A DNA stretch of 64,000 nt from Cytophagales bacterium (GTDB taxonomy: Bacteria; Bacteroidota; Bacteroidia; Cytophagales; Thermoflexibacteraceae), in contig JAAFKA010000006.1 in assembly GCA_013299115.1 (NCBI GenBank), positions 1-64,000 of the forward strand, in the 5' to 3' direction. Below, piece after piece: positions 1-64,000 of the stretch. The position numbers were made by a program, and so were the translations under genes. The notes under the pieces are model-generated. The model was given only the letters and a program-made list of their open reading frames with translations, had not been told where the DNA came from and did not search any database. Every line of letters begins with the position of its first letter. The first letter of the stretch is position 1.

Positions 1-107
1 ATCGTACTTTCGCTAGTTCCAACTTGCAAAGCAATTTCTTTTTGTGATATATTCCTTGCAAAAAGTGCAGAAATTTCATATCTTTGTTTTAGGGTTAAAT
101 GTGCCAT
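1..107 (-). CDS. IS30-family transposase, N-terminal fragment cut by the window edge
   Basis: Reading leftwards from the ATG at 107-105 gives MAHLTLKQRYEISALFARN followed by ISQKEIALQVGTSEST. This is the N-terminal helix-turn-helix of IS30-type transposases (pattern HLT-x2-QRY-x-I ... S-x3-IA-x2-LG-x-S-x-ST). Only about 35 codons are in the window, so whether the element is intact cannot be judged. The A+T-rich spacer to its right should contain the element's end, but no terminal inverted repeat can be defined with only one end visible. Confidence 0.75.
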   Translation of the reverse strand, partial: MAHLTLKQRYEISALFARNISQKEIALQVGTSEST

Positions 108-316
108 AGTTTTATTTTGATTTTTTATTTCGCAATTCAAAAATAAACATAAAATATGACAGTATTTAACCTTTTTTAATTTTCCCCAAATTTCATTTCA
201 AACTTGATTCCAAGATAAATAATTCATCTTTAATATATTGACAGAACATAAATAGAGAAAAATTGTAATAGTTTAAAAATTTTTTAATGCGGTTGCCCTG
301 AGCAAATAATAATTAC

Positions 317-349
317 TTTTGGACTTTTACAAGTAATTTAGTATCTTTG
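317..349 (+). promoter_or_regulatory. Bacteroidota-type promoter of lepB
   Basis: TTTTG at 317-321 and TATCTTTG at 342-349 match the -33 (TTTG) and -7 (TAnnTTTG) elements of Bacteroidota primary-sigma promoters, with a 20-bp gap. The lepB ATG at 392 lies about 40 bp downstream, so a longer reading beginning inside the -7 box is unlikely. Confidence 0.65.
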
Positions 350-391
350 TCGTTTGTATTTTCAATTCTCAAATTTTATCATTCTAAACTT

Positions 392-1528
392 ATGGCTGTT
401 AGCAACTCCAAAGCAGGTGCAAACCAAACAAATAAACCCAAAAAATCAGTAGCTCGTGAGTGGTTAGATTCTTTTCTCTTTGCCGTAGTGGTTGCCACTT
501 TTATCAGGTGGATATCTATGGAGGCTTTTACCATACCTACGTCCTCGATGGAAAACTCTATGTTAGTCGGAGATTTTTTGTTTGTCAGCAAACTACACTA
601 CGGAGCCAGAACTCCAAAAACTTTGCTGCAAATACCCTTGTCGCACCAGCGTATTTGGGGAACTAACATACCTTCTTATTTGGATTGGATACAAGTACCG
701 CAGTTTCGCCTACCGGGGTTTTCGTCTATTCAAAAAGGCGATGCCGTTGTATTTAACTATCCACATGACGAATATCCGATAGACCTCAAAACCTATTGGG
801 TCAAGCGTTGCGTGGCAATAGCAGGTGATAAATTTGAGATGCGTGAGGGGCAAATCTATATCAACGGACAGGCACAAGGCAACCCGCCTGAAATGCAGCA
901 TAGCTATTTGGTAACGTGCAAAAAAGGCGAAAGTATTAACGACAGGGTTTTTAGAGGGCTGAATATTGTGGAAAGAATAGAGTTGCAAGGTAACCAATAT
1001 TATGTGCAGACTAATGCCAAAACAGCCGAAAAGCTAAAAACTTTGCCTTTTGTGCAAAACGTAGCAAAAGGTAGTGTTCCCAAAGACTCCTTAGAAAGAG
1101 GGGCAGAAACCTTTGCAAAATCTCCTTTGTATCGTTGGAACAAAGACAATTTGGGCGAATTTACCATACCCAAAGCAGGGCAGACCATCGAAATCAACAA
1201 GCAAACCATTCCGTTGTACGGCAAGGTAATAGAAAAATTTGAAAGCAACAAAGATGTGAAAGTTACAACTGAAAGCATCAGCATAGACGGCAAGGCTATA
1301 ACTAACTACACTTTTAAACAAAACTACTATTTTATGGTGGGTGACAACCGCCACAATTCCTTAGACAGTCGTTTTTGGGGTTTTGTTCCCGAAGACCACA
1401 TCTTAGGCAAGGCTTTGTTTATCTGGATGTCTATCGAGCAGATGCCCGCAGACTTCTCACGTATAGCACCCGAAGGCGGATTGTTTAGTCGTATTCGTTG
1501 GAATAGACTGTTTACAGTCATAGAATAG
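392..1528 (+). CDS. lepB: signal peptidase I (leader peptidase)
   Basis: Type I signal peptidase, which cleaves signal peptides from exported proteins on the outer face of the inner membrane. A membrane segment lies at about residues 27-43. The catalytic serine is in IPTSSMENSM (Ser52) and the general-base lysine in YWVKRCVAIAGD (Lys138). The MVGDNRHNSLDSRFWGFVP box near the C-terminus is the conserved GDN-x-DSR-x-WG motif. The 378-residue length is typical of Bacteroidota LepB, which carry a long insertion between the lysine box and the GDN box. The ATG at 392 is preferred over the upstream in-frame TTG at 347 because that codon lies within the predicted promoter. The gene is monocistronic. 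Confidence 0.93.
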   Translation: MAVSNSKAGANQTNKPKKSVAREWLDSFLFAVVVATFIRWISMEAFTIPTSSMENSMLVGDFLFVSKLHYGARTPKTLLQIPLSHQRIWGTNIPSYLDWIQVPQFRLPGFSSIQKGDAVVFNYPHDEYPIDLKTYWVKRCVAIAGDKFEMREGQIYINGQAQGNPPEMQHSYLVTCKKGESINDRVFRGLNIVERIELQGNQYYVQTNAKTAEKLKTLPFVQNVAKGSVPKDSLERGAETFAKSPLYRWNKDNLGEFTIPKAGQTIEINKQTIPLYGKVIEKFESNKDVKVTTESISIDGKAITNYTFKQNYYFMVGDNRHNSLDSRFWGFVPEDHILGKALFIWMSIEQMPADFSRIAPEGGLFSRIRWNRLFTVIE

Positions 1529-1585
1529 TTTTTGATAAAACGTAAGAAGTCAAATTTATATAGAAATTTGGTCGTGCCACATAAG

Positions 1586-1654
1586 TAATGCTGCAACTAC
1601 ATTATAACTAACATTTCTCAAAGAAATGTTAGTTATAATGTAGTTGCAGCATTA
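1586..1654. repeat. perfect 33-bp inverted repeat with 3-nt loop
   Basis: The arm at 1586-1618 (begins TAATGCTGCAACTAC) is the exact reverse complement of 1622-1654, leaving a loop of CAA. It lies 57 bp after the lepB stop. A 33-bp perfect stem is much longer than a normal intrinsic terminator and no T-tract follows, so it is better read as a palindromic or MITE-like repeat, although it could still help end lepB transcription. Confidence 0.8.
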
Positions 1655-1766
1655 CCATTTTTACTATATTTAGTATTTCGGTTGCTTTTTTTAGCTCTAT
1701 TATTTTTGTGATGATTTTGTTTACAGTCATCATTCTCTTTGTCAATGATTTGAAAAAGGCAAATTG

Positions 1767-1839
1767 AAAAAATAGTCTTACCAAAACAGTAAGTCAGTAG
1801 CACCAAAAGTGCCTGATGGTTTTGCTAAGACTATTTTTT
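1767..1839. repeat. structured imperfect palindrome, MITE- or RNA-like
   Basis: A 14-bp outer inverted repeat (AAAAAATAGTCTTA at 1767-1780, complement at 1826-1839) encloses a second pairing (CAAAAC with GTTTTG) and an inner hairpin (GCAC-CAAAA-GTGC). The nested pairing means the transcript would form one long stem with bulges. The function is unknown. The T-rich end would also allow it to act as a terminator on the + strand. Confidence 0.55.
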
Positions 1840-2053
1840 ATGAAAAGTCCAGATAATTTCTACTGATTTCGCCATTGCTGAATTTCTGTTTTGAGGTTTT
1901 TGTGTGAAATTACATTCCTTTGGTGCAGTTTACGGTGGTTTAGGCTTTCTTGGTTTTCTTTTGCTTGGTATTATTGCAGCAGTAGCAAGTTAAAATATTG
2001 CTTACCTTGTATTAAAACTTTTCAAAATATTTTAAAAGCCTATAAATTTAGAG

Positions 2054-2180
2054 TACCTTTGCATAGAGTTACAAAGACGTTTTAGACGTGAGAGAAGGGA
2101 TTTTAAAAAAATTAAAGGCACTTACTCGTTGTATCCAAAATCCAATAGCTTACTTTACAGGTTATTGGACTTTATTTTTT
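2054..2180 (+). ncRNA. candidate small RNA (promoter-like box to terminator-like hairpin)
   Basis: TACCTTTG at 2054-2061 fits the -7 box, although no clear -33 TTTG is present. A hairpin, TCCAATA (2141-2147) with TATTGGA (2163-2169), follows about 80 bp later and runs into a T-rich stretch (CTTTATTTTTTA). No plausible open reading frame lies between them. This would give a transcript of roughly 110 nt. It does not resemble 6S, SRP RNA or RNase P. It is a weak call made from boundaries only. Confidence 0.25.
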
Positions 2181-2210
2181 AGTGCCACATACTACACAAT
2201 TTTTGCAATT

Positions 2211-2272
2211 ATTTAGCTACGTTGGCAATGGCTTAGGCAGCCCCGTCCAGACCTTGACAAGCGTAGCTAAAT
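2211..2272. repeat. hairpin repeat, copy 1 of the GGCTTAGGCAGCCCC family
   Basis: An 11-bp inverted repeat (ATTTAGCTACG at 2211-2221, complement at 2262-2272) encloses the sequence TTGGCAATGGCTTAGGCAGC, which recurs at 19210-19230 in a second, larger hairpin. The two copies share the GGCTTAGGCAGCCCC core and a CCTTGACAA-CG segment, so this is a dispersed repeat rather than a local terminator. Confidence 0.6.
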
Positions 2273-2291
2273 ATTTGTTTTTTGCAACTTA

Positions 2292-2322
2292 TTTGTAATT
2301 AGTCTAAATTAATTTAGCTTTG
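2292..2322 (+). promoter_or_regulatory. promoter of the FecA-like receptor gene
   Basis: TTTG at 2292-2295 and TAGCTTTG at 2315-2322 with a 19-bp gap match the Bacteroidota -33/-7 consensus. The gene's ATG is 17 bp beyond the -7 box, so the 5' leader would be very short. No Fur-box-like palindrome is evident beside it. Confidence 0.6.
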
Positions 2323-2338
2323 CAAAAAAATTACAAAA

Positions 2339-4882
2339 ATGACAAGGCTACTATTTGTTAGATTTTTTGCAGGAGTTCAAAAATATTTATCAGACACCTC
2401 TAAGGTGTCTAATAAATGGGCTTTTAGCAACTTTTGCAAAAACTCTATTTTCAGTTGTTTACTCTTTTTTTCTTGCTTTTTACTTGCTCAACCCAACTTG
2501 CAAGCCCAAACCAACCAACTAACAGGCACAATAACAGCCGAAAATAAGCCCATAGCAGCAGCTTACATTACCACCCAAAACGGCAAAATATTTACGCAAT
2601 CAGACGAAAACGGCAAGTATTTTTTGCAAGACCTGCCCGATGGAGAACAAACTTTTTTTGTATTCAAAGAAGGTTTTGCCAAACTAACTTTTGCTATCAA
2701 CTTCCAAAATTCGCAAAATCAATACGAGTTTCACGCCATTTTGCAACCTCTTTCCCAAAGTTTAGAGGAAGTTACCATAGAAGAACAACTAACCCAAGTT
2801 TTAGGGGTCAATAGACTAAAAGCCGTAGATGGTTTTGGTATTTATGCGGGCAAAAAAACCGAAGTAATTGTAATGAAAGACCTTACCGCCAACTTAGCCA
2901 CCAACAATGCCCGCCAAGTTTACGCCAAAATACCAGGGCTGAATGTTTGGGAAAGTGATGGGGCAGGGTTGCAATTAGGCATTGGAGGACGAGGCTTATC
3001 CCCAAACCGCACAGCCAATTTCAACACCCGACAAAACGGCTACGACATTGCAGCCGATGCCTTGGGCTACCCCGAAAGTTACTACACACCACCAACGGAA
3101 GCAATAGAAAAAATTGAAATCATTAGAGGGGCAGCTTCCTTGCAATACGGCACACAATTTGGCGGTATGCTCAATTTTAAACTCAAAAGAGGAAACCCAA
3201 ACAAAAAGATAGAACATCTTGGCAGACAAACCATAGGCAGTTGGGGCTTTTTCAACTCTTTCAACAGCATAGGTGGGCAAGTAGGCAAAGTAAATTACTA
3301 TGCTTTTTACCAACGCAAACAAGGCGAAGGTTGGCGACCAAACTCCGCTTTTCATTACAACATGGCATACACAGCCGTCACGTATGAGCCTACGAGCAAA
3401 TTGAGTTTGACAGCAGACTATACTTATATGAACTATTTGGCAAAACAAGCAGGTGGTTTGACAGATGCTCTTTTCGAGCAAAACCCCCAGCAATCAGTCC
3501 GCAGCCGTAATTGGTTTGCCGTAGATTGGAATATTGCCTCTTTGTCCCTCAATTACAAATTTTCGAGTCGTACCAAACTCAATATTCGCAATTTTGCACT
3601 TTGGGCAAGAAGGCAAGCATTAGGCAATTTGCAACGGATTAATGTAGCTGATTTTGGGCAAAATAGAGATTTAATAGATGGTATCTTCCAAAATATTGGC
3701 AACGAAACCAGATTATTGCACCATTATACTATCAAAAAGCAAAATATGATTTTTGTAGCAGGTTTCAGGTTATACAAAGGTTTTGCAAACAACAGACAAG
3801 GCGAGGCAGACAACACTGCCCAACCCAACTTTTATTTTCTAAATCCCAACAACGTAGAAAACTCTGATTATAACTTCCCAAGCTATAACGCAAGTGTGTT
3901 TATTGAGCATATTTTTAACCTCAACGACAAACTAAGCATTACACCCGGTGTCCGTTTTGAAAATATCCAAACCTATTCCAATGGTTATTACAAACAAAGA
4001 GTGTTTGACGGGGCAGGCAATTTAATTGTGGACAAAAAAATAGACGACTCACAGCAACGCATACGCAATTTTCTCATTGCAGGCATAGGATTGAGCTACA
4101 AACCCCAAAATCATACAGAGCTTTATGCTAACTTTTCCCAAAATTACAGGGCTATCAATTTCACAGATATTCGAATCAATAACCCCAATATTGTCATAGA
4201 CCCCAACATTCAAGACGAAAAAGGCTACTCAGCCGACATAGGAGTTCGTGGAAATTGGAAAGAATACATCACTTATGATTTTTCTGTATTTGCAATCAAA
4301 TATAACAACCGAATTGGTTTACTTCTCAAAGCAGACCAACCTCCCTTGTTTTTAGATTATCGTTACCGTACCAATATTGCCGATGCCCTCAATATTGGTA
4401 TAGAAAGCTACATCGAAGCCGACCTTTTCAAATTAGCTACCAAAGGCAGGAGCAAAACCTCTTTCTCCGTTTTTTCCAATCTTGCCTTAATAGATGCTAA
4501 CTACATTAACACCGAAGATGCAACCATAAAAAATAAACAAGTTGAGTTAGTCCCTCCCCTGAATTGGCGAGCAGGTTTTTCCTTCGGATATTCAAAGTTC
4601 AAACTAAGTGGGCAGTACAATTACACGATGCAACATTATACCGATGCCACAAATGCCATTCGCAGCAGTTCGGCAGTCAATGGCATTATTCCCTCTTACA
4701 CCATTATAGACTGTTCTGCCAGCTACACTTTCAAATCTTATTTAAAATTAGAAGGCACTGTCAATAACGTATTAAATTCCTTTTACTTCTCCCGTAGAGC
4801 CGATGCCTACCCAGGTCCTGGCATTATTCCCTCTGATGGCAGGGCTTTTTACCTTACTATTCAGTACAATTTCGGCTTTTGA
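2339..4882 (+). CDS. TonB-dependent outer-membrane receptor, Fe(3+)-dicitrate (FecA) type
   Basis: An 847-residue outer-membrane receptor, probably for ferric citrate or a similar siderophore. A hydrophobic signal sequence (about residues 36-57, ending LQAQ) is followed by a CarboxypepD_reg-like beta-sandwich (about 58-135), a plug domain (about 165-285, with ARQVYAKIPGLNVWESDGAG and IEKIEIIRGAASLQYGTQFG), and a 22-strand barrel ending in an aromatic residue (IQYNFGF). The plug resembles FecA orthologues of Bacteroidota, but substrate specificity is inference. The N-region before the signal core is unusually long: a palindromic repeat at 2385-2417 encodes part of it (KYLSDTSKVSNKW), and there is no other Met before the signal sequence. 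No ferric-citrate sensor (FecR/FecI) lies nearby. Confidence 0.85.
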   Translation: MTRLLFVRFFAGVQKYLSDTSKVSNKWAFSNFCKNSIFSCLLFFSCFLLAQPNLQAQTNQLTGTITAENKPIAAAYITTQNGKIFTQSDENGKYFLQDLPDGEQTFFVFKEGFAKLTFAINFQNSQNQYEFHAILQPLSQSLEEVTIEEQLTQVLGVNRLKAVDGFGIYAGKKTEVIVMKDLTANLATNNARQVYAKIPGLNVWESDGAGLQLGIGGRGLSPNRTANFNTRQNGYDIAADALGYPESYYTPPTEAIEKIEIIRGAASLQYGTQFGGMLNFKLKRGNPNKKIEHLGRQTIGSWGFFNSFNSIGGQVGKVNYYAFYQRKQGEGWRPNSAFHYNMAYTAVTYEPTSKLSLTADYTYMNYLAKQAGGLTDALFEQNPQQSVRSRNWFAVDWNIASLSLNYKFSSRTKLNIRNFALWARRQALGNLQRINVADFGQNRDLIDGIFQNIGNETRLLHHYTIKKQNMIFVAGFRLYKGFANNRQGEADNTAQPNFYFLNPNNVENSDYNFPSYNASVFIEHIFNLNDKLSITPGVRFENIQTYSNGYYKQRVFDGAGNLIVDKKIDDSQQRIRNFLIAGIGLSYKPQNHTELYANFSQNYRAINFTDIRINNPNIVIDPNIQDEKGYSADIGVRGNWKEYITYDFSVFAIKYNNRIGLLLKADQPPLFLDYRYRTNIADALNIGIESYIEADLFKLATKGRSKTSFSVFSNLALIDANYINTEDATIKNKQVELVPPLNWRAGFSFGYSKFKLSGQYNYTMQHYTDATNAIRSSSAVNGIIPSYTIIDCSASYTFKSYLKLEGTVNNVLNSFYFSRRADAYPGPGIIPSDGRAFYLTIQYNFGF
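2385..2417. repeat. palindromic element inside the receptor's signal-peptide region
   Basis: ATTTATCAGACACCT (2385-2399) is followed after a short loop by its near complement (AGGTGTCTAATAAAT, ending at 2417). The same GACACCT...AGGTGTC core is found in the intergenic palindrome at 40169-40197. Here it is translated in frame and lengthens the positively charged N-region of the signal peptide. Confidence 0.6.
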
Positions 4883-4883
4883 T

Positions 4884-4964
4884 TTATCAAAGACCCTTCT
4901 GAGCAGAGCATTTAATAAATCATAAGTCTATATTATTTCCATTCCACAAAAATTGTCAGACAAC
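4884..4964. repeat. partial copy of the TTTGATTTATCAAA / GTTGTCNGACAATTTTTGTGGAA repeat family
   Basis: Downstream of the receptor gene lies the right half of a repeat that is complete at 15586-15697 and 63423-63553. It has an imperfect GATTTATCAAAGAC...ATAAATCATAAGTC hairpin followed by the terminal sequence TTCCACAAAAATTGTCAGAC. The left terminal repeat is missing. Confidence 0.6.
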
Positions 4965-5059
4965 CAAAAAAATAACTTTTTTTCTTAACTTTGAAAAACT
5001 TGTGGAGTTCTCAGAAGAAATAAGTAAATTATGGTCATCCGAACTATCTTAACACACCC

Positions 5060-7018
5060 ATGCGCAAACTTCCTCTTGTCCTTCTTTTTAGTTGCTTGCT
5101 TGCCACTATTGGCTACGCACAAAATCCTTTTGCAGATAAAAATTTGCAAAAATTATATGATTTTCAAGACCGCAGGCAATTAGATTCTCTTTTGCCCTAT
5201 CTCCAACACACCAATCCGCAATACAGGTATTATGCTGCATCGGGTTGTGGTAGCTTGCAAAATCCTTTGGCTGCACAGGTTTTGTTGGCTGCTTTGGCAG
5301 ACGAAAATATACCTGTTCGCCAAGCTGCTGCTTTCAGTTTGGGGCAGATAGGGACTGTTACACTGCAAAATGATTTGATTGCACAAGTGGCAAAACAACC
5401 GATAGAAGTAAAAAATTTGTTGTTGGAGGCAATAGGCAAATGTGCAAACGAGGTAAATTGGTTGGCAAGTCAAGATTTTTCGCAAGATAGTTTGCTTTTG
5501 CAAGCACAGGCTTTGGGCTTGTATAGGGCTGTACTCAAAAGAGTGTTTTCGCCTGTGGGCAACGCCAAAAGCATAGAAATTTTGGGTAGCAACTCCACCA
5601 CTGCACGTTTTTGGGCTGCGAGTTATTTTGCACGCCACCCACAAAAAAACTATACGGCTGCACAAATTGGTAGTTTGGTGGCTGCAATAGCAAAAGAAAC
5701 CCAACCTTTTGTGAAAATGAATTTGGTAACAGCCCTCAATAGTAGTATGCCTATCAAAGAAAAATATTTTTACGGCAAAGATAGTTTGACTGTTTTGCAA
5801 GTTTTGCAAGACGTGGCAACGCAAAAAAATGAAAATTATTTGGTGCGTATCAATGCTATCAAAGCCTTAAACCGTTTTGATACGGCAAGCACCCAAAAAA
5901 TAGTGCTAAAATTGACAAAAGACAATCATGTGCAGGTGGCAACGGTGGCTGCGGAGTTTGTGCAAAACCACGCCCAAGCCAACGACAAGATAGACTATGC
6001 AGATTTGGGCGAATACACCACACACCCGCAAATTCGGGCTTATTTGTTGGCAGCAGCCATTAAATTTGAGAAAAAAAGTAGAGTGTCGAAGGCAGTACAA
6101 AAATATTTTAGAAAAGTTACCAATCCTTACGAACAAGGTTTTTTATTGGCAGCTTTGGCAAATAACCCAACCAATTATTTTTTTATTCGCCAACAAATCA
6201 ACACGCAACTGAAACAACCTTTGAATACTTTTGCCTTAGAAGCCCTGTTTGCTCTCCGCAATTTGTCCACCTTTACAAGTCACGACCAAGAGCAAAAAGG
6301 CAAATTGTTGGCAGATGTCGACCTGTTGTTGCAAGAAATTTTACAGGGACAAGATGCGGTTTTGATGGGTTTGGCAGCTACCGAACTCCGCAATCCTCAA
6401 CGAAATTATATTCAAAGGTCAGCAATTTTGCTACCTCTCCTCAAAAAAACAGCCGAAACTTTGCCTAACCCTCTCGAAATTGAGGCTATTATTGAGTTGC
6501 AAAAAACAGTTGCTTTTTTTGAAAACAAGCCTTACATAGCCCCCAATTTGGTTGCTTTCAACAATCCAATAGATTGGCAGTTGGTCAGTGCCTTGCCTCT
6601 CCGCCCAAAAGTCTGGATAGAAACCACCAAAGGCAAAATTCAACTCACCTTGTTTACCGAACAAGCCCCTGCTTCAGTGGCAAATTTTGTCAAATTGGCA
6701 AAGGAAGGCTATTTTGACAATAAAGTTTTTCACAGAATAGTAGCCAATTTTGTGGTGCAGACTGGTTGTCCGCGCGGCGATGGTTATGGCAATGTGCCTT
6801 TCAGCATCAGGTCGGAGTTTGCCAATTTGACTTACGGAGAAGGTGCTTTGGGCATGGCTTCGGCAGGCAAAGATACGGAGGGTAGCCAATGGTTTATTAC
6901 CCATTCGCCCACGCCTCACCTCGATGGTCGTTATACTTTGTTTGGCAAAACCGACAATATGGACACTATCCACTTCTTGGAAATTGGCGACAAAATCAAA
7001 AAAGTGAGGGTGGAATAA
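5060..7018 (+). CDS. exported HEAT-repeat protein with C-terminal cyclophilin-type peptidyl-prolyl isomerase domain
   Basis: A 652-residue exported protein. The signal peptide (LPLVLLFSCLLATIGYAQ) is followed by HEAT-like alpha-helical repeats from about residue 55 to 480 (PVRQAAAFSLGQIG and similar). The cyclophilin domain covers about residues 510-652, with FHRIVANFVVQTGCPRGDG, SQWFITHSPTPHLDGRYTLF and the active-site Arg of FHRI. Cyclophilins catalyse cis-trans isomerisation of prolyl bonds, so this would be a periplasmic or envelope folding factor whose HEAT repeats probably bind a partner. TAACTTTG at 4986-4993 may be the -7 box. The fusion order (HEAT then PPIase) is known in Bacteroidota but is rarer than stand-alone PPIases. 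Confidence 0.88.
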   Translation: MRKLPLVLLFSCLLATIGYAQNPFADKNLQKLYDFQDRRQLDSLLPYLQHTNPQYRYYAASGCGSLQNPLAAQVLLAALADENIPVRQAAAFSLGQIGTVTLQNDLIAQVAKQPIEVKNLLLEAIGKCANEVNWLASQDFSQDSLLLQAQALGLYRAVLKRVFSPVGNAKSIEILGSNSTTARFWAASYFARHPQKNYTAAQIGSLVAAIAKETQPFVKMNLVTALNSSMPIKEKYFYGKDSLTVLQVLQDVATQKNENYLVRINAIKALNRFDTASTQKIVLKLTKDNHVQVATVAAEFVQNHAQANDKIDYADLGEYTTHPQIRAYLLAAAIKFEKKSRVSKAVQKYFRKVTNPYEQGFLLAALANNPTNYFFIRQQINTQLKQPLNTFALEALFALRNLSTFTSHDQEQKGKLLADVDLLLQEILQGQDAVLMGLAATELRNPQRNYIQRSAILLPLLKKTAETLPNPLEIEAIIELQKTVAFFENKPYIAPNLVAFNNPIDWQLVSALPLRPKVWIETTKGKIQLTLFTEQAPASVANFVKLAKEGYFDNKVFHRIVANFVVQTGCPRGDGYGNVPFSIRSEFANLTYGEGALGMASAGKDTEGSQWFITHSPTPHLDGRYTLFGKTDNMDTIHFLEIGDKIKKVRVE

Positions 7019-7092
7019 AAGAAGTGCTTGTAAATCAGTAGTTTTGCCTACTTTCAGTAAATTATTAGATTAAAAAACACAGGCTAAAACCT

Positions 7093-8445
7093 ATGTTATC
7101 AATCTTCATAACCTCTATTAAAAATTTTATTATGGCTATTATTTTGTTCAAATTAATATGTTCTATTATTTTAATTATTGCCTATTTTCTAATCAAAAAA
7201 TTTTACCAAGCTCAAACAGGGAATACAAAATTATTTGGTTTCAATCTGTCTATTCATGCTATTTTTTTGCTTTCAAGACTATCTTTTTTTGCAACTATTT
7301 TTCTTATTGGTAATGTAGAACCAACGTCTGATTTAGCTTTTTATTGGTGGCAAGGGCATAAAGTATTACAAGGTAAAACTGTTTATAATGAAATATTTTC
7401 AAGCTATAGTTTATTTTTCCCCTATATTGTTGCTGGTTTAATAAAAATTTATGATTCTGCTAAACTCTTTATTTTTGTCAATATCTTTATAGAATGGCTT
7501 AGTTTTTACACTTGGCAAAAAATAGCTTTACACTATTTTGACAAGCCTTTTATCAATCAGGTAAGTTTGGTTTATACTTTTAGTGCTATTCCTTTTTTGA
7601 ATACTACATTGTTGGGGCAAAATCAAATTTGGTTGAGTCTATTTATTGCATGGGCTTATTTGTTGTTATTAGAAAAAAAAGCTGTGCAGGCTGGCGTAGC
7701 TTTGGCGGTTGGTTTTATGTGTACCAAAGTTTTGATATTAGTGGCAGCTCCTTTGCTTTTTGGTATCAGCAAACAACGGTGGATTTTTACAGGGGTAGTT
7801 GTGGTTTTAGTTGTTACTTATGTTATAATCCCTCTGGCTTACCACGTCAACATCTTCTTTCCTATACAAAAAGAATCACAAGGCTTTACCAATGGCAATC
7901 TGTGGTATCTGCTGAATTGGAGTGGACAAAGACCAGACAAGTGGATTATGATGGCACAAACTCTGGTATTACTAACTTTGTTAAGTGGGACAATTTTGTG
8001 CTTTTTTTATAAAGTTTATCAAAATTATCCTACAAAAGATTGGTCTTACTATTTTATACCAACTTTTGCCTTGTTGTTTCTAATTATTTTGCTATTCAGC
8101 AAAAAATCTTACCTCAATTACATGACCATTATTGCTTTTCCTTTTTTGCTGCACTATTTATCAACTAAACAAAAAACTTTGCACCTCTTGTTATTTTTTG
8201 CTTTTAATTGCCTCTACGCAGTACAACCAAGTATTTGGTTTAAAACCTTAATAGCTTACTCAAAAAAAATATCAATAGTGAATTTCTTTACATCTCCGTC
8301 TATCACTTTGGCTACACAGCTAAGTGTTGTTGGAATTGAGCTTATTACAATGACTTTTTATGCCTACTTTTTGTGGTGTATGGTGCAAAGAAATTTAGTG
8401 GGACAACATTTGCCTAAAGGCGAATATACAGCTAAAAATTTTTAG
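7093..8445 (+). CDS. polytopic membrane protein, probable GT-C/GT87-like glycosyltransferase
   Basis: A protein of about 450 residues with roughly 10-12 hydrophobic segments throughout. The first periplasmic loop contains SDLAFYWWQGHKVLQGKTVY followed by FSSYSLFFPYIVAG. An acidic residue after the first membrane span, followed by a Y-P-P/F-P-Y motif, is typical of polyprenol-phosphate-sugar-dependent GT-C enzymes (DUF2029/GT87 group). The sugar and acceptor cannot be deduced. An alternative start is the ATG at 7132 (MAIILFK). The last 4 bp overlap the convergent OmpA-like gene. It could instead be an unrelated integral membrane protein. Confidence 0.6.
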   Translation: MLSIFITSIKNFIMAIILFKLICSIILIIAYFLIKKFYQAQTGNTKLFGFNLSIHAIFLLSRLSFFATIFLIGNVEPTSDLAFYWWQGHKVLQGKTVYNEIFSSYSLFFPYIVAGLIKIYDSAKLFIFVNIFIEWLSFYTWQKIALHYFDKPFINQVSLVYTFSAIPFLNTTLLGQNQIWLSLFIAWAYLLLLEKKAVQAGVALAVGFMCTKVLILVAAPLLFGISKQRWIFTGVVVVLVVTYVIIPLAYHVNIFFPIQKESQGFTNGNLWYLLNWSGQRPDKWIMMAQTLVLLTLLSGTILCFFYKVYQNYPTKDWSYYFIPTFALLFLIILLFSKKSYLNYMTIIAFPFLLHYLSTKQKTLHLLLFFAFNCLYAVQPSIWFKTLIAYSKKISIVNFFTSPSITLATQLSVVGIELITMTFYAYFLWCMVQRNLVGQHLPKGEYTAKNF

Positions 8446-9431
8446 TTCAATACCTTTAATTCCACTCTTCTATTTTTTGTACGGTCTTCTTCGGTGTAGT
8501 TTTCCACAACAGGCTCTTTGCTACCATAGCCTACAGCTGTTACTCTTTTTTCGTTTATCCCTTTGCTTATCAAGTAGTTAGCTACGGATACAGCACGCAA
8601 ACGAGAAAGACGGAGATTGGCATTGGCATCTCCTACGTTGTCTGTATGCCCTGCCACTTCTATTCGAACAGTGGGGTTAGCTTTTAAGGTTTCAACTAAT
8701 TTGTCTAATTCCTCAAAAGATTCAGGTTTCAATGTACTGCTTCCTTTTTGAAACGAAATGTGATTAAGAGTTAATTTGCGTTTTTTTATCAAGTCTGAAA
8801 ACTCATCTGTTTCAGCAGGCTTTGGTTCAGGGGCAGGCTCAAAAGTTATGGTGGGTTGCAAAGGTCGGCGGTTGTAATCTGCAAATAGGTATTTCTGAGG
8901 AATGATAGCAGCTACCTCTTTCTCAAATTGCCATTTTACTTTGATAGTAGCAGTGCCGCCACTTACCTGCATATAGTCCACTTGCAAATCATAAATTTGT
9001 TCTCCTTTCAGATACACTTCTTTGCTAAATGTGTTTTTGGGTTGTTCTCGCCATTCATCCACCAAAGGATATTCGTTTAAAAACAAACGAACTCCATCAT
9101 CTGCTTCTACCGAAAAAGTATAATTGCCTGTTTTGGGTGCATAAATTCCGCCTACCCACTTTGCCGTAAAGTCTAATACGTCTATATTCGAAACAGCATA
9201 TTGCGAAACAGCAGTATCCCAAGCAAAATCTATTTGGCTGTCTATGCTGCTATATGATTTGACTATATTTTCTCCCTTTGATTCGTATTCGGCTGTCAAT
9301 CCATTGCCTTGTTTTTTCTCCAATTTGTGTGGAGTACCTTGCATTTTTATTTTTTGGGCAACTGCAAATGGTGTGTGGACAAGTATAAACCACAACACCC
9401 ACAGCAACAAGAAAGGTTGATAAATTTTCAT
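8442..9431 (-). CDS. PA14-domain OmpA-family outer-membrane protein
   Basis: A 329-residue exported protein. The signal peptide (MKIYQPFLLLWVLWFILV...AVAQ) supports the ATG at 9431 rather than an upstream in-frame Met. A PA14 domain (about residues 40-190: WVGGIYAPKTGNYTFSVEAD, DGVRLFLNEYPLVDEW) would bind carbohydrate. A linker follows, then a C-terminal OmpA/MotB domain (about 220-329) with VAGHTDNVGDANANLRLSRL and KNRRVELKV, which binds peptidoglycan. It probably tethers the outer membrane to the wall. It is convergent with and overlaps the preceding gene by 4 bp. Confidence 0.88.
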   Translation of the reverse strand: MKIYQPFLLLWVLWFILVHTPFAVAQKIKMQGTPHKLEKKQGNGLTAEYESKGENIVKSYSSIDSQIDFAWDTAVSQYAVSNIDVLDFTAKWVGGIYAPKTGNYTFSVEADDGVRLFLNEYPLVDEWREQPKNTFSKEVYLKGEQIYDLQVDYMQVSGGTATIKVKWQFEKEVAAIIPQKYLFADYNRRPLQPTITFEPAPEPKPAETDEFSDLIKKRKLTLNHISFQKGSSTLKPESFEELDKLVETLKANPTVRIEVAGHTDNVGDANANLRLSRLRAVSVANYLISKGINEKRVTAVGYGSKEPVVENYTEEDRTKNRRVELKVLN

Positions 9432-9732
9432 GGAAAAATAATAGAATAATTTTACCCTTAATTTATGCACTTTTTATACCAAAAGCAATTTTTTGTAAAT
9501 TTTTCACTCTTAAAACAAAGAAATGTTTATCACCAAAAAGCAAGCAGGCAAAAAGTTAGGAAATTTTGGGGAGAGTAGGGTTGATTTTGCTATATTTTTT
9601 ACCTTTCAATTTTTTTGTTTTGCAACAACCTGTTTCTTTCACAAAAAAATAGTAACTTTGCTAAAACTGAAACTGCTATTTCTTTAACAAAAAAATTACT
9701 CACACGCTAAGGCGTAGGTTATAAACGAATTT

Positions 9733-10659
9733 ATGAAAAAAGTATTAATCACAGGCGGGGCTGGTTTTGTAGGCAGTTCATTGGCAGATGCTTTGGTGGC
9801 AAGGGGCTATTTTGTGGTCATTGCCGACAATTTATTGACAGGTTTTGTTCATAAACTACCTAACAAAAGTCTATCAAATTGGCGTTTCATTCGTTGTGAT
9901 GTGAATGACTATGACGACATTGCACCTGTTATGACTTCTTATGCCTTCGATTATGTGTTTCACTATGCGGCGGTGGTTGGGGTCAAAAGAACTTTGGAAT
10001 ATCCAAATTTGGTGTTACACGACATACAAGGTTTTAGAAATATACTGAACTTAGCCAAAAATACAGGGGTGCAACGGGTATTTTTCTCCTCCTCCTCAGA
10101 GGTTTATGGAGAACCCGTAGAGTTGCCTCAACACGAGCATACAACTCCCCTCAATTCGAGGTTGCCCTATGCCGTAGTGAAAAACGTGGGCGAATCTTTT
10201 TTTAGGTCTTACAAACAGGCTTTCGATTTGGATTTTACAATTTTGCGTTTTTTTAACACCTACGGACCCAAACAAAGCACTGATTTTGTGATATCGAAGT
10301 TTATAAAAGCTGCTTTGGCTCATCAAGACATCACTATCTACGGAGATGGGCAACAAACCCGAACTTTTTGCTACATAGACGACAACATAGATGCAACAGT
10401 AATAGCCTTAGAGCAAAACAAAATCGTGAATGATGTCATCAATATTGGCAATGACCAAATAATTACAGTCTTGGAATTGGCAGAAACAGTAAAAAAAGTA
10501 ACCAATTCTGAATCTAAAATCGTATATTTGCCACCACTACCCGAAGGAGATATGACCCGCCGCCAACCTGATAACCAACTCATGCGTCAGTTGTTGCAAC
10601 GTGAACTATTGCCCTTAGCGGAAGGACTGCGAAGGGTGATTGCCCAACGAAGCTTTTAG
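9733..10659 (+). CDS. NAD-dependent sugar-nucleotide epimerase/dehydratase (extended SDR)
   Basis: A 308-residue extended short-chain dehydrogenase. The nucleotide-binding GGAGFVGSSL is at residues 8-17. The serine of SSSSEVYGE and the YAVVK (Y-x3-K) form the catalytic triad. RFFNTYGPKQ and GDGQQTRTFCYIDDN are typical of the GalE / UDP-glucuronate decarboxylase / dTDP-glucose dehydratase group. The exact sugar nucleotide is not predictable. The glycosyltransferase that follows (about 75 bp) suggests a role in surface polysaccharide or glycoprotein sugar supply. TAACTTTG at 9653-9660 may be its -7 box. Confidence 0.87.
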   Translation: MKKVLITGGAGFVGSSLADALVARGYFVVIADNLLTGFVHKLPNKSLSNWRFIRCDVNDYDDIAPVMTSYAFDYVFHYAAVVGVKRTLEYPNLVLHDIQGFRNILNLAKNTGVQRVFFSSSSEVYGEPVELPQHEHTTPLNSRLPYAVVKNVGESFFRSYKQAFDLDFTILRFFNTYGPKQSTDFVISKFIKAALAHQDITIYGDGQQTRTFCYIDDNIDATVIALEQNKIVNDVINIGNDQIITVLELAETVKKVTNSESKIVYLPPLPEGDMTRRQPDNQLMRQLLQRELLPLAEGLRRVIAQRSF

Positions 10660-10668
10660 GAAAATCAT

Positions 10669-10712
10669 TTATCGGACACAAATAATGCAACAACTTGCAA
10701 ATTGTCCGATAA
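10669..10712. repeat. short inverted repeat between epimerase and glycosyltransferase genes
   Basis: TTATCGGACA (10669-10678) is repeated inverted as TGTCCGATAA (10703-10712). It fills the space between the two genes, just before the preferred start of the second. The TGTCCGA half resembles the arms of the palindrome at 40169-40197. Confidence 0.5.
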
Positions 10713-10732
10713 TTTGTCCATTTACTTACACC

Positions 10733-11902
10733 ATGCCAAAGAAAAAAATAGCTTTTTTGTTGAGCCACCCTATCCAATATTTTTCGCCTTTGTTAGCCGA
10801 ACTCGACAAGACCGAAAATGTGGAACTGATGGTCTATTATTGCTCCGACCATGGCGTAGCCCAAAAAATAGACAAAGAATTTGGCAAAATTGTGCAGTGG
10901 GATATTCCTTTATTGGAGGGCTACCCATACGAATTTTTGCCCAACCTTAGCCCCAATCCTTCGGTAGTTCAGTTTGGCGGTTTGTTTAACCCCGCCATTA
11001 TTCAAAAATTGATAAGTCATAAACCCGACTTGTTGTTGGTGCATGGCTGGGGCTATTGGACTCACTGCTTGGCTATTTTTGCTGCCAAATTTTTAGGAAT
11101 TAAAATTTGGTTGCGAGGCGAAACTCCCTACCAACAGGCTTTTTTGCAGCCAAGCAAAAAAAAATGGTTTAAAAAATTGCTGTTTAGGGGTATAGATAAA
11201 TTTTTGTATATTGGTGCGGAAAACAAGCAGTTTTATCAACATTTTGGGATTACTTCCAAACAACTTGTTTTTACTCCGTATGCTATTGACAATCAACGAT
11301 TTAGTCAATCGTACAACGACCTCAAAGACCAAAAACAAAACCTGCGAAAGCAATTTGGTTTGGCAGCAGCACAAGTTGTTTTTTTGTTTTGTGGTAAATT
11401 GATACATAAAAAACAACCTTTGCTGCTCTTAGAAGCCTATAAAAACATTGCCAATCCAAACAAAGCCTTGCTTTTGGTGGGAGATGGCGAATTGCAAACG
11501 GCTGTAAATGAATATATTGCAACTCACCAACTCCAAAATGTGCATTGGGTAGGTTTCAAAAACCAAAGTGAATTGGCTACTTACTATACCCTTGCCGATG
11601 TTTTTGTGTTGCCCTCTACGGTGGGCGAAACTTGGGGTTTAGTTACCAACGAGGCAATGAATTTTGAATTGCCGTTGTTGGTATCGTCTATGGTGGGCTG
11701 TGCAAAAGATTTGGTGCAAGAAGGGCAAAACGGCTACACCTTTCAAAACGAAAATGCAGCAGATTTGGCTGCCAAAATGCAACTACTGATAGAAAATCCC
11801 GATTTTTTGAAAACGGCGGGCAAAATTTCTAAGCAACTCATCAGTCAATATACGATTGCGGTATGTGTGGGCAATCTACGCAAAGAAATTATTGGGCTTT
11901 GA
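10733..11902 (+). CDS. GT4-family glycosyltransferase
   Basis: A 389-residue GT-B fold glycosyltransferase. The N-terminal half begins PKKKIAFLLSHPIQYFSPLL. The C-terminal nucleotide-sugar-binding half has VFLFCGKLIHKKQPLLLLEA, LLLVGDGELQ and the ETWGLVTNEAMNFELP (E-x7-E) motif. The ATG at 10733 starts the conserved fold; an upstream in-frame Met at 10640 would overlap the epimerase gene and add about 31 unrelated residues across the inverted repeat. It is probably co-transcribed with the epimerase and acts in surface glycan synthesis. Confidence 0.87.
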   Translation: MPKKKIAFLLSHPIQYFSPLLAELDKTENVELMVYYCSDHGVAQKIDKEFGKIVQWDIPLLEGYPYEFLPNLSPNPSVVQFGGLFNPAIIQKLISHKPDLLLVHGWGYWTHCLAIFAAKFLGIKIWLRGETPYQQAFLQPSKKKWFKKLLFRGIDKFLYIGAENKQFYQHFGITSKQLVFTPYAIDNQRFSQSYNDLKDQKQNLRKQFGLAAAQVVFLFCGKLIHKKQPLLLLEAYKNIANPNKALLLVGDGELQTAVNEYIATHQLQNVHWVGFKNQSELATYYTLADVFVLPSTVGETWGLVTNEAMNFELPLLVSSMVGCAKDLVQEGQNGYTFQNENAADLAAKMQLLIENPDFLKTAGKISKQLISQYTIAVCVGNLRKEIIGL

Positions 11903-12241
11903 AAAACACCAATAAAAATAACCGAATTATTGTGTAGAATCAAATAAAAAAAGGAATTCTTAAAAAGAATCCCCTTAGTTACTATCGAGTAAATATGAAA
12001 ATGAAAAATTTTAAACTCCTTAAACCAAATATTTGCTATTTATCCTTTGTAGAATAAAATTGTTTAAATTTTTTTTGAATGTAATATTTTTTTCTGAAAC
12101 TACCAATTTTTAAGGTAAAGAAATGACAATTCTAAAAGAACTGCCATTTCCGATTGTCAATTAACCATTAACCAAAACACACATAATTTTTATTTTTATT
12201 TGTACTTGCGGGTTTGAGAACCCACAAGCACGAATTTGGTA
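11903..12241. other. gene-free spacer between convergent genes
   Basis: A 339-bp A+T-rich spacer between convergent genes. It holds three weak hairpins: GGAATTCTT/AAGAATCC near 11952, an AAATGACAATTCT/GAACTGCCATTT pairing near 12121-12157, and CTTGCGGGTT/AACCCACAAG at 12205-12228, which allows one G-U pair. None has a clean T-tract on the right side. No gene was seen. Confidence 0.5.
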
Positions 12242-13711
12242 TTAAACTTTAGCTTTTTTAGCAGTTCTTTTGCCTTCTGCACCGTCTATCTCCACACTCA
12301 CTTCTTCTTCCTCTACTTTGCCGTTGCTGTTGGTGTGGAACATAGCTTTTTCTAAGGCTTTTACTTTTGCTTTCAAGTCGTGAATTTGTTTGTTCAACTC
12401 ATCAACTTCTGAACGAGGAGCTACTGGCAACGGAGCCAAAGCTAATTCTATATTTTTCTCCAAAGAGGCTTTGATATCTAAGCTCAATGCCAACAATTCG
12501 CCTTGCAATTTTGCAAAATGCTCACTGTTAAACAACTCTAACATCTTGGTTTCCAATACGTTTAACCAATGTGTATAGAATTTATTGTAGCTTTCTACAC
12601 TTTTGCCTTCTTTTGCCAAATCAAACAATTCTGTTGCGGTTTGTTCCATTGCTTTTTGTGCTACTGTGTTTACTAAGTGTTGCATTTCTGCCACTTTTAC
12701 TTGGTATTGCACCAAATTTTCTTGCACTTTTGCCATCACCTCTACCACTTCTTTCACTTTGTTAGGAGCAACAATTTTAGAATAAGGTTCGTAGATTTTT
12801 TTCAACTGTTCTACGGCTTGTTGCTGAAACTGACCTACTGTACTGAAATCGAAGTTTGTAGGAGTCATTTTGGTAAAAAACTCAAACATATCTTTCACAG
12901 GGTAGTTTTGCGTACCTTTGAAAGCCTCTTTGTAGGTATTGAGGTAGTTGTTGATTTGCTCAAAGTAAGTTTTTGTCAAATCTGGATTGACAAAGCTAAA
13001 CATAGAGTTTACTACTTCTTGGTATTTTTGGAAGTTATAGGCTTTTGTAAACTCATCTACATTCATACGGTTTTCTGTAACCATTTTGTAGAAAGGTTGC
13101 CACATTTCCATCATAGACATATAGGCTTTTGAGTTCGACACCATGTTCATCAAGGTATCTTTATTCAAATTACCAGGCATAAAAGCCTTGAAGTTTTCGA
13201 TAGAACCATTCAACCAAGGCATCATGCGTTGTACGTTTTCGCCAAAATTGCCCGACAAGTTTTCATAAGCTCTTTTGCTTTCATTTACTACGTGTTCAGC
13301 AGACGACATTTTGTCTTTTACTGCACTGTTCACCATTTCCATCCACTTCGTTGTCAATTCTTGTTGTTGTTTTGCCAAGTTCGACAAAAATTCAGGTGTA
13401 TGCTCTTTGGCTTGGTCGCCTACTTGTGCAGTCAATTCGCTGATAATTTGTTTTTGGTTTTCAAACCACTCTTTGTAGAGTGTAGAACCATTTTGCAATA
13501 CATCACCTTGACGAACAGACTCTTGGAATTTGCGGCTCGACTCTACCCAGTTTGCCACTATTTTTTGTTGTGCATTTACCCACAAATCAAATACTACTTT
13601 CGCACTTTCTACGGCAGATTGTGCGGTTTCGTTAATTGTATGATTAGCAGAAGTTTCTGCTTGTTGAGCAGTAGTTGTGTTTTCTACTGTTTCATTTTTT
13701 ACAGTTTCCAT
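12242..13711 (-). CDS. PhaE-like (class III PHA synthase subunit / phasin-like) protein
   Basis: A 489-residue, almost wholly helical, cytoplasmic protein. Many W/F-rich helices (FDLWVNAQQKIVANWVESSR, YKEWFENQKQIISE) and a C-terminal segment APLPVAPRSEVDELNKQIHD followed by LKAKVKALEKA match the end of PhaE (PF09712: P-x-R-SEVDEL...L coiled coil). Known PhaE proteins activate the PhaC catalytic subunit of class III polyhydroxyalkanoate synthase. Here no phaC or phasin gene is adjacent. The N-terminus is rich in T, E and N, and the tail is acidic then basic. It could be a PHA granule protein acting with a distant PhaC, or a structural phasin. Confidence 0.65.
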   Translation of the reverse strand: METVKNETVENTTTAQQAETSANHTINETAQSAVESAKVVFDLWVNAQQKIVANWVESSRKFQESVRQGDVLQNGSTLYKEWFENQKQIISELTAQVGDQAKEHTPEFLSNLAKQQQELTTKWMEMVNSAVKDKMSSAEHVVNESKRAYENLSGNFGENVQRMMPWLNGSIENFKAFMPGNLNKDTLMNMVSNSKAYMSMMEMWQPFYKMVTENRMNVDEFTKAYNFQKYQEVVNSMFSFVNPDLTKTYFEQINNYLNTYKEAFKGTQNYPVKDMFEFFTKMTPTNFDFSTVGQFQQQAVEQLKKIYEPYSKIVAPNKVKEVVEVMAKVQENLVQYQVKVAEMQHLVNTVAQKAMEQTATELFDLAKEGKSVESYNKFYTHWLNVLETKMLELFNSEHFAKLQGELLALSLDIKASLEKNIELALAPLPVAPRSEVDELNKQIHDLKAKVKALEKAMFHTNSNGKVEEEEVSVEIDGAEGKRTAKKAKV

Positions 13712-14073
13712 TTGTTGGATTTTTTATGTTTAAAATTTTAAGATGCTTTTGCGATTACTTTTACGTTTGTACTTTTGCTCTTGCGAGTAATTATGATACA
13801 AAGATAAGGGCTGTTTTTGATTATTCATATTTGTATATTCGGCTTTGCAAATATAAAAAATTTTCAAATTGCACACTTTTTTTGGGTCTATCCCAAAAAT
13901 ATACAATTTATTATGCAAGCATAGTAATTATTATAAACCTTTGGAAAAAATAAATGGCTAAGGGAAGTAAGAAAAAATTGCAACAAACAAAATACAACTA
14001 CTTGATTATCAGTTAATTAATTTAATAAATTGCTATTTTGCAAAGTAATAAAATTGATATGAAATTTATTTTT

Positions 14074-14085
14074 GCGAAAATTCGC
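14074..14085. promoter_or_regulatory. candidate operator, site 1 (GCGAAAATTCGC)
   Basis: GCGAA-AA-TTCGC is a 12-bp dyad in a TTTGCGAAAATTCGCCAATAG context. A second copy in nearly the same context begins exactly 104 bp downstream, close to ten helical turns. Both lie upstream of the ferritin gene. Confidence 0.4.
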
Positions 14086-14177
14086 CAATAGTGTAAATTT
14101 TTATAAAAATTCAAAAGTACAAGATAAAAAATTAAAAAAATAATTGAAAATATTTTAAAAAATCTAAAATTTTATTT

Positions 14178-14189
14178 GCGAAAATTCGC
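14178..14189. promoter_or_regulatory. candidate operator, site 2 (GCGAAAATTCGC)
   Basis: The second copy of the 12-bp dyad, here in TTTGCGAAAATTCGCTAATAG, lies 249 bp upstream of the ferritin start. The protein that would bind is unknown. The paired sites could support looping between the two divergent genes. Confidence 0.4.
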
Positions 14190-14437
14190 TAATAGAGAAT
14201 TTAATTATTTTTAATTATTAATGAAATAAAATTGTTGAAGATTTATAGGTTGGTAATGAGTTAGAGAAGTCTGATTAAAATGATTTTTACAAAGAAACCT
14301 AATAAGTGTTTTGTTTTATAAAGTTGAATTTTTAGATTTAATCCAAATAGAAATTAACGATTTTTTTCTGTAAAAAGGAAACAAAAGGTAGAAAAAAATC
14401 ATTATCCTTTTGTAAATTAGACAAAATTTTAAATCAA

Positions 14438-15004
14438 ATGAAAACAGCAAAAGTTTCGTTAAAAACGTCCCTCCCCGTAGATATGGAGAAGGAATTGAAC
14501 AAACAAGTAAGAATGGAGGGAATGTCCTCTTTTTATTATTTGGCAATGGCTTCTTGGTGCGAAACCAAAGGTTATATCAACTCGGCAACTTTTTTGTATC
14601 ATCACTTTGAGGAGGAAAAAGCCCACATGATGAAAATTTTTCGTTACATCAACGAAATGGGTGGACATGCCGTAGTGCCAGCTTTTGGCGAGGTGAAATT
14701 GGAATATACTTCACTCAAAGATGTGTTTGAGCATATTTTAGAGCATGAAATTGCGGTTACAAAATCTATTAACAACATTGTAGATTTTTGTTTTCAGGTT
14801 AAAGATTTCTCTACTTTGCATTTCTTGCAATGGTATGTAAATGAACAACGCGAAGAAGAAGCCATAGCCCGTCGCAACCTCGAAATTTTTGACATCATAG
14901 GCGAAGCAGGGCAAGGTATTTGGCTTATAGACCAAGAAATTGGCAATATGTTGAAACAAATTTTGGCTAAAGAAACTGCCAAAGAGGGAGCAGCAGCAGC
15001 GTAA
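14438..15004 (+). CDS. ftnA: non-haem ferritin
   Basis: A 188-residue bacterial ferritin that stores iron in the cytoplasm as a 24-mer. All ferroxidase ligands seen in E. coli FtnA are present: Glu in VRMEGMSSFYYLAM, Glu and His in EEEKAHM, Glu in LEHEIAVTKS, and the LQWYVNEQREEE segment with its Gln. The N-terminus is about 10 residues longer than FtnA and there is an Ala-rich tail. The gene stands alone. The two GCGAAAATTCGC dyads upstream are candidate regulatory sites. Confidence 0.93.
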   Translation: MKTAKVSLKTSLPVDMEKELNKQVRMEGMSSFYYLAMASWCETKGYINSATFLYHHFEEEKAHMMKIFRYINEMGGHAVVPAFGEVKLEYTSLKDVFEHILEHEIAVTKSINNIVDFCFQVKDFSTLHFLQWYVNEQREEEAIARRNLEIFDIIGEAGQGIWLIDQEIGNMLKQILAKETAKEGAAAA

Positions 15005-15009
15005 TATTG

Positions 15010-15092
15010 TTAATTAACGTAAGTTGTGCAGTGAAACCGTAGCTGCGGGCTTTAGCCCAACGCTATTAAGCTAAGAAACTTACGTTAATTAA
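15010..15092. repeat. hairpin repeat, copy 1 of the GCTGCGGGCTTTAGCCCAA family
   Basis: A perfect 16-bp inverted repeat (TTAATTAACGTAAGTT at 15010-15025, complement at 15077-15092) encloses about 50 bp with GCTGCGGGCTTTAGCCCAAC and TTAAGCTAAGAAA. The same internal sequence occurs on the opposite strand at about 58503-58550, so it is a dispersed repeat. It may also end ferritin transcription. Confidence 0.7.
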
Positions 15093-15124
15093 GTGAGGTA
15101 AACCTTTTTCAAAACATTACTAAT

Positions 15125-15577
15125 ATGTCATTAAAACTAAAGATTGACGAAGAAATAAAAATTGCTATGAAAGCACAAGACAAAGACAGTTTGCCTGCTT
15201 TGCGTGCTATCAAATCTATGATTTTGCTTGCCGAAACCGAAACAGGCAACAAACTCGAACTAACAGCCGAAAAAGAAATGCAACTCCTGATGAAAGCTGC
15301 CAAACAACGCAAGGACTCTGCCGATATTTTTCAACAACAAAACCGCCAAGATTTGGCACAAGTGGAGTTGGCTCAGTTGGCTATTATCGAAAAGTTTTTG
15401 CCCAAAATGATGTCCGAAGACGAATTGACCGTAGCCCTCCAAGCTATTATTGCCAAACTGGGAGTTACTTCTGCCAAAGAAATGGGCAAAGTGATGGGGG
15501 CAGCCAGCAAAGAATTGGCAGGAAAAGCAGATAACAAAAGCATTTCGGCAATCGTAAAAACCTTGTTGCCAGCTTAG
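15125..15577 (+). CDS. yqeY: GatB/YqeY domain protein
   Basis: A 150-residue YqeY-family protein, matching the usual length of about 150. Conserved blocks are ALRAIKSMILLAE near residues 27-39, KQRKDSADIFQQQNRQDLAQ, EKFLPKMMSEDEL and the C-terminal MGKVMGAASKELAGKAD. YqeY resembles the tail domain of the GatB subunit of tRNA amidotransferase. Its own role is not established, although tRNA-related functions have been proposed. Confidence 0.92.
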   Translation: MSLKLKIDEEIKIAMKAQDKDSLPALRAIKSMILLAETETGNKLELTAEKEMQLLMKAAKQRKDSADIFQQQNRQDLAQVELAQLAIIEKFLPKMMSEDELTVALQAIIAKLGVTSAKEMGKVMGAASKELAGKADNKSISAIVKTLLPA

Positions 15578-15585
15578 TTAATGTA

Positions 15586-15697
15586 GTTGTCTGATAATTT
15601 TTGTGGAAATGTAGGTATTTGATTTATCAAATACTCTTTGTATAAAGCATTTGATAAATCAAATGCCTACATTCCATTCCATAAAAATTGTCAGATA
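15586..15697. repeat. MITE-like repeat, full copy of the GTTGTCNGA..AATTTTTGTGGAA family
   Basis: Terminal inverted repeats of about 22 bp (GTTGTCTGATAATTTTTGTG at the left, the imperfect complement ending TTGTCAGATA at the right) enclose an inner palindrome, GGTATTTGATTTATCAAATA and its partner ATTTGATAAATCAAATGCC. The same arrangement is seen at 63423-63553, with partial copies near 4884-4964 and 41595-41657. There is no coding capacity. It lies between yqeY and the restriction gene. Confidence 0.7.
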
Positions 15698-15740
15698 TAT
15701 GTTACATTCTACTCAACTTGCTTAACATTGACCATTAATT

Positions 15741-18700
15741 ATGCGAAACGAAAAACCCATTTTTACGCCAAAAGATTTTAAGCCCGAAGTGTTGGACAAT
15801 GTGATGCGAAACACAGAAAATCTGAAACAAAAAGTGCAGTTGATTAAAGATTGGCAAAAATCTATTCATAATAAAAAAGTAGAGGCAAGTACAGAAATAG
15901 AATTGCAAGCCCTGTTTTTGCATACTTTTTTTGGCGAAATTTTGGGCTATGCTCACCAAACACACTTAACTGAAACGCAATTACGCAGCGAAGTGAAAAC
16001 TGCAAAAGACCAAACAAAGGCTGATGGGGCTTTGGGATATTTTGCTATTGACACAGAAGAAGAAAAAATTGTTGGTGATGTGAGGGTGGTAATAGAATTG
16101 AAAAAAGCAGGAACAGATTTAGATAAAAAACAAGGCAAGACAGATACTTTTTCGGGTTCTCCTGTAGAACAAGGGTTTGATTATGCTACAAAATTTGGCG
16201 GAAAAAGTGAATGGATTGTGATTTCCGATTTTGTAGAAATTCGTTTATACCACATTTCTGATAGTGATAAATATGAATTGTTTAAAATTACAGAACTCCT
16301 CGATGACAATAATTTAGCAAAGTTTTTATTTCTCTTGCAAAAAGATAGGCTTTTTTTGCAATACACAGAAAGCCCAACCAAACTGTTGCTCAACGAAAGA
16401 CGAGCCGAAGAAATCAAGATAACCAACGAATTTTACAATGGCTATCGGGACAATAGGGAAACTTTGTTCTACAATTTATTGCGAAAAAACCCAACAGAAA
16501 ATCCTTTTTTACTCTTGGCTGCTGCCCAAAAACTGATGGATAGATTAGTTTTTGTCTGTTTTGTGCATGACGCCATTCCAATGCTGAATGTGTTGGGAGA
16601 TGTGAAGAAAATGTTATTGTTGAAACATTACAAAAAAGATACAAAAATATGGTCTGAACTGAATGAGGTTTTTGTTTCTTTTGACGAGGGTTATATGCCA
16701 AATATTCCGCAGTTTAATGGCGGACTTTTTAAGCCAGATAGTTTTATTGATAGCCTTGTTATTAAAGATGATTTTCTAATTCCATTAATAGATTTTCTTT
16801 TATTGTACGATTTTCAAAGTCAGTTGAACGTAAGCATTTTGGGGCATATTTTCGAGCAGTCTATTGCAGATTTGGAGGAATTAAGAGTAGAAATTGCAAA
16901 ATTAGTAGCCCCCCAACCCCCGAAGGGGGAGTTTGACGTTATTTCGTCAACTCCCCCTTCGGGGGCTGGGGGGCTAACGGGGCTTGCGGTTGAAGACCAG
17001 ATTTCCACCATTCACAACAATATCTCTAAACGCAAAAAAGACGGTATTTTCTACACACCAAACTATGTAACCAAGTATATGTTGGAGCAAACCATAGGCG
17101 AATGGTTGGAGGAGAAAAAGCAAGCCTTGTTAGCAATTTATGAAACAGAAAACGCAACTTATTGGATAGATTATGAAAAAATACTACAATCTATTACTGT
17201 CATTGACCCTGCTTGCGGCAGTGGTGCTTTTTTGAATGCTGTTTTTGATTATTTGTGGGCAGAGTGGAAAATTGTAATCCACGCAACCGTAAAATTGGGT
17301 TTGCGACAAGAGTTATACAAAAAAGAGGAATGGCAACTGAAAAAAGCTATTGTGCTAAACAATCTTTATGGTGTCGACCTGAATATGGAGAGTGTAGAAA
17401 TCACAAAATTGTCTTTGTGGCTACAAACAGCAAGTGCTTATGAACCTTTATCGGATTTGACAAACAACATCAAACGTGGAAATTCGCTAATTGACGACAA
17501 AGAAATTACAGAATGGGCTTTTGATTGGAAAACAGAATTTCCACAAATATTTGATACCCAAACCTTACAAGGCAATCAAACCTTACAAGGTTTTAAAAAC
17601 CTTGTAAGGTTTAATGATGGCAATCAAATCTTACAAGGTTTTAAAGACCTTGTAAGGTTTAATGACGGCAATCAAATCTTACAAGGTTTTAAAAACCTTG
17701 TAAGGTTTAATGATGGTGAAAGTGGTTTTGATATTGTAGTGGGCAATCCGCCTTATGTGCGTGCAGATTTGGAGGACGACACCTACCAAAAACAGCGAAA
17801 ATGGATAACCGACCATTATGAATTTTTGTATGAAAAGTGGGATTTAATGACTGCTTTTTATGAACAAGCCTTAAAAAATCTGCTTAAAAAAGGTGGCAAT
17901 TTTTCGTTTATTTCTTCCAATGCTATCAATACCTCGAAATATGCAGAAAAACTACAAAAATGGATGTGCGAAAACTTCGATATTCGCAGCATTGACTATT
18001 TCGAAAATATAGAAGTTTTTGAAGGAGTAGGCGTAATTCCTACCATTATCAGAGTGAAAAATGCCCTGCCACGAAACAAAATTAAAAAGAACTATCACAA
18101 AGATGAGTTTGGAAATATAACCTCCGAAATTATTGATTTAGAGGGAGTTATAAACAAACAAGCAAAAATATTTCGCCAAGTTTTCCAAGACATTAGCCAA
18201 AAAATAGACACTGTTTTGCTAAACAATATTTGTTATATCAGTGTGGGAATGGTTATTAACGCAGATGAATTAACAGCAAAAGGAGAATTTACCAAAGATG
18301 ATATTTTATATCGCAAAAAAACTGCTATTCATACCTTGCCAATAGTGGAAGGCAAAGATTTGAAAAGATATAAAATAGAAAGAATAAAATATTTGGAATG
18401 GGGAACAGAAAGAGTGCCAGCAAAACTACGCAGGACTACTTTTCCAGACCTTTATACAGGCGAAAAGATTTTACGTGGTCGGGTTACAGGCGGAATTTAT
18501 GACAATACAGGCATTGCTTGTAATGACGGAGTAATGGTTTTCAAAAGGTTTTGCGATTTGCAAGACGTAAAAGAACGTAGCCTAAGTGTTTCTATTTCTA
18601 AAAATCATTTTGAGGAGTCAGGAGGCAAAAGCTCGGCAATAATTGCAGAAAAACGCCAAGAATTGGAAAGTATATCGGTAAAATTTACTTTGAAATATTT

Positions 18701-19196
18701 GTTGGCAATTATCAATTCCAACTATGCCTATTGGTTTTTAAATAATTATCGCAGACATAGATTAGAAAATTATTTCTATCCTGACGATTTTAGGAATTTG
18801 CCTATTCCTGCCATTTCGTTAGAGGAGCAACAAATCTTTGTAGAAAAAGTAGAAATTATGTTGTCAAAAGGCAAAGAATTGCAAAAATTACAAGAAGAAT
18901 GGTTTATTTTGTTGCCCAAAAAGCTGAAACCCAAACGCCAACTGACTAAGAAATTAGAAAATTGGTTTCTTGGAGATTACAATTTTTTTGTAACCGAAAT
19001 GCAAAAAGTAGGTGTCGACATCAGCAAATTAGATTTTAAACAACGCAAACAATTGAATGAAGATTTTGAGGCTGCCAAACCCGATGCTTTTGCAGCTTAT
19101 CATTTGTTGGAACAAACAGATAAGGAACTCAATCAGTTGGTTTATAAATTGTATGATTTGCGTGAGGAGGAAATAAAAATGATAGAAAAGATGTAA
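15741..19196 (+). CDS. type IIG/IIL restriction-modification enzyme (nuclease-methyltransferase-specificity fusion)
   Basis: An 1151-residue single-chain restriction-modification protein. The N-terminal PD-(D/E)XK nuclease is shown by GDVRVVIELKKAG (Asp113, Glu119, Lys121). The adenine-N6 methyltransferase core has motif I DPACGSGAFLNAVF (about 488-501) and motif IV NPPY (669-672). A C-terminal target-recognition and helical region follows (about 850-1151). It would both methylate and cut at its own recognition site without a separate specificity gene. Two palindromic inserts lie in the frame: a GC-rich one at about residues 389-413, before the methylase, and a triplicated 16-residue repeat at residues 611-658 that ends about 10 residues before NPPY. 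The frame is otherwise uninterrupted. The inserts may or may not allow activity. Confidence 0.88.
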   Translation: MRNEKPIFTPKDFKPEVLDNVMRNTENLKQKVQLIKDWQKSIHNKKVEASTEIELQALFLHTFFGEILGYAHQTHLTETQLRSEVKTAKDQTKADGALGYFAIDTEEEKIVGDVRVVIELKKAGTDLDKKQGKTDTFSGSPVEQGFDYATKFGGKSEWIVISDFVEIRLYHISDSDKYELFKITELLDDNNLAKFLFLLQKDRLFLQYTESPTKLLLNERRAEEIKITNEFYNGYRDNRETLFYNLLRKNPTENPFLLLAAAQKLMDRLVFVCFVHDAIPMLNVLGDVKKMLLLKHYKKDTKIWSELNEVFVSFDEGYMPNIPQFNGGLFKPDSFIDSLVIKDDFLIPLIDFLLLYDFQSQLNVSILGHIFEQSIADLEELRVEIAKLVAPQPPKGEFDVISSTPPSGAGGLTGLAVEDQISTIHNNISKRKKDGIFYTPNYVTKYMLEQTIGEWLEEKKQALLAIYETENATYWIDYEKILQSITVIDPACGSGAFLNAVFDYLWAEWKIVIHATVKLGLRQELYKKEEWQLKKAIVLNNLYGVDLNMESVEITKLSLWLQTASAYEPLSDLTNNIKRGNSLIDDKEITEWAFDWKTEFPQIFDTQTLQGNQTLQGFKNLVRFNDGNQILQGFKDLVRFNDGNQILQGFKNLVRFNDGESGFDIVVGNPPYVRADLEDDTYQKQRKWITDHYEFLYEKWDLMTAFYEQALKNLLKKGGNFSFISSNAINTSKYAEKLQKWMCENFDIRSIDYFENIEVFEGVGVIPTIIRVKNALPRNKIKKNYHKDEFGNITSEIIDLEGVINKQAKIFRQVFQDISQKIDTVLLNNICYISVGMVINADELTAKGEFTKDDILYRKKTAIHTLPIVEGKDLKRYKIERIKYLEWGTERVPAKLRRTTFPDLYTGEKILRGRVTGGIYDNTGIACNDGVMVFKRFCDLQDVKERSLSVSISKNHFEESGGKSSAIIAEKRQELESISVKFTLKYLLAIINSNYAYWFLNNYRRHRLENYFYPDDFRNLPIPAISLEEQQIFVEKVEIMLSKGKELQKLQEEWFILLPKKLKPKRQLTKKLENWFLGDYNFFVTEMQKVGVDISKLDFKQRKQLNEDFEAAKPDAFAAYHLLEQTDKELNQLVYKLYDLREEEIKMIEKM
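16907..16975. repeat. GC-rich palindromic element (family A) inside the restriction gene
   Basis: The arm starting AGCCCCCCAACCCCCGAAGG is repeated inverted as the arm ending CTTCGGGGGCTGGGGGGCT, with a GACGTTATTTCGTC centre. It is far richer in GC than its surroundings. It is translated in frame as APQPPKGEFDVISSTPPSGA. The same family occurs twice in valS. Confidence 0.85.
17572..17715. repeat. three tandem 48-bp units built on the family B palindrome, in frame
   Basis: Three 48-bp units begin at 17572, 17620 and 17668. Each carries a palindrome CTTACAAGG-TTTTAAAAA-CCTTGTAAGG followed by TTTAATGATGGCAATCAAA. Each is translated as a 16-residue repeat NQ(T/I)LQGFK(N/D)LVRFNDG. A half copy (AAACCTTACAAGG) precedes them at 17560-17572. 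The intergenic relatives are at 25438-25471, 36405-36437 and 38344-38378. Confidence 0.9.
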
Positions 19197-19207
19197 GTGA
19201 GTTTTAT

Positions 19208-19315
19208 ACGTTGGCAATGGCTTAGGCAGCCCCATGCTTTTTGCACCTTGACAATCGTGTAAAAGCAGGTAATAGTACGATTGTCAAGGTCTTGACGGGC
19301 TGCCTAAGCCCCTTT
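19208..19315. repeat. nested hairpin repeat, copy 2 of the GGCTTAGGCAGCCCC family
   Basis: GGCTTAGGCAGCCC (19219-19232) pairs with its complement at 19297-19310. Inside it, ACCTTGACAATCGT (19245-19258) pairs with its complement at 19277-19290. It shares the core with the hairpin at 2211-2272. It lies just after the restriction gene. Confidence 0.7.
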
Positions 19316-19502
19316 GGTTATGTGCCTGTGAAGAAAGGATTTACTCTTACTTGGGAGGCAGATGGGCAAAATACATTGGCGTAGTTATCAAAATGACCAC
19401 TCTTGCAAAGTATATGCTTACTCCAAAGCTACTGCTTTTTTCAGTCTTAATAATTTGAGTAATTAACAAGTCAAAAACCGTAGAGTTTAGGTACTTAAAA
19501 CC

Positions 19503-19545
19503 ACACATAGCTTGGTGCTTTGCATCGGGCTATGTGTTTTTTTTG
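19503..19545 (+). terminator. intrinsic terminator
   Basis: A 9-bp stem, ACACATAGC (19503-19511) with GCTATGTGT (19529-19537), is followed at once by a run of T. It faces the + strand and could end read-through from the restriction gene or an unrecognised small transcript. Confidence 0.65.
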
Positions 19546-19765
19546 TTATATCATTTTTTCTTTTCACCCCTACATCTGTCGCTGCAATACAGCACTTCGT
19601 CCCAGCATTTCTCCCACTTTTTTCGCCAAGTAAAAGGGCGTTGGCAGACGACACAAGTTTTTTGTGGCAAATCCGATTTTTTTCTGTGTTTCATAAGCAA
19701 GCATTTTTGTTATTCCGAGCAGATGTATCTAAAAAAATCATAAGCTAAAGCGTATGCTACATTCT

Positions 19766-20752
19766 TTACAATCCTTTCAAAAAAACTTCCAACTGCTTGA
19801 CTAATTCAGGGTGTAAAGGTAAAGTTGGGTTGCTGTAAGTAGCCATATTTTCGTTAGGTTGGCTGCTTGCCTGTTTCAATACGTGGTTCATATTTTCTAT
19901 CACCACCAATTTGGCTTTGGGCTGGGCTGCTGCCAAATTTTGTGCATCTTTTAGTTGCACTTGCGTATCTGTTGTACCTTGCACCACTGCCACAGGACAA
20001 GAAATTTTGGCTATTTCCTCCGCAGGTTTGTATTTAAACCAAGAAATGAGATAGGGCTGCACCGAAGGACGGTACAAACTCATCAAATAAAAAGGCACAT
20101 TGCTTACTGTTTTGCCCAGTAACAAACTATCTGTAATTTGTTTGCTTTCTTTTTGGAGTTGTTCTGGTTGCTTGTTTAGTTGTTCGGCTATGACCTCGTG
20201 AATAGGTCTGCCTGCACCTGCCAAAGAAATAAACCCCGCCACTTTGATTTGTTGTACGGCTATTTTGCCTAACAAAGCCCCTTCTGAATGTCCTAAAACT
20301 ACAATTTTGCCTATTCTGTTGTCTTTTTTGAGCCAATCTACCCACGCCACCACATCTTTTGCATAGTCCTCAAAACGCAAATCTTCTTCTTTGGTCATGG
20401 CTGCTTTACTTTCTGCTATTCCTCTCTTGTCATATCGCAAGGAGGCATAGCCTACTTTTGCCAAGTCTTCTGCCAAAAATTTCAGGCTGTTGTTGGTTAT
20501 CATGGGGTTGTTGCCGTTTCGGTCTGTTGCCCCCGACCCTGCTATGATTAAAACCAAAGTTGGTTTTTGCTTGTTGGTAGGCAACAGCAACGTGCCGTAT
20601 AAACTGCCTGAAACAATAGTAAGGCTGACTTTTTCCTCTGTTGCCGTTAAAGTAGCAGGTTGGGGCGTGGAGTTGGGTGTTTGCCCGCAACTCAAAAAGG
20701 TGTTGCTCCAAAAAAGCAAACACAATAAGAAATAAATGGAAAATTTTTGCAT
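19766..20752 (-). CDS. alpha/beta-hydrolase lipoprotein (serine aminopeptidase/esterase type)
   Basis: A 328-residue exported hydrolase. The N-terminus MQKFSIYFLLCLLFWSNTFL-SC is a lipoprotein signal with lipobox LSC, so it is anchored in a membrane. The nucleophile elbow is LGHSEGALLG. An Asp in VVQGTTDTQVQ and a His in IENMNHVLK complete the triad. GSGATDRNGNNP is the oxyanion-side loop common in the S33/S9-like hydrolases (YqiA/BAAT-like group). The substrate is unknown. Confidence 0.85.
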   Translation of the reverse strand: MQKFSIYFLLCLLFWSNTFLSCGQTPNSTPQPATLTATEEKVSLTIVSGSLYGTLLLPTNKQKPTLVLIIAGSGATDRNGNNPMITNNSLKFLAEDLAKVGYASLRYDKRGIAESKAAMTKEEDLRFEDYAKDVVAWVDWLKKDNRIGKIVVLGHSEGALLGKIAVQQIKVAGFISLAGAGRPIHEVIAEQLNKQPEQLQKESKQITDSLLLGKTVSNVPFYLMSLYRPSVQPYLISWFKYKPAEEIAKISCPVAVVQGTTDTQVQLKDAQNLAAAQPKAKLVVIENMNHVLKQASSQPNENMATYSNPTLPLHPELVKQLEVFLKGL

Positions 20753-20809
20753 GGAAAGAATAATGAAACTTGGAATAAATTTTTGAATTAGAAATTATGC
20801 AGATTCAAC

Positions 20810-20842
20810 TTTGCAATAATAATAAAAATATCTTTAAATTTG
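20810..20842 (+). promoter_or_regulatory. promoter of the flavoprotein gene
   Basis: TTTG at 20810-20813 and TAAATTTG at 20835-20842 match the -33/-7 consensus with a 21-bp gap. They lie 12 bp before the ATG at 20854, which supports that start over the in-frame Met at 20797. Confidence 0.55.
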
Positions 20843-20853
20843 CACTTGTCATT

Positions 20854-22353
20854 ATGAAAATAGCAATTATTGGTGCTGGGGTAGCTGGTTTGTCGGCTGC
20901 CATTCGGCTGCAAAAAGCAGGGCATGAGGTCGTGGTTTACGAGGCTGCTGCAAAGGCAGGGGGCAAATTGTCGGAGGCTACGCTGGCAGGTTGTCGTTTC
21001 GATTTGGGTCCTTCACTGTTTACCTTGCCCGAACTGGTCGAGGAGTTGTTTGCTCTTGCCCAAGAACCTATCGAGCAGTATTTTGCTTACCAACCTTTGC
21101 CTGTTTTGACGCACTATTTTTACGAAGATGGTACGTTGTTGCACGCATACGCCCAACCCGAAAAATTTGCTCAAGAAATTGCCAACAAAACCAATGAAAA
21201 AGCCGAAACTATTTTGAGGTTTTTGGAAAAAAGCAAAGAGAAATATGACCTCACCGCCAATATTTTTCTCAAACAATCTTTGCACAAACTAACTAACTTC
21301 CTCAATTTCAAGACTTTATATGCTTTGCTAAATGTGGGCAAATTAGATGCTTTCCGCACTATGGCTGCTGCCAATGCTACTGAATTTGCAGACTCTCGTG
21401 TGCAGCAACTTTTCAACAGATACGCCACTTACAATGGCTCTAATCCTTACGAAACTCCTGCTACGCTAAACATCATTCCGCACCTCGAGTGTAACATTGG
21501 GGCTTTTATTCCCAAAGGTGGAATGTATGCCATTACCAAAGCCTTGTTCAATTTGGCAACAAAATTGGGCGTAGTTTTTCATTTCAACCAAAAAGTAGAG
21601 CAAATTGTAACTTCTCCCCGCAAAACTATTGGTTTTAATTTTGGTAAAAATTACCAACAAATAGAAGGTATCAAAATAGGTGAAAAAGTAGAAAAATTTG
21701 ATGCCGTAGTGAGCAATGCAGACGTGGTGAATACGTACAGGCGACTCTTGCCCCACTTGCCCGCACCCGACAAGCTACTGAATCAACCCAAGTCGAGTTC
21801 GGCTTTAATTTTCTATTGGGCTGTTAATCAGGAGTTTGCAAACTTAGATTTGCATAATATTTTTTTCAGTGCCAATTACGAAAAAGAATTTGAGGCTATT
21901 TTCAAACACCGCACCCTTTACGAAGACCCTACGGTTTATATCAACATCACGAGCAAATATGTGGCGACAGATGCCCCCAAAGGTATGGAAAACTGGTTTG
22001 TGATGATAAATGTACCCAACAATTCGGGGCAAGATTGGGATAAATTGATAGGCGAAGCCAAGCAAAATATCATCAAAAAACTGAACAGATTACTCAAGAC
22101 AGACCTTGCCAGCAAAATAGTTGGCGAAATGCAGTTAGACCCACGCACCATTGAAAGCCGTACTTCGTCTTCGCAGGGTGCTTTGTACGGCAACAGCAGC
22201 AACAATAGATATGCAGCTTTTTTACGCCACGCAAATTTTTCGAAAACTATTAAAAATTTGTATTTTTGTGGGGGCAGTGTCCACCCTGGCGGCGGTATTC
22301 CGTTGAGTTTGTTATCGGGAAAAATTGTGGCTGATTTGGTAAAAGAAAAATAA
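20854..22353 (+). CDS. CrtI-type FAD-dependent desaturase/oxidoreductase
   Basis: A 499-residue flavoprotein of the phytoene desaturase (CrtI) family. The Rossmann motif MKIAIIGAGVAGLSAAIRLQ is at the N-terminus, followed by GGKLSEATLAGCRFDLGPSL (GG-x-FD-G-P-x-x). The C-terminal FAD-binding block is LYFCGGSVHPGGGIPLSLLS (G-x-x-x-HPGGG-I-P), diagnostic of CrtI-like desaturases. The substrate is probably a carotenoid or related isoprenoid, but no crtB or other carotenoid gene is nearby, so the substrate is uncertain. Confidence 0.85.
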   Translation: MKIAIIGAGVAGLSAAIRLQKAGHEVVVYEAAAKAGGKLSEATLAGCRFDLGPSLFTLPELVEELFALAQEPIEQYFAYQPLPVLTHYFYEDGTLLHAYAQPEKFAQEIANKTNEKAETILRFLEKSKEKYDLTANIFLKQSLHKLTNFLNFKTLYALLNVGKLDAFRTMAAANATEFADSRVQQLFNRYATYNGSNPYETPATLNIIPHLECNIGAFIPKGGMYAITKALFNLATKLGVVFHFNQKVEQIVTSPRKTIGFNFGKNYQQIEGIKIGEKVEKFDAVVSNADVVNTYRRLLPHLPAPDKLLNQPKSSSALIFYWAVNQEFANLDLHNIFFSANYEKEFEAIFKHRTLYEDPTVYINITSKYVATDAPKGMENWFVMINVPNNSGQDWDKLIGEAKQNIIKKLNRLLKTDLASKIVGEMQLDPRTIESRTSSSQGALYGNSSNNRYAAFLRHANFSKTIKNLYFCGGSVHPGGGIPLSLLSGKIVADLVKEK

Positions 22354-22359
22354 AAAACT

Positions 22360-22545
22360 ATGAGAAAATTATCTATTTTTATCGCAACAAGTTTAAATGG
22401 TTACATTGCAAAACCAATTTTAGTTGGCAACGGAACAAAACTCTTTAAAGACAACAGACCAGAATAGCTACTCGAATTTGTCAATGCAAAATCTTATGAA
22501 ACAGGACTTGTCCAACTTCATTATAAACGTATGCCAAAAAAATAA
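22360..22545 (+). pseudogene. RibD C-terminal / dihydrofolate-reductase-like pseudogene
   Basis: The frame opens MRKLSIFIATSLNGYIAKP, the start of RibD_C/DHFR-like reductases. It jumps directly to the C-terminal block ILVGNGTKLFKDNRPE, meets an in-frame TAG at 22465-22467, and continues LLEFVNAKSYETGLVQLHYKR to a final stop. The middle of the enzyme (over 100 residues) is missing. An in-frame deletion plus a nonsense codon show a dead gene. Confidence 0.75.
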
Positions 22546-22550
22546 GACCC

Positions 22551-23435
22551 ATGCCCTCTACACCTGTTTTTCATTTGGAAGGTTTGCCTCGCAATAGCAA
22601 TCTCATCAACTGTTCCTTGCTTACAGAGTTTTGGAGTGCCGTACCTTTTCGCAGTTTTTCCATTAAATACGTGGCGGGGGGAGGCTGCGAAACTTACGTA
22701 GTCAATGGCAAGGCTTTTCCAATCACTGCTGGGCAGTATTTGTTAGCAAATCAACACAGCGAAGGCTATGTAGAGATAGACAGCAAAACCAAAGTAACAG
22801 GTATTTGCATAGATATTGCTCCCAATATTTTGTCGGAAGTGGTGGCAAGTTGGCAACGACCCGATACGCCTATTGCAGATGTAGCCTTAGACATTTTTTT
22901 TGATACGCCCAATTTTTTGGAAAATAGTTACCAAAGTTCGCAAACTCATGTGGGCAAGGTTTTGCAACAACTCGATGCCCATAGCCTAAATCAAGCCTAT
23001 CAAAACAAGGAAATTACGCAAGATTTTTACTTTTATTTGGCAGAGCAGGTAGTGGCAGACCACATACCACTCTACCGCCAACTGCAACATATTCAGACAG
23101 TTAAGCCTCAAACTCGCAAAGATTTATACAGACGCATAGCCCAAAGCAGGGAGTACATAGCCCAATGTTTTGCCACTATTCAAAGCATAGCCGAAATAGC
23201 TACGGAGGTGGGTATGTCCGAATACCATTTTTTTCGCACTTTTAAGGCTGTTTATGGCTTGCCTCCTCACCAATATCTTTTGCAGACCAAGCTCCAACAA
23301 GCCCATTATTTGCTCTGCCAACGCCAATATGCCATAGCCGAAGTAGCTTTGCTTACTGGTTTTGCAGATATTGCTGCATTGAGCAAGGCATTTAAGAAAT
23401 ATTTTGGTTATGTGCCTTCGGCAGTGAGTAAGTAG
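22551..23435 (+). CDS. AraC-family transcriptional regulator
   Basis: A 294-residue regulator. The N-terminal half is a cupin-like sensing domain (VVNGKAFPITAGQYLLANQH). The C-terminal double helix-turn-helix covers about residues 190-294: TIQSIAEIATEVGMSEYHFF, RTFKAVYGLPPHQYLLQTKL, then YAIAEVALLTGFADIAALSK and AFKKYFGYVPSAV. The target genes are unknown. It follows the dead reductase gene by 5 bp. Confidence 0.9.
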   Translation: MPSTPVFHLEGLPRNSNLINCSLLTEFWSAVPFRSFSIKYVAGGGCETYVVNGKAFPITAGQYLLANQHSEGYVEIDSKTKVTGICIDIAPNILSEVVASWQRPDTPIADVALDIFFDTPNFLENSYQSSQTHVGKVLQQLDAHSLNQAYQNKEITQDFYFYLAEQVVADHIPLYRQLQHIQTVKPQTRKDLYRRIAQSREYIAQCFATIQSIAEIATEVGMSEYHFFRTFKAVYGLPPHQYLLQTKLQQAHYLLCQRQYAIAEVALLTGFADIAALSKAFKKYFGYVPSAVSK

Positions 23436-23541
23436 TTTTTATAGGGCAAAGTGGAGTATTTTGTGGGGTAAATTAAAAAATTTGGTAACTTTCTAAATTT
23501 TTTTTACTTTTGGGAGGTTTTGATAGATAGATACCCAAATA

Positions 23542-24096
23542 ATGGGTAAAACAGATTGGTCAAAAAAATTGGCAGATTTGGCTATATTCAAAACAGTCGT
23601 ACCTTTAACACCAAAAAGTGTGAGCCGAATGGAAGATAGAGAATTAGTACTGCGTTATTTGGCTTTTCGTATTACACATTACGAGGATTATAAACCTACA
23701 ATGACTGAGTTTTTAGACAATGCTATGTCTGCTATTAAAACTATCTCAGACAGTCAACTACAACAATATTGTGATGATTTTGGTGAGGCTTTGTTTTGTA
23801 TAGACCGTATTTTTGGAGAAAAAGCCTTTAAGAGAAATATGTTTGGTGAGGGTACAGACAAATTTACCAATATTTTATTTGAAATATGGGTATATGGTTT
23901 TGCTATTTTGACCGAAAAACAAAGAGAGGTGCTGATGAAAAGGCGAAATATTATTACCAATAAGGCAAAAGACTTATTGAAAAAAAGTAATTTTGTTGAG
24001 TCTATTGATGCAGAAAAAGCCTACAATATCACTTCTGTAAAAGTTAGATTTAAAACCATTGAACAATTTTTAACTGAAATTATTAACGCAAAATGA
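23542..24096 (+). pseudogene. DUF262-family protein, C-terminal half only (probable 5' truncation)
   Basis: These 184 residues match the helical C-terminal part of DUF262 (GmrSD N-domain-like) proteins, especially RMEDRELVLRYLAFRITHYE, KPTMTEFLDNAM and FGEKAFKR. The ParB-like N-terminal NTPase/nuclease half with its DGQQR motif is absent upstream. Its stop overlaps the ATG of the ATPase remnant (ATGA), so it belongs to a coupled operon. It may still be translated as a stub, but it cannot be a complete DUF262 protein. Confidence 0.6.
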
Positions 24097-24685
24097 TAAC
24101 ACAACTCAAAATAAAAAACTTCAAATCCTTGCAAAACGTAACCCTTGATTGTAAAAATCTAAATATTTTGACAGGTATCAACGGCATGGGGAAGTCGTCT
24201 ATTATTCAAGTTTTGTTATTGCTAAGACAGTCTTATTTAAAGGAATATTTTAAAGGCAAAGAAAAGTATTTATTTTTGGGCGAAAGTATAGAAAATGATT
24301 TGGTTTTGCTGTGGTCTTAGCTCTTTTGACCGCAGAAGCTGGCGACCTGCTCATCATAGAAAACCCCGAAGCCCACCTCCACCCCAAAGGACAATCTAAG
24401 TTAGCAGAACTCATGTGCCTTGCTGCCCAAGCTGGCGTACAGATTTTTTGCGAAACACATTCTGATCATATTGTGAATGGGGTACGGGTAGGAATTGTGA
24501 ACAAACAACAGCCGATTGATTTAGATAAGGTTAATATTTTGTATTTCCATAAAAATGAAATCCAAAGTCATTCGCAAATAGAATTTATCAAGCTTGACCA
24601 GTATGCTAAGATAGAGCATAACGAGAATACCAAAGGTTTTTTTGACCAGCTACAGAATGACCTTAAAAAAATAAGGATAGCATGA
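24093..24685 (+). pseudogene. AAA ATPase with DUF3696-like features, broken by an internal deletion and frameshift
   Basis: The frame from 24093 gives MITQLKIKNFKSLQNV and Walker A GINGMGKSSIIQVLLLLRQS, then stops at 24320. A second frame from about 24311 gives VVLALLTAEAGDLLIIENPE, AHLHPKGQSKLAELM and FCETHSDHIVNGVRVG, that is Walker B and the switch region. The several hundred residues that should separate them are gone and the two parts are out of frame. The full family has about 370-400 residues. Its neighbours couple by ATGA overlaps at both ends. Confidence 0.75.
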
Positions 24686-25254
24686 TACATTTGTTTATAT
24701 ATGGCCAAGATATACTTGAAAACACTCTTACAGATTTTTTAACCTTATTTGAAAGAAACTCAAATGAGGTAAAAATCTGGATTAGCAGTCATTTAGTAGC
24801 CGATATGGAGATTAGTGATGCTTTGCTTGCACAAAAAATAGATGATATTTCATCTTGGGATAAAAAAACTTATCAACAAAAAGATTCCAATTATTGGAAA
24901 GTTACAAATAATTCACAAAGTCCATTTAACTTGTTGGTTAATAGTTGTTTAGCTGAAATATTAGAAAGGGTTAATCACGAGTATTTTAGCAATAATCACT
25001 TTTTCTTAGTCCGTTTAGTCAGCGGAAATGAAAAAGAGTATCTAATTAAAACTACAAATAATCCACCGAATAATACCATATTTTGTACTATTAATTGCAT
25101 TCAATTCAATAGTTTAATAGATATACTTGTAAAACTTGCTCCGTATAGTACAATGACTTCATCTGAAATGGCAATTAGGCTGTTCTTTTTTCATGATGGA
25201 AAAACAGGTAACTGTTTTATAGGAAATATTATTCCCAAAAAAGATATAAGATAA
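24682..25254 (+). CDS. uncharacterised third gene of the DUF262/ATPase operon
   Basis: A 190-residue protein that I do not recognise. It begins MIHLFIYGQDILENTLTDFL, is neutral to acidic, has no signal peptide or membrane segment, and shows no clear catalytic motif. It overlaps the end of the ATPase remnant by ATGA, so it was the third gene of the coupled operon. Its frame is intact, but its partners are broken, so its present role is doubtful. Confidence 0.6.
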   Translation: MIHLFIYGQDILENTLTDFLTLFERNSNEVKIWISSHLVADMEISDALLAQKIDDISSWDKKTYQQKDSNYWKVTNNSQSPFNLLVNSCLAEILERVNHEYFSNNHFFLVRLVSGNEKEYLIKTTNNPPNNTIFCTINCIQFNSLIDILVKLAPYSTMTSSEMAIRLFFFHDGKTGNCFIGNIIPKKDIR

Positions 25255-25511
25255 ATTTATTGACTATACAAAGTCTTTTTATCTTCCCCCAAAATGTTCA
25301 TTTTTGCAAAAAAACTCCCCTCTAAAATGTTCATTTTCGTACACTGTTTTGCAAATTTTTTAAGCTATTTTTTTGATTATCAAGCAGTTGCAAATAAGGT
25401 ACAAAAGTTGTTAAATAATATTCAGTATGATTGACTCAACCTACTAAGGTTTTTAAAACCTTAGTAGGTTTGCAAAATACTACTGCAATCTATTATGAAA
25501 AACATTATCGT
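25255..25511. repeat. spacer with a duplicated 14-mer and a family B palindrome
   Basis: The sequence AAAATGTTCATTTT occurs twice about 35 bp apart (near 25292 and 25327). A family B palindrome, AACCTACTAAGG-TTTTTAAAA-CCTTAGTAGGTTT, sits at 25438-25471, just before the adaptor gene. No gene was seen. Confidence 0.7.
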
Positions 25512-26633
25512 ATGAAAATCTTAATTATTTGTTTGGTATCCTTATTTTTTGTGTCGGCTTCGGGAGGTTTGGGCTATTATTTTTACAAAAAGAACAATGC
25601 CGACCCTGTGGTGTACCAAACCGAACAGCCCTTTGTTACAAACATTATCCGCAAAACTGTGGCTACAGGGTCTATCATGCCCCGCAAAGAAGTCTTAATC
25701 AAATCGCAGGCGTCGGGTATTGTAGAGGCTTTGTATGTAGAGGCAGGTGGCACTATCAAGGTAGGGCAGTTGATAGCCAAAATCAAAATTGTGCCTAACA
25801 TGGTCAGCGTCAATGGGGCTGAAAACAGCTTGGCAAGTTCTAAAATAGCGTTGGAAGAGTCTAAAAAAGAGCAAGCCCGTTTGGAGAAGTTGTATCAAGC
25901 AAAGGTAGTTTCTGAACAAGAATACAGCAGAGCCACCTTCGACGTGAAAGCCAAAACTGAAAGTGTGGAAGCTGCCGAAAACAACTTGCAATTAATCAAA
26001 GAAGGAGCATCTCGCAAAGCAGGGCAAGTTGCCAATTTGGTTTATTCGACCTTAGAAGGTACGATACTCGATGTGCCTGTGAAAGTGGGTAGCTCGGTTA
26101 TAGAAAGAAACAATTTTAACGAAGGTACAACCATTGCCTCTATTGCCGATATGAAAACCTTAGTTTTTGAGGGTAAAATAGACGAATCGGAAGTGGGCAA
26201 ACTAAAAGAAGGTATGGACTTAAACCTCACTATTGGTGCCATGCCCGACAAAGTTTTTAAGGCAAAGCTGGAATACATAGCACCCAAAGGCAAAACCGAA
26301 GAAGGGGCTATCAAATTTGACATCAGAGCTAAAGTGGAGTTTGACGAAAGCAGCAACATCAGGGCAGGGTACAGTGCAAGTGCCGACATTATTTTGGAGA
26401 AAAAAGACAGTGTAGTGGCTATCAAAGAAAGTATGTTGCAGTTTAGCAAGGCAAAAGATAGCACTTTTGTAGAGGTGCAGCAGGCGGGCAACCAATACCA
26501 AAAGAAATTAGTCAAAACAGGTATTTCTGATGGTATTAATATAGAGGTGGTTTCTGGTGTGGAAAAAACCGACAAAATCAAAATTCCTGATATGAAAGAG
26601 GACAAAGACAAGAAAGACGAAAAGAAAAAGTAA
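25512..26633 (+). CDS. HlyD/RND-type periplasmic adaptor (membrane fusion protein)
   Basis: A 373-residue adaptor. It has an N-terminal membrane anchor (MKILIICLVSLFFVSASGGL), a lipoyl/barrel-sandwich half (VLIKSQASGIVEALYVEAGG, then VGQLIAKIK), a coiled-coil hairpin (about residues 95-155, rich in K/E/A) and beta-barrel and membrane-proximal domains. The tail is Lys/Glu-rich. Such proteins link MacB-type ABC or RND pumps to the outer membrane, but no pump or TolC gene is adjacent. The ATG at 25512 is preferred because the longer frame begins inside the palindrome. Confidence 0.85.
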   Translation: MKILIICLVSLFFVSASGGLGYYFYKKNNADPVVYQTEQPFVTNIIRKTVATGSIMPRKEVLIKSQASGIVEALYVEAGGTIKVGQLIAKIKIVPNMVSVNGAENSLASSKIALEESKKEQARLEKLYQAKVVSEQEYSRATFDVKAKTESVEAAENNLQLIKEGASRKAGQVANLVYSTLEGTILDVPVKVGSSVIERNNFNEGTTIASIADMKTLVFEGKIDESEVGKLKEGMDLNLTIGAMPDKVFKAKLEYIAPKGKTEEGAIKFDIRAKVEFDESSNIRAGYSASADIILEKKDSVVAIKESMLQFSKAKDSTFVEVQQAGNQYQKKLVKTGISDGINIEVVSGVEKTDKIKIPDMKEDKDKKDEKKK

Positions 26634-26685
26634 TAGCAAAACATCATAAGTAAAACACTATAAAGATTAGTAGTGTTATAAATAT

Positions 26686-26735
26686 AAAGTTTTCTATAGA
26701 ATAAGGGTTGCAATCCCTATTTTATAGAAAACTTT
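26686..26735. terminator. strong hairpin between convergent genes (terminator or palindrome)
   Basis: A 21-22-bp stem (AAAGTTTTCTATAGAATAAGGG at 26686-26707 with its near-perfect complement at 26715-26735) closes a loop of about 7 nt, with T-rich sequence on the right. A smaller hairpin AACACTA/TAGTGTT precedes it at about 26654-26678. It lies between the adaptor gene and a convergent gene and could end both. Confidence 0.55.
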
Positions 26736-26764
26736 ATTTTATTGTTACAATCATTAGTTTTTAT

Positions 26765-27064
26765 CTATTTCACCTCCTCAAAATGCACATAGTCACCACC
26801 TTCGTTTTTGTTGTTATTTTTTGTCTGTTGTTTTTGTTGGTAATACAAAGTCGTATTTTCATAACTTTTGGTTTTAAAGCCATTGGCTTTTGCCTCCTCT
26901 TTTTGTATTTCTTTTTCCAACTGTTGCCCCAGCAAATTCAAAGCAAAACGAAAAATGTGAGTAGAAAATCTGCTCATCACGTACAAAATAACGGCAACTA
27001 TCAAAATAATTTTAACCATTTTTTTAGCTTTTAATCCTGCAAACTTCGTGATAAATCTTTGCAT
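26765..27064 (-). CDS. small membrane protein, DUF4834-like
   Basis: About 99 residues from the ATG at 27064. One hydrophobic segment (MVKIILIVAVILYVMSRF) is followed by a charged linker and ends GDYVHFEEVK, which resembles the conserved C-terminal EYVDFEE motif of Bacteroidota DUF4834 proteins. The function is unknown. The start could also be 27082 or, less likely, 27019. Confidence 0.6.
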   Translation of the reverse strand: MQRFITKFAGLKAKKMVKIILIVAVILYVMSRFSTHIFRFALNLLGQQLEKEIQKEEAKANGFKTKSYENTTLYYQQKQQTKNNNKNEGGDYVHFEEVK

Positions 27065-27145
27065 AGACAAAAAAAATGTCAAAAAATTGGGTTTTCCGCA
27101 TCAAATAAAACTAAACCTAACATATCACTTAGTAAGTGATAACAA

Positions 27146-27222
27146 TTTTTTGCAAATTAATTTCAAATCTATGCAACTTTAGTAAAGAAATTCCAAGAAC
27201 GGAAATTGTAAAAATCTATACC
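27146..27222. repeat. degenerate copy A of the valS upstream/5' region
   Basis: The sequence TTTTTTGCAAAT...TTTC-CAAAT-TATGC...GCAAC...AAAGAAATTC-AAGAA-GGAAAT here aligns with 31260-31340, which leads directly into a copy of the first codons of valS. The match fades after the GGAAAT position. It is placed at the outer end of the methylase module. A perfect small palindrome (ATCACTTA-G-TAAGTGAT, 27124-27140) sits beside it. The alignment was made by eye. Confidence 0.5.
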
Positions 27223-27237
27223 ATAAAACCTGATAGC

Positions 27238-27978
27238 CTATGCCACCACCATTGTAGAGTAATCTAAAAACAGGTGATAAATTTCTTTGGCAGTTTTGTG
27301 TTCGTCATTTTTTGTGTGTTTAGACCAATGGCAATATTCAAAAGCTGAGTTAGGCAAGTCAAATTTTTGGAGGTTTTGGGTGGTGGTGGGTTTGTCAAGT
27401 CCTTTATCAATTTGCCTGATAATTTTTTCAATATCTTTCTTATTATTTTCAATATAACCCACTGCTCCCTCAAACATAAAACGGTGTTTATATTTTCTGT
27501 TTTCAAGAAATTTATCAACTTCTTTGTTGTATTCAGCAATATTACTTTTTGTTTCTTGACTATTGAAGTTTATCTTATTTACCCTTTTACATTCTATTGC
27601 AAAATAAATTTCTTCGTCTGGAATTGGTGCAAAATCCAAACCTAAATTCAAAAAAGCTATGTCTATTTTATCTATTCCTGTATTTCCCTCTGCATCTTGA
27701 TATTCTCTATGGTATTCAAAAGCCACACGAAAACCGTTGAATGAGAGAAGATTTTTATTTTGCTCACAAATCTCTGCTAATCTTACATTCAAAAAATTTT
27801 CTACTTTGTCGTCATGGTAGGTTTTCTTTATTGCTTTTTTGCTATAAGTAACTCCAGACTCCAACTGCTTTTGGTAGCACATCACAACATAACCCAAGAT
27901 TTGTAAAAACATTTCTTTGGCATTTTGCTTTTTGCGAGGTTTCGCAAAAGGTTTCATATAATTGCTATCCTTAGCCAT
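27238..27978 (-). CDS. probable PD-(D/E)XK nuclease partner of the methylase
   Basis: A 246-residue cytoplasmic protein with the pattern GIDKIDIAFLN...EEIYFAIECKRV, fitting the Asp ... Glu-x-Lys core of PD-(D/E)XK nucleases (acid residue, about 22-residue spacer, E-C-K). It is basic at the N-terminus (KPFAKPRKKQNAK). It overlaps the upstream methylase gene by 8 bp and is translated after it, so the pair is likely co-expressed as a restriction-modification or defence module. Family assignment is by motif only. Confidence 0.6.
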   Translation of the reverse strand: MAKDSNYMKPFAKPRKKQNAKEMFLQILGYVVMCYQKQLESGVTYSKKAIKKTYHDDKVENFLNVRLAEICEQNKNLLSFNGFRVAFEYHREYQDAEGNTGIDKIDIAFLNLGLDFAPIPDEEIYFAIECKRVNKINFNSQETKSNIAEYNKEVDKFLENRKYKHRFMFEGAVGYIENNKKDIEKIIRQIDKGLDKPTTTQNLQKFDLPNSAFEYCHWSKHTKNDEHKTAKEIYHLFLDYSTMVVA

Positions 27979-30900
27979 ATAGTTCCAATTCAGCTTTGTT
28001 TATCTCCTCTATAAAACCCATTAGGTCTGTCCGTGCCTTAGCTCTGTGCCAAGATTTAAGTTGATTTGGTTTTATCAAATAGAAAAAGTCTTCTTCCGAA
28101 CCTCTTAGGTTTTGCTGCATAAAAACATCTTCCGAAATTTCGTAGATAGTAAGATTTGAAGCTAATCTATTCAAAAAACTACTGATGTCGTTATTTTCTG
28201 TATTGAATATAATTTGATTTTCTTGTGTTGGCTTTTCTGAAACAATACAAAATTGCATAGCCACAAAATACTCAAATACAAAGATTTTGATTTGAAAATA
28301 CTCCCTATCACTGTTATAAACTTGCCCAAAATGATTATAGAAAATTTGGGCATAATTTTTTAGATAGTCTTCATCAGCTTTGCTACTCAAAGACAATTTT
28401 TTAGTAACAAAAGTATCAATTTTCCCTTCCTGAAATTCATATCGGGCAACGTCTAATACATAATCTATCAAATCTTTTTCGGTAGGCGAGATTTGATAAG
28501 TTTCATTGATAAGTTGGTTAATTTGTATCAATTTATCTTGTTTTCTTAATTCATTAAAAGTTGGTCTATTGCCTTTTAGTGCATTATTGTTGCTGTCGTA
28601 ACTTTCTAAACTTGCAATTATTGAGTTTACAAAATTGATTAATTGATTGTTATCTACAATTTTATCAGACAAAGGAAATGATAAATATTCAGTTAAAGAT
28701 ATTCTTGGACGAGTTGCTGTATCCCAATCAGAACCTATGATAAATTGGTAATAGGTATATACATCTGACATAATCAAACCAAATATATCTTTCAAATCAA
28801 ATTTAGTGGATACAATACCACAAAAATTATCATCATAAAAACAATCATCTTTTGTGTAGGAAACAAAGAGCCTACTTTCATCTTTTGTCATTCGTTTAAG
28901 TAATATTTTACTACCTCTGATAAGAGTATTTTTTTTGCTCTTTTTCTTTTTATCTATTTCACTAAGATAGAGAATAGCATTTTCTTTGGTTTGTTCTGTT
29001 ATGTGTGTATATATTTCTGAAATTTGTTGGAGCTCAACCTTATCACTATTAGGAAAGCCACGTCCACATTTAGCTTTTTTTGCTAAGAATTTCTTTAAAA
29101 TTATAGGAAATTTGCTTAACCTTTTCAAAAAATAATAATCCAACACATCACCATACAACAATACTTTGAGCATAAAATCATTTTCAATCAAAAAAGATTG
29201 TTTTACATTTCTTGCAACGTCAATTACTATTTTATTAAAGTTTTTAATAAAAACATTAGGCTTCAAAGCCTCATATTGTAATACGTTTTCGCCACATTTT
29301 ACTTCATTTTGGGCATATTGATACAACAAAATCATAGCAGGATTATCCGTACGTCCTTCAAAGGCAAGCCTACGTGCTGCGGACATATCAAATAACCACT
29401 TGATAGCAAAATTTTTGAAAAATTTAGTGCGGAAATCTTTTGCAGCTAAATTATAGAAGGCTGTACTTGTAACAATAAAAGCTATTTGTGTGGCTTTGTT
29501 TTCGTTCACAAAATCTTTGGCGTGCCATAAAAAAGATTGTGCTATTTGATTGCCCGAAATTTTAACTTCATTTTCCACAAACTTCATATAGTTTTTATGA
29601 AAAGTGCCTGTTTCATTACTCCAAGGCGGATTACCAATAATAAAATCTAACTCAATAGGTTTGATAGCTGTTGGAATTTCTTGCTTTGGTGGTAAAAGAG
29701 AATTTTGGTATTGTTTGTTACCAAATCTATAATTGAACTTGTCTTTGCTATCAAAAAAATCTGCTTCAAATAGGTTTTTTCCTATCAATTCAGGTAGCTG
29801 TTGTTTACTTTCGCTAATTTCCTTTGGCGTTTTAAAATCCAAAATAGCAATATAGAGAGAAAACACAGCCACATTCAACGCTGTTTCATCTCTATCTATA
29901 CCAAAAATATTTTGCTCTACTAACGCATTAAGTTTTTTTATGCTTTTCGTTATATTTTTATCTCCATAGTTTTTTTCCCAATTTACCATTCGCCTAAAAG
30001 CCTGCACCAAAAAAATTCCCGAACCACAAGCAGGGTCAAGCACCTTGCAATTTGTCCCTTTGTTTGTATCAAAATAATCTTTATTTATGGTTTTATCCAA
30101 AATATAATTGACTAAAAATAAAGGCGTATAAACCGCAGAGTTATCTTTCTTTTTGTCATCACTAATAATTTCTTCATAAATTCCGCTAATAGTTTCAATC
30201 GGAATAATGCTAAAATCAAAAATATCAAACAAAGTATCTTGAAAGTTGCCTTGTTCGTCAATTTTTCCCGCAAACATTACTGCCAAACTTTCTAAGGGCA
30301 TAAGTTGCAAATCAATAACTTGCTCAAATAGATTGCCATTAAAATGTCCTTTGAGATATTCAAAAGCATTGTGTAATTCCTTTGGACTGCGAATAATAGC
30401 TGCTAATCTTTGTTGGTCATTGGGGTCACCATAAATAAAAAATTCTTTAATTCTAACTTTTCTATCTACCAAATAACGGAAAAAAATCAGACGCAAAATG
30501 AGAATGTCTATGTGCGGAATAGCTTTGTATTTTGTACGCAAATTTGCAATATTTTTTAATAATTGCGTATGCACTCTATTTTTTGATTTGCTTGCAAATA
30601 GCTTATTAAACCACTGCCAAGTATTGCCCGATTGTAAGTTCCAGAAAGAAAATTTTTCTATATTTTCGTCTTTCTCAATTTTGTCTAAATCTACATCTGC
30701 AATTTTATCTAAATCAAATTTTCCTGATTTTTGGGAATAACTAAAAGCATTGAAAATAGCCAATGGTTTGCCAAATTCTAAAATAAAAATGACAGGCTTA
30801 TCAAAATTATAAGACTGTTTTTTTATGATTTCAATGTTTCGTTTATCATTCTGTTTCAAATCAAAAAACAACATCAGTGGCTCTTTGTCAAAATGATAGA

Positions 30901-31096
30901 CAGCATCAGGCTGTATTTTTTCTAATCTTTCGTGAGTATCTGCGTCAAAGAATGTTTTAAAATTTACTTTTGTACCATTACTAAAAATCACAGGAGAGTT
31001 TTTTATTTCAAAGTCAATAGTTTCACTATCCTTATTTTTTTGAATAAGAGTTAGTCGTAATAGCAATGCCTTTAATTGGTCTGAAATTTTGAACAT
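27971..31096 (-). CDS. large adenine-N6 DNA methyltransferase (Eco57I/type II-like)
   Basis: A 1041-residue protein. Motif I is LDPACGSGIFLVQAFRR (Asp354 region), then IDRDETALNVAVFSLYIA, motif IV IGNPPW (Asn489) and a long C-terminal region with target-recognition character. The N-terminal 200 residues (LMLFFDLKQNDKRNIEIIKK) may be a degraded or divergent nuclease fold. It would methylate adenine at its own site and protects DNA from the small nuclease that overlaps its 3' end. It is transcribed away from valS. Confidence 0.8.
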   Translation of the reverse strand: MFKISDQLKALLLRLTLIQKNKDSETIDFEIKNSPVIFSNGTKVNFKTFFDADTHERLEKIQPDAVYHFDKEPLMLFFDLKQNDKRNIEIIKKQSYNFDKPVIFILEFGKPLAIFNAFSYSQKSGKFDLDKIADVDLDKIEKDENIEKFSFWNLQSGNTWQWFNKLFASKSKNRVHTQLLKNIANLRTKYKAIPHIDILILRLIFFRYLVDRKVRIKEFFIYGDPNDQQRLAAIIRSPKELHNAFEYLKGHFNGNLFEQVIDLQLMPLESLAVMFAGKIDEQGNFQDTLFDIFDFSIIPIETISGIYEEIISDDKKKDNSAVYTPLFLVNYILDKTINKDYFDTNKGTNCKVLDPACGSGIFLVQAFRRMVNWEKNYGDKNITKSIKKLNALVEQNIFGIDRDETALNVAVFSLYIAILDFKTPKEISESKQQLPELIGKNLFEADFFDSKDKFNYRFGNKQYQNSLLPPKQEIPTAIKPIELDFIIGNPPWSNETGTFHKNYMKFVENEVKISGNQIAQSFLWHAKDFVNENKATQIAFIVTSTAFYNLAAKDFRTKFFKNFAIKWLFDMSAARRLAFEGRTDNPAMILLYQYAQNEVKCGENVLQYEALKPNVFIKNFNKIVIDVARNVKQSFLIENDFMLKVLLYGDVLDYYFLKRLSKFPIILKKFLAKKAKCGRGFPNSDKVELQQISEIYTHITEQTKENAILYLSEIDKKKKSKKNTLIRGSKILLKRMTKDESRLFVSYTKDDCFYDDNFCGIVSTKFDLKDIFGLIMSDVYTYYQFIIGSDWDTATRPRISLTEYLSFPLSDKIVDNNQLINFVNSIIASLESYDSNNNALKGNRPTFNELRKQDKLIQINQLINETYQISPTEKDLIDYVLDVARYEFQEGKIDTFVTKKLSLSSKADEDYLKNYAQIFYNHFGQVYNSDREYFQIKIFVFEYFVAMQFCIVSEKPTQENQIIFNTENNDISSFLNRLASNLTIYEISEDVFMQQNLRGSEEDFFYLIKPNQLKSWHRAKARTDLMGFIEEINKAELELYG

Positions 31097-31150
31097 TTTA
31101 GTATTTTAATGACAAAAATAAATATTTATTTACAATATTAAAAATTTTAA

Positions 31151-31243
31151 TAGAGTTTATGAATAATTTTTTATTAAGAGGCTTGGCAAAAGATGTCATT
31201 TTTCAAAAAAATGACATCTTTGTGTAATCATTCATAAACTCTA
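31151..31243. repeat. nested palindromic element (MITE-like)
   Basis: The 14-bp terminal inverted repeat TAGAGTTTATGAAT (31151-31164, complement 31230-31243) encloses a strong inner hairpin (AAAGATGTCATTTTT...AAAATGACATCTTT, about 31188-31221). A relative of the inner hairpin is at 39982-40020. Confidence 0.7.
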
Positions 31244-31330
31244 ATATACAAAAAAAATGTTTTTTGCAAATAGTTTCCAAATTTATGCTAAAAAAATTAC
31301 CTTGCAACATTCAACAAAGAAATTCTAAGA

Positions 31331-31386
31331 ATGGAAATCCCAAAAACCTACAACCCCGCAACCACCGAAGACAAATGGTATGCGTA
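31331..31386 (+). pseudogene. duplicated first 56 bp of valS (copy B)
   Basis: The 56 bp beginning ATGGAAATCCC are identical to the true valS start at 33526-33581 except for one synonymous third-position change (ATC/ATT). After position 31386 the sequence diverges at once. They are preceded by the leader AAAGAAATTCTAAGA, which probably belonged to the valS mRNA. The two copies flank the RloA/RloB module as direct repeats. Confidence 0.9.
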
Positions 31387-31471
31387 CTTTTTATGTTTTG
31401 AAAATAGTGATTTCAGATAATTTTTTGTAGTTTTGTTTTCAAATTTACTTAATAACAATAGATAACTATTT

Positions 31472-32839
31472 ATGCTTATACGATTTACGGTAGAAAATTT
31501 TTTATCTTTCAATAAAAAGGTAGATTTTAATATGTTAGCAAATGAAAAAGACGAAAGTTTTGCTAATCATCTAGTAAAAGCCACAAATAATAATGAGGTA
31601 GATTTGTTGCGTGCTACACTTATTTATGGTGCTAATGCTTCGGGTAAATCTAATTTGATTAAAGCTATTGATTTTGCTCAACAACTGATTATCAAAGGTA
31701 TAGAAGACGATAGTAATATTGTGTATAAAAAAATAAGCAGTTCAAATTTTCATTTCAAGCTAAATTCGCAAAACCAAACCAAACCTACAAGATTTGAATT
31801 TGAGATTAAATATAAAAGTAGTCAATATGCTTATGGTTTTGTATTTACAAAGACTAATATTCTTGAGGAATGGCTTTATGAAATAGGCAAGTTAGGTGAA
31901 AAAGAAATTTATAGTAGAAAAGATAACTTAATAACGATTAATTTTGGACATCAATTATTCACAAAATTACAGACAAAAGACCGACAAAGATTAGAGTTTG
32001 AGGCAGAAAGCAGCAAAAGAAACCTTTTTTTACATTCTATTAATCAAAAGGATAAAGGAATAGATTTATTCAGAAATGTTTATGATTGGTTTAAAAATGT
32101 ATTAACAATTATTTTTCCAAAAACGTCTGCAAATTTGTTATTGCCATTAAAATTTGAAAAAGATTTTGAGGAAAAACTGAATGATTATATTACTAATTAC
32201 TTTGGTTTTGATATTCAAAAAGTAAAAACAGAGAAAATTCTACTTGAGTATGCACTTGATATTCCGCAAATTATTAAAGATGACCTTATAAAAACAACGG
32301 AATATGGCAAACAACAAATTCGTTATTTACCACTTACACAGCCGTATTTGATAGAAGATGATGGGCAAAATCTTTTTGCTTCAAAACTTGTTACTTATCG
32401 GAAAGATAGTAACAAAGAAGAAGTTGCTTTTGATTTTACAGAGGAATCTGATGGCACAAGGCGAATTTTTGATTTTATTCCGATGCTCATCAGTTTTGCA
32501 GAAGGTAATAAAGTTTTTATTATTGACGAAGTAGAAAGAAGTTTGCACGCCTTACTGTCAAAACAATTATTTTTGTTATTATTAAACAAAACACAAAATT
32601 CTGAAAGCCAGCTAATTGCCACTACTCATGAAGTTCAATTAATGGACATAAAAAACTTGTTTAGAAGAGATGAAATTTGGTTAGTAGAAAAAAATGAGCA
32701 AGGCGAAACTGATTGTTATTCATTGGCAGGGACAAATTTAGAGGGTTTGGATTTGGTAAAAGGCTACTTGAAAGGTCGTTATGGGGCTATTCCGTTTTTT
32801 AATACAATGGAGGAATTAGGTTGGGAAAATAAAAACTAA
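31472..32839 (+). CDS. RloA-like / AbiLi AAA ATPase
   Basis: A 455-residue ATPase of the RloA/AbiLi group. It starts MLIRFTVENFLSFNKKVDFN. Walker A is IYGANASGKSNLIKAIDFA (about residues 50-65), the signature is EESDGTRR, Walker B is KVFIIDEVERSLH, and a switch His follows (ATTHEVQ). Such ATPases pair with RloB-type proteins in AbiL abortive-infection/toxin-antitoxin modules, and the next gene is RloB-like. The gap to it is 8 bp. Confidence 0.85.
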   Translation: MLIRFTVENFLSFNKKVDFNMLANEKDESFANHLVKATNNNEVDLLRATLIYGANASGKSNLIKAIDFAQQLIIKGIEDDSNIVYKKISSSNFHFKLNSQNQTKPTRFEFEIKYKSSQYAYGFVFTKTNILEEWLYEIGKLGEKEIYSRKDNLITINFGHQLFTKLQTKDRQRLEFEAESSKRNLFLHSINQKDKGIDLFRNVYDWFKNVLTIIFPKTSANLLLPLKFEKDFEEKLNDYITNYFGFDIQKVKTEKILLEYALDIPQIIKDDLIKTTEYGKQQIRYLPLTQPYLIEDDGQNLFASKLVTYRKDSNKEEVAFDFTEESDGTRRIFDFIPMLISFAEGNKVFIIDEVERSLHALLSKQLFLLLLNKTQNSESQLIATTHEVQLMDIKNLFRRDEIWLVEKNEQGETDCYSLAGTNLEGLDLVKGYLKGRYGAIPFFNTMEELGWENKN

Positions 32840-32847
32840 AACTTATT

Positions 32848-33525
32848 ATGGGAAGAGAAAAAACACCAACTAATCATTACACAAGACAATTAGAAGATAT
32901 ATCACATAATTGGTTTGTTATTGCAAGTGAAGGGAGAGAACAAGAGGTAAAGTATTTTAATATTCTAAAAAAAGAACATATACATACTTTTCAAAAACAA
33001 AATATACAAATAGAAGTTCTGAAACGACCAAATACGCAGCATGGAGATAGTTCTCCTAAGTGGGTAAAAGAAATGATTGTTGAATTTTTAGAACACAATA
33101 ACTTTGACTATGAAAATTTTGATAATATCCGTGAGAATGACATATTCTTCTTAGTTATTGATACAGACCAATGGGCAGAGCAAGAAATAATTAGTTTAGT
33201 TGATTTTTGTAAGCAAAAGCAACAATTTAATTTAGCAATTAGCAATCCTTGTTTTGAATTATGGCTAATCTTGCACTTAACAGATATTACAGACGAAATT
33301 AACTCACAATTTGAAAACCAAAGTAAGAGTACATATAGCCAAATTTGTAAGAAGATTTGGAACATTGACCTCATACATAATTTTCAAACAGCCTTAAAAC
33401 TTGACAATATTAAGTTGGCTGTTCTAATATCAAAAAAATTAGATGCTGATAAAAATATTGATTTTCCAATAGCATTTTTATCGAGCAAAGTTTATAAAGT
33501 AATTGACAAATTGAATTTAATCTCA
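32848..33525 (+). CDS. RloB-like / AbiLii protein, reading through into valS
   Basis: A 226-residue RloB-type protein. Its TOPRIM-like pattern is VIASEGREQEVKYFNILKKE, DIFFLVIDTDQWAE and ISNPCFELWLILHLT (E of the catalytic triad, D-x-D, SNP-x-FE-x-W). No stop codon ends it: the frame passes from KVIDKLNLIS directly into the valS start Met at 33526. The predicted product is a 1182-residue RloB-ValRS fusion unless translation restarts at 33526. RloB-type proteins are the putative nuclease/toxin partner of RloA. Confidence 0.8.
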
Positions 33526-36396
33526 ATGGAAATTCCAAAAACCTACAACCCCGCAACCACCGAAGACAAATGGTATGCGTATTGGCTCGAAAACAAGTTT
33601 TTCGCCTCAAAACCTGACAAAAACAAAGAGGCTTATACCATAGTCATTCCGCCACCAAACGTAACAGGGGTGCTTCACATGGGACACATGCTGAACAACA
33701 CCATACAAGATGTGTTGATACGAAAGGCACGTATGCAAGGCAAAAATGCGTGTTGGGTGCCAGGAACAGACCACGCCAGCATAGCAACGGAGGCAAAAGT
33801 GGTGAAAATGTTGGCAGACAAAGGAATTAAGAAAAAAGACTTGTCCAGAGAGGAGTTTCTGAAATATGCTTTCGAGTGGAAAGATAAATACGGTGGCATT
33901 ATCCTCGAACAACTCAAAAAATTAGGTGCTTCTTGCGACTGGGACAGAACCAAATTTACGATGGACGAGCCTATGTCTGAGCAAGTAATTAAGGTTTTTG
34001 TGGACTTATACCGAAAAGGCTACATATACAGAGGGGTGAGAATGGTAAACTGGGACCCGCAAGGCAAAACTGCATTAGCCGATGACGAGGTTATCCATAG
34101 AGAAACGCAGTCGAAAATGTATTATGTGAAGTATCAAATAAAAAGCCACACAAACCAAGCCCCCCCCGCCCCCAAAGGGGGTGCTGACGATATTGTGTCA
34201 ATTCCCCCTTTGGGGGTTAGGGGGCTGTCGGCTGGGGGGCTTGAGTATATCACCATTGCCACTGTCCGCCCCGAAACTATTATGGGAGATACGGCGGTTT
34301 GTGTGCATCCTGATGACGAAAGATACAAGCATTTAGTTGGTAAAAAGTGCATAGTGCCGATGATAAATCGTGAAATTCCAATCATTGCAGATGAATATAT
34401 CGATAAAGATTTTGGTACAGGTTGCTTAAAAGTTACGCCTGCACACGATATTAACGACTATAATTTAGGCGTAAAACACAATTTGCAAGTTATTGATACC
34501 ATAAATGACGATGGCACAATGTCGGCTGCTGCACAAATTTTTGTAGGCGAAGACAGGTTTGTTGCCCGCAAAAAAGTGGTAAAACTGCTCGATGAATTGG
34601 GTTTGTTGGTAAAAACAGAAGACGTAAAAAATAATGTGGGCTATTCGGAAAGGACAGATGCGGTGGTTGAGCCAAAATTGTCGATGCAATGGTTTGTGGA
34701 GATGAAAAAATTGTGTGAGCCAGCCTTAGAAAATGTAATGAATGACAACATTCAATTATTGCCTCCGAAATTCAAAAATATGTACCGCAGTTGGATGGAA
34801 AATGTGAGGGATTGGTGTGTGTCAAGGCAGCTTTGGTGGGGACAACAAATTCCTGCTTATTATACGCCTGATGGCAAAACGGTGGTGGCGGAAAGCAAAC
34901 AAGAAGCACTAAATATATTGAATAGTGAGGCTCGCAGCTACCAATCTCCACACAAAGAGGACATTTATACTTTTGAGGACTTACGCCAAGATGAAGATGT
35001 TTTGGATACGTGGTTTAGTTCTGCTTTGTGGCCTATTTCGGTTTTTGATGGTTTGTTAGACCCTGATAATGAGGAGATTAACTATTATTACCCTACCAAT
35101 GACTTGATTACTGCACCCGAAATTTTGTTTTTCTGGGTGGCACGTATGATTTTGATGGGTTACGAATACAGAGGCAAACAACCTTTCAAAAACGTATATC
35201 TTACAGGTATTGTAAGAGATAAATTGGGCAGAAAAATGTCTAAATCATTGGGCAATTCGCCTGACCCTATTGAGTTAATGCAACAATATGGGGCTGATGG
35301 TGTGCGTACAGGTATGCTTTTTAGTTCTCCTGCGGGTAATGATTTGCCTTTTGACGAAAAACTTTGCGAACAAGGACGTAATTTTAGCAATAAAGTTTGG
35401 AATGCCTTTCGGTTAATTAAAGGATTAAGCCCCCTAACCCCCGAAGGGGGAACTGACGTAATAACGTCAACTCCCTCCCCTTTGGGGAGGGTTGGGGTGG
35501 GGCTTGTTCCCCCTTCGGGGGTTAGGGGGCTTGTCGGGGAACTTGACCAACCTTTTGAAAACGAGGTAGCTGTTCGTTGGTTTTCTATGTTGCTCGATGA
35601 AAAAATTGAGGAAATTGAGAATTTATATGCACAATATCGTATTTCTGATGTGTTGCAAGCTATTTATAAATTGGTTTGGACAGATTTCTGTTCTTGGTAT
35701 TTGGAATGTATCAAGCCCGAATATGAAAAACCTATTGATAGTTTGACCTACAAACACACCATAGAATTTTTTGAAACTTTGTTGAAATTGATGCACCCAT
35801 TTATGCCATTTATCACCGAAGAAATTTGGCAAAATCTGGCAACTCGCAAACCAAACGACAGCATTTGCATTGCCGAATATCCGAAATTTAACCCAAAAAA
35901 AGGCACTGCTTTGTATTATGGTTTGGCTGCTCCTGCTTTTGAAATCATAGCACAGGTTCGCAGTTTTCGAAACAGCAAAGGACTTTCTCCAAAAGAAACT
36001 TTGCCTTTGTTTATCCGCCACGCACAGGCTATACCTACGCACCACGCACACATAGAGAGTGATTTAGTAACATACTGGGGGGGAATTATCAAAAAATTGG
36101 CAAATGTAGAACTCAAATTGACTGCCGAAAAAGTGGCGGGTGCAAACTCTTTTCTGGTTGATTTATACGAATGTTATGTAATTTTGCCTCAAAAATTAGA
36201 CATTGCAGCCGAAAAATTGCGTTTAGAAACTGATTTGGCTTATCAACGTGGTTTTTTGGAAAGTGTGATGAAAAAAGTTGGCAACGAAAAATTTATGGCA
36301 AATGCAAAACCCGAAGTTCGTGATAGTGAATTGAAGAAAAAAGCTGATGCGGAGAGTAAGATTAAGGCGTTGGAGGAGGCGTTGGCGGGATTGTAA
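33526..36396 (+). CDS. valS: valyl-tRNA synthetase
   Basis: Charges tRNA-Val. The class I HIGH motif is GVLHMGHMLN (His51-His54), followed by VPGTDHASIATEAKV. The editing domain contains TIATVRPETIMGDTAV, KMSKS is at Lys570-Ser574, and the C-terminal coiled coil ends ELKKKADAESKIKALEEALA. The chain is 956 residues, about 75 longer than usual for Bacteroidota, and the excess is two GC-rich palindromic inserts near residues 211-234 (editing domain) and 634-670 (after the catalytic core). The start at 33526 is the conserved N-terminus MEIPKTYNPA. Upstream there is no stop, so it is fused in frame to RloB. The frame is intact, and the enzyme is expected to work because the inserts fall in loops. 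Confidence 0.95.
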   Translation: MEIPKTYNPATTEDKWYAYWLENKFFASKPDKNKEAYTIVIPPPNVTGVLHMGHMLNNTIQDVLIRKARMQGKNACWVPGTDHASIATEAKVVKMLADKGIKKKDLSREEFLKYAFEWKDKYGGIILEQLKKLGASCDWDRTKFTMDEPMSEQVIKVFVDLYRKGYIYRGVRMVNWDPQGKTALADDEVIHRETQSKMYYVKYQIKSHTNQAPPAPKGGADDIVSIPPLGVRGLSAGGLEYITIATVRPETIMGDTAVCVHPDDERYKHLVGKKCIVPMINREIPIIADEYIDKDFGTGCLKVTPAHDINDYNLGVKHNLQVIDTINDDGTMSAAAQIFVGEDRFVARKKVVKLLDELGLLVKTEDVKNNVGYSERTDAVVEPKLSMQWFVEMKKLCEPALENVMNDNIQLLPPKFKNMYRSWMENVRDWCVSRQLWWGQQIPAYYTPDGKTVVAESKQEALNILNSEARSYQSPHKEDIYTFEDLRQDEDVLDTWFSSALWPISVFDGLLDPDNEEINYYYPTNDLITAPEILFFWVARMILMGYEYRGKQPFKNVYLTGIVRDKLGRKMSKSLGNSPDPIELMQQYGADGVRTGMLFSSPAGNDLPFDEKLCEQGRNFSNKVWNAFRLIKGLSPLTPEGGTDVITSTPSPLGRVGVGLVPPSGVRGLVGELDQPFENEVAVRWFSMLLDEKIEEIENLYAQYRISDVLQAIYKLVWTDFCSWYLECIKPEYEKPIDSLTYKHTIEFFETLLKLMHPFMPFITEEIWQNLATRKPNDSICIAEYPKFNPKKGTALYYGLAAPAFEIIAQVRSFRNSKGLSPKETLPLFIRHAQAIPTHHAHIESDLVTYWGGIIKKLANVELKLTAEKVAGANSFLVDLYECYVILPQKLDIAAEKLRLETDLAYQRGFLESVMKKVGNEKFMANAKPEVRDSELKKKADAESKIKALEEALAGL
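34158..34226. repeat. GC-rich palindromic element (family A) in the ValRS editing domain
   Basis: The arm AGCCCCCCCCGCCCCCAAAG and its partner CCCCCTTTGGGGGTTAGGGGG flank a TGACGATATTGTGTCA centre. It is translated in frame as APPAPKGGADDIVSIPPLG and sits just before the editing-site strand TIATVRPET. Confidence 0.85.
35428..35531. repeat. compound GC-rich palindromic element (family A) in valS
   Basis: The arm AGCCCCCTAACCCCCGAAGG is followed by a TGACGTAATAACGTCA centre, then a second hairpin (CCTCCCCTTTGGGGAGG) and a closing arm CCCCCTTCGGGGGTTAGGGG. It is translated in frame as SPLTPEGGTDVITSTPSPLG and onward. It looks like one element nested in or beside another. Confidence 0.85.
36325..36396 (+). 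repeat. valS 3' end, functional copy (repeat unit 1)
   Basis: The last 72 bp of valS, ending TAA. They are repeated at 38265-38336 with eight differences, all synonymous or TAA/TAG. The match continues through the following hairpin and the CATAAAAAATTAAAACA sequence to about 36460. Confidence 0.92.
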
Positions 36397-36404
36397 AAGT
36401 TTCC

Positions 36405-36437
36405 AAACCTATAAGGTTTTTAAAACCTTATAGGTTT
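36405..36437. terminator. valS terminator / family B palindrome
   Basis: AAACCTATAAGG-TTTTTAAAA-CCTTATAGGTTT forms a long stem right after the valS stop. It can act as a terminator, but it is also a member of the palindrome family that is scattered elsewhere and inside the restriction gene. Confidence 0.65.
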
Positions 36438-36461
36438 CTTACATCATAAAAAATTAAAACA

Positions 36462-37691
36462 ATGATAAAAGAACTACATCTTAAAAATTGGAAAAGTTTT
36501 GGAGATACCATTTTGTATATAGAACCTGTAACGGTGCTTATGGGACTGAATGCAAGTGGAAAATCTAATGCTATTGATGCCTTGTTGTTTTTGCAACGGA
36601 TTGTTAAAAAAGACTTTTCTGATATTTTTATCAATGAAGAAGGCAAAGATATAATTAGAGGAGGTTATGAAGAGGCTACAAAATATAAAGAAAAAAACTT
36701 TACTATTGGGGTTTTGTTTGGAAAAGAAAATGGAGATTTATATTATGAAATTACTTGCGTAATAAATATTACAAATAGGAATTGTACAATTTTAAACGAA
36801 AAAATTACAGAAATAACGAATGAAAATACTATTATTTTATTAGAACGAGGTTTTGATTTGAAAAGTGATTTTATTAAATATGGTAAACCTATTGATTTAT
36901 CAGATAAGCAAGCCTTTCATATTGTGCCGATACCTAAACATAGCTCAATACTTAATCATCTTATTAGCTATAAGGGATTATCTGAATATGATGCAGGTGG
37001 CAAAAAAGCCATAGTATTAGCCGAAGCCTTAGAAACTATTTTTATTCTTGATGTGCAGCCCAACAGTGCAAGAGATTACTCAAAAATTACAGATAGATTA
37101 CAAGGCAATGGTAGTAATGTAGCAGGTTTTATAGCTGGCTTACCCAAAAAAAAACAGAAAGGAGTATTAGTAAAAATATTAGAATATGCTAAGCAATTAC
37201 CCGAAAAAGAATTTACCAAAATTTTTGTCAAAAAAGTAGGTATATTAAAAAGTGATGTTATGCTATATTGCGAAGAAAGTTTTTTTGAAGAAAAACGAAT
37301 TGCCGATGCCCGAACTTTATCCGAAGGAACTTTGCGTTTTATCATTATTTTAACTGCCATTTTAACAAGACCTGCTAATAGTTTATTAGTTATTGAGGAA
37401 ATAGATAACGGTATTCACCCATCACGTGCAAGTTTGTTATTAGAAATTTTGTTGAAAGAAAGCACAGAAAAAAATATAGATATTTTGGTAACAACACATA
37501 ACGAAGCCTTTTTGAATGTACTTACTCCTCATTTATTGGCTTTTGTGATGTATGTTCACAGAGATAAAGCAGGAAATAGTATCATTACGCCTGTTGATGA
37601 AATAGAGGAATTGCCGCGTTTATTGGCACAAGGAAACTTGGGAGATGTGGTAGCTAATAAAAAATTACATCACTTTTTAAACGGAGAATAG
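36462..37691 (+). CDS. AAA ATPase (OLD-like, AAA_21) of a two-gene module
   Basis: A 409-residue ATPase, first gene of a pair inserted after valS. It starts MIKELHLKNWKSFGDTILYI. Walker A is LMGLNASGKSNAIDALLFLQ (residues about 27-46), the signature is LSEGTLRFIIIL, Walker B is SLLVIEEIDNGIHPSR, and a switch His follows (TTHNEAF). It is followed by a PIN-like gene after a 2-bp gap. The ATG lies immediately after the repeated valS 3' sequence. It is related to the ATPases of many two-gene defence modules, but it is not clearly Gabija, PARIS or AbiL. Confidence 0.8.
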   Translation: MIKELHLKNWKSFGDTILYIEPVTVLMGLNASGKSNAIDALLFLQRIVKKDFSDIFINEEGKDIIRGGYEEATKYKEKNFTIGVLFGKENGDLYYEITCVINITNRNCTILNEKITEITNENTIILLERGFDLKSDFIKYGKPIDLSDKQAFHIVPIPKHSSILNHLISYKGLSEYDAGGKKAIVLAEALETIFILDVQPNSARDYSKITDRLQGNGSNVAGFIAGLPKKKQKGVLVKILEYAKQLPEKEFTKIFVKKVGILKSDVMLYCEESFFEEKRIADARTLSEGTLRFIIILTAILTRPANSLLVIEEIDNGIHPSRASLLLEILLKESTEKNIDILVTTHNEAFLNVLTPHLLAFVMYVHRDKAGNSIITPVDEIEELPRLLAQGNLGDVVANKKLHHFLNGE

Positions 37692-37693
37692 CT

Positions 37694-38269
37694 ATGGAAA
37701 AGATGGGGAAAAAGAAACTTTTGATTATAGACACTTCCGTTTATTGTGTATGGTTAGGTGTATTTGATAAATGTGATGGTTATGACGAAAATGGTAAAGA
37801 ATTAACAGCTGACTATGTCAAAAAAAGACTAATTGACTACGAACAAGATGGCTATCAATTTGTATTGCCAATGGCGGTTGTTATAGAAACAGGAAATCAT
37901 ATTGCACAAAAAGTAGAAAGGGAAGATTTGAGAAAGATAATTGCAAAAAAATTTGTGGAACATATCAATGACAGTTTAAATGTAAAAAGTCCTTGGTTTA
38001 CTTTTAATAAAGACTTATTTGAAAATGATAAAATGCAAGAAATGCTTGCTATCTGGGAAAATAAAATAGGGCAAAAGCAAGAAAATAGCAAAGGTACTTC
38101 ATTAGGAGATGTTGCTATTTCACAAGTTAAAAATTATTATAAAGAACAAAAGTTTGAAGTTGAAATATTTACTGGCGATATAGGTTTGAGATATTTTGAA
38201 TACAAACCTATAAAAATTGAAACTGAAAAAGAGTTGCCAATAATTAAATCACGAAAAAATAGTAAGTGA
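37694..38269 (+). CDS. PIN-like nuclease, partner of the AAA ATPase
   Basis: A 191-residue protein with PIN-domain-like acidic residues in order: LLIIDTSVYCVWLGV (first Asp), LPMAVVIETGNHI (Glu), KGTSLGDVAISQVKN (Asp) and EIFTGDIGLRYF (last Asp). PIN domains are metal-dependent RNases, common as toxins. Its TGA stop (38267-38269) lies inside the copied valS 3' end, so the module ends exactly at the duplication. Assignment is by motif order. Confidence 0.65.
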   Translation: MEKMGKKKLLIIDTSVYCVWLGVFDKCDGYDENGKELTADYVKKRLIDYEQDGYQFVLPMAVVIETGNHIAQKVEREDLRKIIAKKFVEHINDSLNVKSPWFTFNKDLFENDKMQEMLAIWENKIGQKQENSKGTSLGDVAISQVKNYYKEQKFEVEIFTGDIGLRYFEYKPIKIETEKELPIIKSRKNSK

Positions 38270-38336
38270 ATTAAAGAAAAAAGCAGATGCAGAAAGTAAA
38301 ATTAAGGCGTTGGAGGAGGCATTGGCGGGGTTGTAG
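38265..38336 (+). pseudogene. duplicated valS 3' end (copy 2)
   Basis: A second copy of the last 72 bp of valS, encoding the same peptide ELKKKADAESKIKALEEALA-GL. The eight base differences from 36325-36396 are all at synonymous third positions or in the stop (TAG here). It is followed by its own family B hairpin. It cannot be translated as valS because nothing precedes it. Confidence 0.92.
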
Positions 38337-38343
38337 AATTGCT

Positions 38344-38378
38344 AAACCTTACAAGGTTTTTAAAACCTTGTAAGGTTT
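38344..38378. repeat. family B palindrome after the second valS 3' copy
   Basis: AAACCTTACAAGG-TTTTTAAAA-CCTTGTAAGGTTT followed by T and then CATAAAAAAATTAAAACA, the same order of elements as after the true valS stop. Confidence 0.85.
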
Positions 38379-38408
38379 TTTGATGTGCCATAAAAAAATT
38401 AAAACATA

Positions 38409-38444
38409 AAGTAAGATGAAGGCGTTGTTAGTAGGATTGTAAAA
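38409..38444 (+). pseudogene. degenerate third copy of the valS 3' end
   Basis: AAGTAAGATGAAGGCGTTG...GGATTGTAAAAG matches the end of valS (AGTAAGATTAAGGCGTTG...GGATTGTAAAAG) with the middle of the block deleted. It is nearer to copy 1 than to copy 2 in its last codons. It is too short for certainty. Confidence 0.55.
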
Positions 38445-38468
38445 GAGGCTGTCTGAAAAGATAGCCTC
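38445..38468 (-). terminator. terminator of the small lipoprotein gene
   Basis: GAGGCTGTC pairs with GATAGCCTC around a short loop. On the minus strand it is followed by T-rich sequence (CTTTTACAATCC), which places it just downstream of the lipoprotein gene. Confidence 0.55.
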
Positions 38469-38469
38469 A

Positions 38470-38790
38470 TCAGTTTCTTTTGCCTTGTGAGGGGTCACGT
38501 CGTTTTTCTCTTTTTAGTCCTTCTCCGTATTTGGGGTCTTTACCAAAATAAAAACATCTTTTCAGAAACCACGACCTTTTGCCTTTCATTTCTGCTCCCT
38601 CGTGCATGTGCATCATTCGTACATGACAAGATTTCATTTTACATCTTTTTGGTTTTTTCTTTTTTTTATTTTGTTCTTCGCTAGCTTGTGCCTCCCCTTT
38701 ACTTGCTCCACAGCCTGAAAAAGTACATACAGCTAATAGCAAATAACCTCCAAATAGAAGACGGAATAAAAAGTAGATTACATTTCTCAT
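38470..38790 (-). CDS. small basic lipoprotein
   Basis: A 106-residue protein. It has a lipoprotein signal with lipobox FSGC in LLLAVCTFSGCGASKG. The mature part is strongly basic (KKKKKPKRCKMKSCHVRMMH) with a Cys/His/Met-rich stretch CKMKSCHVRMMHMHEG and a C-terminal ending GLKREKRRDPSQGK. The Cys/Met/His pattern might bind metal, which is inference. The ATG at 38790 is chosen over 38844 because it starts the signal peptide. Confidence 0.65.
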   Translation of the reverse strand: MRNVIYFLFRLLFGGYLLLAVCTFSGCGASKGEAQASEEQNKKKKKPKRCKMKSCHVRMMHMHEGAEMKGKRSWFLKRCFYFGKDPKYGEGLKREKRRDPSQGKRN

Positions 38791-38893
38791 AAAAATTTGA
38801 TGGAAAAACAAAGCAAAAATACTTATTATTTTGGTGGCTTGCAAATTCTACGAAAAAAAACAAGGAATTAAAAAAAAATAGTAACTTGCTGGC

Positions 38894-39976
38894 ATGAAGT
38901 CCGATATTTTTACTATTGATATTCACACGCATATCATTCCTGAAAAATACCCCGATTTGCGGGAGAGGTATGGCTATGGTGGTTTTGTCCGCCTTGAACA
39001 TCATGCCCCTTGCAAGGCACGAATGATGGTGGATAACAAATTTTTTAGGGAAATTCAAGACAACTGCTGGAGTCCAGAGGCACGTATTCACGAATGTAAT
39101 GCTCATTGTGTTCACGTACAGGTGCTTTCTACCATTCCTGTCATGTTTAGCTATTGGGCAAAACCTCTCGATGCCTTGGATTTGTCTAAAATTCTCAATG
39201 ACCATATTGCGGGTATTGTGGCAGATTATCCCGATAGATTTGTCGGTTTAGGTACTTTGCCTATGCAAGCCCCCGATTTGGCTATCAAAGAATTGGAAAG
39301 GTGTGTAAAGGAGTTGGGGCTGGCGGGTGTGCAAATTGGCTCTCATGTGAATGATTGGAACTTAGATGCACCTGAATTGTACCCTATTTTTGAGGCTGCA
39401 CAAGATTTGGGGGCGGCTATTTTTGTCCACCCTTGGGAGATGATGGGGCAGAACAAGATGCCAAAATATTGGTTGCCTTGGTTAGTGGGTATGCCCGCCG
39501 AAACTTGTTTGGCAGTTTGCAGCATGATTTTTAGCGGAATATTCGAAAAATTGCCTAACTTGCGTGTGGCTTTTGCTCATGGTGGCGGCTCTTTTCCTTA
39601 TACCATTGGCAGGATAGAGCAAGGCTTTAAAGTTCGTCCAGACTTGTGTGCCATAGACAATAATGTAAATCCTCGCAATTATTTGGGCAAGTTTTATGTA
39701 GATTCGTTGGTACACGACCTCGCCGCCTTAGATTATTTGGTAAAAGTTTTGGGAGCAGACAAAATAGCCATGGGAACAGATTATCCTTTTCCTTTGGGTG
39801 AACTCATACCAGGGGAGTTGATACACGAAGCTCCTTACTCTGACGAAGTAAAAGAAATGATGCTCAGTGGCAACGCCCTGAAATGGTTGGGAATGGACAA
39901 AAGCCGTTTTGCTTTCAGGCAAAACTGGGATACAGGTATTAATAAAAGAAACAAAGAGTTGGATAGGGAGTTATAA
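38894..39976 (+). CDS. ACMSD-family amidohydrolase (2-amino-3-carboxymuconate-semialdehyde decarboxylase)
   Basis: A 360-residue zinc amidohydrolase fold. The N-terminal [13 protein letters not shown] (His11, His13), a His in FVHPWEMMG, a His in [11 protein letters not shown] and an Asp in [11 protein letters not shown] are the metal and catalytic ligands of ACMSD. It would decarboxylate 2-amino-3-carboxymuconate 6-semialdehyde in the kynurenine pathway. Kynurenine-pathway partners are not adjacent. It could be a related decarboxylase, but the motif spacing fits ACMSD well. Confidence 0.88.
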
Positions 39977-40342
39977 AAAGATATTGCAAAGATGACATCT
40001 TTCAAAAAAATGTCATTTGTATAGAATCTTTTATCCAAGTGTTTTGGGATTCTCAAATCCCAAAGTATTGTGGTTTTGATAACAGTAACAACTGCCAACT
40101 GCAAACACAAAAATAATAATAACGTGCTGGGGTTGTTTAGACTTGTGTCTTAAAATGTTATATAGGATTTGTCCGACACCTTTGAGGTGTCGGACAAGTA
40201 AGCAACAGATAATAACAATTTAAGGCACGACCCTATACACCTCAACAAACTTTCGGTTGTAGCAACCGAAAGCACTTTATAAATTTTGATTTTCATTCAT
40301 AAAAACGGACTAAAGTCCGTTCTACAGATAATAACAAAATCC
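39977..40342. other. spacer with a cluster of palindromes
   Basis: A 366-bp spacer. It has a hairpin AAAGATGACATCTTTC...ATGTCATTT (39982-40020), a palindrome TTGTCCGACACCT-...-AGGTGTCGGACAA (40169-40197), CTTTCGGTTG-TAG-CAACCGAAAG (40250-40272) and AACGGACT-AA-AGTCCGTT (40304-40321). The 14-mer ACAGATAATAACAA occurs twice, 120 bp apart. No gene was seen. Confidence 0.7.
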
Positions 40343-41581
40343 ATGATAAACTATCAACATTTTTCGTTAGACAATGGTTTGAAGGTCTATGTGCATCAAG
40401 ACCAGACTACGCCTGTGGCTGTATTTAACTTGCTATACAATGTAGGGTCGAGAGATGAGCAAGAAGACAAAACAGGTTTTGCCCACCTTTTTGAGCATTT
40501 AATGTTTGGGGGGTCGCAAAATGTAGAGCATTACGACCAGCACGTGCAGCAAGCAGGTGGAGAAAATAATGCGTTTACTTCACAAGACATTACAAACTAT
40601 TACCTGACATTGCCTTCCAAAAACATAGAAACAGCTTTTTGGCTTGAATCTGACCGAATGTTAGGGCTGTCGTTCAATCCCGAAGTATTGGAGGTGCAGC
40701 GAAAAGTGGTCATAGAGGAATTTAAGCAACGCTACCTCAACCAACCTTATGGTGATGTCTGGTTGAAACTGAATCCGTTGGCTTTTCAGGTTCACCCTTA
40801 TCGGTGGAGTACGATAGGCAAAGAAATTTCGCACATAGAAAATGCAACGATGGAAGACGTGAAGTCGTTTTTCTATAAATTTTATGTACCAAACAATGCA
40901 ATTTTGGTGGTGGCAGGAGATGTTACAGTGGAGCAAGTAAAAAAATTGTCAAAAAAATGGTTTGGTTCTATTCCCAAAGGCGAAGTGCCATCGAGAAATT
41001 TGCCACGTGAGCCTCGCCAAACCGAAGGACGTCTGCTGGAAATAGAGGCAAATGTGCCTGCCGATGCCTTGTATAAAGCCTATCACGTCTGCAACCGAAC
41101 TTCTTACCAATATGCACCAACAGATTTGTTGAGTGATTTGTTGGGTAGAGGCAAGTCGTCAAGATTGTACCAAGAGTTGGTGCAAAACAAAAAAATGTTC
41201 ACTTCATTGAGTGCCTACGTAACAGGCTCGGCAGATGACGGCTTGCTGGTTATTTCGGGCAAAACCTCAACAGGTGTGGCTTTGGAGAAGGCAGACCAAG
41301 CCGTAAACGAAATTGTTGCTACGTTTAGAGAAAACAAACCCAAAGAAACGGACTTGCAAAAGGTTAAGAATCAGGCAGAAAGCACCATTATTTTCTCCGA
41401 AACCGAATTGCTAAACCGTGCTATGGGCTTGGCTTATGCTGCCTTTTTGGGCGATGCCAATCTTGCAAACACCGAACAAGAAAAAATACAAGCTGTAACA
41501 GCTTCCCAAATTCAAACCATAGCTTACGAAGTTTTGAAACCTCAAAATTGCTCGACTTTGTACTATAAAGCAAAAAAATAA
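40343..41581 (+). CDS. M16-family zinc peptidase
   Basis: A 412-residue peptidase. The inverted zinc motif FAHLFEHLMFGGS (His48, Glu51, His52; HxxEH) with a downstream Glu in the EVQRKVVIEEFKQRY region is diagnostic of M16. VGSRDEQEDKTG and the KPKETDLQKVKNQ repeat-side region are typical. It looks like one half of the usual two-domain pair; such proteins work as homodimers or with a partner. The ATG at 40343 is chosen because the longer frame starts inside the palindromes. It is probably cytoplasmic, with no signal peptide seen. Confidence 0.9.
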   Translation: MINYQHFSLDNGLKVYVHQDQTTPVAVFNLLYNVGSRDEQEDKTGFAHLFEHLMFGGSQNVEHYDQHVQQAGGENNAFTSQDITNYYLTLPSKNIETAFWLESDRMLGLSFNPEVLEVQRKVVIEEFKQRYLNQPYGDVWLKLNPLAFQVHPYRWSTIGKEISHIENATMEDVKSFFYKFYVPNNAILVVAGDVTVEQVKKLSKKWFGSIPKGEVPSRNLPREPRQTEGRLLEIEANVPADALYKAYHVCNRTSYQYAPTDLLSDLLGRGKSSRLYQELVQNKKMFTSLSAYVTGSADDGLLVISGKTSTGVALEKADQAVNEIVATFRENKPKETDLQKVKNQAESTIIFSETELLNRAMGLAYAAFLGDANLANTEQEKIQAVTASQIQTIAYEVLKPQNCSTLYYKAKK

Positions 41582-41594
41582 TGAAATAAGTCCA

Positions 41595-41657
41595 CAAGTC
41601 CACAAGTCTTTGATAAATCAAAGACTACTACGTTTTCACAAAAATTTTCGAACAACC
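41595..41657. repeat. partial copy of the GTTGTCNGA..AATTTTTGTGGAA repeat
   Basis: AGTCTTTGATAAATCAAAGACT is an inner palindrome like those at 15615 and 63450. It is followed by CACAAAAATTTTCGAACAAC, a degraded right terminus. It lies between the convergent M16 and photolyase genes. Confidence 0.55.
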
Positions 41658-41675
41658 AAAAATAATAATACTAAA

Positions 41676-43025
41676 CTACTCCTGCCCCACAGCTTTTTTG
41701 TAAGTTTCCAAAGTTCTTGCTCTTGCCAATTCGTGTTTGACTATGGGTTGCGGATAGGTCTGGGTGCTGAGTTCTGGCACCCACTTTTTGATGTATTGCA
41801 GTTGCTTGTCAAATTTTTCGGCTTGGGTCGTAGGGTTAAAAATCCGAAAGTAAGGGGCAGCATCGCAGCCTGAACTTGCAGCCCATTGCCAACCGCCGTT
41901 GTTAGCAGAAAGGTCAAAATCTAACAATTTTTCGGCAAAATAAGCCTCGCCCCATCGCCAATCTATCAATAAGTGCTTAACAAGGAAACTTGCCGTAATC
42001 ATTCGTACCCTGTTGTGCATAAAACCTGTGGCGTTGAGTTCACGCATACCTGCGTCCACGATGGGGTAGCCTGTTTTGCCTTTGCACCACGCCTGAAATT
42101 CTTGCTCGTTGTTTCGCCACTCAATTCGGTCATACAAAGGTTTGAAAGCATGACCCACCACGTAAGGAAAATGCCACAAAATCATCATATAAAAATCTCG
42201 CCATATCAGTTCATTCAGCCAATTTTCGCTAAGGATTTTGCCTCGTCTTGCCAATTCTCTGATGCTTACCGTACCAAAACGGAGATGCACACTAAGCCTC
42301 GACGTGCCTTTGATAGCAGGAAAATCACGTTTTTCTCCATACTTTGCTATCAACTCATCGGCTACATTAGGCAAAGGAAATTCAGTTGCTACATTTGCAA
42401 ACTTCATGCTCTCCAAACTCAAGAAGGGTAGGGGAGGAGTTTGGTAAAAGTTTTGATAATATTTTTCTGTTGGGTAACTTTGCAAATAAAAATCATTCAA
42501 TTTGGCTTTCCACTTTCGACTGTAAGGTGTAAAGATGGTGTAAGGTTTGCCATCATCTTTCAAAATTTCACCTTTTTCAAAAATACACTGGTCTTTGAAA
42601 GAGTGAAAAGCTACGCCTTTTTTGGCAAGCCAAGCAGCTATTTGGGCATCTCTTTCCTTTGCATAAGGTTCGTAGTCGTGGTTGGTGTAAACAGAATTTA
42701 TTGCATAAGTTGCTAACAACTGTTCAAAAATTTCTTTGGGTTTGCCATAAAAAACTAACAAAGACGACCCCATTTTTTCTAATTCTTGCTTTAAGTCCTT
42801 GATAGTCTGATAGATAAAAATTATTCTTTTGTCTGTCCTGTCCTCGAGATAGTCCAAAATTTCGGTGTCAAAAATAAACAAAGGCAATACAGGCGTTGGG
42901 CTATTGATTTGGTTTTGGGCTTGACTTTGGATTTGATTTTGTGCTTCATTTTTTAGAGCATGATACAAACCTGCATTGTCGGCAAGTCGCAAATCTCTAC
43001 GGAACCAAAAAAGACTAAGTTGCAT
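41676..43025 (-). CDS. phrB: deoxyribodipyrimidine photolyase (class I CPD type)
   Basis: A 449-residue flavoprotein that repairs UV dimers with light. The N-terminal antenna domain begins LSLFWFRRDLRLADNAGLYH. The FAD-binding half has SRLSVHLRFGTVSIREL, TGYPIVDAGMRELNATGF, MHNRVRMITASFLVKHLL and NNGGWQWAASSGCDAAPYF. N-Q-S repeats at residues 27-40 (NQIQSQAQNQIN) form an unusual low-complexity insert. It might be a cryptochrome, but motif content fits photolyase. Confidence 0.9.
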   Translation of the reverse strand: MQLSLFWFRRDLRLADNAGLYHALKNEAQNQIQSQAQNQINSPTPVLPLFIFDTEILDYLEDRTDKRIIFIYQTIKDLKQELEKMGSSLLVFYGKPKEIFEQLLATYAINSVYTNHDYEPYAKERDAQIAAWLAKKGVAFHSFKDQCIFEKGEILKDDGKPYTIFTPYSRKWKAKLNDFYLQSYPTEKYYQNFYQTPPLPFLSLESMKFANVATEFPLPNVADELIAKYGEKRDFPAIKGTSRLSVHLRFGTVSIRELARRGKILSENWLNELIWRDFYMMILWHFPYVVGHAFKPLYDRIEWRNNEQEFQAWCKGKTGYPIVDAGMRELNATGFMHNRVRMITASFLVKHLLIDWRWGEAYFAEKLLDFDLSANNGGWQWAASSGCDAAPYFRIFNPTTQAEKFDKQLQYIKKWVPELSTQTYPQPIVKHELARARTLETYKKAVGQE

Positions 43026-43198
43026 ATCGTTTTTATTTTAGAACAATCCTACAACGAATTTTGTTATTGTTTCCTTAACTTTTGTATTTCTTCCTTAATT
43101 TTGGGTCAATTACAAGTAAAAAACTTTTTTAGGTAAAAAAATAGCTTCAATACTTAGATAGACCTACACACTACATTTTAATACCACACAAGCAACAA

Positions 43199-45115
43199 CT
43201 ATTCCTCTTGCGGTTCTACCAGCGTCATTTTATTGCGTTTCCACCAATGTTGAAACACCAAAATAGCCCAGATGTGGTTTTGTTCGTACAAGCCACCTTG
43301 CAACACTTTTTGTTTTAAGTCCTTGATATACTGCAAATTAAATACACCTTGTTCTTGTATAAAATCTTCAGCCAACAATTCATTAACCAAAGGGCGGAGA
43401 GAAGTCTGAAAACCTTTGACCAACGGCACATCAAACCCATGTTTGGGTCGGTGGTAGAGTTCGGCGGGCAACACCGAACGAAAAGCATCTTGCAAGATTT
43501 TTTTCTTGTGCGTAGAGTCTATTTTGTAGTGGGTGGGCAACGAAAAAGCAAAATCCACCACTCGGTAATCCATAAAAGGCTCTCTTACTTCTAAGGAGTT
43601 TGCCATAGACATAGAATCAACTTTGTGCAGCATATCGTTAGGCAACAAAAGGTGGCAATCTGTCCGCAAAACTTCGTTAAAGTCTTGTCCTTCAATGGCT
43701 TGCAAAATAGAAGCCTTGCGGTTTTTATAGTCCGTCAAAGCTATTTTGGCTTGCACCTCACCCGAAAACAAAGTGGGCAAATTGGTTTCAGGCATAAAAC
43801 TACTCAAAAACCAATACCTTTCTTGTGGGGCTAATTGGCTACTCTGCCCAAAACGGACTAATTGGCGGATTTTATTACTCCACGAACTATTGCGTGATTG
43901 GGGCAATTTTTCGAGCAAAGGCAACAGATTTTGAACCATTTTTTCCTTGAAACCTGCATTGCGAATCAAAAATTCGCCTTTGTATTTGTTGTAACCTGCA
44001 AAAATTTCGTCTGCCCCGTCACCTGACAAAGCTACGGTGATTTGCTTTTTTGTCCGTTGGCTTAAAATATAAAACGGAATGGCAGAGGAGTCAGCAAAAG
44101 GCTCACCAAAAAAATCTAAGAGTTTGTAAATAGCCTCGAACAAATCATCATTTGAAAGGCTAAAAACAGTGTGGTCTGTCTTAAATTTATTGGCAACCAA
44201 CTGGGCATATTGCGTTTCGTCAAAAAAAGATTCGTCTTTGTAGCCAATAGAAAAAGTTTTGAGGTTGTTGTGCAGTTTGGCAGCCAAAGCCGTAATGACC
44301 GAAGAGTCTATACCGCCACTCAAAAAAGCACCCAAAGGCACATCGGCAATCAATCGGGATTGTACGGCATCTTCGAGCAAAGTTACCAATTTTTTTTGTG
44401 CCTCTGCGTAGGTAGGCACAGGCGTAGGAGAAGTTTTGGTAATTGGCAACTCATAATATTGGTGAATTTGCAAATCTTTTTTGCGAATAATAGCATAATG
44501 GGCAGGTAGCAATTTGCGGATATGGCGGTAAATAGTGTGCGGGGCAGGAATATAATGCAGTTGGAAATACATAGCCAAAGCAGCAAAATCAAGCTGTTTC
44601 GGTGGGTTAAACTGCATGAGGGCATTCATTTCGGAGGCAAAAACAAACTTATCTTCGTCAAAATAATAGAGCAAAGGCTTGATACCCATTCTATCACGAG
44701 CCACAAAAAGAGTTTCGGCTGCGTGGTCATACACCGCAAAGGCAAAAAAACCTTGTAACCAATTCAAACATTTTTCTTTGTGTTTGATATACAAATAAAG
44801 CAAGACCTCCGTATCCGACTGGGTCTGAAAATTTACTCCTTCCTTTGCTAATTGCTCACGCAAGGGCTGAAAATTAAAAATTTCGCCATTGAATACTATC
44901 GTGAAATTGCCCGACTGGTCTGTCATCGGTTGATGAGCAGCCGAAGAAAGGTCTATGATAGACAAACGGCGATGCCCCAGCCCCACGCTGCCCTCGTGAA
45001 AAAGCCGACTGGCATCAGGACCTCGGTGTTCCATTGCCTCATTGACCGACTGCAAATGAATTTGGTGAATATCACCAATCATATTAAAAGAAAAAATACC
45101 GCTAATTCCGCACAT
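43199..45115 (-). CDS. asnB: asparagine synthetase (glutamine-hydrolysing)
   Basis: A 638-residue enzyme that makes asparagine from aspartate, ATP and glutamine. It starts MCGISGIFSFN with the catalytic Cys2 of the class II glutaminase (residues 1-210). The synthetase half has the PP-loop AFLSGGIDSSVITALAA. The 128-residue N-terminal part and a segment around residues 123-191 are duplicated elsewhere in the array. On the minus strand a TACCTTGC-like -7 box lies about 45 bp upstream. Confidence 0.93.
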   Translation of the reverse strand: MCGISGIFSFNMIGDIHQIHLQSVNEAMEHRGPDASRLFHEGSVGLGHRRLSIIDLSSAAHQPMTDQSGNFTIVFNGEIFNFQPLREQLAKEGVNFQTQSDTEVLLYLYIKHKEKCLNWLQGFFAFAVYDHAAETLFVARDRMGIKPLLYYFDEDKFVFASEMNALMQFNPPKQLDFAALAMYFQLHYIPAPHTIYRHIRKLLPAHYAIIRKKDLQIHQYYELPITKTSPTPVPTYAEAQKKLVTLLEDAVQSRLIADVPLGAFLSGGIDSSVITALAAKLHNNLKTFSIGYKDESFFDETQYAQLVANKFKTDHTVFSLSNDDLFEAIYKLLDFFGEPFADSSAIPFYILSQRTKKQITVALSGDGADEIFAGYNKYKGEFLIRNAGFKEKMVQNLLPLLEKLPQSRNSSWSNKIRQLVRFGQSSQLAPQERYWFLSSFMPETNLPTLFSGEVQAKIALTDYKNRKASILQAIEGQDFNEVLRTDCHLLLPNDMLHKVDSMSMANSLEVREPFMDYRVVDFAFSLPTHYKIDSTHKKKILQDAFRSVLPAELYHRPKHGFDVPLVKGFQTSLRPLVNELLAEDFIQEQGVFNLQYIKDLKQKVLQGGLYEQNHIWAILVFQHWWKRNKMTLVEPQEE

Positions 45116-45193
45116 TTTGTTAGCCTTTGTTTATTGGTCTTTTTGTAGCTGGCAAGGTAGGAGTTTTGAGGGAATTAAGCAAAGTTTTAAATA

Positions 45194-45233
45194 AAACCCT
45201 TGCCTTACTTTGTAAAAAGTAAAACAAGGGTTT
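45194..45233. terminator. hairpin terminator of the first T9SS gene
   Basis: AAACCCTTG (45194-45202) pairs with CAAGGGTTT (45225-45233), with an inner stem TTACTTTG/AAGTAA. It follows the minus-strand gene's stop. The segment is duplicated at 54527-54566. Confidence 0.65.
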
Positions 45234-45260
45234 AGCAGAAATGCAATGACGACTTCGTGC

Positions 45261-47063
45261 CTATTTTTCTATAACCAATCTTTTTTGACTTACGCCTTGT
45301 TGGGTAATTATTTTTACATAATATACTCCTTTGCTAAGGTTTTGCAGGTCTATGGTTTGGTTGTTACCTGCGGTGTTTTCTCCACTTAACAGCACTACGC
45401 CCAATTCATTCATAATTTGGTAACTATAGCTTTGTTTGGTCGCATTTTCATCAAAGCCCAAAGTCAGGCTATTTTCGGCAGGATTAGGGAATAGACGCAT
45501 GGGGACAAAAGATGAACCACAATCCATTGCATACACTACACTGGCATTGCCACCTACTCCACAATCATTTTGAATACCTGCCATAACTGTATAACTCGTA
45601 TTGGCTGCCAACATTTGATAAGTGGCTGTTTGTCCTCTTGCCCAAACTAACCGCATGAGTGGGCTACTGTTCCAAACGTACATAGAATTTTGTCCGAAAG
45701 TGTTGGGTGGAACAGAGGCAAAAAAAGTAACATAAGTGTCGGCACAGATAGTATTAGGGTCATTCATAAACTCAATTGGGGCAATAGTAAACTCTGGACT
45801 GCCTGTATAGAAAGTAACCGAAGCAGGGTTGCTTCTACCGCCACAGTTGTTTTCGGCAACTACACTTACAGTAACCGAACCATTTTGGCTTTTACCAAAT
45901 ACTTCTAAAGAGGGTGTAGAGGTTACTAAGATATTGCTCCCTAACACACGAGAGTTGCCAATAGTCCACCGATAACGGACTGGGTTGCCTGTGGTGGGTG
46001 TGGTGGCTGTTAAAATAAAATTATTGTCGCCACAAAGTCCGTTGCGAGGAAAGCTGGTAAAGGTCATGTTATTGATAGGTACTAAACTGACGGTTACCGT
46101 TTTGGTAGCCACCTGCGTAGCACCGCAGCCGAAGTTGGCGGTGAGGGTGGCAGTTACGCCAGAGGTGATGGGGGCTGCACCACCAGCAGCATTAGAAGGT
46201 ACTAAGGTAGCTTCAGGGGTGGTAGTCGTTAGGGTCAAGGTATTGGTGGGCGTATTGGCAAAAGCCCAGCCACTGCCCGCAGGCACAGCCCAACTGTAAG
46301 ACGTGGCACCTGCCACGGCTGCCGCCGACAAACCTACCGAAGTGCTGCTGCCACACTCCACTTGGGCGGGGGAGGCTGCAAAGTTTTGAATGGTGGGAAT
46401 GGTGCGGGTAAATACCAATTCATCTGACCAATCACTATAATAAACTCCTCCGTTTGTGCCACATTGGAAATGTTTTGCTCTTACTCTTACTACACCACCT
46501 GTACATTTAGAAGGTTTTAATTTGATTTCATTATTATCTGTACGCCCTACAACTGTCCACCCAACAGGGTATTGCCATTCAAAAAAACTTGCCAAAGCAT
46601 TACTTCCTCCTGATATAGTAGGTGGATTTACCACTACACCAATTACTTCTTCAAAACCAATAGGAACATTGGTAGAATAATTAGCTTGAATGGCTGTAGG
46701 CTGTCTACCATTTAACGAAATAATATCTACAATCAAGGTAGGAGATGTTACTGTACAATTGACTGTTTGTTGGAATTCATTTACATAACTCCCTGTTCCT
46801 ACTGCTGTTATGCTTCCTTTTTGGGTAGTATTTTTCCAAGTAACAACACATACGGAACCATTACGAACAACAGTTTGTGCCTCGCCTGATACATTCCAAT
46901 TATATTGAAGATTCCCACATTGACCAGACCCAGTAGCTGTATAGGTAATTGGAATATCAGGACAGACATTCGTACTCAGTCCTGAAACAGAAATTTGAGC
47001 ATAGCAAGGCAGATATAAGTAAAATGCCAGCAAAGAAATAATTAGAAATTTGAAATTGAACAT
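45261..47063 (-). CDS. T9SS-secreted surface protein, full copy 1
   Basis: A 600-residue secreted protein. Signal peptide (MFNFKFLIISLLAFYLYLPC...YAQ), then several Ig/PKD-like beta-sandwich domains (Gly/Thr/Asn-rich, with C-x-G motifs) and a C-terminal type A sorting domain (PNPAENSLTLGF...GVYYVKIITQQG...RLVIEK). The last about 250 residues, from MTFTSFPRNGLCGDNN, are nearly identical to the second full copy, while the N-terminal half differs. It is co-transcribed with the beta-barrel gene upstream (13-bp gap) and lies at the array edge next to asnB. It probably acts as a surface adhesin or recognition protein, which is inference. Confidence 0.85.
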   Translation of the reverse strand: MFNFKFLIISLLAFYLYLPCYAQISVSGLSTNVCPDIPITYTATGSGQCGNLQYNWNVSGEAQTVVRNGSVCVVTWKNTTQKGSITAVGTGSYVNEFQQTVNCTVTSPTLIVDIISLNGRQPTAIQANYSTNVPIGFEEVIGVVVNPPTISGGSNALASFFEWQYPVGWTVVGRTDNNEIKLKPSKCTGGVVRVRAKHFQCGTNGGVYYSDWSDELVFTRTIPTIQNFAASPAQVECGSSTSVGLSAAAVAGATSYSWAVPAGSGWAFANTPTNTLTLTTTTPEATLVPSNAAGGAAPITSGVTATLTANFGCGATQVATKTVTVSLVPINNMTFTSFPRNGLCGDNNFILTATTPTTGNPVRYRWTIGNSRVLGSNILVTSTPSLEVFGKSQNGSVTVSVVAENNCGGRSNPASVTFYTGSPEFTIAPIEFMNDPNTICADTYVTFFASVPPNTFGQNSMYVWNSSPLMRLVWARGQTATYQMLAANTSYTVMAGIQNDCGVGGNASVVYAMDCGSSFVPMRLFPNPAENSLTLGFDENATKQSYSYQIMNELGVVLLSGENTAGNNQTIDLQNLSKGVYYVKIITQQGVSQKRLVIEK

Positions 47064-47076
47064 GATATATAATTGG

Positions 47077-47799
47077 TTAGAAATAAAAACTTACATAAAC
47101 TCCCCCCAAATAGCTTAGATTACTTGATAAACTAAAACTACTTAAGTCAGGTGCTTCGGTATAGACATTGTTTATTGTGCTACTCAATTTGCTAGTAAAA
47201 AATATACCAGCTATATTTAATGAAGTTTCGGCACTTACCGACCACCTTGGGGTAATAAAATATTTTGTACCCATAAATCCTTTGACTCCCATGATGTGAG
47301 ATATACTTTTAGTTGTAACCATATCTGTAGTTTGGTAGGATTTATCTGTTGTTCTGTCATAACCAATAGAATAGTATAAGTCATGACCGTAAAAGAATTG
47401 CCACTTATGAAATAACTTTTGATACTCATACCCAAAACCTATTAGAGCAGTGAGAGTAGTGCCATCATAAAGAGAAGTAGCAATACTATTCACTGTACCA
47501 TTGCCGTTAAATATTCTTTTGGTTTGTCCATCAGGAGTTACATCAGAAAAACTTAGTAAAGCAAATAATCTATAAGCACGATATTTTGTTATCAACTGTC
47601 CTTTGGGGTATTTCTCTACATTTTTACGAAAAAAAACACTTTGTTTGTTGCCACTATTCCAGTTCAGCAAAGGCAGAACATTGTAGGCTATTTCCCACGT
47701 GAGCCTGTCCATGTCTTTCTTTTTGGTGCTGTCTTGGGTCTGTGCTTGTGCATATAACGTGGCGAACAAACAGACGAAAATTAAAAGGTACTTTTTCAT
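47077..47799 (-). CDS. small outer-membrane beta-barrel protein, unit 1
   Basis: A 240-residue barrel paralogue. Signal peptide MKKYLLIFVCLFATLYAQA, then the conserved TQDSTKKKDMDRLTWEIAYN region, FRKNVEKYPKGQLITKYRAY, GYEYQKLFHKWQFFYGHDLY and a terminal FYF. The pattern of alternating hydrophobic strands and C-terminal aromatic residue fits a small outer-membrane barrel. Six paralogues occur in the window, with conserved N-termini and variable loops. It is transcribed with the T9SS gene downstream. Confidence 0.75.
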   Translation of the reverse strand: MKKYLLIFVCLFATLYAQAQTQDSTKKKDMDRLTWEIAYNVLPLLNWNSGNKQSVFFRKNVEKYPKGQLITKYRAYRLFALLSFSDVTPDGQTKRIFNGNGTVNSIATSLYDGTTLTALIGFGYEYQKLFHKWQFFYGHDLYYSIGYDRTTDKSYQTTDMVTTKSISHIMGVKGFMGTKYFITPRWSVSAETSLNIAGIFFTSKLSSTINNVYTEAPDLSSFSLSSNLSYLGGVYVSFYF

Positions 47800-47840
47800 T
47801 TGGTGTTTTATGTTTAGAAACTATTTGCAAAATTGCGGTG

Positions 47841-47848
47841 CAAAGGTA
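47841..47848 (-). promoter_or_regulatory. -7 box of the unit 1 barrel-T9SS operon
   Basis: On the minus strand TACCTTTG followed by CACCGCAA, about 45 bp before the barrel ATG. The same TACCTTTG or TAAGTTTG + CACCGCAA sequence stands at the same place before all six barrel genes. Confidence 0.6.
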
Positions 47849-47993
47849 GTTTTTTGTTTTTTTAGTTGGGTGTTATGTTTTGTTAAAAATTAACCCCGCA
47901 AAAGTAAGTAAAAAAATAATAGCTGATAGCCACCTAAAAGGTGGCAACTTTGTAACCTTTTTAGTAACATTGCAGCAGAAAAAAAACTGAATT

Positions 47994-48392
47994 ATGAAAA
48001 TAGGGGACAAACTAAGGCACTTTCGCACTAAAAAAGGAATTTCTCAAGAAACTCTTGCACACTTGTTAGGTATAGAACGAAACAGCTATCTCAAAATGGA
48101 ACATGGCAAAACCAATGTAAATTGGGAAAGATTAGAACAGATTGTAAAAATTTTGGAGGTAGATGTGTGGGAGTTTTTGACACATGGAGAAAAGCAAATT
48201 GTGTATGTGAATACAGATAACAATGGACAAATTACGAATAGTGGCAACATCAATGTGTATAACCAGAAAGAAGACCTTGCAGAAAAATACAAAGCCTTAG
48301 AAATTAAATTGGCTGTTTTAGAAGAAAGAAATAGCCGTTTGGAGGCTGAAAATGAATTTTATAAGAAAATTTTAGAGGGAAGGAATAGGTAA
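47994..48392 (+). CDS. XRE-family regulator with C-terminal coiled coil, unit 1
   Basis: 132 residues. HTH_3 domain at about 1-60 (LRHFRTKKGISQETLAHLLG, IERNSYLKMEHGKTNVNWER), a linker and a coiled coil at about 90-130 (ALEIKLAVLEERNSRLEAE). It is divergent from the barrel gene of unit 1. A palindrome GCCACCT-AAA-AGGTGGC at 47929-47945 sits before it. Likely a DNA-binding regulator of the divergent promoter, by position only. Confidence 0.85.
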   Translation: MKIGDKLRHFRTKKGISQETLAHLLGIERNSYLKMEHGKTNVNWERLEQIVKILEVDVWEFLTHGEKQIVYVNTDNNGQITNSGNINVYNQKEDLAEKYKALEIKLAVLEERNSRLEAENEFYKKILEGRNR

Positions 48393-49216
48393 GACGTGGC
48401 ACCTGCCACGGCTGCTGCCGACAAACCTACCGAAGTGCTGCTGCCACACTCCACTTGGGCGGGGGAGGCTGCAAAGTTTTGAATGGTGGGAATGGTGCGG
48501 GTAACAGGCACTGCAAACCAATCACTGTAATAGTTTCCTTGTGGGTCGTTAGGATTACCACAAGCCGAAATTACACCACGCACCCTGATATTGCCACCTG
48601 TGCAACGGTCTGGGGTAACATTTACCGTTGTGCCTGTCTGTCCACCTACAAAAGTCCAGTTTGCGGGGATTTGCCACTGGTAAAAAGAGGCTTCATATTG
48701 TTTATTGGTGTATTTGATAAACATCTTTTCTATAGACAAGGTTAGCTGCCGAGTATCACCAATTACTGTGCTAAAAGAAGTTACAGGGTCGTTGTTACTC
48801 GTAGAGTTAGTAAAGACAATAACCATGTTTTTGGGTTGCTCACCTGCAAGAGAACGAATAGCAATCTCAATAGTTTGCCCATTAGATGAGGTGCTGAGAG
48901 AAGAACAACTACTGCCACAACTGGCATTAAGTCGCAATTTGCCTAATTCGGTTGTATTATTCCATACTACATAACCAATTAATTTGCCACCTTCTACTTT
49001 TTGGCTAATTAATGTACCATTAGTGGGTGTAAAAATGGGAGTGCAACTTCCAATACCGCAACCAGTTTGAGTTGGAGGGGTTGCTTCGTATTTGTATTGC
49101 TGACCTGGGCATACACCATTGTCATCTCCTGAAATAGTCCATTGTGCGGAGAGTTTTGAATTGAATAAAAGCATCAAGAGTGATGCGAACAAGAAATTTA
49201 ACTTGTAATTTTTCAT
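48359..49216 (-). pseudogene. truncated T9SS surface gene of unit 2 (N-terminal cassette only)
   Basis: Signal peptide (MKNYKLNFLFASLLMLLFNS...LSAQ) and two beta domains are intact, but the gene ends after AAAVAGATSY and the last codons come from the opposite strand of the XRE gene's 3' end (LFLPSKIFL). No sorting domain follows. The last about 40 residues (TIPTIQNFAASPAQVECGSS and on) are shared with full copy 1. It is a 3'-truncated copy and could be a silent donor. Confidence 0.85.
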
Positions 49217-49257
49217 AATTTGAATTTGGTTTAATTGAAAATAAAATAGAGAGAAAA

Positions 49258-49941
49258 TTAGAAATGAAAACTTGCAAATATTGCGTTTAAATAATAGAAA
49301 GTAGCAAAGAACTCCACCCTGCTTACATCATAATTACGTCCTTTGGTTGGTAATTCTTCGAGCATATTATTTATTAATGTTGCTCGACTATACAAGGCTG
49401 TTTCCGTTGAAATAGAAAATCGTGGGCTTATAAAATACTTAAACCCCAAAAAAGGCTTTATACCAAGTGAGTTATTAAATGATTTATATGTTGATTGTTC
49501 TTGCATACTAAAATAGTTTGTAGTTTTTGAATACCTTAATTGGTATTCAAAATCATAGCCATAATAAAACTGCCACTTATTAAAAACTTGTTGATATTCA
49601 TAACCCACTTGAATATTTAAATCAAAGGTATTACTCTCTTGGTCATTAAAATTTTTAGTATTATCAAATTGGCGAGGGTTATTGTAGAAATATACGCCCC
49701 CCATTAAACGATAAGCCCTATATTTAGGAGTCAAAGAGCCTTTTGAATATTTTTCTATATTCTTTCTTGTCAAAAGTCCTAAATATGAGGTATTGGATTT
49801 CCAATTCAACAAAGGCAGGGCATTATAAGCTATTTCCCATGTGAGCCTGTCTATGTCTTTTTTCTTGGTGCTGTCTTGGGTTTGTGCTTGTGCGTATAGC
49901 GTGGCGAGCAAGCAGACGAAAATTAAAAGGTACTTTTTCAT
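49258..49941 (-). CDS. small outer-membrane beta-barrel protein, unit 2
   Basis: A 227-residue barrel paralogue. Same N-terminus (MKKYLLIFVCLLATLYAQAQ) and TQDSTKKKDIDRLTWEIAYN region; the middle differs. It ends NAIFASFHF. TAAGTTTG (minus strand, 49983-49990) plus CACCGCAA is its -7 box. Confidence 0.75.
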   Translation of the reverse strand: MKKYLLIFVCLLATLYAQAQTQDSTKKKDIDRLTWEIAYNALPLLNWKSNTSYLGLLTRKNIEKYSKGSLTPKYRAYRLMGGVYFYNNPRQFDNTKNFNDQESNTFDLNIQVGYEYQQVFNKWQFYYGYDFEYQLRYSKTTNYFSMQEQSTYKSFNNSLGIKPFLGFKYFISPRFSISTETALYSRATLINNMLEELPTKGRNYDVSRVEFFATFYYLNAIFASFHF

Positions 49942-49982
49942 TTGGTTTTATCTATTTTTAAGTTTGTTGCAAAATTGCGGTG

Positions 49983-49990
49983 CAAACTTA
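49983..49990 (-). promoter_or_regulatory. -7 box of unit 2
   Basis: Minus-strand TAAGTTTG followed by CACCGCAA about 40 bp before the barrel ATG. A second, weaker copy (CACCTTTGCACCGCAA) lies about 90 bp further upstream. Confidence 0.55.
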
Positions 49991-50187
49991 GGTGTTTTTA
50001 TTGGTAAGAAAAGGTTAAAAAATGTTAGTATTTGTTAGATTTTCTTAAAATTTCTTACCTCGTACTTTTTGCGGTGCAAAGGTGGAAAATATTTATGGGG
50101 TGGTTGGCACAAAAAAAGAATAATAAAATTCCTTTTTTGTATATTATTATTCCAAAAATATTTGTAAATTTGAAAAAAATTACAGTT

Positions 50188-50570
50188 ATGTCAATTAATT
50201 CACGTATTCGAACATTTAGAGAAGCCAAAGGCTTGAAACAACAAAGAATGGCGGATTTGCTAAACATTAGCCAAACAACTTACAACAAAATAGAAAATGA
50301 GCAAACCAAAATAAAGATTGATATTTTGATAAAAATTGCCGAAATCTTGGAAGTTACATGGATGATTTAGTAACCAATGATGGCAATACGAATATTCAAT
50401 GCCAAAATGAAAATGCTAATATCAATAACCAACCTACTTTTAATAACGACTTTTTAGAGATGAAGCAACTCTACGAAAGGTTATTAGAGGCTGAAAAAGC
50501 TATTTCTGCTCAAAAAGATAAAAGAATACAAGAATTGGAGGAGTTGTTAAGGCGGAAAGAGAGTAATTAG
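50188..50570 (+). pseudogene. XRE-family regulator of unit 2, frameshifted
   Basis: The HTH part reads MSINSRIRTFREAKGLKQQR ... IAEILEVT and then goes out of frame at GTTACATGG, where the intact paralogue at 53631 has GTTACACTGG. One C is missing, at about 50357. The coiled-coil half (DDLVTNDGNTNIQCQ...) continues in the next frame to 50570. Otherwise the two genes are almost identical, so the frameshift is probably recent. Confidence 0.85.
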
Positions 50571-50588
50571 AAATTTGAAATTAAACAT
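50565..50588 (-). pseudogene. remnant of a T9SS gene start (unit 3)
   Basis: On the minus strand from 50588 ATG TTT AAT TTC AAA TTT CTA ATT can be read, the first codons (MFNFKFLI) of full copy 1. It then runs into the XRE 3' end. The rest of the gene is deleted. Confidence 0.75.
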
Positions 50589-50602
50589 GATTATATAATT
50601 GG

Positions 50603-51322
50603 TTAAAAATGAAAACTAACAAATACAGCACTCAAATAGCTAAAAGAGGCATATATTCGCATTCCGCTTAACTCAGGTATACCTGTTTTTGGAATTCCAG
50701 CAACTATGGAATCTAAAGTGGACGTGGAATGTATAATACCAGTATGCAAAGAAGTTTCTGTTGATACAGAAAAGTGTTTGTTTACAAAATATTTAAATCC
50801 CAAAAAAGGATTTATTGCAACAGCATAAGAAGAATGTTTATTTGTAACTTCTTCTTTTGTTGAAATGTTGGTGTCTGTTTCTCGCCTATAATAGTAACTT
50901 AAAGCAAGGTTGGAACCATAGTAAAATTGCCAACGGTTAAATACTTGTTGATATTCATAGCCTGCACTAAGTACTGAATTAAAATAAGTTGCATCAGTAA
51001 AAGAAGTTGCATAACCTCCTGTTGTGCCATTATAAATTCTTGAGTTGGGGTAATTAGGATTATTGTTCCAAAAACTAAAAGTAGCTTTCAGTCTATACGC
51101 CCTATGTTTAACCGTCAGTTGCCCTTTCGGATACTTCTCTACATTTTTTCGAAACAAAATACTTTGCTCACTGCCACCATTCCAGTTCAATAAAGGCAGG
51201 GCATTATAAGCTATTTCCCATGTGAGCCTGTCCATGTCTTTCTTTTTGGTGCTGTCTTGGGTCTGTGCTTGTGCGTATAGTGTGGCGAACAAGCAGACGA
51301 AAATTAAAAGGTACTTTTTCAT
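50603..51322 (-). CDS. small outer-membrane beta-barrel protein, unit 3
   Basis: A 239-residue barrel paralogue. The ATG at 51322 begins MKKYLLIFVCLFATLYAQAQ; the upstream in-frame Met lies in the promoter side. It contains QSILFRKNVEKYPKGQLTVK, GYEYQQVFNRWQFYYGS and KPFLGFKYF-like blocks and ends YLSAVFVSFHF. Confidence 0.75.
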   Translation of the reverse strand: MKKYLLIFVCLFATLYAQAQTQDSTKKKDMDRLTWEIAYNALPLLNWNGGSEQSILFRKNVEKYPKGQLTVKHRAYRLKATFSFWNNNPNYPNSRIYNGTTGGYATSFTDATYFNSVLSAGYEYQQVFNRWQFYYGSNLALSYYYRRETDTNISTKEEVTNKHSSYAVAINPFLGFKYFVNKHFSVSTETSLHTGIIHSTSTLDSIVAGIPKTGIPELSGMRIYASFSYLSAVFVSFHF

Positions 51323-51362
51323 TTGGTGTTTTATGTTTAAAACTATTTGCAAAATTGCGGTG

Positions 51363-51370
51363 CAAAGGTA
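51363..51370 (-). promoter_or_regulatory. -7 box of unit 3
   Basis: Minus-strand TACCTTTG followed by CACCGCAA, about 40 bp before the barrel ATG, as in unit 1. Confidence 0.55.
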
Positions 51371-51490
51371 GTTTTTTGCTTTTTTAGTTGGGTGTTATGT
51401 TTTGTTAAATTTTTGGCAATACCTTACTTGGTTTTTGCGGTGCAAAGGTGAGTATAAGATTTTAAACCATTGCAAATAAAATCAGATAAA

Positions 51491-51525
51491 AATTATATGA
51501 TTTTCATATAATTTTTTTATCTTTG
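51491..51525 (+). promoter_or_regulatory. promoter with perfect operator-like palindrome before the unit 3 XRE gene
   Basis: AATTATATGA-TTT-TCATATAATT (51491-51513) is a perfect 10-bp dyad. It directly precedes TATCTTTG (51518-51525), a -7 box, and lies about 30 bp before the XRE start. The layout suggests autoregulation. Confidence 0.5.
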
Positions 51526-51556
51526 TAAAATTTATAACCTTTTACAAGTATTTTAT

Positions 51557-51940
51557 ATGGAATTTTGGGTAAAAATTCGCCAAATTAGAGAGGCAAAAAA
51601 CAAAACGCAAGAAGAACTTGCTGAGGCTTTGGGCATTGCCCAGTCTGCTTACAACTTATTAGAAAGAGGCAAGAGAAAAATAGCAGTCAATGAATTGCTA
51701 AAAATTGCAGAGGTTTTGCAAACACCAATAGAGAGTTTTTTTAAGGAAGAGAGCAAAGCTGTTGTTTACAATCACCAACACGACAACGAGAACCCTATCA
51801 ATTATCAACAGATTTACAATGAAAAGTTTGATAATGAACGTAGTCTTTATGAAAAATTATTAGCAGAAAAAGACAAAATCATAGGCGACAAAAATGCAGA
51901 GATTGCCTACTTGCGGGAGTTGCTGGCAAAAAAGAGTTAG
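51557..51940 (+). CDS. XRE-family regulator with C-terminal coiled coil, unit 3
   Basis: 127 residues. HTH at about 1-60 (FWVKIRQIREAKNKTQEELA, EALGIAQSAYNLLERGKRKI) and a C-terminal coiled coil (SLYEKLLAEKDKIIGDKNAE). It differs in sequence from the unit 1 and unit 4 regulators. Its 3' end meets a truncated T9SS gene on the opposite strand, overlapping by 4 bp. Confidence 0.85.
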   Translation: MEFWVKIRQIREAKNKTQEELAEALGIAQSAYNLLERGKRKIAVNELLKIAEVLQTPIESFFKEESKAVVYNHQHDNENPINYQQIYNEKFDNERSLYEKLLAEKDKIIGDKNAEIAYLRELLAKKS

Positions 51941-52614
51941 CAAAAATTAATATAGTCATTGGGGTTGCCACAAGCTATGATTACGCCACGCACCCTGATA
52001 TTGCCACCTGTGCAACGGTCGGGGGTAACTCGTATTTCCTGCCCTGTCTGCCCACCTACAAAAGCCCAATTTGCGGGTATTTGCCATTGGTAAAAAGAGG
52101 CTTCATATTGTTTATTGGTGTATTTGATAAACATCTTTTCAATAGACAAGGTTAGCTGCCGAGTATCACCAATTACTGTGCTAAAAGAGGTAACAGGGTC
52201 GTTGTTACTCGTAGAGTTAGTAAAGACAATAACCATGTTTTTGGGTTGCTCACCTGCAAGGGAACGAATGGAAACATCTGTAATTTGCCATGAAGTATTT
52301 AAACTTGAACAAGTATTAGCGCAACTTGAAGTCATGAATTTTAGTTACCCTAATTCAGTAGTATTGTTCCATCTGACGTAAGCCTCAAATTTATCCTTAC
52401 GTACTAAGGTGCCTCCTTGTGTTACGTCCCAGTCTGGTGTACAATTACCATATCCACAACTTGCTGTACTTGGTGGCGTGGCTGTATATTTGTATAACTG
52501 ACCAGGGCATACAGCAGTTGTTTCTCCTGAAATAGTCCACTGTGCGGAGAGGTTTGAATTGAATAAAAGCACCAACAGAGATGCGAACAAGAAATTTAAC
52601 TTGTAATTTTTCAT
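51937..52614 (-). pseudogene. T9SS surface gene of unit 4, nonsense-mutated and 3'-truncated
   Basis: Begins MKNYKLNFLFASLLVLLFNS with a signal peptide and reads VRWNNTTELG, then TAA where the paralogue has AAA (Lys), and continues in the same frame with MTSSCANTCSSLN and GEQPKNMVIVFTNSTSNN. It ends at RVRGVIIACGNPND-YINFC, cut at the 3' end of the XRE gene. There is no sorting domain. It is a silent, doubly disabled copy. Confidence 0.85.
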
Positions 52615-52661
52615 AATTGAATTTGGTTTGAGATTAATAAATTTTGAAACTGTTAAAATAA

Positions 52662-53384
52662 TTAGAAATGAAAACTGACGAAAATAGAGCTTAAGTAAAT
52701 AAAAGCAGCCTCAATACGAACTCCCTTTATTTCTGGTAGGTCCGTTTTTTGTACACCATTGATTGTAACATCTAAGGTGGACTTATGATAACTTGTGCCA
52801 ACATATAGAGAAGTTTCGCTTGATAGAGAAAATCTTGGGCTAATAAAATATTTGAATCCCAAAAAAGGTTTTAAGCCAACTCCATAAGAAGATATTTGCT
52901 TTATAACTTCTTCTTTTGGAGAGGCATTAGTATCTTTTTGTCGATTATAAGAGTAATTGGTAGCAAGGTCTGAGCCATAGTAAAACTGCCAACGATTAAA
53001 TAATTGTTGGTATTCATAGCCTGCACTGATACTTAAATTGAAATAAGTTTCATCAGGGGAAGATGTGCCATAACCACCAGTTGTGCCATTGTAAATTCTT
53101 GAGTTGGGGTAGTTGGGTTTGCTATCCCAAAAAATAAAAGTAGTTTTTAACCTATATGCCCTATGTTTAACTACTAATTGCCCTTTCGGATACTTCTCTA
53201 CATTTTTACGAAACAAAATACTTTGCCCATTTCCACCATTCCAGTTCAACAAAGGCAGGGCATTATAAGCTATTTCCCATGTGAGCCTGTCCATGTCTTT
53301 TTTCTTGGTGCTGTCTTGGGTCTGTGCTTGTGCGTGTGTATAAGCAAGGCAAGCAAAGGCAAAAATTAAAAGGTACTTTTTCAT
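52662..53384 (-). CDS. small outer-membrane beta-barrel protein, unit 4
   Basis: A 240-residue barrel paralogue. Signal peptide variant MKKYLLIFAFACLAYTHAQA, then TQDSTKKKDMDRLTWEIAYN, YKGQLVVKHRAY-like block and KPFLGFKYFISPRFSLSSET; ends YLSSIFVSFHF. The unit 6 barrel shares its signal peptide exactly. Confidence 0.75.
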   Translation of the reverse strand: MKKYLLIFAFACLAYTHAQAQTQDSTKKKDMDRLTWEIAYNALPLLNWNGGNGQSILFRKNVEKYPKGQLVVKHRAYRLKTTFIFWDSKPNYPNSRIYNGTTGGYGTSSPDETYFNLSISAGYEYQQLFNRWQFYYGSDLATNYSYNRQKDTNASPKEEVIKQISSYGVGLKPFLGFKYFISPRFSLSSETSLYVGTSYHKSTLDVTINGVQKTDLPEIKGVRIEAAFIYLSSIFVSFHF

Positions 53385-53426
53385 TTGGTTTTATCTATTT
53401 TTAAGTTTGTTGCAAAATTGCGGTGC

Positions 53427-53434
53427 AAACTTAG
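53427..53434 (-). promoter_or_regulatory. -7 box of unit 4
   Basis: Minus-strand TAAGTTTG followed by CACCGCAA, about 43 bp before the barrel ATG. A weaker second copy is near 53515-53522. Confidence 0.55.
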
Positions 53435-53559
53435 GTGTTTTTATTGGTAAGAAAAGGTTAAAAAATGTTAGGGTTTGTTAGATTTTCTTAAAATTTCTTA
53501 CCTCGTACTTTTTGCGGTGCAAAGGTGGAAAATATTTATGGGGTGGTTGGCACAAAAAA

Positions 53560-53596
53560 AGAATAATAAAATTCCTTTTTTGTATATTATTATTCT
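53560..53596 (+). promoter_or_regulatory. operator-like dyad before the unit 4 XRE gene
   Basis: AGAATAATA (53560-53568) is repeated inverted as TATTATTCT (53588-53596), about 35 bp before the XRE start; TAATTTTG (53608-53615) is a possible -7 box. The unit 2 XRE has a near-identical but imperfect dyad at the same place. Confidence 0.4.
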
Positions 53597-53630
53597 AAAA
53601 AAAATTGTAATTTTGAATAAAATTACAGTT

Positions 53631-54014
53631 ATGTCAATTAATTCACGTATACGAACATTTAGAGAAGCCAAAGGCTTGAAACAACAAAGAATGGCAGATT
53701 TACTAAATATTAGCCAAACAACTTACAACAAAATAGAAAATGAGCAAACCAAAATAAAGATTGATATTTTGATAAAAATTGCCGAAATTTTGGAAGTTAC
53801 ACTGGATGATTTAGTAACCAATGATGGCAATACGAATATTCAATGCCAAAATGAAAATGCTAATATCAATAACCAACCTACTTTTAATAACGACTTTTTA
53901 GAGATGAAGCAACTCTACGAAAGGTTATTAGAGGCTGAAAAAACTATTTCTGCTCAAAAAGATAAAAGAATACAAGAATTGGAGGAACTATTAAGGCGGA
54001 GAGAAAGTAATTAG
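53631..54014 (+). CDS. XRE-family regulator with C-terminal coiled coil, unit 4
   Basis: 127 residues, intact version of the unit 2 pseudogene: HTH (MSINSRIRTFREAKGLKQQR, MADLLNISQTTYNKIENEQT), linker rich in Asn and a coiled coil (MKQLYERLLEAEKTISAQKD). The start at 53631 is chosen at the conserved Met; the longer upstream frame runs through the promoter. Its 3' end overlaps an opposite-strand T9SS/asnB chimera. Confidence 0.85.
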   Translation: MSINSRIRTFREAKGLKQQRMADLLNISQTTYNKIENEQTKIKIDILIKIAEILEVTLDDLVTNDGNTNIQCQNENANINNQPTFNNDFLEMKQLYERLLEAEKTISAQKDKRIQELEELLRRRESN

Positions 54015-54067
54015 ACACAAGTCGAAATTACGCCACGAACCCTGATAGTACCACCTGTGCAACGCAC
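54011..54067 (-). pseudogene. T9SS gene scrap fused to an asnB fragment
   Basis: The last codons of the minus-strand frame read RCTGGTIRVRGVISTCV, the same block as RCTGGNIRVRGVISACG in the truncated T9SS copies. It is joined directly to the asnB fragment to its right, giving one chimeric open frame of 145 codons. Confidence 0.75.
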
Positions 54068-54448
54068 CGCAAAGGCAAAAAAACCTTGCAACCAATTCAA
54101 ACATTTTTCTTTGTGTTTGATATACAAATAAAGCAAAACCTCCGTATCCGATTGGGTTTGAAAATTTACTCCTTCCTTTTCTAATTGCTCACGCAAGGGC
54201 TGAAAATTAAAAATTTCGCCATTGAATACTATCGTGAAGTTGCCCGACTGGTCTGTCATCGGTTGGTGAGCAGCCGAAGAAAGGTCTATGATAGACAAAC
54301 GGCGATGCCCCAACCCCACGCTGCCCTCGTGAAAAAGCCGACTGGCATCGGGACCTCGGTGTTCCATTGCCTCATTGACCGACTGCAAATGAATTTGGTG
54401 AATATCACCAATCATATTAAAAGAAAAAATACCGCTAATTCCGCACAT
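54066..54448 (-). pseudogene. asnB fragment 1 (codons 1 to about 128)
   Basis: A near-identical copy of the first 128 codons of asnB, from MCGISGIFSFN to QGFFAFAV. The following spacer and hairpin (54449-54593) are also copies of 45116-45260, and the next gene ends like T9SS full copy 1. The glutaminase Cys2 is present, but there is no synthetase domain. Confidence 0.9.
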
Positions 54449-54526
54449 TTTGTTAGCCTTTGTTTATTGGTCTTTTTGTAGCTGGCAAGGTAGGAGTTTT
54501 GAGGGAATTAAGCAAAGTTTTAAATA

Positions 54527-54566
54527 AAACCCTTGCCTTACTTTGTAAAAAGTAAAACAAGGGTTT
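54527..54566. terminator. hairpin terminator, second copy
   Basis: A duplicate of the AAACCCTTG...CAAGGGTTT hairpin at 45194-45233, at the end of the second full T9SS gene. Confidence 0.65.
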
Positions 54567-54593
54567 AGCAGAAATGCAATGATGACTTCGTGC

Positions 54594-56402
54594 CTATTTT
54601 TCTATAACCAATCTTTTTTGACTTAGGCCCTGTTGGGTAATTATTTTTACATAATACACTCCTTTGCTAAGGTTTTGCAGGTCTATGGTTTGGTTGTTAC
54701 CTGCGGTGTTTTCGCCACTTAACAGTACGATACCTAATTCATTCATAATTTGGTAACTATAGCTTTGTTTGGTCGCATTTTCATCAAAGCCCAAAGTCAG
54801 GCTATTTTCGGCAGGATTGGGGAATAGACGCATGGGGACATACGACCCACCACCACTACACTCTGCTGCATAAACAACTACAGCATTTTCGCCTATACCA
54901 CAGCTATTTTGAATAGCTGCGGCTACTGTATAAGCCGTATTTGGTGTAAGCATTTGGTAGGTTGCTGTTTGCCCACTTGCCCAAATTAATTGCATGGCAG
55001 GGCTTCTGTTCCACACATAAGTAGAACTCTCACCAAAGGTAGTAGGAGGTACAGAGGCAAAAAAAGTAACATAAGTATTGGCACAGATAGTATTGGGGTC
55101 TTTGGTAAACTCAATGGGAATAATGGTAAACTCTGGTCTGCCTACAAAGAAAGTAACCGAAGCAGGGTTGCTTCTGCCGCCACAGTTGTTTTCGGCAACT
55201 ACACTTACAGTAACCGAACCATTTTGGCTTTTACTAAATACTTCTAAAGAGGGTGTAGAGGTTACTAAGGTATTGCTCCCTAACACACGAGAGTTGCCAA
55301 TAGTCCACCGATAACGGACTGGGTTGCCTGTGGTGGGTGTGGTGGCTGTTAAAATAAAATTATTGTCGCCACAAAGTCCATTGCGGGGGAAGCTGGTGAA
55401 GGTCATGCTGCCCACGCTATTGTCAAATGGAATGGCTCTGTTGGTTGTTATTGTTTTTGTATTATTACAAAGAACAGCAGTAGCCTCTATATTTATGCTG
55501 GTAGTTCTGCCATCTGGCACAAGTGTAATTGTGGGTACTGTTGTACTAAAATTACCTGCGACAGGTAGCGGTGTAGTAAGTCCTTGCACTCGCCAACCAA
55601 CGGGAAATTTCCAATTATACTTCTCTGCACAAGCAAGACTTGGAGCAGAAATGGTAACGGGTGTCAAATCATCACATTTTGCCACATAGTTGCTGGGTGA
55701 AAAACTAAGGGTAAAACTGGCAGTGTTTCTTTTTACTTTTATTTCTACAATTTTGCTATGGTAAGGTGCTGCAAAGCAGTATTCTGTACTGGCAGCCATA
55801 GCCGTAAAAGTACCTTCTATACAGCCATTGGGCAAGGTAAGTGTAATGCTATTGTTGCCATTTACAGCACCCACACCCCAGTTGCTTGTCCAGCCTGCGG
55901 GCAACACATACCTGTATGTGCTAACAGGTGAATTGTTAGGATAGACCATCTGTTTAAAATCTACTCTGACCGTATTGGTGCAATAAGGCATCAAAACCTC
56001 CAAACCGCCTGCTTCCAATTCGGGTGATTTGTCCACCAAAGAGTTGATAGCAATTTCTATTTCTTTGGTGGCTACAAGAATAACGTCATCTTTATCTTTG
56101 TCTTTCTGAGATGCCACAACTTTTAACTTAACTTTTTTAGAAACATTACTCCACTTTAAATTAGGGCTGTCTGTATCTGAATTTGATATTAGACTGGCAT
56201 CCTCTGCAGTCCATTGGTAAGTAATAGTCTTAGTACCACTTCCACTTTGAAAGCCAGTAGCAGAAGCCTTATAGCTTAGTAGCACATCAGGACAAGCATT
56301 AGAGGTAGAAGTACCACTAATACTTACTTCTTGCGCAGCAGCACTAAAAGATAAACAAAGTAACAAACTTAGTGTACTTAGATAAAATTTAACATTTTTC
56401 AT
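54594..56402 (-). CDS. T9SS-secreted surface protein, full copy 2 (unit 5)
   Basis: A 602-residue secreted protein. Signal peptide (MKNVKFYLSTLSLLLCLSFS...AAAQ), N-terminal beta domains unlike copy 1 (residues 25-330), then the shared block MTFTSFPRNGLCGDNNFILT onward and the type A sorting domain PNPAENSLTLGF...RLVIEK. The switch from divergent to nearly identical sequence is sharp, at about 55400. This pattern points to recombination. It follows its barrel gene. Confidence 0.87.
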   Translation of the reverse strand: MKNVKFYLSTLSLLLCLSFSAAAQEVSISGTSTSNACPDVLLSYKASATGFQSGSGTKTITYQWTAEDASLISNSDTDSPNLKWSNVSKKVKLKVVASQKDKDKDDVILVATKEIEIAINSLVDKSPELEAGGLEVLMPYCTNTVRVDFKQMVYPNNSPVSTYRYVLPAGWTSNWGVGAVNGNNSITLTLPNGCIEGTFTAMAASTEYCFAAPYHSKIVEIKVKRNTASFTLSFSPSNYVAKCDDLTPVTISAPSLACAEKYNWKFPVGWRVQGLTTPLPVAGNFSTTVPTITLVPDGRTTSINIEATAVLCNNTKTITTNRAIPFDNSVGSMTFTSFPRNGLCGDNNFILTATTPTTGNPVRYRWTIGNSRVLGSNTLVTSTPSLEVFSKSQNGSVTVSVVAENNCGGRSNPASVTFFVGRPEFTIIPIEFTKDPNTICANTYVTFFASVPPTTFGESSTYVWNRSPAMQLIWASGQTATYQMLTPNTAYTVAAAIQNSCGIGENAVVVYAAECSGGGSYVPMRLFPNPAENSLTLGFDENATKQSYSYQIMNELGIVLLSGENTAGNNQTIDLQNLSKGVYYVKIITQQGLSQKRLVIEK

Positions 56403-56421
56403 GACTAAAAGAAATTATGGT

Positions 56422-57084
56422 TTAAAATAAAAAAGATAGTAAAAGACGATTGCCGAAATCTCCTCCAACAAAGTCTGTTGAGAGAGTAGTACGATAAAGA
56501 TTAGGAGAGTTATTATTAGTTAGACTTTCTTGAAAATTATTGCTGTAGCTCATACCATAACCAAGTTCCAAACTTAATAGAAAACGAGGGGTAACATAAT
56601 ATTTTGTACCAATTATAAACTCTCCCCCAAGCAAATAATCATTGTTTGTTACTCCTTCTTGCTTATTTTTTGCAGTAGCTGTTTTTATAAATACACTTCT
56701 TTCTTTGAAAGAAAAATTACAATAACCAGAAATAGCATAATACATTTGTAATCTGTTATTATACTGGTAATGCCATTCGTAGCCAATTTGGGTATTTAAA
56801 CCAACAGTTTGGTTCTCTGTAATAACATTACCAGAACTTTCAGAATTAGTCTTACTTAGTCTTGGGCTTAAAAAAAGCCTATAAGCTCCTGTTTTTCCGT
56901 TCTTTTTTAGGTGATGCTTCTTTGCATAAATTGTTACATAGCTATTGCCAAAAATAAAAGCAGGTACATCACCGCCTATCTCCCATTTATGTTTCAACAA
57001 GTTATTTACTTTTGTTGTGTCTTGTGCTTGTAGGTTCATTACTGCCCTTACAATTATTAAAGCTATTAAAAGGTACTTTTTCAT
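56422..57084 (-). CDS. small outer-membrane beta-barrel protein, unit 5 (divergent)
   Basis: 220 residues from the ATG at 57084. It keeps MKKYLLIALIIV...QAQDTTKV but lacks the conserved KKKDMDRLTWEIAYN block; the rest (HKWEIGGDVPAFIFGNSYV, GYEWHYQYNNRLQMYYAI, GTKYYVTPRFLLSLELGYG) still aligns by strand pattern and ends LLLSFLF. It is the most diverged member. It is transcribed with full copy 2. Confidence 0.7.
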   Translation of the reverse strand: MKKYLLIALIIVRAVMNLQAQDTTKVNNLLKHKWEIGGDVPAFIFGNSYVTIYAKKHHLKKNGKTGAYRLFLSPRLSKTNSESSGNVITENQTVGLNTQIGYEWHYQYNNRLQMYYAISGYCNFSFKERSVFIKTATAKNKQEGVTNNDYLLGGEFIIGTKYYVTPRFLLSLELGYGMSYSNNFQESLTNNNSPNLYRTTLSTDFVGGDFGNRLLLSFLF

Positions 57085-57124
57085 TTGGTGTTTTATGTTT
57101 AAAACTATTTGCAAAATTGCGGTG

Positions 57125-57132
57125 CAAAGGTA
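57125..57132 (-). promoter_or_regulatory. -7 box of unit 5
   Basis: Minus-strand TACCTTTG followed by CACCGCAA, about 40 bp before the barrel ATG. Another copy of CTTTGCACCGCAA lies about 80 bp further up. There is no XRE gene here. Confidence 0.55.
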
Positions 57133-57240
57133 GTTTTTTGCTTTTTTAGTTGGGTGTTATGTTTTGTTAAATTTTTGGCAATACCTTACTTGGTTTTTGC
57201 GGTGCAAAGGTTAAAAATTATTTTGGGGCTGTTGCTACAG

Positions 57241-57264
57241 TGATTAGAAATTTGAAATTGAACA
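57241..57264 (-). pseudogene. remnant of a T9SS gene start (unit 6)
   Basis: From 57264 leftwards the first codons MFNFKFLI of full copy 1 can be read, identical in position to the remnant at 50565-50588. The rest is lost, and unit 5 promoter DNA follows. Confidence 0.75.
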
Positions 57265-57279
57265 TGATTATATAATTGG

Positions 57280-57999
57280 TTAAAAATGAAAACTAACATA
57301 AACACTACTCAAATAATTGGTGTTACTACTTATTTGAGAACTTGTCGACTCTTCTGTTCTTGTAACAGCCGATTGATTAGGGTCTTTAAATTCGTATGTT
57401 TGACTTCTTATTGTATAAAGCAAATACAAATTAGTTTCTGTTGATACAGAAAAGTTTTTATTTATGAAGTATTTAAATCCCAAAAAAGGTTTTACACCGC
57501 CAGAGTGGTGAGTCGTGTTTGTCAAACTTAGTAATAGAGAACTATTACTATTTCCATCAACAGCAGTCTTTTGTAGCATGAGATTGTAAACAGCATCAAG
57601 TCCATAGTAAAATTGAAATTTTTTAAAATAGTGTTGATACTCATAGCCTGTTTCCAAACTACCGCTAAAATGATAACCATCTTCTGTGTAACTATTGATA
57701 GTATTATTAAAGGCAGTGTATTTTCGAGTAGGGCTGTTGTGTGAAATAGCCAAATTCACTTTTAACCTATATGCCCTATGTTTAACTACTAATTGCCCTT
57801 TTGGATACTTCTCCACATTTTTACGAAACAAAATACTTTGCCCATTTCCACCATTCCAGTTCAACAAAGGCAGGGCATTATAAGCTATTTCCCATGTGAG
57901 CCTGTCCATGTCTTTTTTCTTGGTGCTGTCTTGGGTCTGTGCTTGTGCGTGTGTATAAGCAAGGCAAGCAAAGGCAAAAATTAAAAGGTACTTTTTCAT
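57280..57999 (-). CDS. small outer-membrane beta-barrel protein, unit 6
   Basis: A 239-residue barrel paralogue. It shares MKKYLLIFAFACLAYTHAQA and the first about 75 codons with unit 4, after which it diverges (KVNLAISHNSPTRKYTAFNN); ends YLSSVYVSFHF. The sharp switch suggests recombination between barrel genes. Confidence 0.75.
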   Translation of the reverse strand: MKKYLLIFAFACLAYTHAQAQTQDSTKKKDMDRLTWEIAYNALPLLNWNGGNGQSILFRKNVEKYPKGQLVVKHRAYRLKVNLAISHNSPTRKYTAFNNTINSYTEDGYHFSGSLETGYEYQHYFKKFQFYYGLDAVYNLMLQKTAVDGNSNSSLLLSLTNTTHHSGGVKPFLGFKYFINKNFSVSTETNLYLLYTIRSQTYEFKDPNQSAVTRTEESTSSQISSNTNYLSSVYVSFHF

Positions 58000-58040
58000 T
58001 TGATTTTATCTATTTTTAAGTTTGTTGCAAAATTGCGGTG

Positions 58041-58048
58041 CAAACTTA
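58041..58048 (-). promoter_or_regulatory. -7 box of unit 6
   Basis: Minus-strand TAAGTTTG followed by CACCGCAA, about 42 bp before the barrel ATG. The second copy (GCGGTGCAAAGG) further right, at 58129-58140, is the exact point where the asnB fragment begins. Confidence 0.55.
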
Positions 58049-58138
58049 GGTGTTTTTATTGGTAAGAAAAGGTTAAAAAATGTTAGTATTTGTTAGATTT
58101 TCTTAAAATTTCTTACCTTGTACTTTTTGCGGTGCAAA

Positions 58139-58345
58139 GGGCAGGAATATAATGCAGTTGGAAATACATAGGCAAGGCAGCAAAATCAGGCTGTTTCGGT
58201 GGGTTAAACTGCATGAGGGCATTCATTTCGGAGGCAAAAACAAACTTGTCTTCGTCAAAATAATAGAGCAAAGGCTTGATACTCATTCTATCACGAGCCA
58301 CAAAAAGAGTTTCGGCTGCGTGGTCATAAACCGCAAAGGCAAAAA
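58139..58345 (-). pseudogene. asnB fragment 2 (codons about 123-191)
   Basis: On the minus strand it reads FAFAVYDHAAETLF, VARDRMSIKPLLYYFDEDKF and ALMQFNPPKQPDFAALPMYF, like asnB with a few changes. It begins where fragment 1 (54066-54448) ends, sharing about 5 codons around ACCGCAAAGGCAAAAA. Fragments 1 and 2 together cover codons 1-191 but are in swapped order. Confidence 0.88.
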
Positions 58346-58583
58346 CACGAATAAAAAATACCTGTTAATTTTCAACCTTCCAACAAAGTTATTAACTTTG
58401 TGCATAACAGCAAACTTGCCAAGATGCCCAAACACAAATACATAGACGAAGAGCCAAAAGGCAAAGCCTACTTACAACCCTGAAAAGGTTATAAATATAT
58501 TTTCTTAGCTTAACAGTATTGGGCTACAGCCCGCAGCTGCAGTTTCACTACATAACTCTTAATCATTTCACACGCTAAAGCGT
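58346..58583. other. spacer with a repeat and a 19-codon frame
   Basis: A 238-bp spacer. It carries TAACTTTG at about 58393-58400 (possible -7 box) and copy 2 of the GCTGCGGGCTTTAGCCCAA repeat on the opposite strand at about 58503-58550. A 19-codon frame at 58424-58483 (MPKHKYIDEEPKGKAYLQP) may be a scrap of a lost gene. Confidence 0.5.
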
Positions 58584-60809
58584 ATGATACATTTTAAAAC
58601 TATCCTTTACTTTGCTCTTTTGTGGGTGTTGCTGCCCACCAATTTGTTTGCACAAAACAATAGGGATAGTTTGCGTAAAATATTGGCAACTCATTTGCCT
58701 ACGGACAGCCTTTATGTGTTGGCAAAAATAGATTTGGCAAACGAACTTCGCTATGATGCCCCCGATACAGCCCTGAACTTGGCAACAGAAGCCTTAGCCT
58801 TAGCCCAAAAACAAGATTTTACCAAAGCAATGGGCAGAGCAAACCGAATAATAGGCGTATGCTACCGCAATGCAGGCAATCACGAAAAAGCCCTGACCTA
58901 CTTCAAACAGAGTGAAAAAGCTGCCCAAGCAAGCAATGACAAAGAAGGGCTGGCTTTCACTTACAACAGCATTGCAGCCATTTATAAAAATCAGGCAAAT
59001 TCGCCACTTGCCATAGAATATTGCCAAAAAGCTCTGCAACAATTTGAGGCTTTGGGAGATAAAAAAGGGGCTGCTTATGTATTCAATAACTTGGCTGATA
59101 TTTACACCGAGCAAGGAGATTATGCAAAAGGACTTGCTTATGCCCAGAATGGTTTGCAATACAACGAGGAAATCAACAACACCAAAGGACTTTTTTACTC
59201 CAATTTTAATATAGCTGAAATTTATCGGTTGCAAAAGCAGCACAGCAAAGCCTTGGCTTACCAACTAAAAAATATGGCTTTGGCAGAGCAAAATAAAGAC
59301 CAATCGGATATGATTTATGCTTGCAACCAAATAGGCAGTTCGTACATGGCTCTCTACGACCACGAAAAAGCATTGCCTTACCTCCAAAAAGCCTTGCAAC
59401 TATCGCAAGAAACTAAAAATACAAGTCGTTTGACTGTTACACAAACCAATTTGGCACAGTGGCACAAAAACAAACAGCAATATGCCATAGCTTTTGATTA
59501 TGCCCAAAAAGCCTTGACCAATGCCCAAACCTTAGCAAAAATTAACCTCATAGAATCCGCAGCCTTGCAACACAGCGAAATTGCAGCCTTGCAAGGCAAC
59601 TATGCAATGGCTTATAAAAGTCATTTATTGTATAAAAAAATGGCAGATAGTCTGCAAAATGAGAAAAATGTAAGGGCTTCTCTCCAAAAAGAATTTACCT
59701 TTGCCGAAGAACAACACAAATTAGAGCAACAAAAAAGTGAATTGTCGCATTTGGCAGCTTTGCAACAGCAAAAAACAATGCGAAATGGTGTATTGGTAGC
59801 TTTGGCACTGATGATTTTGGTAGCTTTTTTAGGTTTTCGTTCTTATTTCATCAAGAAAAAATCCAATTTGTTGTTAGAGGAACAAAAAGTTGAGATTAAA
59901 ATAGCCAACGATGGGCTAAACCAAATGAACGAGGAACTGCACCAACAACAAGAGGAACTTATGATGTTGAACGAAAATTTGGGCAAACAAAAAAAAGAAT
60001 TGGAAACTACTTATACCAAATTAAAAACTACTTCCACACAATTAGACCAAAGTATTTCCTACGCCTCTGATATTCAGGCTATTGTGCAGCCTACTCTGCA
60101 GGATTTTTTGAACTATTTTCAGGCTGCTTTTATCATTTACAAACCCAGAGATGTGGTATCGGGAGATTTTTACTGGCTTTCGCAACTGAATGAACAACAG
60201 GCTGTTTTTGCCTTAGCCGACTGCACAGGGCATGGTGTACCTGGGGCTTTTATGAGTATGTTGGGTTGCACCTTGCTGCACGAAATTGTCAATATCAAAC
60301 AAGTGCATGACGACCCTGCACGTATTTTACGCAACCTCAATGCTGCTTTTCAACGGATTTTGAAACAAGAAAGTAGCAACAACAGAGATGGTATGGACAT
60401 CAGCGTATGTTTTTTTGACAAGCAAAGCAATGAAAAAACTATCAAAATGGTATTTGCAGGGGCAAAAACACAATTTTACTATGCAGCCAATGAGGAGTTG
60501 GTGCATTTACATGGCGACAAATTGTATTTGGGTGGGCGGGGCAAAGCAGGAGAATTTACAAACCAAACCCATTTGTTTGCCGAAAAAGTGCAGTGCTATT
60601 TCTTTACAGACGGCTACATAGACCAAAACAATGAGGAAAGAGAAAAACTTGGCTCTGCTCGCCTAAGACAAGCCTTGCAAACTTGCCAGCATTTGCCACC
60701 AATCCAACAAGAACAGCATCTGACTCACGTATTGGCAGCCCACCAAGCTCAAGCAATTCAACGTGATGATATTTCGTTTGTATATTTGGGATTGGCTATT
60801 GCAATATAA
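58584..60809 (+). CDS. TPR-repeat PP2C/SpoIIE-type serine phosphatase
   Basis: A 741-residue envelope sensor phosphatase. Signal sequence (MIHFKTILYFALLWVLLPTN...FAQ), then TPR repeats at about 40-340 (ALTYFKQSEKAAQASNDKEG), a single membrane segment at about 400-418, coiled coil at about 430-490, and a SpoIIE phosphatase domain at about 510-741 (VVSGDFYWLSQ, ALADCTGHGVPGAFMSMLG, RDGMDISVCFF, YFFTDGYIDQ, QRDDISFV). The metal-binding Asp residues are present. Such proteins act in partner-switch signalling. No anti-sigma or antagonist gene is adjacent. Confidence 0.9.
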   Translation: MIHFKTILYFALLWVLLPTNLFAQNNRDSLRKILATHLPTDSLYVLAKIDLANELRYDAPDTALNLATEALALAQKQDFTKAMGRANRIIGVCYRNAGNHEKALTYFKQSEKAAQASNDKEGLAFTYNSIAAIYKNQANSPLAIEYCQKALQQFEALGDKKGAAYVFNNLADIYTEQGDYAKGLAYAQNGLQYNEEINNTKGLFYSNFNIAEIYRLQKQHSKALAYQLKNMALAEQNKDQSDMIYACNQIGSSYMALYDHEKALPYLQKALQLSQETKNTSRLTVTQTNLAQWHKNKQQYAIAFDYAQKALTNAQTLAKINLIESAALQHSEIAALQGNYAMAYKSHLLYKKMADSLQNEKNVRASLQKEFTFAEEQHKLEQQKSELSHLAALQQQKTMRNGVLVALALMILVAFLGFRSYFIKKKSNLLLEEQKVEIKIANDGLNQMNEELHQQQEELMMLNENLGKQKKELETTYTKLKTTSTQLDQSISYASDIQAIVQPTLQDFLNYFQAAFIIYKPRDVVSGDFYWLSQLNEQQAVFALADCTGHGVPGAFMSMLGCTLLHEIVNIKQVHDDPARILRNLNAAFQRILKQESSNNRDGMDISVCFFDKQSNEKTIKMVFAGAKTQFYYAANEELVHLHGDKLYLGGRGKAGEFTNQTHLFAEKVQCYFFTDGYIDQNNEEREKLGSARLRQALQTCQHLPPIQQEQHLTHVLAAHQAQAIQRDDISFVYLGLAIAI

Positions 60810-60862
60810 GTTCTTAAAAATCAATAATTTAAAATTAGTATCTTACAACTAACAGGCATCTT

Positions 60863-62296
60863 ATGTTTATCATTATTTTTCTCGTTGCTTCTGTTGCTAT
60901 GGCAGCAGCAGCTTACCTTATCAAAGTAAAGTATATCAGTTATGGTATTACAGCTTTGCACACTTGCCTATTGATAGCCCTCAATGTGCATGAGTTTTAC
61001 TACCTCAACCAATTAGAGGCAGAATATTTTGAGTCTGATTATTTGAGCATTATTTTTCTCACTATTCTGTCCATTATCAGCATTACCACCCAAATTCATG
61101 CCTATATCTACAATGAAAAACGGCAAGAATACAGGCGAAATGTGTCTGTCCATAACATGGGCTTTATCATTTTTGTTACGGCAATAGCTGCGGTTTGTAT
61201 GGCTCAACACGTGGGTATTTTGTGGGCTTTTGTCGAAATGACTACGTTGGCTGCTTCGGTTTTGATTTATCACGATAGAAATTTGTTGGCACTCGAAGGC
61301 ACTTGGAAATATATTTTTGTCTGTTCCATAGGCATTGCGTTAGCTTTTGCGGGCATTTTGTTTTTGGGTGTAGCCATTCAAGAAGCTCATTTGTTAGATT
61401 TTTCTATCCTCACTATCAAGGCACACGCCAAAGAAATGAATCCTATCTGGTTGAAAGTTTGCTTTTTGCTTATTCTCACAGGGTTTAGCGTCAAAATGGG
61501 CATTGCTCCTTTATTCAACGTGGACATAGATGCCAAAGATGTTTCGCCTTCGCCTATCGGGGCTATGTTTTCGAGTTGCCTGACCAATGTAGGTTTCATT
61601 TCTATCTTTCGTTTTTACGAATGTTTTACCGAAACGGCTATCTTGGGCTGGATGAACAATGTGCTGATGATTTCGGGCGTATTGTCTATCTTTTTTGCTA
61701 GCACTTATCTGTTGAAAGTAGATAATTACAAAAGAGCTTTTGCTTATTCGAGTATGGAACATTCAGGTATTGCCATCATTGCCTTAGCCACAGGACACCC
61801 CATTGGCTATTTTGCTTGTGTTTTGCACCTTATTTTGCACTCTTTTACAAAAGCAAGTTTGTTTTATCAAATAGGGCAAGTCTATCGAGTCTTTAACAGC
61901 AAATACGAAAGTGGCGTTGGTGGTTATTTCAAACTGAATCCTTTGGGTGGTTTGGTTTTGTTGTTTGGAATGTTGAGCATTTTGGCTTTGCCACCATTTG
62001 GGCTGTTTATCAGCGAATTTATGATGTTCAGGGCTTTGGCACTCACCAATAATTGGCTTATTTTAATTGGCGTCGTAATCTTATTGAGTTTTATTGTTTA
62101 TAGTTTGTCCAAAAAGTTTATACACTTGCTTTTTGGTAAATTTGATTTCCAATGCTCCGATATTAGGCAACACGTACACCCCGCCGAAACTTTTTCGCAG
62201 TTTGTGTTGCTCGGCTTGGTCATGTATGTAGGCGTTATACAACCTGACTTTTTGGTAAATTATATCAATAAAGCTATTGAAGTGTTGGGTAAGTAA
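60863..62296 (+). CDS. hydrogenase-4 subunit F / NuoN-like proton-conducting membrane protein
   Basis: A 477-residue membrane protein with about 12-14 segments. The core has WAFVEMTTLAASVLIYHDRN (Glu of the conserved membrane motif) and LTGFSVKMGIAPLFNVDIDA (Lys motif, KxG-x-x-P), followed by DAKDVSPSPIGAMFSSCLTN. It resembles the antiporter-like subunits HyfF/MrpD/NuoN. It is single here, without hydrogenase, Mrp or Nuo partners, and may be part of an unlinked complex. Related orphan genes are also found in DAB-type bicarbonate transporters, which need a partner that is absent here. Confidence 0.78.
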   Translation: MFIIIFLVASVAMAAAAYLIKVKYISYGITALHTCLLIALNVHEFYYLNQLEAEYFESDYLSIIFLTILSIISITTQIHAYIYNEKRQEYRRNVSVHNMGFIIFVTAIAAVCMAQHVGILWAFVEMTTLAASVLIYHDRNLLALEGTWKYIFVCSIGIALAFAGILFLGVAIQEAHLLDFSILTIKAHAKEMNPIWLKVCFLLILTGFSVKMGIAPLFNVDIDAKDVSPSPIGAMFSSCLTNVGFISIFRFYECFTETAILGWMNNVLMISGVLSIFFASTYLLKVDNYKRAFAYSSMEHSGIAIIALATGHPIGYFACVLHLILHSFTKASLFYQIGQVYRVFNSKYESGVGGYFKLNPLGGLVLLFGMLSILALPPFGLFISEFMMFRALALTNNWLILIGVVILLSFIVYSLSKKFIHLLFGKFDFQCSDIRQHVHPAETFSQFVLLGLVMYVGVIQPDFLVNYINKAIEVLGK

Positions 62297-62341
62297 AAAA
62301 CTTATTTTGCCTTTTTGCAAATCCCTTTGTTTTGTAAAGAT

Positions 62342-63232
62342 TTAAGTAACAGCGGCTATCATCTTTTTCCCTATCAAAATTTTTGCTAACAAAACTGATT
62401 GCACTGTGGATAAACCTAAATAGCTTACACATTGCCACCAATGACGCAGAGCAGCCCTGCGTTGGTGGGCTATGTAGTGGTGGATGGCACAAAAACGGTG
62501 ATGATGACCCAAAAAAATTTTAGTTTCCTCGGCTGTTAGGTCGAGCAAAGGCAACAAAAAATCAGTGGCTCGTTGGCGTGCAGCTATTGCTTTTTGGTTG
62601 TCTTTCATTGTTTGTTGAGGGTGTTCGTTAATAGTCATTGCAACTTTGGCAATGAAATACAACTTGTCGTGCCTCAAATTTTGTATGTTAAACAGCCAAT
62701 CTTCAAAAATATTAAATTCAGGTGGAAACGGCACCAATTTGGGATTTGCTAACCGAACACAAACTACTGTGCCAAAGATACTACCTTTTAGCAGTAGTTG
62801 GTAGTCATAAAAACCTGTGGCTAATCGGGCAGTTTCATTAAAACTAATTTTATCTTCGGATTTAAATTGGCGGTGGCACGCAAAAAAATTACAAGTTGGG
62901 TATTGCTCAATAGCTACATATAAGATACTCAGATAATCGGGGTGCATGAGGTCGTCGGAGTCAAAAAATACTGCAAATTGTCCTTTTGCTTGCTGCATAC
63001 CATAATTGCGAGCTATAGACCTTTCTTCATTTTTTTTACGTAAGTACCTGATAGATTGACAGTTATAAAATTTTGTAGCCATTAATTCAGGTGTGCCGTC
63101 GGTACTGCCGTCGTCTATTACCAATAGCTCAAAGTTGCTAAAATCTTGAGCTAACACACTTTGCAAAGTAGCTTCCAAAAAATTTGCTCTGTTGTAAGTA
63201 GGAATAATAACCGAGAAAAAAGGTTGCATCAT
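62342..63232 (-). CDS. GT2-family glycosyltransferase
   Basis: A 296-residue GT-A fold enzyme: FFSVIIPTYNRANFLEATLQ, LLVIDDGSTDGTPELM and FAVFFDSDDLMHPDY (the DxD-type metal site), with ED-W (FEDWLF) in the acceptor half. It transfers a sugar from a nucleotide sugar to an unknown acceptor. The start is the Met at 63232 or the next codon at 63229. It is convergent with the hydrogenase-like gene. Confidence 0.88.
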   Translation of the reverse strand: MMQPFFSVIIPTYNRANFLEATLQSVLAQDFSNFELLVIDDGSTDGTPELMATKFYNCQSIRYLRKKNEERSIARNYGMQQAKGQFAVFFDSDDLMHPDYLSILYVAIEQYPTCNFFACHRQFKSEDKISFNETARLATGFYDYQLLLKGSIFGTVVCVRLANPKLVPFPPEFNIFEDWLFNIQNLRHDKLYFIAKVAMTINEHPQQTMKDNQKAIAARQRATDFLLPLLDLTAEETKIFLGHHHRFCAIHHYIAHQRRAALRHWWQCVSYLGLSTVQSVLLAKILIGKKMIAAVT

Positions 63233-63589
63233 TTTATCTTTTACCTACAAAACTAATACTTCAGTTGCAATAAACAAGGGAGAAATTATGTTATTACTTT
63301 TGCAAAGCAATTAAAATCTATATAATTTTTGCGTAATTCTGTATTTTCATTGTATTTTGCGGTTCTTTAGGATTAGATATGAAATATTATATATGAGATA
63401 TGAAATTAAATTATTTGGGTTAGCCGACAATTTTTGTGGAAACGTAGGTCTTTGATTTATCAAAGACTGTGATAAATCAACGACTGTTTAGCAAAGCATT
63501 TGATAAATCAAATGCCTACATTGTTTTTATTCCACAAAAAATTGTCGGACAACCATTATTTGATATCCAAAATTCAAAACTAAAAATTT
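63233..63589. other. spacer with a complete copy of the GTTGTCNGA..AATTTTTGTGGAA repeat
   Basis: 357 bp. The first 190 bp are A+T rich with no recognisable gene. The repeat at 63423-63553 fills most of the rest. Confidence 0.7.
63423..63553. repeat. MITE-like repeat, full copy
   Basis: GCCGACAATTTTTGTGGAA at the left and TTCCACAAAAAATTGTCGG-ACAAC at the right form the terminal inverted repeat. Between them lie three TTGATTTATCAA-type palindromes. It is the same family as 15586-15697. Confidence 0.75.
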
Positions 63590-64000
63590 ATGGAAGCTAT
63601 TGCAAAAAAACCGCAAAGACGTTGGTTAGAAGGTGACCCTATCATCTGGACTGTCGTTTTTGCCTTGTCTTTAATCAGTATTTTGGTGGTTTACAGTGCC
63701 TCTGGCACGTTGGCTTTCCGCAAATTAGGTAGAGATACAGAGTATTATTTGTTCAAGCACGCCGTTTTGCTTTTTGCAGGTTTGGCAGCTATGTGGCTTT
63801 GCCACAAGGTTGATTATATCTACTTTTCGAGGCTTTCGAGATTTGGCTTATTAATCTCTGTTCCTTTGCTGCTGTTTACTTGGAAATACGGCACCACCAT
63901 TCATGATGCTACTCGTTGGCTCACCATTCCTTATATCAACCATACTTTTCAGCCTTCTGATTTAGCAAAATTATCATTGATAGCCAGCGTAGCCAGTATG
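63590..64000 (+). CDS. ftsW: FtsW-type peptidoglycan polymerase, 5' part (runs off the window)
   Basis: 137 codons are visible: MEAIAKKPQRRWLEGDP, membrane segments IIWTVVFALSLISILVVYSA, SGTLAFRKLGRDTEYYLFKH and GLLISVPLLLFTWKYG, then DATRWLTIPYINHTFQPSDL-AKLS. The W-L/QPSDLAKL block is diagnostic of the SEDS family, and YYLFKHAVLL is typical of Bacteroidota FtsW. It makes septal peptidoglycan in cell division. RodA is a less likely alternative. Confidence 0.85.
   Translation, partial: MEAIAKKPQRRWLEGDPIIWTVVFALSLISILVVYSASGTLAFRKLGRDTEYYLFKHAVLLFAGLAAMWLCHKVDYIYFSRLSRFGLLISVPLLLFTWKYGTTIHDATRWLTIPYINHTFQPSDLAKLSLIASVASM

Follow-up and report, generated by a model that had tools for sequence, protein, structure and literature searches.

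What is an array that holds six small outer-membrane barrel genes, each followed by a whole or broken gene for a type IX system (T9SS) surface protein, and which part of it behaves as a unit? We analysed the 64 kb stretch of DNA that contains this array (hereafter the window), from a genome of 5.5 Mb in which every member of the barrel family lies within the array. An earlier, sequence-only reading had described repeated units of one XRE regulator, one barrel and one surface protein, and had proposed a surface-variation or self-recognition locus.

Layout of the array and its regulators

The features of the array and its flank are as follows (ORF, open reading frame).

43199–45115, minus strand: intact asnB (asparagine synthase-like; ORF of 638 aa), 3′ flank of the array
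45261–47063, minus strand: T9SS-1, full, 600 aa, Ig/PKD-like chain with type A sorting domain (PF19408, PF18962, TIGR04183; AF2 model all-beta)
46296–46411, minus strand: 116-nt piece of T9SS-1 (repeat D16), with a 99% copy in truncated T9SS-2 (ORF frames)
47077–47799, minus strand: barrel 1 (ORF of 240 aa, family alignment)
47800–47993, no strand: divergent promoter region of barrel 1 and XRE-1, with one box, at 47833
47994–48392, plus strand: XRE-1, HTH with coiled-coil tail (PF13560/PF01381); 3′ end abuts truncated T9SS-2
48359–49216, minus strand: T9SS-2, truncated, 285 aa, variable N-half and beginning of the constant part (ORF, alignment)
49258–49941, minus strand: barrel 2 (ORF, family alignment)
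50185–50570, plus strand: XRE-2′, frameshifted copy of XRE-4 at 53628 (its two frames match XRE-4 at 100% and 93%)
50571–50602, minus strand: T9SS-3 remnant, ~8 codons plus intergenic sequence (repeat D14, sequence)
50603–51322, minus strand: barrel 3 (ORF, family alignment)
51488–51516, no strand: perfect palindrome with 13-bp arms in the barrel 3/XRE-3 gap, candidate operator (reached by 1 of 200 shuffles)
51557–51940, plus strand: XRE-3 (PF01381, E 1.6e-16)
51941–52614, minus strand: T9SS-4, in-frame TAA at 52345–52347, truncated at XRE-3 (ORF, sequence)
52662–53384, minus strand: barrel 4, modelled as 8-stranded
53628–54014, plus strand: XRE-4, intact (PF01381, E 5e-16; RstR-like match below cut-off)
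54015–54064, minus strand: T9SS mini-fragment (90% repeat with 48559–48607)
54065–54448, minus strand: asnB′ fragment, codons 1–128 (inside the 91.8% block over 1343 nt; dN/dS 0.03)
54594–56402, minus strand: T9SS-5, full surface protein, 602 aa (PF18962, E 2.7e-14; PF19408)
56422–57084, minus strand: barrel 5, divergent (family alignment; weak PorG-like match below cut-off)
57239–57279, minus strand: T9SS-6 remnant behind barrel 6 (repeat D14)
57280–57999, minus strand: barrel 6, first 80 codons 97–100% identical to barrel 4, then abrupt divergence
58139–58348, minus strand: asnB′ fragment, middle part (96.7% over 210 nt)

The inventory agrees with the sequence-only reading: six barrel ORFs at the positions it had given, two full and four broken genes for type A T9SS surface proteins (one truncated to 285 aa, one that combines an in-frame TAA with a truncation, and two reduced to ~8–10 codons), and three intact XRE genes plus one with a 1-nt frameshift, divergent to four of the barrels. 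Five of the barrels are 48–72% identical; the sixth (56422–57084) reaches only ~27% and probably represents a separate lineage. Repeat blocks within the array are 98–100% identical over 147–381 nt and 92% identical over 1343 nt, and thus do not arise by chance.

Two asnB fragments inside the array, which had been overlooked, are both ~97% identical to the intact asnB and overlap by ~20 nt of that gene. Relatives have a single close orthologue of asnB, and a genome of the same genus (G001) has no array gene upstream of it. We rejected a simple split of asnB by insertion because the middle part sits upstream of the 5′ part; this order fits either a duplication in tandem or a circular molecule that integrated.

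The claim that the barrels share a promoter box proved correct, and the box is specific to the array: TTGCGGTGCAAA occurs 11 times in the window, always between 47833 and 58138, and seven of the eight genome-wide copies of a 15-mer form, ACCTTTGCACCGCAA, fall in the array. The box fits the Bacteroidota -7 element, TAnnTTTG. The claim of a dedicated XRE regulator per unit, by contrast, was not supported as a general rule. Only four of the six barrels in the window have an XRE gene, and outside the window we found one at just two barrel–T9SS pairs, divergent to the barrel at L174 and convergent to the T9SS gene at L030. We therefore regard the XRE gene as a local add-on, and rejected it as part of the core unit. 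Judged by position, each XRE gene probably acts as a repressor or switch of the barrel promoter divergent to it, and one of the four divergent regions carries a palindrome beyond chance. Since that palindrome exceeds shuffled sequence at XRE-3 only, we rejected operators in every unit. We also rejected canonical toxin–antitoxin or restriction control as the main role of these regulators, because none of the seven further XRE homologues that we checked in the genome adjoins a barrel or a T9SS gene, and because the PADLOC matches of the XRE proteins are to generic HTH models.

Barrels and surface proteins

Members of the barrel family are about 220–250 aa long. The predicted structure of barrel 4 is 8-stranded (pLDDT 81.3), and its Foldseek matches are OmpW/NspA-like barrels. 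Variation is concentrated in the predicted outer loops, with a mean column entropy of 3.12 on the loop side versus 1.90 on the periplasmic side. Positive selection by point mutation was rejected, as dN/dS is 0.15–0.57; the variability stems instead from recombination of old alleles. PADLOC models matched neither the two barrels searched nor either full T9SS protein.

Both full T9SS proteins carry a type A sorting domain (TIGR04183/PF18962; T9SS-1, E 2.1e-12 and 4.6e-14; T9SS-5, E 2.7e-14), and the genome encodes the T9SS translocon SprA (TIGR04189 above cut-off, contig C6). Their C-halves, which had been noted from sequence as almost identical, are 87% identical. The N-halves, separated by a sharp switch, had been called unrelated, which is slightly strong for Ig-like domain chains that are 28% identical. 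The AF2 model is all-beta and moderately confident (pLDDT 71, pTM 0.34), and its structural matches are Ig-chain adhesion proteins. Only PKD/Ig domains appear in the variable module, by Pfam and by the model, with no toxin domain among them. Within one N-half class, the first 120 aa are more variable than the centre.

Truncated T9SS-2 shares 116 nt with T9SS-1 at 99% identity and in the same reading frame, so a crossover at this repeat would join the constant C-half in frame to cassette 2. Phase variation by slippage was rejected: the broken T9SS genes inspected carry nonsense codons or truncations, and no repeat tract was seen in them. We likewise rejected a mobile element or phage, since the array contains no recombinase and a search of viral contigs with the barrel profile confirmed no relative.

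Barrel and T9SS N-half are replaced as one cassette at a fixed site

The barrel and an Ig/PKD-like T9SS protein recur as adjoining genes across the order. A first tally gave 18 loci with the two genes within -55 to +28 nt of each other, and a reciprocal search gave 29 pairs with both genes intact; at least four families are represented (f1, f10, f12 and f14), and the T9SS gene usually lies 10–30 nt downstream. Separate occurrence of the two genes elsewhere had been named as grounds for refuting the unit, and this holds in part: the order has many barrel-family members that adjoin no T9SS gene, and a barrel is missing beside two intact T9SS genes (L193 and L194). One scan of contigs returned lone barrels only, in two Bacteroidales metagenome-assembled genomes. 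Stacking also occurs in another family, at L104, with a 98.3% repeat over 1691 nt and a truncated first T9SS gene.

In genus g57, from another family, the pair occupies one fixed chromosomal site in 15 species, which have in common the upstream flank and the T9SS C-half with the downstream flank. Homology ends at the barrel start and returns inside the T9SS gene. Between L094 and L100, for example, 5.3 kb of upstream sequence aligned at 84.7%, stopping 17–22 nt short of the start of the first barrel, and a 4.4 kb alignment resumes within the T9SS gene. The block of barrel and T9SS N-half has been replaced together at least four times at this site, whereas the T9SS C-half tracks the species, as does the flank on either side. 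The N-half class changes once on the barrel tree (a value reached by 2 of 500 shuffles) but four times on the flank and C-half trees. Across 30 pairs, there were two changes on the barrel tree, the minimum, versus seven on the C-half tree. The partial rank correlation between barrel and N-half given C-half was 0.55 (0 of 2000 permutations), and that between barrel and C-half given N-half was -0.19.

We conclude that the barrel and the N-half of the T9SS gene make up a single exchangeable cassette, which is swapped whole at a fixed site. The unit is better defined as this cassette, with the T9SS C-half as a constant acceptor. This swapping across species bears out two parts of the original interpretation: that a variable surface protein comes with a barrel matched to it, and that the locus generates diversity. 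One XRE gene per unit is the part that found no support as a general rule.

Synonymous divergence adds detail. For L206/L207, dS is 0.14–0.16 in the flanks, 1.01 in the barrel and 0.65 in the T9SS gene; for L202/L204, it is 1.2–1.7 in the flanks, 0.26 in the barrel and 0.94 in the N-half. These contrasts speak for allelic exchange. Because the L202/L204 barrel is younger than its N-half, the block is not always strict. Moreover, the barrel and N-half are ~10 nt apart, and linkage within one recombination tract could therefore yield co-replacement without any contact between the proteins.

Interpretation and comparison with known systems

We give roughly even chances to a polymorphic matched-pair surface recognition module, made of a small barrel and an Ig/PKD-like T9SS protein. 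The first gene would encode a small outer-membrane barrel of eight strands whose outer loops are hypervariable, and the second a long Ig/PKD-like protein with a C-terminal sorting domain, by which the type IX system would export and anchor it. The cassette would move by homologous recombination, with one crossover in conserved sequence ahead of the barrel and the other in the T9SS C-half, which is likewise conserved. The N-terminal Ig domains would be the distal tip and may bind the cognate barrel at its loops, either within one cell or between neighbouring cells of one type, and the pair would thereby act as an identity or adhesion tag. The window would then hold a stack of 5′ cassettes that were displaced, a few of them accompanied by an XRE switch, with successive cassettes piled up rather than replaced: each incoming cassette, with or without an XRE gene, would have interrupted the T9SS gene already there, whose own 5′ cassette stayed behind upstream with its barrel intact. 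Swapping as a block at a fixed site is the evolution expected of an identity tag or of a weapon-and-shield pair.

The weapon-and-shield alternative, which we think unlikely, is that the T9SS protein harms neighbours through their barrel, while the producer's own barrel is a non-target and protects it, in the manner of BSAP-1 and the OmpR beside it; stacked orphan barrels would be kept as immunity against other types. Movement of the cassettes as blocks suits this reading, as does the finding that an intact barrel accompanies a broken T9SS gene at 11 loci and the reverse at none; four of the six barrels in the window are intact and have no working T9SS partner. However, the T9SS gene is ~2.3 times longer and thus breaks more often by chance, with 0 of 11 having an estimated p of ~0.02 under length-proportional decay. 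Two type IIG enzymes, AbiL and PDC-M07 make up a candidate defence island 7–30 kb from the array, and genes for BSAP-1 of Bacteroides fragilis adjoin the gene for a replacement outer-membrane protein (PMC4999547). Pfam/NCBIfam scans of the T9SS proteins here, on the other hand, revealed no MACPF, other pore-forming or other toxin domain, and the model is Ig-like throughout.

It is rather improbable that the variation serves antigenic escape or escape from phage or predators, with the barrel as an exposed receptor under diversifying pressure, the T9SS protein as its matching shield or scaffold, and cassette swapping and the XRE-controlled array changing the coat. Loop-side hypervariability, turnover of alleles between species (flank dS 0.15 versus barrel dS 1.0) and the presence in one genome of several alternative barrels, each with a promoter, are as this reading would have it; dN/dS of 0.15–0.3 between close barrel alleles, rather than above 1, is not. 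Nor does the reading by itself explain, unless by linkage, why all four of the four replacements changed the N-half along with the barrel but left the C-half. Least probable, and by our estimate a poor prospect, is a plain secretion or anchoring partner that helps display its T9SS protein in cis, like PorP/SprF for type B substrates, with variation by neutral drift and hitch-hiking: operon order, the 10–30 nt gap and the precedents PorP–PG1035 and SprF–SprB (PMC9143113) favour it, but the sorting domain is type A (TIGR04183), whose proteins are reportedly anchored to A-LPS (PMC9143113), the barrel tracks the N-half and not the C-terminal sorting half, and barrels persist without a T9SS partner.

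Returning to the matched-pair module, a stronger form of it, which we hold only tentatively, is that a lock-and-key of a T9SS-displayed Ig-chain tip and a small barrel, carried as one cassette, is an undescribed polymorphic system of cell-to-cell recognition or contact antagonism in Bacteroidota, and that some genomes keep a regulated stack of alternative types re-fusable in frame to a shared C-half. Papers open to search contained no description of a barrel–T9SS pair. Little is known of how Bacteroidota recognise kin or antagonise neighbours by contact at the outer membrane. If either function is right, the pair would be a naturally allelic two-gene system in many species, its specificity testable by natural allele swaps, and the T9SS would gain a role in self/non-self behaviour.

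BSAP-1 with OmpR/OmpS resembles this pair in being from Bacteroidota, in placing a secreted protein gene beside an outer-membrane protein gene and in the allelic replacement of barrel and partner (PMC4999547); joint replacement with the adjoining surface-molecule gene is seen at the g57 site. BSAP-1, however, is a MACPF pore-former, whereas here an Ig-like chain has a T9SS sorting domain and half of the partner moves with the barrel. TraA/TraB of myxobacteria is a highly polymorphic operon for a surface protein, with variable N-terminal domain and more conserved C-terminal part, and an outer-membrane barrel (PMC6372800). TraB sets no specificity and has an OmpA domain, whereas in our pair nothing varies as much as the small barrel; Pfam/NCBIfam scans found no OmpA on the barrel protein, and neither the PA14-like variable domain nor the MYXO-CTERM of TraA. 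The PorP/SprF-like barrels are also dedicated to T9SS-exported surface proteins, of type B, type A proteins reportedly being anchored to A-LPS (PMC9143113). In our case, the T9SS partner matched only type A and, weakly, type C models, not type B, and the 8-stranded barrel matched no PorP/SprF family in Pfam or NCBIfam.

TgrB1/TgrC1 of Dictyostelium, as far as the accessible text describes them, are likewise two polymorphic surface proteins for self/non-self recognition, whose diversity comes from a hypermutable hotspot (PMC12324515, PMC4404348); being eukaryotic, with neither barrel nor T9SS, they offer a likeness of logic only. Porphyromonas gingivalis surface proteins show recombination mosaics, domain rearrangement and allelic exchange within Bacteroidota, and the accessible text reports no paired barrel or matched two-gene cassette (PMC5266723). 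CDI/Rhs polymorphic toxins combine a constant delivery part, an exchangeable module with a covarying neighbour gene, and displaced orphans (PMC3150448). A variable module, an adjoining covarying partner and a constant delivery part are all present here, although we found no toxin domain, the partner is an outer-membrane barrel, and the arrangement is a mirror image, with the variable part N-terminal and the partner upstream. If our interpretation is right, this would be polymorphic-toxin genetics in mirror image, in which the variable N-terminus adjoins the partner gene while the C-terminus carries the delivery signal.

Layout and mosaic structure of the array

Followed along the minus strand with falling coordinates, the array comprises a middle fragment of the asparagine synthase-like gene asnB (asnB', 58139-58348), barrel 6, a T9SS remnant, barrel 5, the full T9SS-5, an asnB' 5' fragment (54065-54448), a T9SS mini-fragment, XRE-4 (plus strand), barrel 4, the broken T9SS-4, XRE-3, barrel 3, a T9SS remnant, a frameshifted XRE gene, barrel 2, the truncated T9SS-2, XRE-1, barrel 1, the full T9SS-1 and intact asnB. 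ORF, repeat and sequence inspection bore out the sequence-only reading, which had described six barrel paralogues with a common promoter box, full to nearly deleted T9SS genes, and XRE genes divergent to four barrels; the asnB fragments, an in-frame TAA in T9SS-4 and the position of the XRE ends are additional. Each of the four XRE genes has its 3' end no more than 15 nt from the point where the preceding T9SS gene is cut. The promoter box is array-specific, with 7 of its 8 exact 15-mer copies genome-wide falling in the array, and the barrel family within this genome is confined to it. The same-genus genome G001 has no match to the barrel or to the T9SS gene, and no array gene upstream of its asnB within the stretch read.

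Over their first ~80 codons, barrels 4 and 6 match at 97-100%, after which identity drops in a single step to ~50%; barrels 1-3 show a similar tendency. T9SS-1 and T9SS-5 likewise change in a step, from 28% identity over their N-halves to 87% over their C-halves. We conclude that the array is constant at the promoter with the start of the barrel gene and in the C-half of the T9SS gene, and that the barrel body and T9SS N-half form a variable block between them. Truncated T9SS-2 still carries 116 nt of constant sequence in the same reading frame as T9SS-1, so that a single crossover would suffice to build an entire new pair.

Copies of the intergenic sequence preceding asnB are 99% identical, and dN/dS for asnB' is 0.03. 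The order of the asnB' pieces is rotated, with the middle part upstream of the 5' part, and the two overlap by ~20 nt where they are broken (TTTGCCTTTGCGGT); this looks like the product of an integrated circle, or of a tandem duplication with its break within asnB.

Defence-type genes beside the array

A candidate defence island, with an AbiL-like pair among its genes, adjoins the array:

15741-38269: whole candidate island
15741-19196 and 27971-31096: type IIG restriction-modification enzymes
31472-32839: AbiLi-like AAA gene, directly before the next frame
32848-36396 (+): single open frame, RloB/AbiLii-like domain (residues 23-222, PF13707) plus complete valyl-tRNA synthetase
36462-38269: PDC-M07A/B pair
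34153-34239, 35422-35541 and 16905-16997: GC-rich palindromic elements

From its domain content, the frame at 32848-36396 couples a predicted abortive-infection partner to an essential enzyme within one reading frame. The palindromic elements (CCCC..GGGGG arms, TGACG..CGTCA-like cores) encode peptides such as PPLGVRGL and are in-frame insertions, two in the valyl-tRNA synthetase and one in a type IIG restriction enzyme.

Exchange of the barrel/T9SS cassette in other genomes

Of 390 genomes of the order screened with a barrel profile, 88 carry the barrel family, in many cases as a solitary gene. G006, a genome from the same bacterial family as the window, has a locus (L030, contig 24, 2738-9839) with three T9SS genes that have one C-terminal half in common but differ in their N-halves, which are Ig-like (Ig/PKD), trypsin-like (protease) or short and S8-like. 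The Ig/PKD T9SS gene lies 27 nt downstream of a barrel; two of the three genes are preceded by small lipoprotein-like genes in place of a barrel. L087 (4060-5637; G238, family f10) is similar to L030: a T9SS gene with a serine protease-like N-half immediately precedes a barrel/T9SS pair. Several genomes have tandem barrels that lack a T9SS gene of their own, beside or near pairs (L100 5370-6107, L171 7464-8288, L172 8695-9414; also L195, L070, L098, L099 and L095).

The pair is common in f10, where it occupies one single site in 15 species of genus g57. Between loci L094 and L100, the upstream alignment runs for 5.3 kb at 84.7% and stops 17-22 nt short of the first barrel's start; all similarity is then lost across the barrel and N-half, and alignment returns inside the T9SS gene for 4.4 kb at 79%. 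The site has two N-half classes, and on quick trees with one genome per species, class changed four times on the upstream flank, downstream flank and C-half trees, but once on the barrel tree (2/500 shuffles); over 30 pairs there were two changes on the barrel tree and seven on the C-half tree. Synonymous distances show replacement between L206 and L207 (flanks 0.14-0.16, barrel 1.01, T9SS 0.65), and sharing between species for L202 and L204 (flanks 1.2-1.7, barrel 0.26). The g57 site is a polymorphic allelic locus. L104 (G317, family f12) has two tandem copies of the promoter-barrel-N-half block (98.3% over 1691 nt), the second unit truncating the first T9SS gene: the same layout as in the array, here in another family and lacking XRE. 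Blocks are exchanged around a constant C-half, and units are stacked with truncation. Recombination between the conserved edges would move the cassette.

Possible roles of the pair

Barrel identity tracks N-half identity given the C-half (partial rank correlation 0.55, 0/2000 permutations), as against -0.19 for barrel and C-half identity given the N-half; because barrel and N-half are neighbours, they could travel jointly by linkage alone, and exchange is thus no proof of protein contact. The barrel model has eight strands (pLDDT 81) and is grouped by Foldseek with OmpW/NspA-like barrels; column entropy is 3.12 near the predicted outer loops and 1.90 on the periplasm side, sides that we assigned from the model. 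The T9SS model is all-beta (pLDDT 71, pTM 0.34); its resemblance to adhesion chains of Ig domains, among them GhpA, a bacterial grappling-hook protein, is one of fold class, not homology. We consider the chances about even that the pair is a recognition module, in which the T9SS tip would recognise the barrel. XRE probably controls the adjacent barrel promoter.

A doubtful alternative is antagonism, with the barrel as immunity. Its main, modest support is that forward and reciprocal searches found intact barrels with broken T9SS genes at 11 loci (L085, L089, L092, L093, L099, L104 first copy, L179, L183, L185, L186 and L196) and none with the reverse, although some loci were ascertained via an intact barrel, a bias that the reciprocal search lessens but does not remove. 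Both genes were intact at 29 loci and broken at two (L198, L201), and two T9SS genes had no barrel (L193, L194). Under length-proportional decay we estimate p ~0.02 for 0 of 11, modest evidence that barrels seem worth keeping alone. Domain scans and the model revealed no toxin domain in the T9SS proteins. Escape from phage or predators is unlikely as the role of the pair, and that the barrel is a plain cis partner of the T9SS protein is quite improbable.

Our search of the open-access literature found no description of the barrel/T9SS pair. The four systems closest in logic are BSAP-1/OmpR (PMC4999547), TraA/TraB (PMC6372800), PorP/SprF (PMC9143113) and CDI/Rhs orphan modules (PMC3150448); at least one tested defining feature of each is absent here, and we therefore claim none as its family.
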